Positions 1 to 64,000 of a stretch of DNA of 64,000 nt are shown piece after piece (position 1 is the first letter of the stretch; every line of letters starts with the position of its first letter). The notes under the pieces are model-generated. The model did not search any database and was not told the origin of the DNA. It was given only the letters and a program-made list of their open reading frames with translations. Both the position numbers and the translations under genes were made by a program. Origin of the DNA: Antennarius striatus (Eukaryota > Chordata > Actinopteri > Lophiiformes > Antennariidae); contig NC_090787.1 in the NCBI RefSeq assembly GCF_040054535.1, forward strand, positions 21,475,001-21,539,000, given 5' to 3'.

Positions 1-490
1 CCTCCTCCTCTAATCCAGACAAGGATTAAGACAGTGAGTCAGTGGTTCTGTTGAATTACTTTGGGCCATAATCTGGTTAAAGCAGATAATCTGGAGACGG
101 TAAACTTTCATCATGTTTGGACAGCTCAACTTTGACCTCTATCATTCTGATACCAGATTGATGGCATCACATTTACAGTCCAGCTGGTCTAACTGGTGGC
201 TATAAATCAGCCATGAGTTTCACTTTTGGGACGAGACAGAGGTGGAAAGTTATGGGACGAAAGTTTAATTTGATGCTGATCATTACGGCAAATAACATGT
301 TTCAAAATGCCAGTTTTAATGGTTTTATTGTTTATACCTGTCTTTCATACATAGCATGAAAACACAACATAACACAACTAGTGATGTAACAATGCAGCAC
401 TAATAACACCTAAAGAAAAAAAATCTACATTATAGCTGTCAAGACCCAAAGCAAAGGTCAGTATTCTCCTCAAGTAATTAATGACTTCAG

Positions 491-491
<1 letters not shown>
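1..491. other. No gene recognised
   Basis: AT-rich sequence with no exon-like open frame and no repeat family that I recognise. It ends at a long AAT microsatellite. Confidence 0.5.
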
Positions 492-584
<93 letters not shown>

Positions 585-609
585 CAATAATAATAATAAT
601 AATAATAAC
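492..609. repeat. (AAT)n microsatellite
   Basis: About 39 AAT units with a few AAC interruptions towards the right end. On the minus strand it reads as poly-leucine, which is an artefact of the repeat and not a gene. Confidence 0.97.
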
Positions 610-2880
610 AATAGTGATTTTAAGACGATATGTTTGTTTTTTTCTGTCTGAACAAGTAACTAAGTACTGTAACTAATTATATAAATATACTGTATATAGT
701 CTGGATCAGATCACATCAGACCGACTATAATCACCCCCTTTTACTATTCATACTCTGAATATATTTATGAAATATAAGCAAGTCAGTATGAAGTGATAAT
801 CTCTGCATAAAGACTGAATTACATCCAGGTTTTTTAAGTAATGAGGGACCAGATGTGCACAACTTCCTTCAGCGTTGATCAGAACACACAAAGTGTTTGA
901 GTCTTATTAGTCACACGCTTCAATCAACACGTTATCGTGATGGAAACAGCCTCTGTATGCTGATCACACACAATGAGGGCAGAGCTGACTCTGATTCGGA
1001 CTCGTCTGGTGAAGAAGTTCGACCAAGTTTGTCCGTGGAGACGCCTGACGTGAATAACGAGCGCCTGACGTCTGGGGCGGCGAGCTGAGGGTCGTGGTTT
1101 AAGATATGACCACGATGGAAAGCAGATGGCGCTGAGAAAACACACTTTACGTTTTTCATTTCTGTGACAGTCGTATTGATGCTCTTTTGAAGAACAATGA
1201 CTTTCTGGATGGAAGATTTCAGAATACACTCAGGACCGCAGTGACCCGGTGATTCACCAGCCCTCGTGAGTCCAGTGAATCAGATCAGAGTCTTCACTCA
1301 GGAACTACAGTATTAACAAATATACATACACAGCATCAAGAAGAGAGCACCCATGTCGTGTTATGCATGCTTCTGCACACACATCCACTGCCCCCCCCCT
1401 GCCAGGAGGTTCACCAGGAGCAGGTCGACACGAGGAACTGGTGAAAATCAGGCGGGCCGGAGAGCCAAGAGAAACCAGGATGAGTGTGTGAATCCGGTGG
1501 AATCCTCTCCTCCTGCGGCTCCTCTGGGAGGCGTCAGGAGCCTGTGGAGGGAGCGAGGTAAGACGGGGACTGTCAGGAACAAAGCTCCACACTCACATGA
1601 TGTGTTTAGCTAAAAGGGTGAAGAGAAATGAATCAAAGCGCGGCGGGATCAAAGAAACGCAACAATAAAGTCAAGGCGGTTGCCATGGGACCAGCAGGAG
1701 ATGCATATCATTTATAAGTTGTTCTCCAGCTCTGTCAGAAGTGGAGGAATTGATTGTTATTGTGTGGAGGATGAGCTGCTGCTGGAGGGGGTGGGGGGCA
1801 GGGGTTACAGCGCACAGCGAGAGGAAGATTTCTCCTCACTCGTGTTAAACAGCAGCCGTCTGTGATCGGAGTCAGAGGTCACAGCCGCGGCTCCTTCAAC
1901 ACACCATAACAGACAGGCAGACAGACACAAAGACGTCTCTGTCAACCCCATAATATCTCACCGGCACAAACCAGCGATAGGCTAAACATTTGTTTTGCAT
2001 CTCGCACCATCACAGGTTATGATCATTGTTTCCGTTTGAACAGGAAATCAAATAGATTTAAACTGAGACTTTTATTTCCATTCACACAGAGAGGTTTCCA
2101 GAAACAGATGTGGGGAGTAAAGTAATGACTTATTTAAGGCTCTTTGAAGGAGCCAATTACTGGAATTACAATTTACATCTGTGCACATCACTTTAGTTTT
2201 ATTCAAAGAGTTTAAATTTTCTACTTCTTTTATAACCCAAACAATTACCTTGAATTAATTTTTTTTATTCTAATAGTGGAAGAATTAAACTATCACTTGA
2301 GATGCAGTTAAACGTAGAGAGAAGTACAGGGAGTCATTCTAAGACTTCATAAAAATGTCCTTCTAGAAGTTGTTGTTTCTGATTATTCTGAAAATATTCA
2401 GAAAGGTGTTGACAGGTTACAGGAAACAGAATATCTCAAATCCAAGCCTACCCCCCCCCCCCCAGTGTTCACATCAGGTTCACCAAATCTGTGGCAACTT
2501 TAAGGTTAGACAACAGGACAGAATACATGCTCATGTAAAATTTTTAATTTGAAATGATCAGACAGCAAATCAAAATGATGATGAAATAAATCAAAATACC
2601 GATCAAGATATAAAATATCATTTTGATCATTTTGTTTTGACGTGATTTTATTTTTCAAATCAACGTCTCATCTGTTTTCATGAGAATACGCTTCCATACA
2701 GGTGACATCCCACAATGAACAGATAGTACTGTGTGAAGCCTCCTGTGTGTCTGCTGATTACTGAGCTAATGAACTCCATAAGCACACACACCGTCACACA
2801 GATAGACGTGTGACTGACACGACGGCTGGCACTCATTTAACGTTTGCAGATTAGTGTCTGTATGTGCATTTCTGTCCCTT
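610..2880. other. No gene recognised
   Basis: Unique-looking sequence with short homopolymer runs (C runs near 1390 and 2452) and a modest CpG cluster near 1000-1100, where the string gcctgacgt occurs twice. No splice-bounded reading frame resembles a protein I know. Unannotated exons or regulatory DNA cannot be excluded by eye. Confidence 0.5.
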
Positions 2881-3024
<144 letters not shown>

Positions 3025-3175
3025 TCTTCTCATGCAGAGATGAGACCCGTCTGTCTGCTGCTCTCTCAGATTGCACCCACCCATGAGACATCCCAAAATA
3101 ACAACAAAGGGCCCTCAGCGGGTCGGATGAAAGTCCTGTCACAAGCAGTTCTGCAGAGTCTCCTCCTCTACTGTA

Positions 3176-3213
3176 TCATGTGACGTGTGAGCAACACCTC
3201 ACACGTCACATGA
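3176..3213. repeat. Perfect 16-bp inverted repeat
   Basis: Arms 3176-3191 and 3198-3213 are perfectly complementary, with a 6-base loop caacac. Each arm contains TGACGTGTGA or its complement, that is a CRE-like TGACGT core overlapping a GTGTGA half-site of the kind T-box factors bind. It could form a hairpin or be a composite protein-binding site; neither is proved here. Confidence 0.7.
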
Positions 3214-4377
3214 CAGGAAGGGGAGAGAGCCAGCTGGATCTGACCACAACTATTTACATAATATGTTAATGAGATGGTCATTAGCCTGTAGCGGGGGTCA
3301 AACGGGCTCCAGAGCTGGACCGTGGTGGATTGAGATGTTTGTGAAGAATAAAAGTTGGAGGATGTGAGAAATCAAATCTACAATAATCTGAATGCTTTTT
3401 GAAATACAGCTTACATTTCGACATTTTCAGGAATATTCTTTGATTTTTTGGGGAAAGTTTGGATGGATGTACTCTCACCCTCGTGTTCCGTTCTTAGAGG
3501 TGTTGATTTTTCTTGTTTTTTTAACTAGCATGTTCTTATATTTTGCCTTTGCTGTCTGGAGAGTGAATCAAAGAGCAGGAAATCATTTATAAGCACCACT
3601 GAATTAATGTAATATTAAGTTATAGCAGTAGCAGTAACAGTGTGATGAGGGATCTGAAAAGCCCATCTGAGGATCCGTCTGCAGTGAGATGTAGTCCACG
3701 CTTCACACAGTCTCATCTAGCAGCTAAACCCACAATGAAAATCCTTCCCTGTTCTACCATTGATGTCAGGCCAAGAAACAACAACACACCAGCAAACAGC
3801 AGAGAAGGACTCCATTGTTATTTGTAACTTGTAGAAGCCCTGAGGTTATTTTTCCCTCTGTCTTGAAACAAATCAATGAAGCACAACTCACTTTGAACAA
3901 TTGCACATTTGCTGAAATCAGATGTGGGCCGAGGAGCCAGCCGTCATCACGCTCATTCTGTCTGCTGACAGGAAGGCCTTTGATAAACACGCCTGTTCTT
4001 TGAAACAGGTGCCCGAGCAAGGGTTCAGTTTGGAGAGGCGATTCAGAGAACCGGATGATTAGAGAGTGTTTGTTATTCTGCACGCAGCCGTTTGGATCCT
4101 GTGTATCCTTCACAAAGTCACAATATTAAAAAATAAATATGCTGCTTATTTTTCAAATAACTTAACACAAAATGTTGACATGGGTATTTGTAATTCATCA
4201 GAAATCTGAATAGTGAAACTGTCTGCCCCCCCCCCTGTCAATTTATTTTGAGTGTCAACAAATAATCTAACTTTACTAGAGCAGCGTCTGGTCCATGTTT
4301 CCTTTGGCCAACGCTGCCCTCAAGTGGTCACAAGAGAGATCGCAGAAAACTTCAAGTTTACATCAGATGAATACTGT
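3214..4377. other. No gene recognised
   Basis: No recognisable exon, RNA gene or repeat family. A short C run lies near 4224. Confidence 0.45.
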
Positions 4378-4445
4378 AGATAGACCTTCATTAGTCCCAC
4401 AGTGGGGGGATTCACGTCAATGCGGCAGCAGAGGGGAGTTCATAC
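4378..4445 (-). repeat. Rex1/L2-like LINE tail fragment
   Basis: The string cattagtcccacagtggggg resembles, in reverse orientation, the 3-prime tail of the LINE copy at 32860-33904, which ends in gggattaataaagtatcta. Only the tail is present. Confidence 0.45.
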
Positions 4446-4462
4446 ATACATAATACTGTACA

Positions 4463-4643
4463 TACATACAATATTTTTCACACAATAAGGCGCACCTAAA
4501 AGCCTTTAATTCTCTCAAAAACCGACAGTGAGCCTTATAATCCAGTGCGCCTTATATATGAAAACGTTTTAAAATAGGTCATTCATTGAAGGTGCGCCTT
4601 ATATGCAGATGCGCCTTATAAGCCATATATATATATATATATA

Positions 4644-4714
<71 letters not shown>

Positions 4715-4863
4715 TTGTTTTTATAGTTTTTTTTTTAGTTTTATAGTTTTTTTTTAACAGTTTTGTATATAAGTTTTGTTTTTTTTTAGTTTATTTTTTT
4801 CTAGGCCTTTTGTTGATGGTGCGCCTTATAATCCAGTGTGCCTTAAAGTGCGGAAAATACTTG
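4463..4863. mobile_element. Short inverted-repeat DNA element (MITE) with internal AT expansion
   Basis: The left end carries caataaggcgcacctaaaag and the right end carries ggtgcgccttataatcc followed by gtgcggaaaatac, so the ends are diverged inverted repeats. Internal copies of gcgccttata are also present, and a tract of AT dinucleotides fills the middle. There is no transposase, so it is non-autonomous. A shorter relative lies at 11608-11692 inside asmtl. Confidence 0.65.
4627..4711. repeat. (AT)n microsatellite
   Basis: A TA dinucleotide tract with a short GT segment, lying inside the inverted-repeat element. The tract is self-complementary and may be unstable. Confidence 0.95.
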
Positions 4864-7188
4864 AAATATGTAACATGATATTTATATCAACAATTTGCAA
4901 TTTACAATCACATTTCAAAACTACCAACTATAATTTGTATACAAACTTACAAACTACACTGGTCGACAGGATTGTGTCACTGATTGTCTCGAATGTATAT
5001 CATTTATCACGTCTTTGAATTTATTGTTATTTAACATGACTTGATTACATAATGCTCGTTCAAACATGCAGTCTGCTTTCTCCACTGAACCCATGAAGTC
5101 ATTACTTTGCTGTGTTCTGTTCCCAAAACAACAAATGGAATCCACCCAGTTAAAAGCCCAGCTTACCCCTGCTATCAGCATATGGGACTGTTTTCAAACC
5201 TCTATCTACAAGCAGCAACGCTCTCAAATCAGTCATTTTAATATCAAAGCACTTAACACTAGAATGATGATTACTTGCAGGTGGATCAAGCTGCTTGTCA
5301 AGACTGCATGTGAAGAAAGTAACGGAGCTCTTATCCGACACGTACAGTACGGCCAGTGTTCAACAGGAGAGATCACATTACAAAAGAATACTTTGGAGTT
5401 CCAGCAATTTTCCCAAATTACACCAGCCTTTGGTCTCTGGTAAACCTGATTGACTTGAATGTTTTTCATTAGAAAGCGGGGGCTCTGCTGGTGCTGGGGG
5501 TGAGTGGCTGCAGACACACTGGATGTGGATCTGATATCCAAAATCTCTGTTTGCCTTTTCGAGAGATGTGGACGCTCTGATCTGTTATCTGTGTTCCTCC
5601 AGCCTGACATCACCGAACACTTTAGTCTCACGTCTGTCTGCTGTCCTGATGCCTTCAGTGTGTTCAGACTGACCCCATGTGATTCACATCCAGTGACATG
5701 TTTGGACCTCAGCCCACCCCCCTCTGTCTCTCCTGTCCAAAGGGAGTCAGGTAGATGTCAGAGAACCTCAGCTCACACTGACACGGAAACAGCCAAGAAT
5801 AATACGACCACCCGGATAAACTCTTTAGGAGAATATTTATAGAGGGATGAAAAACCTAGAGTAATCAGGATACTCTTTCAGTGTCACAAAGAATAAGAGC
5901 TATTATTAATCCTGGCCGCTTACGTCCCCACATCAGCATCACCTGTGAGGTGAAGGACAGCGACATGTTTCAAGAATATTTCACCTGTTTGGACCTAAAG
6001 CAGAACTAAATCCAAACCTGTGAAAACATTGTGTTCAGACAGTCTGAAGACTGCAGCAGGCTGTCAGCAGAGTTTAGAAAGTTAAACCAAATGAGGAACT
6101 CTGTCTGGGGATCTGCAGGCCTGCGACGCCATCTTCAGGAGCGTTACTGACATCACAAGGAATTAGGGGAGCAGCTTTCTTAAAACTGTAAAACCAGTAC
6201 TGTATGAGGGTCCAGACTGAGCTGTGTCTAGTTTAGGTGACGTTTTATTTTTATTAATAATTAAGAAATGATGCAGAAAATTAGTTCATGCACTAGTAAG
6301 TATTTGAACTGCTGGATTAGAGGCCTTAAATCCTGACCTGGATTATGATTCCTGGACTGATCTCAGAGGTTTCTCCTGTATTTTTCCCGGATAGATGTTT
6401 CGAGGTTAAAGGGTAATGGGTGTTACTCCCTCAGAGACAAAATATCATTGATGGTTTGGGGCTCTACAAATAAAACTCGATTGGGGATGTGAGTTTGCAC
6501 AAAAGGGAAATTCAGGTAAACTAAAGGTCAAAGGTCGGTGAGATTTCCTCCACTGGTTTTATTTTAACCGTGAGCCAAACAGGTCAGAATTAGACTTCAG
6601 AGATGAGAGAAAGAGAATCAACAAAAATCTTTTACCCCTGCCTCAGAATTCATCCGACACTGATGAAATCAATCTTTATTTATGATGAATCAATGTGAAT
6701 CGTTTCTTCAATTGCGTCCAGATTGTTTCTCATATGAAGGTTCGGTGTGCAGTACAGGAGGATTCTGGCGTTCGATCAGTTATCAATACACTCATTAGGT
6801 TTTGTTAAAGAAAGAACAATCACACAACTGCGTGCCATTCGGTTCCTCTATAGTGTTTTATTATCTGCAGTGAATGAATCACGATATCACTCAAAAATCA
6901 ATTTGAATTTCATAACATCCTGCCTCATGATTTTATATTTAATTTTTAATTTAAAAACCATCATTTTAACAGAAAAATGAAGAAAGATTATCTGTTGTTT
7001 TCCCTGAGAACGATCTCAGCTGTGATCTCAGAACATCCTGACGCCCCGTAGAGACAATAAGGACATCAGTGAAGGTTTTGAACATTTATAAATGTAACTC
7101 CTGTCATTCTGATGAAATAAAAAACATTTAAGGGGTGTAAAAAACGCATCACGACACCCAAACCCCTTCAGAGACGCGCCGCTTCCCA
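4864..7188. other. Region downstream of asmtl, no gene recognised
   Basis: No coding exon recognised. On the minus strand an AATAAA signal lies at about 6675-6680, roughly 500 bp past the asmtl stop codon, so the right part of this stretch may be asmtl 3-prime UTR. Confidence 0.45.
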
Positions 7189-10100
7189 TCATGCTTTGAT
7201 GCAGAGCATAGCGTCCAGGAGGTTGTGTGTGTGACGGACGCCTGTCGTAATGAAACCTTGGCTCTCCAGCAGCCGGCTGTATTCAGAGGCGCTCCTCTGC
7301 CTCCCGTCGCCCATGCTGAGGGCCTGGAGCAGCCCCCGACTCGGGGCCCCCCTGTCCTCCTCCAGGAAGATCTCAATGAGGAGGACTCCGCCGCCTGAGA
7401 GGAACACAGACGTCACGTCAGAGAGGAAAACTGCACTTGATAAGGATGCAGAAAGAAAACGTTTGAATTTTGTAAGAAATCATGATCAGTTTTACAAAAC
7501 CTTACGAATCGTACCTGGTTTGCAAACATCTGCAATTTTCCGCAGCAGAATGTGGATTTTCTCCTCAGGCAGGTCGTGGAGAACTCTTGCCAGGACGTAC
7601 AAGTCGGCCGTGGGGAAATGGTCTTTAAAGAAGTCTCCTGTTCGGGGGAAACGTTGTGTCAGTCGCAAACAGACTGAACAAACCGCAGCACGGGGACGAG
7701 ACGACACGCCACCTGCTACGAACGACACCCTGCCGTCTGGCTGCTGAGGACGGAACTGTTGGCTCATCTCAACGACAGGCGGCAGGTCGAACACCGTCAC
7801 ACGCAGCTCAGGGTGGGCTCTGCTCAGCTCGTACGCGATGGCACCGGTGCATCCTGGGAACAGGACCAACAGGATGCTAAACACTTCAACACTCCAGAAG
7901 TGACCGACTAGCTATTGGGTCCTTCCTCACCTCCGAGGTCACAGGCCGTTTTAAAGCTGGAGAGGTCAAACGCCGTGACCACAGCTCTGGCTGTGACCGT
8001 AGCGTAGCTGTGCATCGCCTTCATGAACCTCAGCCGGACGTCTGGAGCGTCACGCGCACAAACCTGCAGGCAGAGACAAACTTATTTTTTTATTTTATAT
8101 ACTGATTTTGATCCCCGGATGTGGAATTAAGAGAAGATAACATGAAGATAACATTCATTCACTCAGGACCCGCTTCTTTCACCGCCACCGGTCGCTGGGG
8201 GCCCTCCGGGCGTGACGCCAGCGCACCGCGGAGCCACATGCAGGACGGACAATCACGCACACACACTGACACACTACGGTCAATGTGGGACCGGCCCATT
8301 AACCCTTACTGCACTACGATCACGCCCCCGCGTTCAGATCACATGATGCAACAAATAAAGTCTGTGACGTGGATTGCTGTGCGCATTTTTGACTGAGTCT
8401 ATTTTGCCCCAATATGTCGATTTAATAAGTTTTAGGGAAATAAAAACGAAATAAAAAATCTCTTCATAAAGCTGAAGTTGTGCTGAAGATAAGCCCACCA
8501 AGCATGTGTATGTTAAATCATTTTAATGTGATATATGGAGAGAAATATCAAACGTACCAAAAAACGGCCACCGTGACGCTCCATGAAGATAACAGCACCT
8601 GTAAAGTGTCTCTGTTCTGATTGGACGCTGACACTCACCTGACTTCTATCCGTAGGTGTTCTACTGAAAGCCTCCTGCTGGCTGCTTCCTTCCTGCACGG
8701 CACCTTCAAGGTGGGAGAACAGAGGCCAGAGCTTGTGATGGCAGTACTGGACGTAGCAGTGGAGCGACAGAGACGAGTCAGACACCAGAAAACTTGTGGC
8801 CAGATCCGTGTTCTGGTAGACGTGCTTCTGACGTGCTGGGGGGGGGAGACACCGTAGAACACGGGAGTTTGATTGTAAACTGACTGTAAAGCTGCAGACG
8901 TGTAACAGACGGGCGCTGACTGACTGCTGCTGCTCTTCAGCAGGCCCAGAGACACGCAGGCTTCCAGCAGGCGTTCGGTCCCCTTCGCTGAGGCCCGGAC
9001 CTCCTGGGCCACCTGAGCCGCGTCCAGACCGGGTGTGTGGTGCAGCACGTCAAACACACACAGCCTGGACGCAGTGAACAGCGCCTGGAGCGTTTGGGGA
9101 AAAGATGGAAGGAGGAATCAAGTGGTGTTCTTTGTTGGAACGTGATTCTAGATCACCGGGCCGATGGGTTCATCATTTTCATGACGGAACGTTAAATAGT
9201 TCATGATCTGGACCCAGATTTTATTTTAACATTACAAAACGGTAGTTTAAACCGCACCGAGGATCCCAGTCAGAATCATCAGGTGAGCCCGAGGGGCGGC
9301 TCGTCCTCTGGGGGTACCTGAGACGCCCTGAATCCATCCAGCAGCGACATGAGGCGATGTAAGTCCTCTGTGTTCGGCTCGCTGTCCTCCCTCTCCCTCA
9401 CGCTGACCGGATCCCCCGGCCCCCCACCGCTCCTCAGTGGGGGCGCTGTGCTCTCACAGGTGTGGAGCTCAGCCTTTTCATCCTCCACAGGTTTAGACAG
9501 GATGTTGGAGGAATCTTCACCGACTTGATTTTCTCTGCAGCTCCTTCTCACCTATAAGGGGAGACGGTTATTAGAAAATATTATTTAAAAAGTGATAATA
9601 ACCCTCAGGGACCGATTGAAACGTCTACACACACGACGTAATCGGGTCACAAAAGGGTCGTGTCATAAAAGTTTTAAAAAATGTAATACAGAAATATTTT
9701 TTTCTTTTAATGCATCAGATCTTTTCCACTACTTCAGACCTACCCATAGATAAAAAGTTTTTAAAATTTTTTATTATTATATGTTTATATGGAATTTGCC
9801 ATTGAAACCATGTTTTTCTTCCAATGAGAAAAACACAAAATATGGAATATTTCCAAAAGTTAGTGCAGAGTTTAATACTTCTGATAAAGATATTACAACT
9901 ATTGGATGGATTTTTTTGCAGGTGTGTGAACAGACAGTGGGTCTGTGTCTGGGTCAGCATTATTGTATAAATATATATACAGTATATACATATACATGTA
10001 TACATATATAGTATATGAAAAATGTGGTTATAATGGGAGTCAACTGTACCAGTTTTGACCCTATCAGGTATTGTGTGTAAACAGGGAAAATCTGCTATTC

Positions 10101-11316
10101 TATACACTTCCAATGGCAGGAATTAAGGAATTTAGAAAATAAAGATGAAAGAAAATTAGTGGCAAAATTAATTTTTTTATTTAACCTTTATTTATCCAGG
10201 TTAGCCTCATTGAGATTAAGAATCTCTTTTTCAAAAGCATTTAAAGAGATGAGCTCCTGTAATCTCAAGTCCTTCTGGAGCTCATTCCACGCCACAGGGG
10301 CTGAAACGCTTTTTACCAAACTCAGTACGAGTCTTTTTTACAATCAGATAAACCTATGTTGACTAATAAACAGATAAACCATGTCAGATAAACCTATGTC
10401 GACTAATCTTTGTCTCATGATGTCATGGTCCACCGTGTCACAGGCCTTTGACAGGTCGATAAAAAGGGAGACACAATGGTGTTTATCATCTGGAGCACTG
10501 ATGACATCATGAAGAACTTTCCTTGCTGCTGTTGTGGTGCCATGTTGTTTTCTAAGGCCTGACTGATCCTGGACTAGTATATCATTATCTTTTAAAAAGT
10601 CTTTAATCTGATCACACACCAGCGTTTCTAGAATCTTAGCAGGACTTGTGATCTCAGAAATGGGCCTGTAGGTGTTCATATTTGAAGGGTCGCCACCTTT
10701 CAATAGAGGAACAACAGAAGCTGACTTCCATGCCCTGGGGATTTCCTTTACTTCAAGGCTAAGATTTAGTAAATAAGACAGGGGCTCAGTTATAACATCG
10801 GATGACAGATTCAAGAGATAAGGGTCTAAACCATCTGGACCAATTGATTAATTAATATCTATACCTTTAAGAGCTTAAAGGTATAGATACTAATAGTCTT
10901 GTAACCGACTGATTTATCAGGAGAGAAACAAAAGCAACAAAAACGTCACTTTTGGACCCAAACAGTTGCCAGGGGTTAAAGGGGCTATTAAATAGAAGCT
11001 AACCTCACAGACAGGACTGGCTGACGGCTTTTCCTGGAGGGGCAGTATCTGATTGGTAGATGGACTTTCAGGCCCAAGGCTGCATGAGGGGTCATAGTTG
11101 ACTGAAGGGACTGGGTTGTGGGGGGACTGGACAGGGGGGTCCAGGTTGGTCAAACTGTCCTGATCCAAGAAGGATGTGCACTGGTTGTAAATACGGTCCA
11201 GCTGTTTGCAGAAGTGGTTGAGGGGGAAGCCCACCACGTTGAGGAAGTCCCCATGGACATACTCCACTAGCATCCCCCCCAGAGCCTGGATACCGTAGCC
11301 ACCAGCCTTGTCCCTG

Positions 11317-11387
<71 letters not shown>

Positions 11388-14300
11388 TCAGTTACATTGC
11401 AGCACATGTTACACAGTTTGGGTCTGCGTGTTACGTCATCCTGCAATCATTTCAGTGAAATGAGATATAACACAGTGAAAAAAACACATTCTGGGAATCA
11501 AAGTCCAGAGTAAAGCAGGACGGCGTGAATCAATACCTCTAGAGACATCCTCACTGGACGTTCGTGCACTGTGAGACGACTAAGGGAACATCTTATCCTA
11601 TCAGAAACAGTATTTTCTTCGCTATAAGACACACTGTCGGTTTTTGAGAAAATTAAAGGCTTTTAGGTGCGCCTTATAGAGCGGAACACACTGTACTTGC
11701 TTTGGTTACAACACACAGATATTCACACACATGAACGTTGATATATTCATACGTACATGGGTTCACCAGTATTGATGTATTCCCACAGCATACTTTCTGA
11801 CAGATCAGCAAACTTCACCTTTGTTTCTTCATAGAAGTCAATCACCTGAAAGTCTGGTTCTTCATCTGAGGGTTTAGGACCAAACACATTCAGAAATAGA
11901 TAGAAACCAGAAATACAGTGCTCAACGGGTGTAAGAATCAACCGGACGTGTCACCATTCATTCAGGTGGGACTTACTTTTTTCCTTACGATGGAGGACTA
12001 AAGCCACACCCGTGAAGACGCTGTGCTCTTTACCGCTCAGCCTGCAGGAGAACAAGAAGACGTGACTGTGAAGGAACCCTTCCTGCGTCTAACATTAACC
12101 CATTCATGACAGAACAGACACACACCTGGACAGCATCCTGTACGCGTCCTGTTTGTCCACCGGCTTCTCCAGAATAGCGCCATCGATGGTCTGTGTGATG
12201 GAGTCAGGGACACGGTCAGACAGTTTCCGGTGCACAAAGAAGCAGCTGATGAACACTGATAGTGTGTTCCTCTCACCACTATGGTGTCTGCTCCAATCAC
12301 AATGTCTGGAGTCTTCAGGTGGCGCTGCAGCAGAGGAACACAGTGTGTCAGACAGGACAAGGTGTTGGTTCTGTCCCGTCAGGAGCTGAACTCACAGTGA
12401 ACACCCTCCTGGCCACCTCCATCGCTTTCTGTCTGGCCGTCTCAACAGCATAGTCCTGGGGGGCCATGAAGAGTCCCTTGTTGAGATCTTCTTTAAACCA
12501 GGAAGGAACCACCACAAACTGTAAGCCCTGGAAAATAAGAGACACACAATAAAAAATCAAAAGACTTTACACAACAGTCACTGGGCTTTTGGAACTGGAT
12601 AGCGCTAAGACTGGAGGCCCCCATGGTTCTTCTGGGGGAGCCCCATTGACTCTGGGGGCTGTGGACGGGTGCAGGAAGGCCAGGTGTACCACGGCTAGAG
12701 AGGTTACAGAGGGAAAACCTCGGGCGTTGGAGGAATTCAGGGAGGAGGACTATCAATCAGACTCATTCTGGTAAAATCGTCCATCGCCTCAGGAGATCAC
12801 GGTCACCAGAACCATCTCCGTTCGAGCCTACCAGAAGCCTTGGCTGACAGGTGAAGTCCACAGGCTCCTGAAGGCGCGGAACGCGGCCTTCAGAGCTGGG
12901 GACGAAGTGGACCTAAGGACAGCGAGGGCCAACCTGTCACGAGGCATCCGAGTGGCCCAGAGACAGTCCTCCAGGAGGATCGCCACCCACTTCAGCGACA
13001 GCAGAGACACCAGGAACCTGTGGTGGGGGATTCAGTCCATTACGGACTACAAGCCCCTTCTGCAGTCCTGCGACAGCTCCACCACTCTGCTGAACCAGCT
13101 GAATGACTTCTTTGCACGCTTTGAGGCAGACAATGGCATCCCGGCACAGAAGGCTCCTCCCCCTCCTGGCGACCAGGCATTGACACTTTCTCCGGACAGC
13201 GTGAGGCAAGTCCTCAGAAGGACCAACGCAAGGAAAGCCCAGGTCCTGACAACATTCCTGGTCGTGTCCTGAGAGACTGCTGATGAGCTCACAGATGTCT
13301 TCACAGACATCTTCAACATCTCCCTGATCCAGGCTGTTGTCCCCACCTGCCTCAAAGCCACCACCATCATCCAAGTCCCGAAGAAGTCGCCCCCATCTGG
13401 CTTCAACGACTACCGCCCAGTTGAACTCACTCCCATCCTCATGAAGCGCTTCAGCGGCTAGTCATGCAGCACATCAAGTCTGCCCTCCCTTCAACCCTGG
13501 ACCCTTTCCAGTTTGCTTACCGGTCCAACCGCTCTACCGATGACACCATCTCCACATCCCTACACCCAACCCTCACCCACCTGGAGACCAAAGACTCGTA
13601 CGCCAGAATGCTGTTCATCGACTTCAGCTCAACATTCAACACAATCGTCCCCCAGCAGCTCATCTACAAACTGGACCATCTTGGACTCAACATCTCCATA
13701 CGCAACTGGCTGCTGGACTTCCTGACAGGGAGACCACAGGCAGTTTGAGTTGGTAACAACACCTCCAGCACCATCACGCTGAACACGGGAGCCCCCCAAG
13801 GATGTGTTCTGAGCCCCCTCCTCTTCACTCTGTTGACCCACGACTGCACACCGACTTCAGCTCCAACCTCTTCACCAAGTTTGCAGACGAGACGACTGTG
13901 GTGGGTCTCATCAACAACAACGATGAGACAGCCTACAGGAATGAGGGGGGCCTCCTGGCTATGTGGTGCAAGGACAACCATCTCCATCTGAATGTGGAGA
14001 AGATGAAGGAGATTGTTGTGGACTTCAGGAGAACACGCACCCAGCATGCTCCACTAACCATCAACGGTGCTGCAGTGGAAAGGGTCAGCAGCACCAAGTT
14101 CCTGGGTGTGCACATCTCTGAGGACCTGTCCTGGGACCGCAACACCGCATCGCTGGACAAAAAAGCCCAACACGCCTCTACTTCCACGCAAACTGAGGAG
14201 AACAAGAGCCCCACCCCCATCATGCTGACTTTCTACAGAGGCCCCATGGAGAGCATCCTGACCAGCTGCATCCCCCTGTGGTCCGGCGCCTGCACCGTTT

Positions 14301-14996
14301 CCTGCAGACCCTGCAGCGCATCGTGAGAGCAGCTGAAAGATCACTGGTGTCTCTCTCCCTTCCCTCACAGACATTTATAACACCCCCCTCACCCGCAAAG
14401 CCATCAGCATTGGGGGTGATCCCCCCCCCAAACACACACACACCCTTCTCAGCCTGCTGCCATCAGGTAGGGGACTACAGAGTCTGCTTGTTGTCCTGCC
14501 TGTGTTGTACTACCTGTGATGTACTACCTGTGATGTACTACCTGTGATGTACTACCTGTTGTACTGCCTGTGTTGTCCTGCCTGTTGTCCTGCCTGTTGT
14601 CCTGCCTGTTGTCCTGCCTGTTGTCCTGCCTGTTGTCCTGCCTGTTGTCCTGCCTGTTGTCCTGCCTGTTGTCCTGCCTACCGTGGGTCAGAGGACTGTA
14701 ATCTCATCTGTCTGTCTTCACATATGGTACACTTGACAATGAAGCTGACTTTGACTTTGACTGTGAACTGGGACAGTTTGCAGCTGAATGCAAAGCAAAG
14801 GGGTTAAATGGTGAACTTTGACATTTAACCCCAAAACGAGGGGTTAAATGTCAGAGTTCAATGCTTCCCACAGTGTTTCATTCTCAGAGGAGCCAGACAG
14901 ACGTACCACTTTGCTGAGGATCTCCTGCCTCCGAGGGGAGGCACTGGCCAGAACAACCAGTTTACCGGCGAGTCTGGAAATGACCGGGTTCAACAT
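7189..14996 (-). CDS. asmtl: Acetylserotonin O-methyltransferase-like protein (Maf/ASMT fusion), 14 exons
   Basis: Joined CDS of 2013 bp (670 aa). Exons: 14907-14996, 12396-12527, 12277-12324, 12126-12190, 11977-12041, 11757-11865, 11004-11313, 9318-9551, 8925-9084, 8639-8835, 7931-8063, 7713-7853, 7515-7637, 7189-7394. All have GT-AG borders and keep frame. The N-terminal half is a Maf-like nucleotide pyrophosphatase domain (ASASPRR at residues 17-23, GADTIV at 85-90, EKPVDKQD near 98, DKAGGYGIQ). The C-terminal half is a SAM-dependent methyltransferase of the ASMT family (DLGGCTGA near 512-519, VFDLP, GDFFKD, RVLHD with His near 582). A variable acidic linker lies between them. In vertebrates the family is a cytosolic fusion of these two domains; whether both are active is unclear. 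An in-frame ATG five codons upstream (15011) is an alternative start. The exon 9/10 border (8835-8925) is the least certain. Confidence 0.95.
10150..10870 (-). mobile_element. Non-LTR retrotransposon fragment (jockey/L2-like reverse transcriptase)
   Basis: A minus-strand frame at 10344-10814 shows reverse transcriptase motifs: [26 protein letters not shown] and the first catalytic block [14 protein letters not shown]. The finger and palm parts are present, but the YADD block and 3-prime half are missing. It lies in asmtl intron 7, in the same orientation as the gene. Dead fragment. Confidence 0.85.
10345..10408. repeat. Short direct repeats
   Basis: The string cagataaacctatgt occurs twice, with a partial third copy between (cagataaaccatgt), at the 3-prime break of the LINE fragment. 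It was probably made when the fragment inserted or was deleted. Confidence 0.6.
10856..10889. repeat. Perfect 16-bp palindrome, 2-base loop
   Basis: Arms 10856-10871 and 10874-10889 are perfect complements separated by ag, inside asmtl intron 7 at the edge of the LINE fragment. Confidence 0.85.
11317..11383. repeat. (CA)n microsatellite
   Basis: A CA tract abutting the acceptor of asmtl exon 7 (exon begins at 11313). On the transcript this is a GU-rich tract that replaces the usual pyrimidine tract right up to the CAG, so its length could affect splicing. Confidence 0.95.
11608..11692. mobile_element. Truncated copy of the 4463-4863 inverted-repeat element
   Basis: Shares cgctataagacacactgtcg, aaaattaaaggcttttaggt and gcgccttata with the element at 4463-4863. 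It lies in asmtl intron 6, just downstream of exon 6. Confidence 0.55.
12570..14765 (+). mobile_element. Rex1/L2-like LINE, decayed, antisense in asmtl intron 1
   Basis: Plus-strand pieces encode successive reverse transcriptase blocks in shifting frames: [72 protein letters not shown], a degenerate FADETTVVG for the YADD block, then [13 protein letters not shown]. Frameshifts and stops separate them, so it cannot be active. The tail carries a short CCTGTTGTCCTG minisatellite and ends with the actttgactttgac motif typical of these fish LINEs. Confidence 0.88.
14574..14682 (+). repeat. 12-bp minisatellite, unit CCTGTTGTCCTG
   Basis: About nine tandem 12-bp units, preceded by three copies of a related tgtactacctgtga unit (14514-14556). 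They sit in the 3-prime region of the LINE and are probably an expansion of its UTR. Confidence 0.9.
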
Positions 14997-15303
14997 CACG
15001 GCGGTCTTCATGCCTCTCAGATGGTCCTGTTTTCAAAGGTCATTGTCAGCCCAGGAGTTTGATCTGTTAACAACTAGTCTATAGACTGTTTATTGATCTG
15101 CTGATTATCTAAATAATCAATACGCCATTCCGGTGTGTAAATACCGGTCCAGTTTTAATCGGGTTAAAGTGAACCCAACATCCCGCCTCCGGACCCGGGT
15201 TCTGTGGGAGAGAACGGAACCGGCTCTTACCTGCAGGAACCCGGAAGCAGACTGAGCTGAGGGGGGACGACGGGCGCGTGAGCTTCAGGACCGTCCTGTC
15301 TCT

Positions 15304-15331
15304 GATTGGCTCAGTTTTCACGATGACGTCA
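15304..15331 (-). promoter_or_regulatory. Putative asmtl promoter: CRE and inverted CCAAT
   Basis: A perfect CRE palindrome TGACGTCA is at 15324-15331, and GATTGG (CCAATC on the gene strand) at 15304-15309. They lie about 310-335 bp upstream of the asmtl start codon in relatively CpG-rich DNA. A CREB/ATF plus NF-Y promoter is plausible; binding is not shown. Confidence 0.55.
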
Positions 15332-15399
15332 TTACGTACAACGTGAAGCGTTCCTCGTTGGTCGTTGCTGTTCACCAAGAAAACTGCTTCCAGAGATCG

Positions 15400-16184
15400 A
15401 TTAAGAAAAGTAAGCCGATCAAACTATTTCATAAATTATAGTTTTTGTAACGGAAATGTATTATTATGAAACTACTGTAGGGAAAAGTATAGCAAATACA
15501 CGTATGTCGTATCAGATTAGTTATTTGAGCTAAAATGTTCTATTATTATTGATTATAGTAGTAGTAGTAGTAATAATAGTAGTAATTTAATATACAGTAC
15601 TTATACTGAATCCACAGTACTGTATAACTTAGTAGTAGTAGTGGTTCTGTACTGTACCTCTAAATCATTGAAGTCATTGATGTTGGCATCAAACCTCCAC
15701 CAGAGGGCAGTACAGAGTTCAGGACCTCAGAGGAGCTCTGGACAGAATAACTTCTCAGAATTTGTCTATAAAACATGAATTACTTTTACCTATAGACTAT
15801 GAATATTTTGCAGTCTCTCATTCCTGTTTTTTCCTGTGACTTATCGAAGACACCGTTTATAACCGGATTCATCTTTAATGTTGAATCTAAATCAGACCAT
15901 TAGAAGATCAGTCAAGTACTTTTATACAAGAGGAAAAGAATATACAATATCTGAAAATACAAGTAAGGACAGGTGGAGCTCAAAAATTGGAAATATTCAA
16001 GGTTCAAAGTATGCCAAGATAAACCAGTTCATAGTGAATATATACAAATATAAAAGGCCTTCAGCCGCTGTCCGTGTCCATTACTTCTCTGGTGCGCATA
16101 GAGAAGTTAAATAACACCGAAATGTGTTGTGAGGACAGATGTTTGAAGAGTCTGAAATACAATTCGTGACACGTGTATTCACGT
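15400..16184. other. Intergenic, asmtl to p2ry8
   Basis: Low-complexity TAG/TAA triplets at 15550-15650 but no exon recognised. Part is probably p2ry8 3-prime UTR; the variant signal ATTAAA (minus strand) lies near 15872-15877. Confidence 0.45.
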
Positions 16185-17733
16185 TCACTGTTCCTCACTT
16201 TCCATCTCTTTGTGCTGTGATGGGTCTGGCATCAGATACGCTTTGCTGTTCTCTCTCTGTGGACCGTTGCAGGGACAATGTGCTGAGTAAAAGCTCTCTT
16301 TGTGCTCCAGCTTGATTGAGTCTGCGCTGCTCAGGCTGTGCAGGTTCATTATTTGTCTCAGCTTTTGTCTGAAATCCTTGGAGGCAAAGTAGTAAATGAA
16401 GGGATCGAGGCAGCTGTTGAGGCAGCTGAAGCAGAGAGTCAGCTTGTAGGCCATGTAGACAGACTTCCCGTAGAACAGTCTCAGCACGGAATGGGTTAAC
16501 AGGAGGATGTTGTTGGGGGCAAAGCAGAGGATGAACACCAGGAGGACGATGAAGGCCAGGCGTATCGCTCGTGCTTTCTGGACGGTCTGAGAGTCACTGG
16601 CCAGCTTGCATATGACCCTGACATAGCAGAATGTTGTCACACACAAAGGAAAGAGGAAGAGGAGGAACGCCATGCTGAACAGAAAACCAGCCCAGGCAGA
16701 CACGGAAGGGAGCATGTTTTGCTTCAGCACGTCAAAGCATGTGGTAATCCCGAGTTCCGAAATGTCAAAGGTCAGGTCTGTGGTCATCAGGGGGTACAAA
16801 ACGCTCAGGACCAAACCCCACATGAAGAAGATGCTGACCACAGCAACGGCCATGTTGTTGCGTTGTCTGAACAGCATGGGTCTGACGATGCCCAGGTAGC
16901 GGTCTATCCCGATGGCCATCATAGTCAGGATGGAGCAGTACATGTTACTGTAGAAGACCAGGGTCAGGAGACTGGAGGAGAGGAGAGACGGTTTTTAGTA
17001 TTCAGTCACTGCCTGGAACAAAATGATTTGGGGAAAGATGAGAAGATCAGTTCTAGTCTTTGTAAGGAAAATAGAATTCACAAATCTGGACAATAAAGGA
17101 ATTTAGCCTAATTCCCAAAAACTGCTCCCTCTAGTGGCCTGTGGAAGTAGTAGCTAAAATACAGACAAGGGAAGGAAGTTGAAATCTCTTCTAAAATATT
17201 TCTGTGGATTTCCAGACAACTAAAATCATCTCATCTTTGGCATTTTTTCCACTGGAGTCTATCCCAGCTGGCTACAGGTGAGAGGTGGGGTACACCCTGG
17301 ACAGATCGCCATTGCCACAAACAACCATTCACTCACACCTATGGGCCATCTGGAGTGATCAGTTCACCTGAGCTGGATGCTTTTGGAGTTGGGAATGAAT
17401 AATAAAATGAATATATGGTACTGACTATGATTATGAATACCTGCACATGTTGGGTCCCAGTTTCCAGTGGTAACCCTGTAGCTGGTAGGCGATCTGAAAA
17501 GGCAGGGCGATGCCAAGAGACAAGTCGCTGAGGGTGAGATTAATCATGAAGATGATGGAGGCGGTCTTGGGGGACGTGTGGAAGAGGAGGATCCACATGG
17601 AAAGGCTGTTTCCTGCCAGGTTGATGGCGGTGATGACCATGTAGATGACGGAGATGGCGATGCTGGTGTCTGCGTTCTGAAACAGGGACAGGGTGGCGTT
17701 GTCCAGCCTGATGCTGTTAGAATTCCCTAACAT
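16185..17733 (-). CDS. p2ry8: P2Y purinoceptor 8-like G protein-coupled receptor
   Basis: Two coding exons, 17441-17733 and 16185-16971, join to 359 codons; I recall human P2RY8 as also being 359 aa. Seven hydrophobic segments are visible. Other features are an N-glycosylation site at Asn12 (DNAT), the conserved TM3 Cys97, a DRY motif at 121-123, TTCFDVLK in loop 2, CFAPNN in TM6, and CLDPFIYYFAS in TM7 in place of NPxxY. The last two also match human P2RY8 as I remember it. P2RY8 is known as a Galpha13-coupled receptor for S-geranylgeranyl-glutathione that restrains B-cell migration. The start at 17733 follows an acceptor at 17760, so exon 1 here carries a short 5-prime UTR and more non-coding exons must lie upstream. 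The phase-2 intron falls right after Cys97. The neighbour asmtl agrees with the P2RY8 call. Confidence 0.93.
17255..17395 (+). repeat. L2/SINE-type 3-prime tail fragment
   Basis: Contains ggagtctatcccagctgg, ggtacaccctggacagatcg and caaccattcactcacaccta, a string common at the 3-prime ends of fish L2 LINEs and their SINE partners. It lies in the p2ry8 intron. Confidence 0.65.
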
Positions 17734-17760
17734 GATCGCAGGGGGGGCGCCTGAAATCAC

Positions 17761-20314
17761 CTGTGGGGTGAAGATTTTACAAAAAAATGACGAGTTTTCT
17801 GATGTCAACAAATATTTAACCATATTACAGAATATCTTTGTAACACTTCAGATAATATACACGATACATAAGGCTTCAGCTATAACACACCTTTGTCCAA
17901 ACTGTCATTTTAATGCTGATTGATGTGAAGCTGTGAAACTGGAGCTTTAGGACATTAGTACATTTACTATATTATGCTATTGTTTGCATGTGCAGTACGG
18001 TTAAAAAAAAGAAGCTTTATTTGTGATGCAGTGTTGACGTCCTGGGAGCTGATGTACAATCAGACCCAAAAATGTTCTGAGAATAGACTCAGAAAAGACT
18101 CTATGATAGACAAACAGGGAGTAGACGAAGAGTTGACTGGAAGGTTTTACAAACACCAAAGGGTAATGAAATCAACAGGCCTATATTGCAATTATTAATG
18201 AAAATTATCCAATAGAAACTAAACTAATACAGCATAAATAGAATTTCTTTGAAATTTAAGTTAGATGTGTAGTTCCTCTGTGTGTCGTTTACATGTGTGT
18301 GACAAATACTTGAGGAAAACAAGACACAATGGTTGAAATAAATTCGATGAATAGTTGAGAAAAGTTAAAAAGTTTGATTTAAATGTGGCCTAAACAATTT
18401 TCAAAAATATAAATCCTACAGTGATGGCTGATAACCAGTAAGAGTTGGTTGAACACTCACCTATGTGAGCAGAGGCAGAGCAGGCTGGCATGTGAGTGTC
18501 GCTTACAGTTGGAGGGACAGATAATGAAGCAAGAATTGAACCTGCAGCAGCGCAAGTGAGAGAGGAAGAGAAGAAATGGATCATGTGACTATTTTTGTCC
18601 TACCCAAAGCCAGAACACCCACGGAATGAGATGAACCACTGCAGGCAGATGTTGTACATTGCCCAAACGGTCACATACAGTCATCCTGATTACCTGTAGA
18701 ATTACCCCGGTCCCCTCAATGCTGCCCCATCATACATTTACTCATAAAAGCACTGAAACCAGAGGGGGTGTATATGAGGCGTTATCAATCCACACTGGGA
18801 AAGTCAGCAGCGTTCTTGTGCGTCAAACGGTGTTACTTTCACCGCTAATCATCATTACAAATCACTGCGGGGTGCATGAGCAATCCATAGAAATACCTCC
18901 AATCCACGGGGTTAGAACGATACCTAATGTTAGTGTGGCTTAAAGCTTCGACAGAATTTTTAGGTTTTTAATTTTTTTTCTACATTTTATTTTATTTTAA
19001 TTTCTGTATGGGGGCTACTATCTATGTTCCCTTCATGTCTGGATCTGAAAAAGCATGAAGTTGTTTTCGAGTGAAGTCAACACTCCAGATTTGAACTCAC
19101 TGCTCACAAGATTGATGGGATGTGTTGTTATACCCTGGGCTTCCTGTTATGATAGTTCTGCTTTATGTGGGTGACAGTTTGACAACGTGTGACCTGCTTG
19201 TTTTTGTCTTACAGTTGTTTACCTTCATTGTGATCACAAGTAATATTTCATTAAAATAAGATTTAAACGTACTCTGAATATCATAAATGTCCTGGATGCC
19301 TACTTCCTGTGATATTATGTTTGCTCTGATAGACTCATATCTGTCTCTTGTACATGTGTGCAATGGGGTGTGCCACTGTCCACAAACTGTCACAGAATTA
19401 CCACAATGACTAAAACAGTAACTTCTAACGATTGAGGAACGTTCTTTTTCTACAGCAAAAAGAAAATGATGCAAGAGGAATGATTGGACGGTTTCACCAA
19501 CGCTTGTGACTTTCCATGACATCTGAGAGCAGAAAACATGTACACAGTATAGAAAATGTAATAATCTGCATCATACTTTACAACTCTATTATTTTATTTA
19601 AGGGAAATACATTATACAAATGTTCTTCATAGCTTATGGATAATCATGTACAAAGTTTTGCTCACAAAAACGTCATTCAATCAGTTGTGTAACATTAGAT
19701 AGATTGAACACATACAAATATGGGGGAAAGAAATTCCTTTATGAGGAAAAACACACCAGGGATTCCTCATGAATTTTTGTTTGAGTTCATCTTCAGTTTG
19801 TTTGAATAAAGTCTGTAGGATTTCTCCAGACATTCAGGTTGAACAGAATCCACAGAGGCTTAAACAAGAGGCTCTACAGAGAATAAAGGGGACGTCTTCA
19901 AACGGTCAAACATGAGCTGCCTTTTATAGGAACAAGACGAGACGATCACAAGGACTGGCACGGGACTCCGTCCTGTGAACGAAGCTTACATCAAACTGAC
20001 ACCCAGCAGGGAGCAGCACGCTTTAAAATGCAATAAAAATATCAATCTTTGAATCTGAACTAAATATTAATTAGTTGTGCTGTTATAAAAGTGACTCCTG
20101 GTCTCTATGTTTTTACGTGGTTTATTCCAAGAATAAATAATTCAACACATGCCCTCAGGATGCTTTCTGACTTACCAGCGAGACAGTTAAAAGTTTTATA
20201 ATATTTAATAAACTTGATATAAATCCTTAAATGGTATTCAGTGTTCTCAATTGTACTACATCCAATGCAGAAGAATTAGCTGCTCTCTTTCTAAATGAAT
20301 GATGTCCCGACTGC
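17761..20314. other. Between p2ry8 and upf3a
   Basis: No coding exon recognised. The left part should contain the p2ry8 5-prime UTR exons and promoter, which I cannot place. On the minus strand an AATAAA at 20121-20126 lies about 190 bp past the upf3a stop codon and is the likely upf3a polyadenylation signal. Confidence 0.5.
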
Positions 20315-23300
20315 TCATTGCTCGTCTTTGCTGTCGAACCCCGGCTCCATCCCAGAGCCGACCTCATAGCAGCGGTCTGACCCGGGTTCAGGGGAGTGGC
20401 CCAAAGGTATGCAGTCGTAGCCTTTGCCTGCAGAACTCATGCGCTTCCTGTTGCGTGCGCCGGGCTGGTAGAGCTGCATGGCGGGACGGTCCTGCAGAGA
20501 GCGGGGGGGGGGACACACGTCACATACAATGAACGGATTCATCCCCGCAGAGACGTTCAGCACCGTTCTCAGGGGGTTCCAGTTCTGTCGCCTCCCGTTC
20601 AGCCTGTCGACCAATGGCAGCTGTGATGTTCATGTAGGTGTTGAATCAGTAACACCACCTGGGACAGGTGGACTATGAGCTGAGGGACTTAGACTGATGG
20701 GTTGTGAGAATAATGTCCAGGTGAGTTCAGTGGGTGAGAGTGAACATTGTCACACATCATCGCTCTGACTGGACAGTGGGCTGCCGTCCCACATGATGAT
20801 GTCATCAGAGGTCATTCCGGTCCATGTGTGGGACAACTACTGATGGGGGCAGTAGTTTGTATCTCTGCTTAAAATCAAGATTGGCATCAATTCAGACAGG
20901 AAGAAGTACGGGCTGTCATTTTCATATGACAAAATACACAGTGGTGCGTTTCTACATTTTTTGTTGTTACACTGCTGCTATTACATATAAACACATAGGA
21001 AAGCTTCTTTATGCTGGCTTTAAGATTTTCACTTAATTAATCAAGACTCTGACAAAAAAAACTGTGTTCTTTACATAAATATACTGAAAACAAAGAGATT
21101 TTGCTTCTCTGAGCCGATAATCATCTGTAGAGAACCAGACATCAAACAACAACCAGGCAGTCAGAGATGCAACATCCTGCCACACCCTCACATTTTTGAG
21201 CCTCTGGCTTCCTGAAAATGTTGCTTTTTGTTCTGTGATTGTATCTCATCAGGTTTCAGAGATGTGTACCTAAAAAGGTATAAAAGTGAAAATTGAACCT
21301 CGACCTAGTTTTTCAAGGTCAAGGTCATCATCTCATCCTCATCCCCTTTGCTGCCCCAGTCATGTGCTCTTTGTTTCTTTCTATCTGCGGTTGTGACGGT
21401 GTTTGGTGGACTAATGGACGGACACACACACTGACAGTAACAACACGTCACCGCTTCACGGGAGGTCAACAAACCACAGAACCACACAAACACCCACAGA
21501 ACCACACAAACACCCACAGAAACACACAAACACCCACAGAACCACAGAACCACACAAACACCCACAGAACCACACAAACACCCACAGAACCACAGAACCA
21601 CACAAACACCCACAGAACCACACAAACACCCACAGAACCACACAACACCCACAGAACCACAGAACCACACAAACACCCACAGAACCACAGAACCACACAA
21701 ACACCCACAGAACCACAGAACCACACAGACACCCACAGAACCACACAAACACCCACAGAACCACAGAACCACACAAACACCCACAGAACCACACAAACAC
21801 CCACAGAACCACACAAACACCCACAGAACCACACAAACACCCACAGAACCACACAAACACCCACAGAACCACACAAACACCCACAGAACCACACAAACAC
21901 CCACAGAACCACACAAACACCCACAGACCCACACAAACACCCACAGAACCACAGAACCACCCACAGAAACACAGAAACACCCACAGAAACACACAAACAC
22001 CCACAGACCCACACAACACCCACAGAACCACAGAACCACACAAACATCCACAGAACCACAGAACCACACAAACACCCACAGAACCACACAAACACCCACA
22101 AAACCACACAAACACCCACAGAACCACAGAACCACACAAACACCCACAGAACCACACAAACACCCACAGAACCACACAAACACCCACAGAACCACACAAA
22201 CACCCACAGACCCACACAAACACCCACAGAACCACACAAACACCCACAGAACCACACAAACACCCACAGAACCACAGAACCACACAAACACCCACAGAAC
22301 CACACAAACACCCACAGAACCACAAAAACACCCACAGACCCACACAAACACCCACAGAACCACAGAACCACCCACAGAAACACAGAAACACCCACAGAAA
22401 CACACAAACACCCACAGACCCACACAACACCCACAGAACCACAGAACCACACAAACATCCACAGAACCACAGAACCACACAAACACCCACAGAACCACAC
22501 AAACACCCACAGAACCACACAAACACCCACAGAACCACACAAACACCCACAGACCCACACAAACACCCACAGAACCACACAAACACCCACAGAACCACAC
22601 AAACACCCACAGAACCACAAAAACACCCACAGACCCACACAAACACCCACAGAACCACAGAACCACCCACAGAACCACAAAAACACCCACAGACCCACAC
22701 AAACACCCACAGAACCACACAAACACCCACAGAAACACACAAACACCCACAGAACCACACAACACCCACAGAACCACACAAACACCCACAGAAACACACA
22801 AACACCCACAGAACCACACAACACCCACAGAACCACAGAACCACACAAACATCCACAGAACCACAGAACCACACAAACACCCACAGAACCACACAAACAC
22901 CCACAGACCCACACCAAAGACATTTGTTGCCCCCTTCTCCCCCCAGCTCGTGCTCACCTTCTCGCTCACCTTGTTTCTGAGGCGTTCCTTCCTGTTACCC
23001 AGCTCATCCCTGTCTTCTTGCCCCAGTTTGTCTCCAGCGTCGGGGCAGTAGGGGTATCCGTGATGGTGCCCCTCCTTCTTGGCGCGGTCCTGGCAGTAGC
23101 CCTTCCCCCACTTGGTCTCGTCTTTGCGGCGCATGAACTTTTCAAACTCGTAGTGGTGTCGCTGTCTCTTCCTCTCCTCATCCTTCCCGCGGTGGTCTTT
23201 GTCTCTTTGTCTGCGTCCTTGTTGCTCCCGCTGCTCTTTGTCGCTCTCCTGCTGCCCCCTGCTGGTCAGGAGGGATATTGCACAGATGGGAAATTCATAG

Positions 23301-26300
23301 TTACTGCACATTTTGTTGCTAAGTTCCAACTACCTTAACATCTACCCACCCATTTGGGCCACTGTCTCGTCTACTGCACCACTGTGACTCCCTCTGCCTT
23401 AACATACAGATAAATATTCACCTTTGACATTATTTCACCTATAGGGGACAAGTTAACTGTGTTCTTCTGAATATATCAAGATTTTTAAAACACAATATTG
23501 TCTTTTTTTTTTAGAGAAACAATTCAAAACCATTTGTTTCCACGGAGACCTGAAAACCGCATCACGAGTGATTGGATTAGAGCTATTTGAGTTTGTAAAA
23601 TTCTAAATCATACATTATCCTCTAGTAAATCAAGTGAATAAGTGGAAACAAATTTTTATTTTCTCATTCACCATTCCCTGGGGAAAGGATGTTTCTCTTA
23701 CTTCTCTTTGCAGTCCTTTGACTTCATCTGCCCCCCAGCTTTCTCCCATTTGCCCCTCTCTGCCTCCCCGGCGTCACTCTTGTCCCTCATTCGATCTGAG
23801 TCCACGTCGTCATCCCTGTCACTCTTCTTCAGGAGCTGTAGCAGCGCAGACGATGTAAGACACAAGAGGTTGTACATTTAAACCTGTTTACTGTGAACTC
23901 TGCTGACAGCTTCACCTTTATCTTGATGTCTTTATCCGACAGCTTCTTCTGCTTTTCTGCCTCTTTTCTCTTGCGTCTCTCCTCCTCTCGTCGCTTCCTC
24001 TTCTCCTCCTCCCTCTGCCGTTTCTTCTCCAGCTCTCTTCTCCTCCTCTCCTCTCTCTTCTCCTCCCTTATCCTCTGTAAATTCATATATGGAGTATCAC
24101 ACCAGATTCTTTAAAAGTGTGTTGCTGCGGTCTTATTTTTGATGTGCTTTTTCTAACCTGTTTTTCGATTTTCTTATTTTTGATGTACTCTAACAGAGGC
24201 GTTGTCCGTTTGGCTGAATCCATGAGAGGGAGAGAAGCAGACACAGGGTAGCAGTAGTGTGTTACACAGATCTGAGTACTGATGCTCATTTTGTGACTGA
24301 CAGGACAATAACTCTCGGTACCGATGAGCTCCCTGGTTTTGGCCTCTATTTCTCCCAGCAGCGTCTCCGGGTTGGCCATCGACTTCTCCTCATCACAGGA
24401 GTAATTCTCCAAGAAGCGCTTATATTCTGGGTCTGGAAGAGTTAAATGATCAAGATTATTAACTAAATCAATGTAGAATTGATCATCCAAAAAAAATGAT
24501 AACAATTTTAAGTTCATTTTAAATCAATACACGAGAATATATTGACCTTCTTCAATGCTGCCAGCTTTAGCATCTTTCTTTTTCAGCTTCTTCTTGGATA
24601 TTTTCTGGAAGGGGGCAAACTCCACCACTGCAGGGTATTCCTGGCCTGAGTAAACATTGAGATAGAAACCAACATTTAACACACCAGCAACCAGATAATA
24701 GTGACGTTATCTAAAGCCCCCTCTCTCTTCTCTGTCCATAAAATTCAGCTTTCAGCTACTAAACAAATATCCTCATTTGTTAGCATTTAATCTAACAGAG
24801 CGGATTAAATGCTAACAAATGAGCCTTTGATTAAACAAAATGAAACAATACCTTTGTTATCAATGAAGACATAGCCATCAAATCGGTCCCTGAACAGCAG
24901 GATGTCCTCAGGGTTCCTAAAATTGATGTACGCTCTGGAGAACAGGTGGGGGTACAGACTGTGGACAGAGAAATAGAAAGGGGGAGAAACCAACATTCTA
25001 AGATAAAGCAGTGTGTAAATCATGTATTGATTAGGTAGAATAGCTCGATTACCTTTGATCAGCTTGAAAGAACTCAAAATAGTCGTAGGGGGGGAGGGGG
25101 CTGAGCTGCTCCTCCAGCTGCTCCTTGGATAGGTTGGGTGGAAGTCGTCTGAGCACCACCTGTGAGCAGGAACTCATTTGTGATTCCAGTAAAACAGAAA
25201 TGTTGTTGGTCGTTCAGACAGTTCATAATTGAAAAGATGGTTCGTCTTTTAAGATGTAGTCCAGTTCAGACCAGTATTTTTAATGGTAATGTAGATCGTA
25301 AAGCTTGAAAACATGAAATACATCAGAAAAACGGCTGATTTTTGGAACAATACATCTAGAATGATGCACAAAGTACAGAAAATCCTTTAATTCAAAGGAA
25401 ATATTACATTCCAAAAAACACGGAGTAGTCGTAAACATGAACTCAGTTTGACAGAATGTGTGAGACTGATTTTTAAAGTATTTCACTTCCCTCCACCGCC
25501 ACTGGTTTCCAGTTTGACTTCCTCTTTCTGTTTGAAGTGGAAGTGAGAGGTTTGTGGGCCGCAGGAAAAGTGAGTGTTGTTTACATTTCCGCATTCTAAT
25601 CAGAAATGTCAGCCTATGGCGAGGTAGCTTACGAGTTAATGTCACCACGTGTTTTTTCACTGCAGCAGAGACCTTAGACCTTATATCAGCCACGACAATA
25701 CCCAGTTATACAAAGATAACTGTCTTCCACTTGTGAAACGGAAACGGCAACGAAGAAACTCAACACTCCTGGGTGTGACGGGCTTTCAGAGTTATCGCAA
25801 GTTACTCGTATGAATGACAGTGGTGAAAGCCGAAAGGAAGCCACTGACAGGAAGACGGAAGTCATGAGCACCAAATCCAAGACAAGAGAAGGATTCTGGA
25901 GCGTGCGGACCACGTACGAGACAGGAAAGCTGGCACAGGTCACAGCCGAGATGAGACAACCTGCATGTCCTGGGAATTAGTGAGAGCAGATGGACAGGAT
26001 CAGGCAGGCCTACAACCACCACAGGAGAGACATCTGCACCACCTATGATTTTGTCATTGGAGGGACACTTCCCACACCGAGACATCCACAAACTGACCTG
26101 GTACTCCCCCAATGGAAGAGACAAGAACCAGATCGACCACTCGATGATTAACGGTATGTGGAGGCGATCTCTGCTAGATGTCCCAGTGAGAAGAGGACCT
26201 GACGTGGGAAGTGACCACCACCTTGTCACCGCAGCACTGAAGTTGAAGCTGAGGAGGACCAGAGCCAGTCCAAGGGGACGACAGCGATATGATGTGGAAA

Positions 26301-29231
26301 AACTGTGGGACCACAAAGTGAAGAGTGCCTTCATCCTCCAGCTGAAGAACCGTTTCCAGGTCCTAGCAGAAGCAGAAGACCAGACACAGCCAGACACAGG
26401 AAGCATCAATATCAAGTGGCAGCAGTTCAAGACAGTATACCAGCAGACCTGTGAAGCCTGCCTTGGAACCAAGCAGAGGAAGGGGAAGGAGTGGATCACC
26501 GACAATACCTGGCAAGCCATTGAAAACAGAAGAACCCTCAAGAAGAAAGTCGTTGAGGCCAAATCAGAGCGGTTGAAAGAGAGATACGTGCAACAGTTCA
26601 GGGAGGCGAACAGAGCAGTGAAAAGGAAGACGAGCAGACAAGAGGAAACACATAGACGACCAGGCAAGCAGAGGAGAGCAAAGCAGGGTGTACAAGATCA
26701 CTATGATGGTATGCAGCAGGTACAGAGGAGGAACTGATGCACCCATCATGGACAAACAGGGGCGACTACTCACGACAGAAGCTGAACAAGACGCACGATG
26801 GACAGAACACTTCAGCGAGGTCCTGAACAGACCACCACCATCAAGAGAGGCAAATATACAGGAGAACTCTTTAAAACAGATCCACAGTTAACAGCAGACC
26901 AGCTACGGTCAATCTTTAAGAACATCTGGGAGGTGAAGAAACTACCCCATGACTGGACAGAGGGAGTCATTGTAAAGATCATGAAGAAAGACGCCTTCAA
27001 CAACTGCAACAACTGGCGAGGAATCACCCTAATGTCCGTTCCCAGCAAGATCCTGGCCAAGATCACCATCCAGCATTTCGCCGACATAGTGGACCAACAA
27101 CTGAGAGCAGAGCAGGCAGGGTTCTGGAAAGGAAAGGGAAGCACAGACCAGATCTTCCCATTGCGGAACATCATAGAGCAGTGCACAGAAAGGCAAAGAC
27201 AACTCTACATCAACCTCGTAGACTTTGAGAAGGCTTTTGACAGCGTGCACTGGGAAAGTCTCTGGTGCATCCTCCGAAGCTACGGAATACCACAGCAGAT
27301 AGTCGACGTCATCAAAAGTTTTTACAGCAGCTTCACATGCAGAGTAGGGAACAGTGGTACCACCTATGAAGTGAAGACCGGCGTCACTCAAGGTTGTACA
27401 ATGTCAGCGCTTCTCTTCAACATGACCATCGACTGGGTGATGAGACGTACAACAGAAGACAAGTCACATGGCATCAGGTGGACCCTCTTCTCGGTGCTGG
27501 AAGACCTCTACTTTGCAGATGATCTGGCCCTGGTCTCCCATACCCACCAACACATGCAGGAGAAGACCACACCAAGTGGGCATGAAGATCAACCAGAAGA
27601 AGACAGAAGTGATGCTGCTGAGTGTTTCCAACCCAGCACCAGTTCAAGTGAACGGAGAAGACCTGCTAACAACTGAGGAGTTTACCTACCTGGGCAGCAC
27701 AGTCAGGCATGATGGAGGAGCGGGTAGTGACATCAGGAACCGTCTCAACAAAGCCAGAAACATCTTCCGTATGCTGAACAACGTGTGGAGGTCCTCCCAG
27801 TACAGAACCAAGACCAAGCTGAGGATTTACCAGAGCTGTGTACTGTCCACCCTACTGTACACAGTGTTGGAGGATGTCAGAGAGCGATATCACCAGGCTG
27901 TCAGTCTTCCACACCAAGAACCTCAGGAGAATCCTGCGTATCTTCTGGCCTAACACCATCTCCAACCAACAACTACTAGCCCGCTGCAAGCAAGAGAGCA
28001 TGGAGACCATCATCACGCGGAGGCGATGGAGATGGATTGGACACGTCATGAGGAAAGAGCAGGACAGTATCACCCACACAGCCCTTCATTGGACGCCAGA
28101 GGGGAAGTGCAAAAGAGGAAGGCCTAGAAACACCTGGCGCCGGACTGTGGAGGCGGAGCTCAAGAACATGCAGCAGACGTGGGGTACCATCCGGAAGCTG
28201 GCCCAAAACCGACAGGCGTGGCGATCCTTCGTAGCTGCCCCATGTGCCACACGGCATAATGGGCACGAGTGAGTGAGTTGTGAAAGAATTCAAAAAAATG
28301 TTAGTAAGTGGAAAGTCCTAAAAGTAAATTTAATAGGAAGAATTCTGAAGTATTCTTACAATGGCACCTAAAACATTACTATAGAGGTATATTCAATAAC
28401 TTATTCATTTGGTCAAATAAAGCAAGTAGATTAAAGCAGAAACTTTTGTATTATCCAAGAGCAGAAGTAGGTCAGCTTTGACCTGGGTCAGAAAACAAGT
28501 CCTGAGTATATCAGCGGCGCACTGGCGTCACGCCCAGAGTGTCCCCCGCCTCACACCCTCAGTCAGCTGGGATAGACTCCAGCTCCCCACGACCCGCCAC
28601 AGTGGATGAAGTGGTAGACGATCAATGAATGAATGAATGAATGAATGAATGAATACTGATTATCTTTAGCAAAAGTGTGGGTGGAATTCGGATATTGATG
28701 AAAATCTGAAATTGTTTTTTTTTTTTTTACTTCTTTGAGATCGATTTGCTGCTCTTCCCGGGACCTGGCTGTGACCATAAAACAAGAGGAGGACATCTGT
28801 TAGTAACAGTGAGAACCGTCACCGTCATTACGGAGGTTTCTCTCCTGCGGTCCCTGAACGCACCACCCCATCAGGCATCAACATGGAGCCGGAACATGGG
28901 GGGGGGCACCGTTTACCGACACAGTCCCGTTCACATCCACGAGGAAACACACGGGAGGTGAACGCGCAGCTGACCGCCTGGAGGAACCCGCGACACGGCC
29001 GTGAAGCCGGCCGGTCCTCCCGGCCGCTGTCCGCGGTGCTGATCCGTCCCGCCTCCATGTTGGAGGACCCCCCCATCCCGCTCCGACACCCACCTTGGTG
29101 AAAACTTCCTTCTTGTCGTCTTTGTGCTTCAGGGCACCAGAGGTGCTCTCCTGTCCCCCCGGGGCGTCTCTGGGGGGCAGCTCCACGGTCCTCTCCCTGC
29201 CCACCGGGACCTGGTCTTTGTCGGACCTCAT
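20315..29231 (-). CDS. upf3a: Regulator of nonsense transcripts 3A
   Basis: Ten exons: 29094-29231, 25053-25159, 24852-24958, 24547-24645, 24322-24432, 24158-24213, 23916-24074, 23702-23835, 22970-23258, 20315-20491. Total 1377 bp, 458 aa; all junctions keep frame. Residues about 46-150 form the RNP-type UPF2-binding domain (VVLRRLPP, DYFEFF, SRAYINFRNPEDILLFRDRF, VEFAPFQK). Exons 5-7 carry PEYKRFLENYS and a long Arg/Glu-rich helix (REEKREERRRRELEKKR). The last exon holds the exon-junction-complex binding motif RPAMQLYQPGARNRKR. The protein bridges UPF2 to exon junction complexes and modulates nonsense-mediated decay; it shuttles between nucleus and cytoplasm. ANPETLLGE, TTPLLEYIKN and the N terminus MRS fit UPF3A better than UPF3B, and the neighbour cdc16 supports this. 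The first base of exon 9 (23258) could shift by a few bases. Confidence 0.93.
21471..22915. repeat. 1.4-kb minisatellite in upf3a intron 9, unit about 20 bp
   Basis: About 70 copies of the unit CACCCACAGAACCACACAAA, with a recurring 10-bp sub-unit (accacagaac). One long variant block occurs at 21920 and again at 22331, so there is a higher-order repeat of about 411 bp; a part recurs near 22626. One strand is almost free of G apart from one per 10 bases, and on the upf3a transcript the array is G- and U-rich with a GGG every 20 bases. All frames are open for hundreds of codons because the unit has no stop. It begins 55 bases after the donor of exon 9. Confidence 0.97.
24772..24823. repeat. Perfect 21-bp hairpin in upf3a intron 3
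   Basis: Arms 24772-24792 and 24803-24823 are perfectly complementary with a 10-base loop. On the transcript it starts about 28 bases after the exon 3 donor (24851) in a 206-base intron. Confidence 0.9.
25795..28290 (+). mobile_element. RTE-like LINE with internal deletion, antisense in upf3a intron 1
   Basis: Starts with an endonuclease remnant (VRTTYETGKLAQVTAEM near 25897), then a deletion, then the endonuclease C-terminus (FPHRDIHKLTW, KNQIDHSMING, GSDHHLVTAALKLK). Reverse transcriptase blocks follow: NWRGITLMSVPSKILA, RAEQAGFWKGKGSTDQI, NLVDFEKAFDSVHWESL, GVTQGCTMSALLFN, LYFADDLALVSHT. The 3-prime part has GRPRNTWRRTVEAELK near 28120. Several frameshifts break it. Large open frames on its minus strand are shadows. 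Confidence 0.85.
28530..28655 (+). repeat. L2/SINE tail ending in (GAAT)n
   Basis: Contains cagctgggatagactccagc followed by a run of about eight gaat units, the standard end of fish L2-type LINEs and SINEs. In upf3a intron 1, between the RTE copy and exon 1. Confidence 0.75.
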
Positions 29232-29257
29232 CGCTCCATCTCCTCTCGGCTCGGAGC

Positions 29258-29299
29258 TCTCGCGAGAACACGTGATATCGCGAGAGCAGACTGACGTCA
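29258..29299 (-). promoter_or_regulatory. upf3a promoter motif cluster
   Basis: Within 42 bp, starting 27 bp upstream of the upf3a ATG, lie a perfect TCTCGCGAGA (29258-29267, the element bound by BANP), a perfect E-box CACGTG (29269-29274), a 9/10 copy TATCGCGAGA (29276-29285) and a perfect CRE TGACGTCA (29292-29299). This is typical of TATA-less housekeeping promoters. The sites are seen; the binding factors are inferred from known motifs. Confidence 0.75.
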
Positions 29300-29339
29300 T
29301 AAACGCGGCTTCGCTGTTCTGGCTGCTGTCACAGGAGTG

Positions 29340-30065
29340 AGACGGGGGGGCAAGAGGGGGCAAGAGGGGGCAATTATCGTTATTATAGCTAGAAAATGAA
29401 TGTTAAACGAGAATAAAGACAGAGAGACCTCCACACCTCAGTGTGTCCTCTGACACCGAGGAACAACTGATACGTTTGGACCTGATCAGAACCCGACTCT
29501 GGATAATTGATTTTCTATATTAGACCAGGTAGTGAAACATGTGGTGGATTACAGGAAATATACGTGAGGAGGTATAACTTCATGAATCTAGAGTTATCAA
29601 AATGGTTTCCAGCAGCTGTGAGGATCATTGACACAGGTGACCCCCATTAACACAGGTGACCCCGTCCTTGCTGTGATCATTAACGGGATTATACCAGCTA
29701 CCACAAAGAACAGTCTTCTTCACACCTCCTGACAGCTTTTAGGAACGGACTGATTCTCACTCGGCAGAGGAGAGAAGTATCGATTTTCTTTTTCGTTTCC
29801 AACTCCAGGAAAAATATGTTACACAAAATCAATTAGTTGATTGAATCTCTGGGTTAGGGTTTAATTTTATTAATCATAATAACAATCATTGATGTTCTTA
29901 CACACAATACATGAAAGTGTTAATATGGACCATCGATCACTTGATCAGCCTGTATCACAACAGATCCACAGTCAATCAATCAATCAATCAATATTCTGAT
30001 CAATACAAACAGCACTGATATCAATCTGGAACAACATGATCACAGTGTTTGGGTTAATTCGACCC
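29340..30065. other. Spacer between upf3a and the small CpG-rich gene
   Basis: A short ggggcaagag triplication at 29345-29371, a (CAAT)n run at 29969-29992, and on the minus strand an AATAAA at 29866-29871 that would serve the small gene upstream of it. No other feature seen. Confidence 0.5.
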
Positions 30066-30600
30066 TCAGCACCCGGGCTCCGGGTCCGGGTCCGGGTCCG
30101 GGGTCGGGGTCGGGCTGAGCCCCGCCAGACCGGGAGCCTCGCTGCCGGAGCCCCAGTGGTCCCGGAGGGAGGACTGGCTGACGGACCGCCCGCGGACGCC
30201 TCGACCGGGAACTGCGGTGAGGAAAGCTCCAGAGTGACTTCAACACACGGGGAGAGATCGACTGACGGTCAGAGAAATCCACCCGGACCGGACTCACCGT
30301 GGAGGAACGCCCGTCCGCCGCCGCCGGGCTCCGCGCCCCGCCGCGGGTCCTCCGAGCCGGACACGGAGCTCTGGACGGGGGGCAGGAAGGTGGAGCTGGT
30401 GTCCAGGTCCCGGCACACCGCGTCTCGGCTGTAAATGCCGGCTGACTGAGACGGAGTACAGCCCATCTCTCCTGGAGGGACCCCCACAGAGACGCGTCTG
30501 CCCCCGCGGAGGTCAGGGACGGGATGGGGGGGGGCTCACTCCGCCCTGAAGGGACCTGAACGCACCTCAGCTCCTCCTGGGAGGGATCTGTTTGGATGTG
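30030..30600. promoter_or_regulatory. CpG-rich island between upf3a and cdc16
   Basis: Strikingly GC- and CpG-rich against AT-rich surroundings, including a hexamer repeat (gggtcc, about 30079-30100). It overlaps the small two-exon gene and probably is its promoter and first exon. Confidence 0.65.
30066..30466 (-). CDS. Small unrecognised gene, predicted N-myristoylated/palmitoylated protein, 104 aa
   Basis: Two exons, 30298-30466 and 30066-30211, with a GTGAGT donor and a CAG acceptor, join in frame to 105 codons including the stop. The 86-bp intron is of normal size for fish. The protein begins MGCTPSQSAG, which fits the N-myristoylation consensus (Gly2, Ser6) with Cys3 available for palmitoylation. 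It continues with a Ser/Pro/Gly-rich, probably disordered body (STFLPPVQSS, RGRSVSQSSLRDHW) and an acidic Pro-Asp repeat tail (PTPTPDPDPDPEPGC). The ATG has purine at -3 and G at +4. It lies in CpG-rich DNA and has an AATAAA about 195 bp past the stop. I recognise no family; only the first six residues recall the photoreceptor protein PCARE. Alternatively it is a CpG island with a chance open frame, or only the start of a longer gene. Confidence 0.5.
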
Positions 30601-30839
30601 AAATTTAGATCTGGAGTACTGGGGGGGGGGGGGATTTCATGAAATCTTTACTTATTTGAAACAGTTTTGCAAAATTTGATGGTAGATGAAAATGTAAAAT
30701 GTTTTTAAATTAAAATGAAAAAGAGACCCTGAACCCCCCCAGCTCACCTTCACACGTAAGGCTGATGTTCTTTCTGCAGATCAGCATCAGTATCACAACA
30801 AGTTGTACAGAAAACAGAAAACCTGTGTATCCATCAGAG

Positions 30840-30950
30840 TGAAGGTCTTCAGCTGCTTATCGGATCAGCTGGAGCTCTGAATAGAGCTGGGGTGCACTCC
30901 GGACGAGACGCCAGCTCATCACCAGGCCTAACAGACAAACCACCACTGTG
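30840..30950 (+). repeat. L2/SINE-like fragment
   Basis: Contains gctggggtgcactccggacg and agctcatcaccaggcctaac, a diverged version of the L2/SINE tail motif also seen at 17255-17395. Confidence 0.4.
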
Positions 30951-31626
30951 CTACCTCAAACAGAAAAACTTGGTAGAAAATTTTATTTAAAAAATTCAAG
31001 TAACCGATCACTACACTACGACTTCATGATGCAACAGGTGTGTCATTAAAAGGTAATCCATACATTTAGATGACAGAATCCACACATGATTTGATGACAG
31101 TAATTACAAAATACAGGAATATGAATGGAAACAATAAGGAAAACAGATGAAGTTTTAAAATAATTGCATGATTTATTGTAAGACTTGAAAAGAAAGGTTT
31201 TTACTGACGCTGCTTGTTCGCTCTTTATTCAGGGTGTGAATCCACAGGTGAAGCAACACAGGAGGGTCCTGCCAGGGGCAGAAGGGGCTCGTCTTCAGGA
31301 TGTGAGGTGAGGTGCAGACGTGATTGCTGTGTTCAGACGTGTCAGAGGACCCTGTTGTCAACATACTCAGACATAAAACAGGGTCCAAAGCTGATCCAGG
31401 GACTGGAACCCTACCAATGCTCATGTCTAAGTGCATTAATGATGTACAGCAAGTGCTGTATTCATAATGTATTCACAATGTTCACATTGTCCTTCCAGAA
31501 ATACCTGTATGTAACGCATGAGAGGGAGAATCCACAGGAAACCTTTGGTTGAGGTGGAGCTGCGGTTTGAACGTCGTCCTAGGCTCGGGTGTGTGCACCT
31601 ACAACAACTCCTCCTGGTAGGATCGA

Positions 31627-33858
31627 TCACGTGCTGGTGTCTGACAGGGTGTCTAACATCACATCACTCTCATACATGTCACACTCCAGCGTCAGGGACA
31701 GGCGCAGAGGAGTCTCCAGCATCATCTTGTCCTGATTGGGCAGTGGCGTTTCCAATGATGTGATGCCCGTCTCCTCCAGCCTGGGCGTGGCCACAAGGTC
31801 GCCAGTCTCTGTCGCATTCAGCATCTTCATCAGCGCGGGAGTGTTCACGCTGCCACGCACCTTATCACTGATGTCTGTGCCTTGGTGGAAACAAGGAGGA
31901 GATATCTGTCACCAGAGGAAACCTCTACTAACAAGTCTAGTAGAAGTTCAATGTCAAGTAATCCAATCCAGTCCAATCCAATCTTTACTTGTTGAGCACT
32001 TTACAACAACCACAGTCGAACAAAGTGCTGTACAGACGAATAAATAAAAAACAAACATTATAGATAAAAGACAAAAGGCTCAAATATTGTAAGTAAAATA
32101 AATTAACTATCAAACATTTTAAATTTCAAACCAGCCATCAGAGACAACATCAACTCTTCTGAAACCAGTGTAGTCGCTGCCACCCTACCTATGTAGGCAT
32201 CCGTGTCACCAATGTACATCTCAATACAGTGACCGAGCATCGTCACAGAAAAAGTGTCGTCTCTTTTCAGCCCAAGTGCCTGCAAGGAAAGAAACCAATC
32301 AACATCGAGCATTTCTGACATCTGTTGACAGATATCCACCAACCAATGAGAGTGGATCTACATTTTTTTAGAACACCAGTAGTTGGCGGATGGATACATC
32401 AGCTGAGATCGGATCTCATTCTCGTTTGTGGAGTGGAGACATAGCTTGTGTGTTCTTGTGATGTTTGCAGTTCTTTTCATACTTTATCATTCTTGACATA
32501 ATTTATATATAAATGTAGGGGGTTTGGGGCTTTTTTACACGGCTGGAACAGATTAAATGATTTTATTTTAAATGGAGTAAAGTTGTTTGACGTACAAGCT
32601 CAGTCACAGAACATTTATCTCATATCTCAAGGTACTACTGTACATATATATGAATGAACGAGTGATTAGTACACCAAAAGTTATGGAGAATCTATGTTTC
32701 TAATTTCCTGATGAATAATCAACATTCTAAATGTTAATGCAATGAGGGGTGAATTGAATTTTCAGCCTCTGCAGATGTTTTATGGTCTCAAATGATCCTG
32801 TTGGTTTTGGAGTATGGCTTAATTGAATATCTATCTCTCTATCTACTTAGTGCTCTATCCCCTTAGTGCCCAGCTCAACGTCTCCAAGACAAAGGAGATG
32901 GTGCTGGATTTCCGGCGGGCACCTCCCTCTCCACAGCCAGTGATCATGGAAGGCAGTGAGGTGGGGGTGGTAGGAAACTATCAGTACCTGGGACTGCAGC
33001 TAGACAGCAGACTGGACTGGTCACTCAACTCCAACTGTGTGTACAAGAAGGGGCAGAGCAGGATGTACTTCCTGAGGAGGCTGGCCTCCTTCAACATCTG
33101 TCCTAAGCTCCTTCTCATGTTCTATCAGTCCGTAGTCTCCAGTGTGCTGTCATACGCCATTGTGTGTTGGGGTGGGGGGGCCAGGAAAAGAGATATGGAC
33201 CGTCTGAACAGACTCATCCGCAGAGCGGGCTCAGTGGTCGGGCTGAGCCTGGACTCTGTGGAGACGCTTCTGGGGAGCAGGACCATGTCTAAAGTTAAGG
33301 CTATCATGAACAACACCAGCCCCCCCCCCCACCCCCTACACACCACCTTCTCCCAGCAGAGAAGCACCTTCAGCGGCAGACTGCTGTCACACAGCGCCTC
33401 CACAGAGAGGCTGAGGTCCTCCTTCGTGCCCCGTGCCATCAGGGGGTACAATGACTCTCTCAGGAGGAGCGGGGGGAGGTGGGAGGTCAGCACGGGGTTG
33501 AATGGATTTAATTTAATTTTAATTTAATTTAATGTAATACTGTTTATATATTTATATATGTATTTATTTTTTATACTGTTTTATATTTTAATTCAATTTT
33601 ATACTGTTTAGATTTTATTTTATACTGTTTATATTTTAATACTGTAATATTTTAAATTTTATACTGTTTATATTTTTAGTTATAGTTTAGTATATAAGTC
33701 CTGTTAGTGCTGCATGTGTCTGTCTGTTAGTGTAATGTATGTCTTGTGGTATGTCCTGTGATGTCAGTGTTTCCTTTTCTCCTGGTGTTTATCCAGTATT
33801 ATTTGTTATGTAATGCCTGAGCAGTGGATATATGCAATTTCCTCCGGGATTAATAAAG

Positions 33859-33905
<47 letters not shown>

Positions 33906-36900
33906 ATTTTACCAAAAAAATTCCACAGTTTAGTTAAAAAATGCCTTTCAAATAAAATAATTTGCTCTCCTTGAAAAGCACTGGCCTCCATCCTCCTTTT
34001 CCATTTTGCCTTCTCAGAGAAGACGTCATGTTAAATAATTAGTGTCTTCATGCAAGAAATAAACCCAATCAGACTGAAAAAAGGTCACTATACCGTATGA
34101 AAGTAGTCAATGGCACTCTCAAAGTCGCCCATCAGGCTGTGTACATATCCTATCGCAGCATAGGTGGAGGCATGCTGAGGGATTAACACCAACGCCTGAC
34201 GATGGTACTCCAAAGCCTGGTCATACTTTCTGTAGAAACACCAGAATATGAAATTATTACATCATCGAGGAGAACACAGCTTGTAAGCAGCTTTTGCACA
34301 AACCTTCCGAAATGCATCTCATAAAAAGTACATTTAAGATTGTGTAGCACTGGTGTAAAACAAGGTAATATATTCCTTTACTGGTCCCAAATGGGGAAAT
34401 GACCACGTACAGCAGGAGGGAAAAGTAGGATAGCAAGTGTGGACATTAGTAAGTACAAAAGTGGCGTCGAAACGTCAAATTAATTTTTTAAAATTATATT
34501 CACACTACAAATGATTTTTTTTTACATGTTTGAAAAACAGGTATCGCTTCACAACAAGGTTCTGAATTCAAATCCACCTCAGGAACCAGACCTCTTCTGT
34601 GTGTGTGTATACCATACAAATATATTCTAAATAATACATGCAAGGTTGCAGAACTTGATGTACCCAGAGGAACAGCTGTCAGATCAAAAGTATGACATCT
34701 ACAGGCAAGGAACGGAATTACATCTATAATTAAAAACCAAATGTCATTGAAGGCATTGTTATTTAAAAACGTGTTTTGCCATAGGCTGTTTGTTATTTTC
34801 AAATCTTAAGGGTTACAAGTTTAACACTTGATATTTCAATTATCAAAATCAGAGTTCAGGTAAAACAGCCCGTTCCTTTTCTATCCACCACTCGTAGGTA
34901 GATAGAACAGTAATCTTTGCTGCCCTTGTTTCCCAGCATGTACTGTACGTGTAGAAATGAAACTCCCACTATGACACAGGATGTAGAGATGACCCTCAGG
35001 ATTATAGCAGTGGTTTACTTCCTGCTGGGGTGTTACCATGGTAACTTGCACTACATAAGTAAACAGCACCAGAGCATACCTTTATATGTAAACATATAAG
35101 GTATTTCCTGCTGAGCATTTAGATGTCTAACCATATGTAAGATATGAAACCACACAAAAATAACACTTAATGTAACAGCTGAGATTGTAGTGAGTAGAAC
35201 AAGGCTAAACTGTGAAACATGCTATAGTAATAAATAGTGAATGCAAGATTCATTTAACAGAATAAGGAACTGTATTTAAAGTTTATAACAGATGTGAGCA
35301 CCAATGATGTGGGAGTGTCAGCATAGCATAGAATGTGTTTTGTAGCTCGCTTGTTTTACTAGGACAAAACAGGTCTTCCATTTTGGACAGGAGTCTGCTG
35401 ACAGACACTGAGTTTGTTTGAGTCAAACACAAATTAATATTGTCATGTTGTGTCCAGAAAATAACAAAAAGATAAGATTTAGCACATCAAAAAAAGGCCA
35501 GTAGCACCAGGAGGCTCCTCCCCCTGCTCCACACCCCACATCTATAATCACAGACGGAGTACAGCTCATTGTTTTCAGAGACAGGAAACGGTACAGAGAC
35601 AAAAGATGATAATTTCATCCAACAATTAAATCCAAAGAATAAAAGGCCTCGGCTACAATAACCATTTTGAAAAATGTGGCGAGGGCCCCTCAGCTTGTTT
35701 TAGAAGTAGTGGGCAAAGACGGCAACGCAACAAAATAATAACCATTCATCAGTCGTGTAGTACAGCACACAACACCCTCATACCTACTAAGTGGAGCCGT
35801 GCATTATTCATTAAAGGGCTCGTCATGAATGTTGGATGAGCTTCCTAACTGTGATGGGTGTGTGCTACAAAACATGGATTGAGCACATCTGTGAATATTA
35901 TTTATAACACGATGGCATAAAAAACAAATCAGATGAAAGAAGAAAGTCAGAGACTTACTCCAGATGACTCTTCTAAAGCACTGACTGTACTCAGCCTCCA
36001 TATATAAGATGCTATTTAGAAAGCAAACAGAGCTACAATGATAACCACTGCTGTATTTGGACGAGTGAGGACTACTCTTACAACCAAACAAACTGCACAA
36101 TAAAACTGGCTTCATACTTACTTTAATTTCCTGCACACATGTCCTAAGTTGTTCAACAAAGGCTCCCATTTGTCCACAGTGACCTTCATTTTAAAGACAT
36201 ATCAAAACATCAATCATAAGGTAACATATTCAAAATGCATGGTCGTGTTCTAAGATGTTTATATATATTTTTTGATTAATAAATGAGTTGTTACCTCATT
36301 CCCTATGGCTTTGATTTTCTCCATTGCATCAAGAAACAACTTCTCGGCCGTCTTCCAGCTAAAACAGAAGATATGAAAAAAAAAAGTCTGAAAGCACTTC
36401 TGGGTTTACATCAAAATCAAACACACTTCAGTGCGTCAAACTTTAGTTCCATTTATCTGACTGCAAGTTATTGTTTCATGTTAGCTGTAGAGTTCTGATA
36501 CATCTAGTATCAGCACATGTAGCTCATACTTTAAAAGCATCCTAAAAATAAAACTGGATGACAAGTACCACCTGCTGGGCTCCAGATCCTTTTGTATTGT
36601 TCATTCCATGTATGATACTTTGTCTAGGCAGTGTTATTAGTGTTGTTGTATGCACACGTGTGACTGCATGACTCACTCTCCATTCTGAAAGGCGACCACT
36701 GCCACCTCATGTATGACGAACGGATCCTCTGGAGCGATACTAAGAGCTTGGCTGAAGAAGCGTTCAGCCAGCTTGGAGTTGTTGGTCAGACCGTACTCCA
36801 GGCCGATGTAGAGCATGGGTAAGTGACACCTGAACACACAGACAACATTATTAAACACACAGAAAAGGTAAAAACTAAAGTTAGACTTATAAACTGACAT

Positions 36901-39900
36901 AGTTCAAGTTGCAGATTGATGTTAAGCTCAACCAAGTATGTTTTTTTAAGCGTAGCGTGTTCAGGCTACAAAGGGTTCTGCTGTCAAACAGATCAATAGT
37001 CACGGTGGCACAGTCGGCAGCGCTGTTGCCGCTCAGCAAGGCGGTTCCCGGTTCAAGTCCCGCTCTGTGGGGAGTTTGCATGTTCTCTGGGTTCTACGAC
37101 TTCCTCCCACCTCCAAAACCATACTGCTTAGGTGGATTGATCATACCAAACTGCCCTGCCAGTGTACCCCGCCTCACAGCCCCAGTCTGCTGGGATAGGC
37201 TCCAGCACCCCGTGACCTACGATGAATGAATAATGACCATCTAGTGGCATGTTCTATACACTTTGTATGTTTTTTAAATCTGTGAATGTGTGCAAGATGT
37301 GTGACTGTAATCCTTCCCGATAATATCCTGAACAGTCCTCTGCATTCTGAATTATTCTACTATTGTTTCAAATAAAATGCTCTGGTCAGATTTCTGTTGG
37401 GGTCTGAAAGACACAAACAAGTCCCAAAATCATGGGTGTCGGTAAGCTTTCCACTTCAGTTCCATTAATTACACAGGCAGTCGTCGACTTACGACAGATT
37501 GAATTTTTACTTAAGAGTCGAATTACGACCAATCTGTTTTCTCGCCTATTGTGAGCCACAAGGTAGGGTGGAGGTGTGGTGGTGAGGACAGAAGAGCGTG
37601 GGAGTGGAGGGCGCGGGAGACACGAGGGGGCCGGGGGAGGTGGCGTCTCTCTGATCATTTTCTCTAGATATCATACTGTTCCATATTTTTACGTTTGTCA
37701 GGTTCAAGTCAAACATCAGTACTGTACTACAACACAATTAGTTTATTATGTGAAAACATACAAAATGAAAAACAATGTAGTGTTGAAATACCAAAATGCA
37801 AAGACAGTAAAATACAAAATCTTGGTGGCTGCTGGCATCACTGGTGCTGGTGCTTTTCATAAGCATTGTGAGCTTTGTCTGAATTGTTCATCTCTTTTTC
37901 TCCTCATAAATTTCACGATATGGACGGAAAGCGTCGTTTGCCATCCGTTCAATCCTTGCAAATGTTTCTATGTTCTATGTCCATTTCTTCAAAGTGTGCA
38001 CGGAGTTTATTTAAGAGGGAAAAGCCTTCTGACAAGCCTTTGGTGGTGAACATTGTTTCTGGTTCCTCCTCTTCTTTCTCTGCTTCTCTTCTCTCTTCTT
38101 CTTCCACTCTTTCTTCTTCCAGCGCGATCAGTTCTTCATTCGTAAGTTCTCCTGATTCTTTGTCTAATAGCAACTCCTCGATATCTTCCACTTCACACTC
38201 CAAGGAGAGGTTTTTTACCAGTTTCACTATTTTCTCCCGAATCTGATCAAGTTCTTCGTCACTTTCAAATCCAGCAGAAGAGTTCACATAACGCTTGACA
38301 GTTTTTCCAAACCCCACTCATACATTTCTCCGTCACAGCCTCCCAAGCAGTAGAGATATTCTTGATACACTGTAGAATGTTGCACTGTTTCCAAAAATCT
38401 CGCAGCGATAGTTCCGGGTCTGCATCCATAGCAGTTATGGCTTGTGCAAAGGTGGTAGGAGGTAGTTTGCCTTGAATGCAGCAGTTGAACCCTGATCCAT
38501 GGGTTGGATCAGGGTTCAGTGGAGTTGTATTGGGAGGCAGGAAAATCACCTTTACATCTGGATGGAGGTCAGATAAGTGAGGTGGATGTCCAGGTGCATT
38601 GTCGAGGAGCAGCAAAATCTTGAAAGGAATTCCGTTCTCCAAACAGTATTCTCGCGCTTGAGGAATGAAACGATTCATAAACCAATCCTCAAACAATGCC
38701 TGGGTCATCCATGCCTTCCTGTTAGCACCATATGAAACTGGCAAAGTGTGCTTGTTTACATTCTTGAAGACACGCGGGTTTTCTGAGTGATAAATTAAGA
38801 AAGGCTTAAGCTTAAACCCTTTCACGTTCCTGCCGAGCAGCAAAGTCAGCCTTAACTTATAGGCTTTAAATCCCGGCATGCTTTTGACTTCCTTATGGAT
38901 GTAGGTGCGTTCTGGCATTCGTTTCCAGAACAACCCAGTTTCATCAACATTGAAGACAAGTTCTAGAAGATACTCCTCTTCTGTAATCAGTTCGTCAAGA
39001 CTGGCGACAAACTCACGCGCTCCTTTCTCATCTGCACTCGCTGCTTCTCCGGTCACTCGAACGTTATGCAGCTGGAATCTTTTCTTGAATCTCCTGAACC
39101 ACCCAGTACTAGCCACAAAATTCTGACCGTAGTCTTCTCCAGCACTTTCCTTCAAAGTCTGGAATAGACTTCTAGCCTTCGTCTGCACAGTACAAAGGCT
39201 TAATGGAGTCCGTTTTTAAATCTGATCTTCCATCCAAATGTGCAGTAATTTTTCCATTTCATGGATGGGCCCAGTGTGTTGTTTTGTGATTACTGTTGAG
39301 TGGATAGATGCAGAACCTTTCACAGCTTCACGGATCCTATCTTTGTCTTTCAGAATTGTTGACACAGTAGAGTGTGATAACTTCAGGTCACGTGCGATCA
39401 CATTCACTTTTTTTCCTCCTTCGTGCTGTTTTATCACCATCATTTTTGTGTCCAGATCGATGGCCCGTCTTGCCTTCTTGGCAGCCTGAGGAGATGATGA
39501 AAACAATTTCCTCTTGGTAGACATCTTGGGGGTATACAGACAAGGAAGAAGTGTGCTGCACTGTCCTGGGCTGGGCTACTGATCTCTCAGTGTGACTGAA
39601 CAGCGTGTGTGCGCCGTGGTGACTGAAGAGAGCGCGGGAGTCTCAGAGCGTGAGTACTGTGGCAGGAGGGAATGCCCGCGTTGCCCAGACATTGTGGTCG
39701 TAAAGTCGGTCGATCGTAAGTCGCATAGGTCGTAAGTGGACGACTACCTGTAATTATCAACTCCATCACGGTCTATCTTCACTCCCCAACATCAGGTTAT
39801 CACAATTATTCAAGGAGTGTGCCTTAGTTTAGATGTACATAAAAGTACACTTTCCTTTTTAATTCTGTCCATCGTTTACACAACGGGTTAATAATTTACC

Positions 39901-42900
39901 TATGTGCGTGAGATCGATCAAAAGAAGTCATGTTTATTATATGGTACTAAATTCTATTTTGACCTGAGAAAGTATAAAACTGTACTTAATTTTCACGCAG
40001 TTATTTATACACTGCGACCTTTAATCAGTTAATAGCAGATCTGGGGAATACTCCTGGGATTTTTAATTGTATTTCTGGCATGTATTCAGAATTTAAAAAT
40101 ATTTTAACTTGATTAGGTGAAACATAAAATTCCTCGTCAAGTCTTTGTACTGTTTTTAATATAGAATCATCAGTCAAAGTTGGAAGTATTAGAAAGTTAT
40201 TTGTCCCTCAATGCAGCCCAGCTCCTCTGGGATCTGAGGTTCTGTAGCATTTTCTTTACCACTGGTGGTCATTGTTGAACAAGAAAAAGCTTCTACACAT
40301 CTCTTAAAGGTAAAACCTTCATTATCAGCAGCAGCCACCTGAGGTCTCCTGAGGACATTATCAGCCTGTTTTCCAAAGAAGATTGAAATAAATCAGATGC
40401 AAAACTCAACCGACTGAAAAGACATTGCATTAATGATTGTGTTTCTCTTGTGAACACCTCATCTCTGGTGAAGACAGAGAACAGATTACTTTCTTACCCT
40501 TTCATCAGCTGGGCAGCAGTGAAGTAGGCAGCCATAGCTTGGTCATGCTCGCTCTCCACTGCAAATGAATGTCCATAAGCGATCCATGCAGGACCGTATG
40601 TCCTTTCCAGTGTGGTGGCTTTGCTAAAGGAGAAATAACACATAATGTGTGTAAGTCAACTCAAGCCAACTATAAATAGCTTGTAATGTGGCCTCAAACA
40701 GGATGCACTTCCTCTTTTAAGAGTGCAGATACAAACCTTAGGTAACGCCGAGCATGTTCATTCTTATGGCCAACCATGAGATAGTAGCACCCAACAGCAA
40801 ACCAGGATACCTACGTGAAGTTTTGTGTGCGGTTAAAACATCCTGTAAAGTGTGCGAGCATGGAGCAAACATGTGCAGTGGGACAGAGGAAAAACTCACT
40901 GGATTGTTGGGATACAAGTCTACAAGTTTGTGTGAGATATAAAACAATTCTGTAAAGAAGAATAAAAGAAGTTAACTGACCAAACATTAACATATTATTG
41001 ATTGTGCAGATGGCCAGGCAATCCAGCTGAACATTCTTTATAGGGAGTTTTCATTTTACCATTTGCTTTTCCAAGTTCCACCAGGGTTCCTATGTGGACG
41101 GGTAAGCAGTTGGCATGGAAGGGATCCTTAACCATCACCCTAGAATACAACAACCAAGCTGCATTAACTGATAATGCAAATTTTTCAAGCATGTACAGTA
41201 AGCTGAACAAGTTTGCAAAATAAACAGTTTAATACAGAAACTAGTTGTTTCTTCATTCTTTAAATTATTCCTGCTTCTGTATTAAGAAGGGAAAAAATAA
41301 GAAATCAAATCATGAAAACTTTCATGCATACGAGAGACAAATAAAATCTGTTAATAGTAAAAAGAGCTGAAATCCATTTTAATCAAAATAAATTAATACC
41401 CAATTTACAGAAGGCAACATCCTCCATCTGGCTGATTTCACTTTATCTAGAGACTTGTAAGAGAGTATTTCTGTGGTGTGAACCGTGTGATCCTCTTCTA
41501 ATATGATCTGAACATCGACACGAGTGTTTGCAGCCAGAAACCAGAGAAGCATATGAACAAGGCATTAGAAGAAGAAGTGAACCGCAATGGCTGAAATGCC
41601 ACATTCTACCTACTTTACTTATTCAGGAACCTTCTCAACTGCAATATGCATTTTATTAGCTAAAACACAAGCTAAATACAGTCAACAAAAAAAGCTAACA
41701 AAAGCTATTAGCCTTTTGTTTGACTGTTACGCTGCAGTGGCTCTGCCAGTGTGTACCAGACCAAATCATTTCCTCTGCTATAGATAAGAGGAGTCTTATG
41801 CAAACATAATACAGTAAGGAAGCGTTCACACAATGCAGTGTGTGATCCTGTGTGTGAAGGTCCAGATCAGAAGAGCAGCTCCTTTTGCATGACATCAATT
41901 GATAAATGCAGCTCATAACAGTAATTAGAGTGAGAACAGGAGAAAACACCTACGTTGATGTGAGTTTGTAGCACATCTTGAAATCACAGTTATAATAATG
42001 TCTTTCAGCCAGAGACACCACTACATCCAAGTTGTCCTGAAGACCATTGACCATCTCTGGTACCACCAAATCACTCGGCTTGTTATACTGCAGAGAAGAG
42101 AAAACAAGAAGAACGACAGGGGTTTTAAACCAAAGCAGGTCAGAATCTACAGAATGGACATTGTTTATGGCGGCACGGTGGTTTAGTGGTTAGCACACTG
42201 TTGCCTCACACCAAGAAGGTCACGAGTTCAAACCCCAGCAATCCCAACATGGCTTTCCTGTGTAGAGTTTGAATGTTTTCTCCATGTCTGAGTGGGTTTT
42301 TTCAGACAGAGAAGGGTGCATCTGGGATTGGCTACAAACATAACTACATTTCTAATGTTCTATGGATGCAGGTTATTCTGCGTAACATCCTGTGCATAAA
42401 TGTAGCTCAACAGGACACCCTGTAAGAAGGAAAGTATCTTCACCAAGAGGCCTCTTGGATGAAAGTTGAAACATCTTCAGATCCTAAATAGAAATCCAGG
42501 TGTTTCTGATTCAAGCTGGGAGGATTCAAGCTCTCTACATCAGCGCACAGTTTTAACAATGCTGAACAATACAACAACAATGTGTCTAAAACAAAGAGTA
42601 ATCTGTTAGAAATACATCTAAAGCCTTCTTACCTTCTTTAACTTATTTTCAAACAGGAAGTGCAACAGTTCCTCCTCTTCTTCTGTACACTGCTGACTCA
42701 GAGGAAGCGAGTCAAGGAAATCTTTCTCTATTGAAAGAAGAACACATTTCACATATGCTGACACTTAACAAGTTAACAACTGCATATATTTAAAGAGAAA
42801 CTTTATCATTGCCATAGATCAGCCTCACCTTCTTGTGCAGTCAACATGTGGTGTGATGTTAACAGATCGAAGGCTTCAAAGCAGTAGACATCAAGTTTCA

Positions 42901-44447
42901 AGGCCTCTTTGTAGCTAGAGGTGGCCAGTGGTCTGTTGTCCATCGCATCGTAGATCTTACCCCGCAGGAGGCATATGGAGCTGCTGATCTGAAATTTGCC
43001 ACAGAAGAAAAGGCAGAGAAGAAATTGAGTCTCAAGCTAATGTCCATAAAATTATTTCACTGAACATTTAAGGCCTATCTATAGTAATAATATCATACTA
43101 CTTTAAGTTACTATCTTTTCAGTATTTCAGCATTGGTGAGAACTTACAGAGGCAGGGGACATGTCCCAGTCCTTAGCTGGCCCAGGCGTCCCAATGTCCT
43201 CTTTCACACTCCTGTCTAGCAGCTTCTTACTGGCTGGCTCCTCTGCATCCAGGATATCCAAGGCCTGCTGGAACTCTTTGGCAGCATACTAGACAGAACA
43301 AAGATATCTCAGAGATTTCTACTGACCATAACTTATTAATGAAAACTTCCCCAGGAAGGATTCTCCAGTTACTTACATGACACCTAGCAGCAAGGTACTG
43401 ACAAGCACCATACAGCTGTGTGCAAGAAGACAGGCATTATTTCAAAATGAAACAAGACAGATATTTCTAGTGATATTGTTGCTCCATCTATACCTATAGA
43501 CATACATATACTTTGCAGGTTCAAAGGGGGCTGTATGTTCACAAAAACTACATGAAAAGGACGTTCTGCTGGCAACAGAAGGAAATATGGTGAATCCCAC
43601 CTTGAGGCTTAATTCCAAGTACAGTAGATAATACAAACCTCTCACACCTTGTTTTATGACCTTGACAAAACCCTCTTACTCACTTCCCAGCCCCTCGAGC
43701 TGCTTTTCACATGTGGTGTCAACTTACACCTCGCATAAAATGAGATTACCTTGTCCAGTTTTCGTGAGCGGAGGGCGTGGGAGGCTCTGTGGTACTGAGA
43801 GGTCAGGTAAAGGCACTGAGCCAGCCAGTAGATGTCCTGGGGATCCTCTACGTGACAGACAGAGAGGTTTGTTCAACAACATGACGACAGAGCGTCACGG
43901 GAAGACCACCGCAGGTGTGTCAGGTCCTGTTTCCACCCCCAACCTTCACTCCCCAGGTTTGTTCTCAGCTGTGATGCTACAGAGCTTTCATACAACACAA
44001 TAGGTAAACTCTCCCTTCAAATAAAACAGACTACACATAGATTCGTATCTTTAGGTGATATAAACTCTCCCTTCAAATAAAACAGACCATAATAGGGTGA
44101 CTCCAGGGGAGAGAAGCTCCAGCACCGAGGTGACTGCTGTGAAGATGCCGAACAGAACCAACTCACCGTGAGAAAGCGACGCTATCTTGTCGGCCCAAAA
44201 CAGAGCACTTTGATACTGTTGCTGGGGACACACAAGGACAAGACCATCTTAAATGCAGCTTCAGGTTCTGGTGGTTTTTTACCGTTATAACACTGCGCTC
44301 GTCGACAGGCGTCCAGGGGCGTCCGTTCCCTCTGACGCCAGGCTGCCTCCCGGCTAGCCTTAGCTAGCAGCGCGTTAAACCAAGGGAACTGTTCCTCACC
44401 TGGTCGATGTACTGTCGGACCCGCTTCCGTAGTCTGTCGAGATTCAT
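31627..44447 (-). CDS. cdc16: Anaphase-promoting complex subunit 6 (CDC16/APC6), 18 exons
   Basis: Exons: 44400-44447, 44167-44221, 43750-43847, 43377-43415, 43148-43288, 42829-42988, 42633-42727, 41954-42087, 41060-41139, 40900-40949, 40737-40810, 40498-40623, 36677-36829, 36295-36358, 36122-36183, 34094-34229, 32189-32279, 31627-31874. Total 1854 bp, 617 aa (human about 620), frame kept throughout. It is a tetratricopeptide-repeat scaffold subunit of the APC/C ubiquitin ligase, which triggers anaphase. Recognised blocks: MNLDRLRKRVRQYIDQ, QYQSALFWADKIASL, DIYWLAQCLYLTSQY, SLAERHYYNCDFKMCYKL, DPFHANCLPVHIGTLVEL, YGPAWIAYGHSFAVE, MLYIGLEYGLTNNSKLAERF, DKWEPLLNNLGHVCRKL and the last TPR GHCIEMYIGDTDAYI. 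The C-terminal tail is acidic and Thr-rich with several ETP motifs (likely phosphosites) and is less conserved. Intron 12 (3.7 kb) holds a Tigger transposon and a SINE; intron 16 holds an antisense LINE. The intron 14 acceptor (gaag at 36184) has a weak pyrimidine tract. Confidence 0.97.
31955..32065 (+). repeat. Common fish interspersed repeat fragment
   Basis: The string caatccaatccaatctttac followed by gagcactttacaacaaccac and aaagtgctgtacag recurs widely in fish genomes as a LINE/SINE-derived unit. In cdc16 intron 17. Confidence 0.5.
32860..33904 (+). mobile_element. Rex1/L2-like LINE, 5-prime truncated, antisense in cdc16 intron 16
   Basis: A continuous frame over 32868-33510 encodes the reverse transcriptase thumb region (NVSKTKEMVLDFRRAPPSPQ, YQYLGLQLDSRLDWS, YQSVVSSVLSYAIVCWGGGA). 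It is followed by an AT-rich 3-prime UTR and the tail gggattaataaagtatc with about ten TATC units. The 5-prime part, including the catalytic core, is absent: a dead-on-arrival copy, but little decayed, so fairly recent. Confidence 0.9.
33864..33905 (+). repeat. (TATC)n microsatellite
   Basis: Ten or so TATC units forming the 3-prime end of the LINE copy just upstream. Confidence 0.95.
34372..34450 (-). repeat. Rex1/L2-like LINE tail fragment
   Basis: The string tcctttactggtcccaaatg and the following acagcaggagg resemble the reversed tail of the nearby LINE family. In cdc16 intron 15. Confidence 0.4.
37001..37235 (+). mobile_element. tRNA-derived SINE
   Basis: The head ggtggcacagtcggcagcgc resembles a polymerase III A box and is followed by a B box (ggttcaagtcc near 37050). 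The body contains ggggagtttgcatgttctct, and the tail ctgctgggataggctccagc with a short gaatgaat end. In cdc16 intron 12. Confidence 0.8.
37472..39750 (-). mobile_element. Tigger (pogo-like) DNA transposon, inactive
   Basis: The inverted termini caggcagtcgtcgacttacg (left) and caggtagtcgtccacttacg (right, reversed) are flanked by TA, the target duplication of this family; the left end has a 2-base insertion. Inside, on the minus strand, lies a broken transposase. The element is inserted in cdc16 intron 12 in the same orientation as the gene. Confidence 0.93.
37949..39524 (-). pseudogene. Tigger transposase pseudogene
   Basis: The N-terminal CENP-B-type helix-turn-helix (39216-39524: DLDTKMMVIKQHEGGKKVNV, LSHSTVSTILKDKDRI) is followed after a stop/frameshift by the second DNA-binding domain and DDE domain (38265-39188: STGWFRRFKKRFQLHN, FNVDETGLFWKRMPERTYI, ILLLLDNAPGHPP). 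A shifted C-terminal piece follows (37949-38317). The first two catalytic Asp motifs are intact. The third motif, expected as a PMDQG block after NTTPLN, is destroyed by a 13-bp inverted duplication (38486-38498 against 38506-38518). Confidence 0.92.
42169..42420 (+). mobile_element. tRNA-derived SINE, V-SINE-like
   Basis: The head ggcggcacggtggtttagtg with gttagcacactg (A box) is followed by B box gagttcaaacccc and by the body gtgtagagtttgaatgtttt, which matches the usual fish SINE body. In cdc16 intron 7. Confidence 0.8.
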
Positions 44448-44640
44448 CGTGGTTGTTTTTCTGTCTCTACACCGGCTATAGTCAGTGTGTCATCTTAAGA
44501 GACACGAACAATGTTTCAGGGTGTCCACGGACCAGGGTGCGCTAGCCCGCTAGCTGCGGACAATCAAATACGCGGCTTCTCTCCGAAGCGGGTGTTCTGT
44601 AATGTGGTTCCGTAGGGAAACAAAGACTGGATTTACAGTT
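44448..44640 (-). promoter_or_regulatory. Putative cdc16 promoter
   Basis: The 190 bp upstream of the cdc16 ATG are relatively CpG-rich (cgctagcccgctagctgcgg, tacgcggc, ccgaagcgggtg) in AT-rich surroundings, with no TATA box at the expected distance. Called from position and composition only. Confidence 0.4.
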
Positions 44641-45129
44641 CCGCTTTAATTATTCACTATTTGACTCAATATACGTTTGGGAAATTGTAAAATAATATTT
44701 AAAAAAAAACAATTCGTCCACATTTATTCAAATAATCATGTTCATATTTTATTTGTTGTTTTCAAATGAACATATTACCAAAGATTGCCAGCGTCTTTGT
44801 GAATATGACATCATTCACAGAAGTACAGTATTGCACTCCAAAATTGATCACAGGACACATCCTACACAAATACTGCTCGATTTTTACAGAAATGTATTAC
44901 CCAACATCGTGGAGGTTCTATTATTTATTTCTAAGACTAACACTAACACAGAACACAGCTTAGCCAAAGGAGGAAGACATGTTCTCTGTGTGACTTCATG
45001 CTTAGATGTTTAGGAGAGGGAAGGAACAGAAAGCTCTGAGCAGAATGAAGGGTTTCAGTTGTATGAACCACTGATTTCCAGCTGTACCTCATGAGGTGGA
45101 ATTCTTAGGTACGTTTGTTTGAGGGAAGG
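44641..45129. other. Short spacer between cdc16 and cfap97d2
   Basis: AT-rich, no exon. It probably includes the cfap97d2 3-prime UTR; an AATAAA on the minus strand occurs near 44922. Confidence 0.5.
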
Positions 45130-46557
45130 TTATTTCATGTCTGCTTTTGCTGGATCCAGTCCCTCCTCTTCATTTTCGTCGTTCCCACTGGGTTTTCTGC
45201 TTGTGTGGCTGTGTGTGGTTTCCTCTGCAGTACCTTTTTGTCCTTTATCACAATCACCACCTTTTTTGATGGGTTGTTCCTGCCTCTGTTAACGACATAT
45301 TAATAATATGTAATAATAAAATAACATGATATATTTTATCGTGCAGTAGTGTTAAAAGAAATCAAATAAAAAAATGTTGACCTTTTGCTGATTTGCCCTT
45401 CCCCGGGGGTAACGTGCAATGCTGTCCATCACCATGAGAGTTTTGAGCCAGTCCTCATGCCATTTCCTCACATTATAGTGAGGCTTGCACTGGCTCAGAC
45501 GACACAGGATCATCTGATTCTCCTTGGTGATATGGAGCAACTCCACCTGTCGCTTCTCTTTGCCAAGGCTACAGTGAAGAATAAACACAGGCTTTACAGC
45601 AGGGTTTCAGTTTCAAGATTCACTTTATTTCTTAAAATATAACTTGATGCCAGACTTACATGTATACATTTACATTGTTGTCCTGCAGTAACCTCAACTA
45701 ACCTTTTCTTGTCATAAAATTTCCTGCTGTTGACTCCTCCAGTTGTCCTCATGATGCTTGATATCTTCTCCTTAAGCATGCTGTTTTCTCTGTCAATCTT
45801 TGCTTTCCTTTCTTCTTCAAGCTTAATACAATAAAATATAGTTACAAATACAGGGAGTATCTACATTTGATGAACTTTCAGACAGAACACCTCGCAAATC
45901 ATTCTATAATTTTGATGTTTGCATGTTATTACTACAGGTTTAACAAGATATAGATCTACTTTGAAATAAGTTTTTAAAAAATCATTCTTATATTTACTGT
46001 GCAATTAATTCATAGTCAGACATTTTGGGCAGCTTCCTCACTGAATCATCATGCTGCCACCCGAGTGATAAGATGTGAGATGAGGTGAAATAATTACATA
46101 TAAAGCAGTAACCTTCAGTTTCTTCAGCTTGACAGACAGGTGAACATAGTTCTTTGGTGGCTTTGTGTTTATCGTTGTCTTTGTTGATGTCACCTTGAGA
46201 GAAGAGAAAACAGGTTTGTACAAGTAGTAACAAACTGATGGGAACTGAAGATGGAGAGAAGTTATTGGTTAAAGTAATATGTCACATGTACATGTTTATT
46301 CTCACCTTCTCTCTATGTAAGTCATATGAAGCTTTGTCCCATTTCTGTTGCAGGTATTTGTTTGCAGTGGGAAGAAGGGGCTGATATGCCAGGTGTGATG
46401 CAGCGCTGCCAAGACAAAACATTAATAAACAGTCATGCAAGCCGTCACCATGGTATCCTAGAGTTATCTAGCATTATGTAAGCTGAGTCAGTGTTTGGCT
46501 CCATCAGACTTACCAGGTCTCCATATCACAGTTCTTCATCTGCCTGTAGGTGTTCAT
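45130..46557 (-). CDS. cfap97d2: CFAP97 domain-containing protein 2
   Basis: Six exons: 46514-46557, 46306-46405, 46113-46193, 45703-45821, 45382-45568, 45130-45285. Total 687 bp, 228 aa, frame kept. The central part is the CFAP97 (Hemingway) domain: INTKPPKNYVHLSVKLKKLK, EEERKAKIDRENSMLKEKIS, IMRTTGGVNSR, then KEKRQVELLHITKENQ and RLSQCKPHYNVRKWHEDW. Family members act in motile cilia and sperm flagella; the exact job of this one is unknown. The order next to CDC16 and UPF3A matches human 13q34, where CFAP97D2 lies, and argues against CFAP97D1. The last exon (RQEQPIKKGG to DPAKADMK) is a lysine/acid-rich tail that I placed by splice sites and its open frame, so it is less certain. If that splice is not used, the protein ends shortly after GRANQQKVNIFL. 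An upstream exon could also exist. Confidence 0.85.
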
Positions 46558-47236
46558 GCTCTGAAGCATCCAGGCTGACTGCAGCTCTCAAAGCACTGCC
46601 TGTTTCTGCCAGTCATACATGGTTGCCATGGCAGCAGCAAGAGAACACAGAGATGAATGAATGGTTTCAAATGTGCTTGCTTAGCAAGTTGTACACAGTG
46701 AAACACACACAGGCACAGAGATGGGCTAATTAGTGGGAGAATGTGAAGAGGCTCACTAGAAAAAGAGCTGCTGTGCAAAAATACAGCTTCAAACAGTTTA
46801 CAGTTGAAAATGAACTGGAATCCAAACTGTGCTTTAAACGGGTGTTTTTAAGTCTGAAGCAAACAGTTTAATATGTGAGAGGGTTGTGAACCCTTTCAGC
46901 CCTTTTCTTCTGGTCAAGGGATCTGATAATCAGGCTAATAATAATGTTCATATTTTATTTGTTGTGCAGAGTTTTTTATTCCACTTTATGAAAGCGAAGA
47001 AAAAACCCTTTACAGTGTGAACGAATGAAGCCAAGGCTCGGAGCCACTGTACTGAATTGCAGCCTTGGTAACGGTTACTTGGAAACTTACATCGTCCATC
47101 GACTCAGCACAGACATGGATTTTACAGGAGACACCTTTGATTTGCTTTGTTATACAGCTTGAAAAATAAAAACCTCATTAGATTGATTGAAAAAAATGAC
47201 ATTTGACGTTATAACACTTAATTTACAAGCAAAGTA
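46558..47236. other. Upstream of cfap97d2
   Basis: No exon recognised. It should contain the cfap97d2 promoter. A moderate CpG and purine-rich stretch is not evident. Confidence 0.4.
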
Positions 47237-47583
47237 CAGTAATCCCACGTTACTCGCGGTAAATGCGTTCCAGGAACCACCCACAAATAACAAAATTCTG
47301 CGATATTGTGACAAAGTATTTATCTCATTATTTACGGTAATTTAAATGTTTATGAACCCCCCCCATACTGATATTAAACCACCTTCTATCTGTATTACCT
47401 GTTCCCACACTCATAGATTGTTTAAAGTACTTTTAAGTGTTTCTTTAATACATGGAAGTGCGCTGCGTTCCGTGAGTCTCGGCTAATAGAATGTGCGTAT
47501 GGTGTCACGTGACCACCTACTAAAAACCTGTGATGAAGTAAAGCCGGGCATCTTGAAGCGCGAACACGCTTATAGTATATTTT
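47237..47583. mobile_element. Short inverted-repeat DNA element (MITE) remnant
   Basis: Begins cagtaatcccacgttactcg with the body cggtaaatgcgttccaggaa, a well-known repeat of fish and other vertebrate genomes, preceded by TA. The right end is diverged (gatgaagtaaagccgggcat). The Tc1 element follows immediately. Confidence 0.6.
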
Positions 47584-48059
47584 ACAGGTCCTTCTCAAAA
47601 AATTAGCACATTGTGATAAAGTTCATTATTTTCTGTGATGTACTGATAAACATTAGACTTTCATATATTTTAGATTTATTACACACAACTGAAGTAGTTC
47701 AAGCCTTTTATTGTTTTAATATTGATGATGTCGGCAAAAAAATAAAGAAAAACCAAAAATCCCTATCTCAAAAAATTAGCATATCATGAAAAGGTACTCT
47801 AAACGAGCTATTAACCCGATCATCTGGATCAACAAATTCACTCTAAACACCTGCAAAAGATTCCTGAGGCTTTTAAAAACTCCCAGCCTGGTTCATTATT
47901 CAAAACCACCTTCATGGGTAGGACTGCTGACCTGACTGCTGTCCAGAAGGCCGTCATTGACCCTCAAGCAAGAGGGTGAGACACAAAGACATTTCTGAGC
48001 GAACAGGCTGTTCCCAGAGTTCTGTATCACGGCACCTCAGTGGGAAGTCTGGGAAGGAA

Positions 48060-48848
48060 CAAGTGTGGCAGAAAACGCTGCACAACCAGAAGAGGTGACC
48101 GGACCCTAGAAAGATGGTGGAGAAGGGCCGATTCCAGACCTTGGGGGACCTGTGGAGGCATTGGACTGAGTCTGGAGTAGAAACATCCACAGTGCACAGG
48201 TGTGTGCAGGAAATGGGCTACAGGTGCTGGGTTCCCCAGGTCAAACCACTTTTGAAGCTCCTGACCTGGGCTAGAGAGAAGCAGCACTGGACTGATGCTC
48301 AGTGTCCAAAGTACTTTTACAGATGAAAGCGAATTTTACATGTCATTCTGAAATCAGGGTCCCAGAGTCTGGAGGAAGACTGGGGAGAAGGACATGCCAA
48401 AATGTCTGAAGTCCAGTGTCAAGTACCCACAGTCAGTGATGGTCTGGGGGGGGGGGGCATGTCAGCTGCTGGTGTTGGTCAGTGTGTTTTATCAAGGGCA
48501 GGGTCAATACAGCTATCAGGAGATTTTGGAGCACTTCATGCTTCCATCTGCTGAAAAGCTTCATGGAGATGAAGATTTCATTTTTCAGCACGACCTGACA
48601 CCTGCTCACAGTGCCAAAACCACTGGTAATGGTTTACTGACCATGGTGTTACTGTGCTCACCTGGCCTGCCCACTCTCCTGACCTGAACCCCCCAGAGAA
48701 TCTGTGGGATGTTGTGAAGAGGAAGCTGAGAGACACCAGACCCAACACTGTGGATGAGCTTAAGGCCTCTATCGAAGCATCCTGGGCCTCCATGACACCT
48801 CAGCAGCGCCACGCCGCATTGAAGCAGTCATTTCTGCAAAAGGATTGA
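48060..48848 (+). pseudogene. Tc1 transposase pseudogene
   Basis: Pieces in changing frames: DLWRHWTESGVETSTVHRCV (paired-like DNA-binding region), RVWRKTGEKDMPKCLKSSVK and SVMVWGG (DDE core), WPAHSPDLNPPENLWDVVKR (third catalytic block, DLNPPENLW) and the end RHAALKQSFLQKD. Stops and frameshifts separate them, for example just after FTDESEFYMSF near 48332. Inactive. Confidence 0.9.
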
Positions 48849-49019
48849 GTGCATAACTGAACATAATTATTTGAAGGTTGACTTTTTTTGTATTAAAAAC
48901 ACCATTTTTTATTGATTGGATGAAATATGCTAATTTTTTGAGATAGGGATTTTTGGTTTTTCTTTATTTTTTTGCCGAAATCATCAATATTAAAACAGTA
49001 AAAGGCTTGAACTACTTCA

Positions 49020-50154
49020 AGAGTACTACAGATGCAGTATTTGCGTTGAGGATGTTGATAGAGAAGTACAGAGAAGGCCAGAGGGAGCTGCATTGTGTTT
49101 TTGTAGATCTGGAGAAAGCTGATGACAGGGTGTCCAGAGAGGAACTGTGGTATTGTATGAGGAAGTCTGGAGTGGCAGAGAAGTATGTTAGAGCGGTGCA
49201 GGACATGTATGAGGACTGTAAGACAGTGGTGAGGTGTGTGTAGGTGTGACAGAGGAGTTCAAGGTGGAGGTGGGACTGCATCAGGGATCAGCTCTGAGCC
49301 CCTTCTTGTTGCTATGGTGATGGACAGGCTGACAGACGAGGTTAGACAGGAATCTCCATGGACTATGATGTTTGCAGATGACATTGTGACCTGCAGTGAG
49401 AGCAGGGAACAGGTGGAGGAGAAGCTAGAGAGGTGGAGGTTTGTCCTGGAAAGGAGAGGAATGAAGGTTAGCCGCAGTAAGACAGAGTACATGTGTGTGA
49501 ATGAGAGGGACCCAAGTGGAAGAGTGAGGTTACAGGGAGAAGAGATCAAGAAGGTGGAGGATCTGAAGTACTTAGGCTCAACAGTCCAGAGCAATGGAGA
49601 GTGTGGAAAAGAGGTGAAGAAGCGTGTCCAGGCAGGATGGAACGGGTGGAGGAAAGTGTCAGGTGTGATGTGTGATAGAAGAGTTTCAGCTAAAATGAAA
49701 GGAAAGGTGTACAAAACTGTGGTGAGACCAGCGATGTTGTTTGGTCTAGAGACAGTGTCACTGAGGAAAAGACAGGAGACAGAGCTGGAGGTAGCAGAGA
49801 TGAAGATGCTGAGGTTCTCTCTGGGAGTGACCAGGATGGATAGGATCAGGAATGAGTACATCAGAGGGACAGCACATGTTAGAGGTTCTGGAGATAAAGT
49901 CAGAGAGGCCAGACTGAGATGGTTTGGACATGTCCAGAGGAGAGATAGTGAATATATTGGTAGAAGGATGCTGAGTTCTGAACTGCCAGGCAGGAGGCCT
50001 AGAGGAAGACCAAAGAGGAGGTTTATGGATGTAGTGAAAGAGGACATGAAGGTAGTTGGTGTGAGAGAAGAGGATGAGAAGACAGGGTTAGATGGAGGAC
50101 ACTGATTGGCTGTGGAGACCCCTGAAGGGAAAAGCTGAAAGGAAAAGAAGAAGA
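49020..50154 (+). mobile_element. RTE-clade LINE, 5-prime truncated, inserted in the Tc1 right terminus
   Basis: Encodes the reverse transcriptase palm and thumb (VFVDLEKADDRVSREELWY, GLHQGSALSPFLL, WTMMFADDIVTCSESREQV with the FADD block) and the 3-prime domain (RWFGHVQRRDSEYIGRRML, GRRPRGRPKRRFMDVVKED). Only one early frameshift is evident, near 49240. It is bounded by a 19-bp target-site duplication, 49001-49019 and 50155-50173, with one mismatch, and ends in a gaagaagaa tail. The minus-strand open frame across it is a shadow. Confidence 0.93.
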
Positions 50155-50280
50155 AAAGGCTTGACCTACTTCAGTTATGGTAATGAGTCAAAAATATATG
50201 AAAGACTAATGTTTATCAGTACATTACAGAACATAATGAACTTTATCACAATATGCAAATTTTTTTAGAAGGACCTTTAG

Positions 50281-51214
50281 ATCATGAACATTTTCCTGCA
50301 GGGGCCACATGACTTTTCATTTCTCTGATGGGGGGGCCGTGGTCAGTTTGTAATAAAAACTGTGACAATCGCATGTAAACATTTATTGTCTTCCAAAAGA
50401 CCACACATAACCAAATATTAATAACCCTTTCCGGGATCTTAACAGAAAAAAGTAATGAAATAAATAACACTATTTATGAAATAGATAATAACTAAATAAC
50501 CTTCTTTGGGATATTCGCAGACAAAAAGGCCATGGAACATTAACTTTTTGTTGTGCTGTAAACAATCTTAACTGATGAAAGTTCAGCTTTGTTGGATCTC
50601 TTACTGAAATGGACTAGTATAAGTCTCTCAAAGGTCTTGTGTTCCTTCCTTATAATCCTTTTGTAGGGTCCAGTAGGCTTGCAGACGCTGCTGTTTGCAG
50701 CTCTCTCTCTCTCTCGTATCAACTTCTGGGTGAAAACCACAAAATGAGCAGGTTGAGAAGCCAAGTGATACAGCAGCTACACAGACAGTAATTTATCTAC
50801 CAGTGTGGTTGTTGATGGATTCCATCCAAGTAGATTTTACTCTTATTATATTCGGTTATGCCCAGAATGACTTATTCAAGTCAGAAGAGAGAGTCTACCT
50901 ATGTATGTTCATCAATGTGGGTCTGCATCCTGATGGGGAGAAGCTGAATGTTGGTTTCCATGTGAGTCACAGCCAGTCTCAAACACTGAAGCAGGTGTTC
51001 ATCTGTCGATCTGATCTTACCTGAGTCTTCTGGAGTTTCATATTTGCAGATATATGTGCTGTCAAGAAGTGAGGACATCATTGAGTGTTTTTTTTATTTT
51101 AGGGGGCGTGTCATTTGGGAGGTGTCATTTTTCTAATACTGTTCAGGGGGCTGTGCCAAATATGGAGGCGGGCCACATCCGGCCCACGGGCCTTAGTTTG
51201 GGGACCACTGGTGT
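50281..51214. mobile_element. hAT-like DNA transposon remnant
   Basis: The right end reads ggcccacgggccttagtttggggaccactg in pattern, that is a terminus cagtggtcccc in reverse, as in many hAT elements. The left part has the ggggccacatgac and gggggccgtggtcagtttg strings seen near the other end of such elements. The left terminus itself is missing, cut at the Tc1 boundary. No transposase seen. Confidence 0.5.
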
Positions 51215-51437
51215 CGATGTTTGGGATAGTGTCACAGTCAAACATGTCAAAAATCATCTTGACGTGGCAGGTCTTCATGAATACACATCTATACAACACC
51301 TCCCTCTACTGACAGGAGCTGGCTACGACGCCTTTGGACCGCCGATACCCAATCCTCTACAAAAGGGAAGCTCAGTTTTCCCATTATGTCATTATGTCGT
51401 ACTTGAATGCAATAGTCCCGTCATAGATTCCTTGTTC

Positions 51438-51550
51438 TTTCATTCATTCATTCATTCATTCATTCATTCATTCATTCATTCATTCATTCATTCATTCATT
51501 CATTCATTCATTCATTCATTCAGTTATTCATTCATTCATTCATTCATTCA
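51438..51550. repeat. (ATTC)n microsatellite
   Basis: About 28 ATTC units with one GTT interruption near 51523. Confidence 0.97.
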
Positions 51551-51638
51551 TCTTCTTCATTTGCAAGATGGGACGATGACGGGATCATTGTCCAAACTTG
51601 CAAATGAAGAAGATGAATGAATGAATGAATGAATGAAT
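51526..51638. repeat. Perfect 42-bp inverted repeat (foldback)
   Basis: Arms 51526-51567 and 51597-51638 are perfectly complementary with a 29-base loop. About half of each arm is ATTC/GAAT repeat; the inner part is the unique string catcttcttcatttgcaag. The loop itself has an imperfect stem (ggacgatga against tcattgtcc). Confidence 0.92.
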
Positions 51639-51639
51639 G

Positions 51640-51970
51640 AAAATCCAAATCTAGTATTGTAACTGAATTACATTAAATTGTACACAATCCATATGCCACA
51701 TGTTTAATTTTGGTACAACAGATTTATATCTATTGTTTTGGAGCCGGGCACTAAAATCATTATCAGTGTGTAAAACCCATGTCTTTACTGCAAAGCTAAC
51801 TACCAATGCGTAAATGTTTGCTGTGTAAAAACTAATAGCACACATATAATTTTATGAACATGTTACAGTATAATGAACTTGTTTATAACTGTAGGAGATG
51901 TAAAGATGTCATGATTAAAGATAATTTATGTAAGACATCACTCCAATATAGCCACAAGAGGGCACAAGCC
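51640..51970. other. No gene recognised
   Basis: AT-rich sequence between the foldback and an RTE fragment. Nothing recognised. Confidence 0.45.
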
Positions 51971-51974
51971 CGTG

Positions 51975-53548
51975 TCTTATTGTGCCGGATCCAAGCCCGG
52001 ATAAATACAGAGGGCTGTGTCAGGAAGGGCATCCGACGTAAAACTTTTGCCAAATCAAAGATGCAAAGCCCGGGTTAACAACGACCGCCATCGGTGCTGT
52101 TGACCTACAGGGTGCCGGTGGAAATTGGACTACTGCTGGTCGAGGAAGGAGAGGAGGAAAGTGTTTTTGTAGATTGGGGGAAAGAGGAACGCCAAGAGTA
52201 TAGGACTGAGAGTAGGGACGTTGAATGTTGGAACTATGACAGGAAAAGGTAGAGAGTTGGTTGACATGATGCAGAGGAGGAAGGTAGACATACTGTGTGT
52301 ACAGGAGACCAGGTGGAAAGGTAACAAGGCTAGAAGTTTAGGAGCAGGGTTCAAGTTGTTCTATCATGGTGTAGATGGGAAGAGAAATGGAGGAGGAGTT
52401 ATCTTGAAGGAGGAGTTTGTTAGGAATGTCCTGAAGGTGAAAAGAGTGTCGGATAGAGTGATGAGTCTGAAGCTAGAAATAGAAGGTGTGATGTTCAATG
52501 TTGTTAGTGGGTATGCTCCACAGGTAGGATGTGAGCTGGAGGAGAAGGAGAAATTCTGGTCACAGCATGCCTAGAAGTGAGAGAGTTGTCATTGGAGCAG
52601 ACTTCAATGGACATGTTGGTGCAGGAAACAGAGGTGATGAGGAGGTGATGGGCAGGTTTGGTATCCAGGAGAGGAACACAGAAGGACAGATGGTGGTTGA
52701 CTTTGCAAAAAGGATGGAAATGGCTGTAGTGAATACTTTCATCCAGAAGAGGCAGGAACATAGAGTGACCTATAAGAGTGGAGGTAGGAGCACACAGGTA
52801 GACTACATCTGGTGTAGATGGTGTAACCTGAAGGAGATCAGTGACTGCAAAGTAGTGGTAGGTGAGAGTGTAGCCAAACAGCATAGGATGGTGGTGTGTA
52901 GGATGACTCTGGTGGTGAGGAAGATGAAGAGGGCAAAGGCAGAGCAGAAGACGAAATGGTGGAAGCTGAAAAAGGACGAGTGTTGCATGACTTTTAGGAA
53001 GGAGTTAAGACAGGCTCTGGGTGGTCAGGAGGTGCTTCCAGATGACTGGACAACTACAGCTAATGTGATCAGGGAGACAGGTAGGAGAGTACTTGGTGTG
53101 TCATCTGGAAGGAAAGTAGATAAGGAGACTTGGTGGTGGAATGAGGAGGTACAGGAGTGTATACAGAGAAAGAGGTTAGCTAAGAAGAAGTGGGACACTG
53201 AGAGGACTGAGGAGAGTAGACAGGAGTACAGGGAGATGCAGCGTAAGGTGAAGGTAGAGGTAGCAAAGGCCAAACAAGAAGCTTATGATGACTTGTATGC
53301 TAGGTTGGACAGTAAGGAGGGAGAGACTGATCTATACCGGTTGGCAAGACAGAGAGACAGAGATGGGAAGGACGTGCAGCAGGTTAGGGTGATTAAGGAT
53401 AGGGATGGAAGTCTATTGACAGGTGCCAGTAGTGTGATGGGAAGATGGAAAGAGTACTTTGAAGAGTTGATGAACGTGGAAAATGAGAGAGAACAAAGAC
53501 TAGAAGAGGTGACTGTTGTGGACCAGGAAGTAGCAAAGATTAGTCAGG
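51975..53548 (+). mobile_element. RTE-clade LINE, 5-prime half only
   Basis: Begins with the 5-prime leader (agggctgtgtcaggaagggc) and carries the endonuclease domain: LNVGTMTGKGRELVDMMQRR, VDILCVQETRWKG, RNGGGVILKEEFV, then VVIGADFNGHVGAGNRGDEE after a small break near 52560, and STQVDYIWCRW. A linker follows up to VENEREQRLEEVTVVDQEVA. It stops abruptly near 53548, before the reverse transcriptase. Same family and strand as the 49020-50154 copy, which holds only the later part. Confidence 0.9.
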
Positions 53549-53549
53549 C

Positions 53550-56500
53550 TTGTATGCTTGTTGTTTTTGTGTCATAGTAATACGTAAAGATGATGATCTA
53601 TTTGAGATAATGATGCTTGTTTTCATGTCCTCCTCAGAATGGCAGGGGATGCTAGCAGTTTCTAGGGGAGTCTCACTGGTGGATGTTCCTTTGCACCATT
53701 GTGGAAACAAAAGCTTAAGTATGGTCTCTTTGGGAGAAAGAAATACAAGACCTGCACGCGTTTATCAGTTTGTGTGTGTTGATGTGCATCATAAAGCCCT
53801 GATGCTCAAGAAAATAAATCTTTTATTCTATAAAATATAATTATTCATTAATTAATTTATATTCTGTAACCACTTAGGGTTGGGGGGCGGCAATTAGAGA
53901 CAAGTCACCAATTCATCACAGAGCAGTGTAAAATATAACAAGAAATAAAATTAATAAAATGTTTTCAGTATCTATGGATGTTGAGATATCTAACTTCTCT
54001 TTATACATCCAACCCTCACAGAATCCCTGTGTAATGGTACTGCAGTATGTTTGTAAGTGAAAGAAAATAGAAAAGTTTTCATGTAGCCTTGGTGAGGACT
54101 CAGGTAACTTCAGAATGTAATAATCTTTTTTGTGGTGCTGTTTTTCTCATCGGGGGCCAGCCTCTCATATGGGGCCACCATGTCTCCAGTGATTGGAACA
54201 AATAACGTGAGTTTCCTTAGAAATCCTTTAGAAATCTAAAGTCACATCCTTGTTCGGTACCAAGTGAGATTTTATTTTACTGTTTGTGATTGAAGGGAAA
54301 AACAAGAACAGGACACATGATGGGATCCTGCAGATTATGGTTTTGTTGGAACATCTAAATCATCATGTCCCTGTATAGTTAAACAATCATTTAGTTTAAA
54401 CGCTCATGCAAACCATCCATCTCAACAGGCCTTCAAAGTGACGCAGAGCAGGAGGATGTTGCGAACAGCAGTTCTGTCAGCTACCCTTCAAAGTGTCCTC
54501 TGCACACTCAATGCTCTTATCAGGTTGGTGTTGATGAAGATTCTCAAATACTGTCTCAACCTTTCTAAAAATACAAACAGACATTCAAGAAATCTCTGGA
54601 CACTCTTTGGAGAAGGCAATATTCTGCAGTTATGCAACATGACAGAGAACTGTTGAACCATATCACGACATTCAGAAAACACACCAAGATCCTAGACTAT
54701 TCTTTTGCCTATCTGTCCGTTTCTTTTAGGAACAACCTAAACTACGGTTACAGTTCCCCTGGTTTACAGTGAAAACCGTTAACACCGACAAACTGACTGA
54801 ATTTATAGAAACTATTTTTAAAGTTTCAGGTTGAGAGAATGCGTGACTACCAGGAGGCTCTATACTCAACCCCGCTGCTCCATTTATGCTGCTGAACTAC
54901 AGTGGAATAGATGTTTTAACTGGGAAAAGGCCTTATTCCTGCAAATAGGATTCTGCTGGTGCACGCATGATGCACTTCCTCCTAAATGCAGGAAGTTTGC
55001 CCCATTTTAATAGTCAGACCCATTTAGGTCCATATTCAAGTTAGATCCATGCTATGAAAGGCCATAAATAATGAAAGATGCCGTCTTTACATGTCAGAAA
55101 AGGCCTACAGCTCTCTTACATAACAGTGGAATGGGTTATGAGGATAACAAGTCAGGCTAAGTACAAAATGCTTAGATTTGTCTTACTTTTGGAGGTGGCT
55201 GTAATATTCTGTTTCCCCTAGCAACTTCACTAAACATCTGAACTTCTTTGAAACGGGCAAGGTTCCTCATCTTTGCATCGTGGTTCAAAGCTCGGAACAA
55301 GCGATGTCTCTAATCATCATGCAGCTGACGGAGCAATCCTCACTGGGTTGTGTTGTCCAGTCAACGTGTTGATTGGGGTGTGTTTTTTCCACTCTCATCC
55401 TCTGACTTGAGATTGCATAATTGTTACCAACCTTCTTAATCATGTTGAGGATAAAAGAGACTATAAGGCCACGGCTTCTCCATCTGGGAGCATGATAACA
55501 AAATGTATTTATAATATCACAACTGAATCTATCTAAGGATATAGTGTAGAAAATTCAACAATGGTTCAAATCATAATAGAAACAGGTCTGGTTGGTGATA
55601 GCAGTGCAACAGGCCTGACACTCAGTGTAACAGGACAGACACATCTAGTGTTGTCCACCTACAAACTATTCTTTCTGGCATGAGTACTTAAAGGCAACCT
55701 TTTATGCCCATCGCTGCTACCTCAGGATGTACAGGATAAAGATAGAGGAACACACTGCTTCTCTATGCAGTAGATGAGTGGCTAAAAAAAGGGAGTGAAA
55801 CAGCTGAAATATTGATCGCCTTATTGGCACTGCAGGAACCAATCAATCAGATGACTGCACATGACTGTACAATCGGGTTGACTCATGAGCTTCACTATGC
55901 ACCATTCCAGCCAAAGTAGTGCAAGAAACACATTACAAATAGAACTTGGTCAAAAACAAATCCTTTATAATCACAAAAGTTTCAAATGTAAATTGATGGA
56001 AGACAAAAGCTTGAAAAGCAAAAGAATTTTTCTGATATATAAGAAAATATGCTGATGAAGATGTTTCTCACCGGACAGGAAACTTCCAGAGAGATGGATT
56101 TAAAAGGTGTGATTTGAGAGTGGGCTATTTTTAGGTCTTGCACATCATCAAGACTAGAATGCAAGGGTGTGTTTGTTGCTTCTGGGTAGAATTAAGATGT
56201 GGGTGTGGGTAGAAAGGCCAGAGGAAGGGCAATACCAACACTGAATGATACTTGGCACGAGCGACCACTGCAGCACTCATCAGTAGTGTCAGCTCACTGT
56301 TCACTCCGCCGTCAGACTGCAGATTCCTCCACATGTTGGATGTGACTGAACAGTGAAGCTGAAGGTACGTCTTGTCAGTCCCAAAGCAAAACTGAGAACA
56401 TCCATCTATGTTTCAGTCGTTTGCTTTTGTTACAGATGTCTCCAAATCAAAATGCATACAGGGGACTGTGATATTTGCACTGAAACCCCAAAAGAAGGCA

Positions 56501-58015
56501 GGAAAGGACTTCAGAAGAACAGAAAATCACTTAGATGTTGGAATGAATACCAACAGATTCATTAGACACTTGAAACAGATGCAAAGATGACTTTGTCTCA
56601 GACTGCTCCTCCTGTTTCTGACCAGGGATTTATCAAGCATCCATGAACACTGTGGTTTGGAAACCGATGGAGGCTCTACAGGAACATGAATGTGTAATCT
56701 GTTAATGATTTGACGATCTCAGAGAAGACATATTCATTCATCTGGGATCAGTGGCTGGTAAGAAACAGAGATCACATGCCGTCTTGAGCAAGGTATTTAG
56801 AACTTTCCAAGGCCATTCCAGGCTATTTCAAGTCTATCAAACTCAAGAACGAAACATGAGATATGTTTACAGGAGAAGAACACAATTAAGTAGATAGAAC
56901 AGTTGGTGAGAACATTTTTCCAATGTGCAAATCATAAAACAACAAACTGTGTAAATGTCCCAGAATTTACATTTGAGGTTTTACTTTACATTATTTAGGT
57001 GATTTTCTGGTAGCAACCTGCACAACGCTTGTTAACTTATAGTATACATACTCAGATGTGACCGCCACAAACTCTCAAGGTAGGTGGCTCATGAATGCAG
57101 TAGGCTGATGATAATATATTTACTATGTTAAATGAAAATGAAATTTAAAGATATCACATTCACGTTCAGTTTAATTCACCTTTAATTAAAACACAGAAAA
57201 AATAATCTGTAGGTTTATTCCAAAAAGAATAGATCTAAATTGCACTCTTTACTTTACAGAAGCCCAACAGTTCTCCTATGAACTAAAGCATGTCCGTTGT
57301 GAATAACAGTGATGTGAATAAAAATCACCTTTTAACTGGAAGAAACCTTGAGCAGGTCCTTCAACACTGGGGGTGGGCCAGCCCAAACAGAGAGAGGTGA
57401 GGGTTGACGGACAGGGGGCATCAACACCAGGACCACACCAGATCAAATCACAATCCATGGATTCCTCAGACCAACGGATTGATGTTCACATCCAAGCACC
57501 ATCAAATCTCATCTACTCATGTCCATTTAACAAAAACTTTCAATACTTCAAGAACCAGTGGTGACCTGAGGTTTATGGCTTTGTAAATGAAGTCTGACAT
57601 GATATTTAATTAGGACACAGACTTCAGTTCTAAATCCTGGTGGGTATAATTAGGTTGTATTCATTAAATGTATGTGGGCTGCTTGGACGTTCACTGGGCC
57701 AACATGACCACCCTTATCCACGATGGCAACAGTGGATTATGTGTGTGGGATTCCTCAGTTTGTGCTTTTGGTCTTTTGCCCTGTTAGTCACAGTGTGGGT
57801 GCGCCTGAGAGGTTTGAGAACCAACGTCCAAACATCACACATGGCGCTGCGTTTTAGCCAAGTACCAGTGAACATTCACTGACGGAACCAGAGCTGTTGG
57901 ATAATTTGTTCATAATGTCAGCTGCTGAGGATAATGTGCTCCATGAGCAGTGAGCAGTATGAAGGATATGTAGTCGTTCTGGGTCAACTGGTTTCTGTTA
58001 ATCAGTGATTACTGT
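53550..58015. other. Gene-poor stretch, left part
   Basis: No coding exon, RNA gene or clear repeat recognised. A minus-strand frame at 56131-56334 begins MWRNLQSDGGVNSELTLL but has no splice context or family that I know, so it is not called. The stretch could contain regulatory elements of fgf14. Confidence 0.45.
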
Positions 58016-58019
58016 ACTG

Positions 58020-58047
58020 GTCTCTCTCTCTCTCTCTCTCTCTCTCC
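58020..58047. repeat. (TC)n microsatellite
   Basis: Fourteen TC units followed by a run of C. Confidence 0.95.
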
Positions 58048-58049
58048 CC

Positions 58050-61000
58050 CCCCCCTGTTCATGTTGAATGAAGTTTTTGGTCATGACTAGCTTCACAGCA
58101 GCTGTTCATTTGTCAGTGAACACTTGCTCTGAGCAGTGCCAAACATCGCTCACCCTCCTCTCTGATTGGTCCACATCTTGGCTCAGGGTTTGATGTGTGA
58201 TAGGGAGGGGATGGTTTCCACGCTGCTACTGAACACAGACACACATGTGGTTTCAGTCTACAAATCCTGGTTTAAAGAGAAATAAGAAATCAAATGTTTA
58301 TTTTTTATGTGTCTTATTACCTGTTTCTTTGTCTGTTTTTCATCAGGATTAAACAAAAAGTCAGGAACAGATTTGTATGTAGGTTTTAGGAGATGTTATG
58401 GCCCACTGAACAATTAATTTGATCTGGATGACAACTAAGTCGTGTTGGCAGAGGTGTTTGGTCCCTGAATGATGTCTAGAAACCAGTATTGTCAGTCATT
58501 CATTTGTGTTTTTAAGGTCCAGTTTATAGGATTTTAAATCATATTGTTGCTGATTACAACAATATGATTCCTCCTGCTCCCATGCTATGAGTGGATACTA
58601 CTGTATACATTATGGTGGCTACAAAATACACATACTTTGTATATGAAAGACTTTTTAAAGAGTAAAATTTTTAAATAGTCATTCTGAACCGCAGAAAAAT
58701 TGTGATCTTTTACATGTTATTTGGCATTTCTGCCATAACCAGTTGAGTGACATTTCTAAATACCACACAAATGGACATTTAAATGTAATCTTGATGTAAT
58801 TTTAATCAACAAAGATATTTATCCCAAAGAGCATATTAGGATATTGGTGGCAATTAAAATTCAAAATTGGCAATTAGTAATAATATTGAAATGGCATGCT
58901 CAATTCCATTCAGCTGATTTAATTCAATTTATTTGAATATCTGTAGTCTTACATGAAACGCAACATGACTACAAATGAATTCTTCATTGAACTAGCCTCT
59001 GCTTGTTTCAAGGGTCAATTCACCAAATGACACATTTCCTATTTATGTGTGCAAATTGTACCTGTGACGTCCGGATATACTTTAAGTGTATTGTATTTTT
59101 TCAAGTGCCTCTCTAGATATTGTTAGACCCACATTAAATGTCATGAATTCCTATATCAATCTCTAAATGATAACGCTTAAACAGAGATCCCCCACCCCCC
59201 ATGTGTGAGCCTTTCGAATGTACAGTAACACCACACAGGCCAAGAGTAAAACTGAAACCAGGCCGTTTATCCTGGTGCATCTTAAATCACGTTATTCCTC
59301 CTCACCAGGAGAAAAAACAGGCTGTTATAAAAATCACATGGGAGCCACTTCCTGCTCACCACAGTCAGAGCGATCAAACAGACGTATTCTAATGATCCCT
59401 GACTAAATTGTCAGATGATATCCTCCAGGGTGCGATGATGCTTTACATTACTGTAGACAGATCGATGGGGAGGCTGACATGAGAGGCCTGTGCAGAGGTG
59501 GGGGGAGCTGGAGAGGCTGGAGCGCACTGGTCTGACTGGTGATCCCACAGTGAGTCCGTCTGACCTCACAGCACACGCGTGTGTAAGTCTACAGCATACA
59601 TGTAAATTGCTTAAATAATGGCAGCCACCCCTTGTCTTGCATGTTAAGTACAGGCCTACTGTACAGGTGTGTGAGTGTTCTACGGCTTCCTGTACGACAG
59701 TAAATGTGTTTCAGCATTTACAACACCTGCAGTGACTGATCTTTAAATGATGACGTCACAAAATCATAGATCAACGTTAAAAACAGTCAATCAAGAACCA
59801 TTTTGTTTCAAAGTGGTCCACATCCCTGAGGAACTAGTGTCCACACACACCTGACAACACCTGGGGGCCACAAGACCAGCCATTAAAGCAGATTCATGCT
59901 GTAATTCAGACGCGAACCCCACAGATGATGTAGTTTATGTAAATGAACTGGTTTACACTACCGCTCACTTTACACCATATAAACAGACTTTTGATTAGAA
60001 CTCATTCAGACTGCGTTCAGCTGTGACTTTGATTCGTTGTTCATAAAAGCACATTATTGTAGGAAAAAGATGATGTCCAGGGATTGGGTAAGACAGACTA
60101 TGACAGACCAACACAATGCATTTTTAGATCAAAAGGAAGTGAAACTATTATCACACAATTCACTAATAAGAATATATCACTCTTTTCCTTTAAGTTCACC
60201 CTCACAGGATCCAATCATAAATTAGAGTTAAATACTCTTCGTTGTGGTAGGACTGTTGCTGGTACCTTGTGTTGCAGTCCACTAAAGATGGTTTATTGGC
60301 AAACAGTGTCTAACACCTGTGAGTGTGGTCAACACTATATTGAGCAACTAATGGGTCCACTTTCAAACACTGGCAGACAAACTGACTTCTGCCATTTGTG
60401 CTGGGAGGGAGTCACGCTGACAGATGCACGGGCGATTAAACCCAGCATCTTAAGCATGAGCAGCACAAAGCAGAGGTGGACAGCTTGTTCCAAATTAATT
60501 TTAGCATCTCTGTGTCTTTACATGTAAAGTTCAATTCTTCCATTTGAGACAAATTTCTCTCTCCACAACCTCCACCTGGCAAAGACAGACATATTCATGT
60601 GGGAACAATGTTCCCTCACTCTGTGATGGAAAACTTTTAAATCCACAGAGAAAAGTCATCCTGCAGTGGAAACAGTAGTCATGAGCACCACTGAATGGCC
60701 CCCTGTCCCCAGAGAGGAAGGAACAAAACAGATAGCCACTGTAAACATAAAATAATTGATCCAAATATTCTGTCAAACTAATGATAAATATTTTTAGGAA
60801 AAAAAGAATAAAAAAAAAATCCCTATTAAAAAGATGTTTAATGGTGATTTCTAACTGTGTCATATTAGCTTTTATTATGAATATCCACAGTTTAAATCAA
60901 TCCACTGGGCTTCTAGAAAGTTCCTTGAATACGATTCACCCCTCATCTAAGAGATTTCTTCAATTCTATAATCATGAATGATTATAAATATACATGTATT
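58050..61000. other. Gene-poor stretch, right part
   Basis: AT-rich, no exon or repeat family recognised. Confidence 0.45.
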
Positions 61001-61006
61001 ACTATG

Positions 61007-61136
61007 TATTATTATTATTACTATTATTATTATTATTATTACTATTATTATTACTATTAATGATAATTTCATGTTAACATTGCTTTATTTAAAGCAATGT
61101 TAACATGAAATTTTTCAAAATTTATTTTGAAAAATG

Positions 61137-61198
<62 letters not shown>
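61007..61198. repeat. Mirror microsatellites flanking two perfect palindromes
   Basis: (TTA)n at 61007-61060 and (AAT)n at 61138-61198 are reverse complements of each other. Between them lie a perfect 23-bp inverted repeat with a 2-base loop (61065-61087 and 61090-61112) and an overlapping 11-bp one (61110-61120 and 61125-61135). The whole 190 bp can fold back on itself. Confidence 0.9.
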
Positions 61199-61199
<1 letters not shown>

Positions 61200-61489
61200 C
61201 GAAATGTTTACAAATATCCCACCGATCAACTCTGATGCGTAAGCCCTGTTTAATGTCTTACAGGAGGCATCCGGCTCAGGTGAGTCTCCACACCTGTGAC
61301 TTTCCATCTGCGCGTCATTTGTCGGTTGTGGATGCTCGACGCAGCACCAACTTCAGGAAGTGGGATGAAGAAAGATGTCACGTCAGGTTGAAATGGGAGG
61401 AAAGGCGAACGCAGACCGAGGAATTCACGCCGAAACGGCTTTGGGACAAGAAGCCCAGCCGGATCATTAACATTTCGGAGAGCATCAGT

Positions 61490-62234
61490 GAGACGACGGC
61501 GCAGTAACCACGTGTTTACGTCATGGAAAGCCGATGTTCCAGTGTAACCCCTCCTCCCGGTCTATTTCCAACTGAGGTCCGACGCGCAGGAGGATTCGTG
61601 CGTTTCCCTGAGCGCGCCGCACTTTTGGAGATGTTGCGGTGCTGAGCAGGCGTCAGGATCACATCCCAGAACGGGAGGACACGCACACCTCAGGAATCAC
61701 GGACCCCCCCATTCCGCTGTTAACGGCAGCGCTGCAGCGGGTGGAACTGTTGGAGACGCACACTGACCTCCCCGGAGCGGCTCCCGGTACTACTGAACGG
61801 TGCCGTTTGGTCGGGGCTGTCACTGCAGCAGTGTGAGCAGAGGATGCGTCCTCCTTCGGCCGTGATGCTGAGCAGATCCACCCTCCTCTCCTCACACTCA
61901 TCAACTAACAGGCAATGATTTCCTGCGCGGAAACCCACCGTGTTCCACTTGTGTTTTCACGGTAGTTGTGTTTGTTTACCGGCAGCCCGTCTCCTCCCGC
62001 TGCGACACATGCAATCTGTAGAGTGTATTTTCTATTATCGACTGTCCTTTTTACGCCAGGAGGAAACACACCGTGATCACCAACTGGGACAGGCACTGAC
62101 TTGGATTCTGGAGCTATTTTTCTATCAGACAGTTGTCCTGGAGAAGTGATCCAATTGTGTTATTATTATGCAACCGCAAGGAACTCCTGTACATCTGGGT
62201 GTTTAAGCCTCTGGATTGCTCTTCGCCCAAATCA
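61490..62234 (+). promoter_or_regulatory. fgf14 1B promoter and 5-prime UTR candidate
   Basis: CpG-rich compared with the flanks (for example ccgctgttaacggcagcgct near 61715). Includes an E-box CACGTG at 61509-61514 and TTACGTCA at 61516-61523, a bZIP/CRE-type site, side by side. Position directly upstream of the fgf14 exon supports the call. Confidence 0.55.
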
Positions 62235-62325
62235 ATGTGGTTTCTGTGGAACATTTTCAGCAAAGGAACGCATATGCTGCAGTGTCTTTGTGGCAAGAGT
62301 CTCAAGAAAAACAAGAATCCAAGTG
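62235..62325 (+). CDS. fgf14: Fibroblast growth factor 14, first coding exon (1B type), partial
   Basis: The exon encodes MWFLWNIFSKGTHML followed by QCLCGKSLKKNKNPS and ends in a GTAAG donor after one base of the next codon. This is near-identical to the 1B N-terminus of mammalian FGF14, and the phase-1 donor is as expected for joining the beta-trefoil core. FGF14 is an intracellular, non-secreted FGF homologous factor that binds voltage-gated sodium channels and tunes their gating at the axon initial segment. The remaining exons lie beyond the right edge. In the same frame upstream, from about 62148, LLLCNRKELLYIWVFKPLDC and SSPKS resemble the residues preceding MWF in the human isoform, but no ATG opens that frame after the stop at 62097. 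Confidence 0.9.
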
Positions 62326-62364
62326 GTAAGATCCCCATCAGACCTGCTCCTGTCTCCCCCCGTC

Positions 62365-62367
<3 letters not shown>

Positions 62368-62419
<52 letters not shown>
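62368..62419. repeat. (GT)n microsatellite
   Basis: About 26 TG units in the first fgf14 intron, about 45 bp after the donor. Confidence 0.96.
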
Positions 62420-62606
62420 TCCTGCGTTATTGGTTTGTTTGTTGCACTGGTGATAGATCTGCAATCATATTAATGCAGTGAGTGGATCATGCAGAGGCGC
62501 AGGGAGGGGGTACAACTTCTCCTGTGCAGCTACTACCCCGGCCAGACCAGACACAAAAGCCCCCCTGCATCACCAAAGCACCGTGATGCCCTAACTTTTT
62601 AAACAG

Positions 62607-62608
<2 letters not shown>

Positions 62609-62684
<76 letters not shown>
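62609..62684. repeat. (CA)n microsatellite
   Basis: About 38 CA units, complementary to the GT tract 190 bp upstream; the two could pair in the transcript. Confidence 0.96.
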
Positions 62685-62686
<2 letters not shown>

Positions 62687-62699
62687 GCCACGCACATGT

Positions 62700-63670
62700 G
62701 TTCTCTCCAACGTGATTCCTCATAACCAGATTACTCCATCCTGGGGTTTACTGCAGCAGTACCCCCCCCTGCAACACCACTTCTCCATGAAATGGGTTAC
62801 TCACTGTGTTTTAACACGCCAGTCGAGCAGACAGATCACTATCCATCCCATCATTCCTCACATGGACCTGGTGACATGTATATATAAAATTACAGGAGCA
62901 GTTAAGTTGATTTAATGCTGGGGAGGCCAGGACAGCCGAGGTGTGAATGCATGCAGACGGGGAACTGGCAGCGCTGCAATCATGCAAACCCTTTGCACCT
63001 GAACAGTCGACATCATTTTCATGCAAATTCTCGTGCAAAAGCGATCAATAAGGCCGCCCATCGGTGAAATATCTGGGAGCTCATTAAATCCACCAATGCG
63101 GAGCTGCAGTGAGTCAAGAATCTTTAATTCAACAGGCTGGTGCAGGTGTGAGAGAACACCCCGGGGTGGACAGCGTGTAGTGCGGTGACTTGTTACCTCA
63201 TGTGAGGGTTAGATTATGTGCTTAGATTATGTTAGATTATGTGCTCAGCAGCAGCACAGACCTCTGGTTCCTCCACGCTGAAACCACTGCAGTGTAGTAG
63301 ATCATCAGAGCCTCTGGACACCAGCAGTCGGTTCTCTACCTTCTGACACGCAGGCTGGTTTGTTTTTGAGGCTCACACGCGTGTGAGGTCATCGTGAACC
63401 TCAGTCTCTGCTAATTACTTTCATTTTAAGTAATGTTAACATGAATTTTGTCAACATGTAGCTTCAGGAGTCCCTGTTATGCAGACATTTCTAGATTCTT
63501 TCTAGACTCTGAAACAGGAGCAGGTCCTGAGTTGGCTGTAAATAAGAAGGTTGAAGTGACGAAACTGTTGCTCAGACTTGTAGCAGCAGACCTTCTTACC
63601 TGCTGCCCGGTTTAAGGAACGTATTCAGTTCACTGGTACTTAAATATGTAAGTGAACCAGTTACTAATAA
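62700..63670. other. fgf14 intron 1, no feature recognised
   Basis: No exon recognised. The 14-mer aatgttaacatgaa near 63432 also occurs in the palindrome at 61096-61109. Confidence 0.45.
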
Positions 63671-63675
63671 CATAA

Positions 63676-63888
63676 TGATATTGGGTTGGTGAGCAGAAGG
63701 TTGTGGGTTTGAATCTAGACCACAGACTGGTTTGTCTTCCTGCACCAGTCCAGAAACCTGCAGCCCAGTTGAACTGCTGGCTCCAGGTGTGAACCTGTTC
63801 ATGATTAGTTGTTTGATGTGTTCCTGTGATGAACTGGTAACCAGTTCAGGCTCAACTGGGATTAGCTCCAGCACCCCATGACCCTGGA
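63676..63888 (+). mobile_element. tRNA-derived SINE
   Basis: The head ttggtgagcagaaggttgtg with the B-box-like gtgggtttgaatctagacc is followed by a body and the tail tgggattagctccagcaccc, shared with other L2-tailed SINEs in the window. Confidence 0.65.
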
Positions 63889-64000
63889 TTACAACTAAAC
63901 TACTGCAGTAATCTGGAAGAAAGAACTCTCTAACCTTTAATAGGTAGTCGAGTTTAAATTACATTAATCTGATGTTCTGGTTTGTTCCAGTAAAATTATT

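Follow-up and report, generated by a model that had tools for sequence, protein, structure and literature searches.

Along the minus strand of the 64,000-nt stretch of DNA analyzed here (the window), the order of loci in descending coordinate is a CFAP97-like gene, cdc16, a candidate two-exon gene, upf3a, a rhodopsin-type GPCR and an O-methyltransferase. The upstream neighbor of the candidate, cdc16, spans roughly 44 kb down to 31.63 kb of the minus strand as judged by its open frames, and an exon at about 40.5-40.65 kb matches human CDC16 with an E-value of 4e-22 in a search of PDB sequences. We take the minus-strand open frame at 31630..31908 to hold the last coding exon of this gene, encoding its C-terminus. 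The downstream neighbor, upf3a, occupies 24083..29231 of the minus strand, with its start codon at 29231 in a frame that is presumably its exon 1, and it probably has further exons below 24083. Smg4_UPF3 was detected in two of the ten neighbor peptides that we tested against Pfam, and five of the ten, including the cdc16 C-terminus, gave no Pfam match. The CFAP97-like gene (about 46-45 kb, minus strand), which we assume to be cfap97d2, matches Hmw_CFAP97 with an E-value of 0.0017, under the curated cut-off. On the other side of upf3a, Pfam places 7tm_1 at 16188-16994 of the minus strand in the rhodopsin-type GPCR gene, whose first exon presumably lies near 17.8 kb, and Methyltransf_2 at about 7.5-7.9 kb, also on the minus strand. 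The Smg4_UPF3 and human CDC16 matches lie on the same strand, and the candidate is situated between upf3a and cdc16, as the original prediction had it. As far as the sections of PMC6151645 drawn on here go, the neighbors of fish ASMTL include cdc16, upf3a and p2ry8, with which the gene order in the window fits, and the neighbor list in those sections names no gene between cdc16 and upf3a. A literature search for cfap97d2, cdc16 and upf3a together found no report.

Several repeats and transposon-like sequences are also present in the window. A tandem array at 21474-22914 consists of about 73 copies of the 20-base unit CCACAGAACCACACAAACAC and has an extreme strand skew; frames of roughly 500-680 codons are open through it in several phases on both strands, and it is a repeat rather than a gene. 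Within cdc16, and apparently in an intron, lies a minus-strand DNA transposon (38265-39575) with two adjoining open frames that carry a CENP-B-type N-terminal domain, a Tc5-type HTH domain and DDE_1; we take it to be pogo/Tigger-like. On the plus strand, frames at 49233-50105 and 52173-53577 resemble by eye a LINE reverse transcriptase and endonuclease. Related copies of these frames occur in L006 and L020, and the 49233-50105 frame was seen again in two of the 22 stretches that served as background. Another plus-strand segment (25955-28272), whose appearance on visual inspection suggests a LINE reverse transcriptase, lies between upf3a exon 1 and the next recognized exons of that gene, on the opposite strand from it.

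The candidate itself is compact, its full anatomy fitting within 600 bases. On the minus strand, sequence and translation define an exon 1 at 30298..30466 (56 codons plus 1 base, with a protein start of MGCTPSQS), and sequence defines an 86-nt GT-AG intron at 30212..30297 and an exon 2 at 30066..30211 that ends in TGA. The start codon at 30466 has the strong context that had been described for it (GAG-ATG-G, with a purine at -3 and a G at +4). The donor, ACG/GTGAGT at 30297, matches eight of nine consensus positions by our own count, and the acceptor, TTTCCTCACCGCAG/TTC, ends at 30212 and contains a pyrimidine-rich run; the consensus sites claimed for the 86-bp intron fall at exactly those bases. 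Joined translation yields the expected frame across the junction, 104 codons followed by TGA. The Pro-Asp tail encoded by exon 2 does derive from a hexanucleotide repeat, which spans 30073-30111. A poly(A) signal, AATAAA, is found on the minus strand at 29866..29871, 195 bases past the stop codon, where the original prediction had put it, and T- and GT-rich stretches follow within 60 bases. The G+C content is 0.728 and 0.781 in the two exons versus 0.581 in the intron, and 0.340 over the 200 bases past the stop codon. We confirm that the elements described for the candidate are all present and correct to the base.

Both exons lie in a CpG-rich island that window counts place at 29961..30620, without strand (300-base windows, G+C of at least 0.6, CpG ratio of at least 0.65). 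In four 200-base windows covering 30000-30499, the G+C content is 0.66-0.71 and the CpG observed/expected ratio is 0.83-1.0, compared with a ratio of 0.46 across the whole window, in agreement with the CpG-rich setting that had been proposed. Two further CpG-rich islands in the window have no gene assigned to them: one at 61481-62000 holds no ATG frame of at least 60 aa, a 90-aa ATG frame ending at 61507, and no ATG frame in the other, at 20301-20640, exceeds 77 aa.

An island of this kind might be regulatory, acting as promoter or enhancer either for upf3a or for a non-coding RNA, with a frame that is accidental and splice-like sites that arose by chance; we regard this as unlikely, though it keeps some weight. 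A high G+C content makes stop codons rare, and stop-to-stop frames of 144 codons on the plus strand and 198 codons in another minus-strand frame are indeed open at the locus. Moreover, the portions of PMC3583005 cited here indicate that computed CpG islands in cold-blooded vertebrates are often located off promoters, and that intergenic non-methylated islands are tied to distal regulatory elements, non-coding RNAs and unannotated transcripts. Against a purely regulatory role, upf3a has a separate CpG-rich island at its start (28741-29380 by window counts), about 0.6 kb away from that of the candidate, and the candidate has a poly(A) signal of its own.

The same landmarks bear on whether the locus belongs to a neighbor's transcript, either an extended cdc16 3' UTR or alternative upstream exons of upf3a, in which case the small open frame would be non-functional or regulatory. 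The candidate is on the same strand as both genes and the distances are short: its start codon is 1.2 kb past the cdc16 stop codon, and 0.8 kb separates its own stop codon from the start codon of upf3a downstream. However, three AATAAA sequences (31229, 31177 and 30987) are found between the cdc16 stop codon and the candidate island, another is found between the candidate stop codon and upf3a, and the candidate and upf3a islands are separate, which makes a shared transcript very improbable. Given the separate islands and the AATAAA sites on both sides, the candidate appears to form a complete transcription unit rather than part of a neighbor.

We analyzed base composition by codon position across the candidate. 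In exon 1, the G+C content at codon positions 1, 2 and 3 is 0.667, 0.643 and 0.875, respectively, and the third-position peak has a permutation p-value of 0.0015; a four-base test of position-specific composition is marginal (p = 0.0498). Within the intron, the phase that corresponds to exon 1 third positions has the lowest G+C content of the three (0.517), and the codon-position signal is not significant (p = 0.61). When the repeat tail is left out of exon 2, the third position of the spliced frame is again the richest in G+C (0.848 versus 0.697 and 0.758), and this exon alone does not reach significance either for third-position G+C (p = 0.14) or for position-specific composition (p = 0.32). 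For the joined frame without the tail, position-specific composition gives a p-value of 0.0074. Since the intron length is not a multiple of three, the genomic phase of the G+C peak differs between the exons, and it shifts over the intron in the way that splicing predicts, weakly in exon 2. Such a shift would not be expected if the frame were an accident of a regulatory island. It is also impossible for an unspliced plus-strand frame, which bears on the idea that the true product comes from an antisense coding frame (30000-30434). That frame is open from stop to stop for 144 codons, and by our own arithmetic it shares its third-position phase with exon 1; nevertheless, no two-exon frame of at least 60 aa exists on the plus strand of the island under the start and splice rules used for the candidate, and an antisense product is scarcely credible.

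To gauge how readily such a structure arises by chance, we searched 4000 order-1 Markov copies of the 540-base island with the start and splice rules of the real site. Just one of the copies produced a two-exon frame of 95 aa or longer, a result that argues against an accidental frame in a regulatory island but overstates the case, since the rules were chosen after the site had been seen. Applying the same rules to both strands of 284 kb of the genome (the window plus the 22 background stretches) returned ten rows. Six of these fall at three loci that resemble LINE reverse transcriptase (by eye), one is the start of the GPCR gene (likewise named by eye) and one is the candidate itself. The remaining two, at L010 8143 and at position 14220 of the window, have no explanation as genes; thus, such structures do arise by chance in the genome at large, which leaves some room for a regulatory island with an accidental frame. 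By coordinates, the candidate is the only row within any of the 14 islands counted in the 284 kb. An accidental origin of the candidate frame is unlikely, and three features support the two-exon gene of the original prediction: its structure, the shift in phase of the third-position G+C peak over the intron (weak in exon 2) and a poly(A) signal of its own.

The predicted protein has 104 residues, among them 16 G, 16 S, 14 P, 9 R, 8 D and 3 C (at positions 3, 18 and 104), and lysine is absent throughout. With a GRAVY score of -0.66 and a top 19-residue hydropathy mean of 0.14, it contains no hydrophobic or transmembrane segment by hydropathy. It had been proposed to be disordered, and this stands in part: the composition suggests disorder, whereas the charge-hydropathy plot places the protein narrowly across the boundary towards folded proteins (0.427 versus 0.424). 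Because the protein is near that boundary but on its folded side, the case for disorder, which we consider probable, draws mainly on composition and on the lack of a family. The proposal that the MGCTPS start fits myristoylation and palmitoylation holds at the level of the motif: Gly2 matches the N-myristoylation pattern, and Cys3 is adjacent. A cysteine beside a myristoyl group is the usual site of palmitoylation, and dual acylation of the predicted protein is plausible.

No Pfam family was found for the 104-aa protein at E-values up to 10, a range in which the HMMER filters drop most matches above about 0.1. TAL-effector repeats were considered and rejected as homologs: 29 PDB chains were matched with a best E-value of 0.0005, nearly all of them TAL-effector repeats, and no chain contains an individually significant stretch; we read these as weak matches summed over many repeats rather than homology. 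Comparison of exon 1 with viral and prokaryote contigs, where a relative is not expected, gave 81 and 596 pattern stretches, respectively, none of which was confirmed. A DNA search of the fish's own genome (548 Mb in 42 contigs) returned a single place, the candidate itself, indicating that there is no close duplicate; since very common words are passed over and only the top candidates are scored, diverged copies could escape this search. Rfam at gathering scores yielded no match over 28000-32000, and a literature search did not find the string MGCTPS.

The gene structure, the codon-position signal and the motif are observed features of this DNA. From them, we consider it probable that the candidate is a small, two-exon protein-coding gene lying between cdc16 and upf3a and having a CpG-rich promoter and a poly(A) site of its own. 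It would be transcribed from that promoter, spliced once and translated. Met1 would be removed and Gly2 myristoylated during translation, after which Cys3 would be palmitoylated, and the lipid-anchored product would be held at the plasma membrane or at membranes derived from the Golgi, facing the cytosol, and its Ser/Pro/Asp-rich tail would serve there as a docking or regulatory segment. Small G+C-rich genes may escape annotation and short-read sequencing, and public annotation may already list the candidate as an uncharacterized locus. If the gene is real and absent from mammals, it would represent a lineage-restricted membrane-anchored protein beside two housekeeping genes and would offer a clean way to test how such genes come and go; should it prove not to be a gene, the locus illustrates how convincingly a CpG island can imitate one.

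The start of the predicted protein invites comparison with PCARE, the photoreceptor cilium actin regulator (C2orf71), a largely disordered protein that we take to correspond to Pfam PF15449. The chromosomal neighbors of PCARE differ, we assume, from those of the candidate. In the parts of PMC10341768 cited here, PCARE orthologs begin M-G-C-x-P-S with positions 1, 2, 3, 5 and 6 fully conserved, and myristoylation of Gly2 and palmitoylation of Cys3 are described. The MGCTPS start of the candidate fits this pattern. The likeness does not extend to size or family: mouse PCARE has 1279 aa, and its coiled coil, actin-binding and other motifs all lie beyond residue 170 (PMC10341768, same parts), whereas the candidate has 104 aa with its own stop codon and poly(A) signal and no Pfam match at E-values up to 10. 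The length and the missing Pfam match thus oppose membership of the candidate in the PCARE family and leave at most a likeness of the anchor. A more speculative reading, which we judge improbable, is that the candidate is a vertebrate gene retained in fish but, in mammals, either lost or always overlooked, encoding a minimal lysine-free adaptor with a PCARE-like dual-acylated anchor, perhaps ciliary, and a short and disordered docking tail. The ciliary part of this reading is disfavored because changes of PCARE Gly2 or Cys3 reportedly leave ciliary trafficking unaffected, although loss of palmitoylation lowers membrane anchoring and lessens the reach to the ciliary tip (PMC10341768, as far as the parts cited here describe it).

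The candidate shares its Met-Gly-Cys start with a wider set of proteins. PDE8 (MGCAPS), LYN and LAMTOR1 are dual-acylated proteins that begin in this way, and we know of no similarity between any of them and the candidate past the first residues. They differ from the candidate in that no domain was found in it by Pfam. The likeness to all three lies in the Met-Gly-Cys start, and with PDE8 it further includes Pro5 and Ser6.
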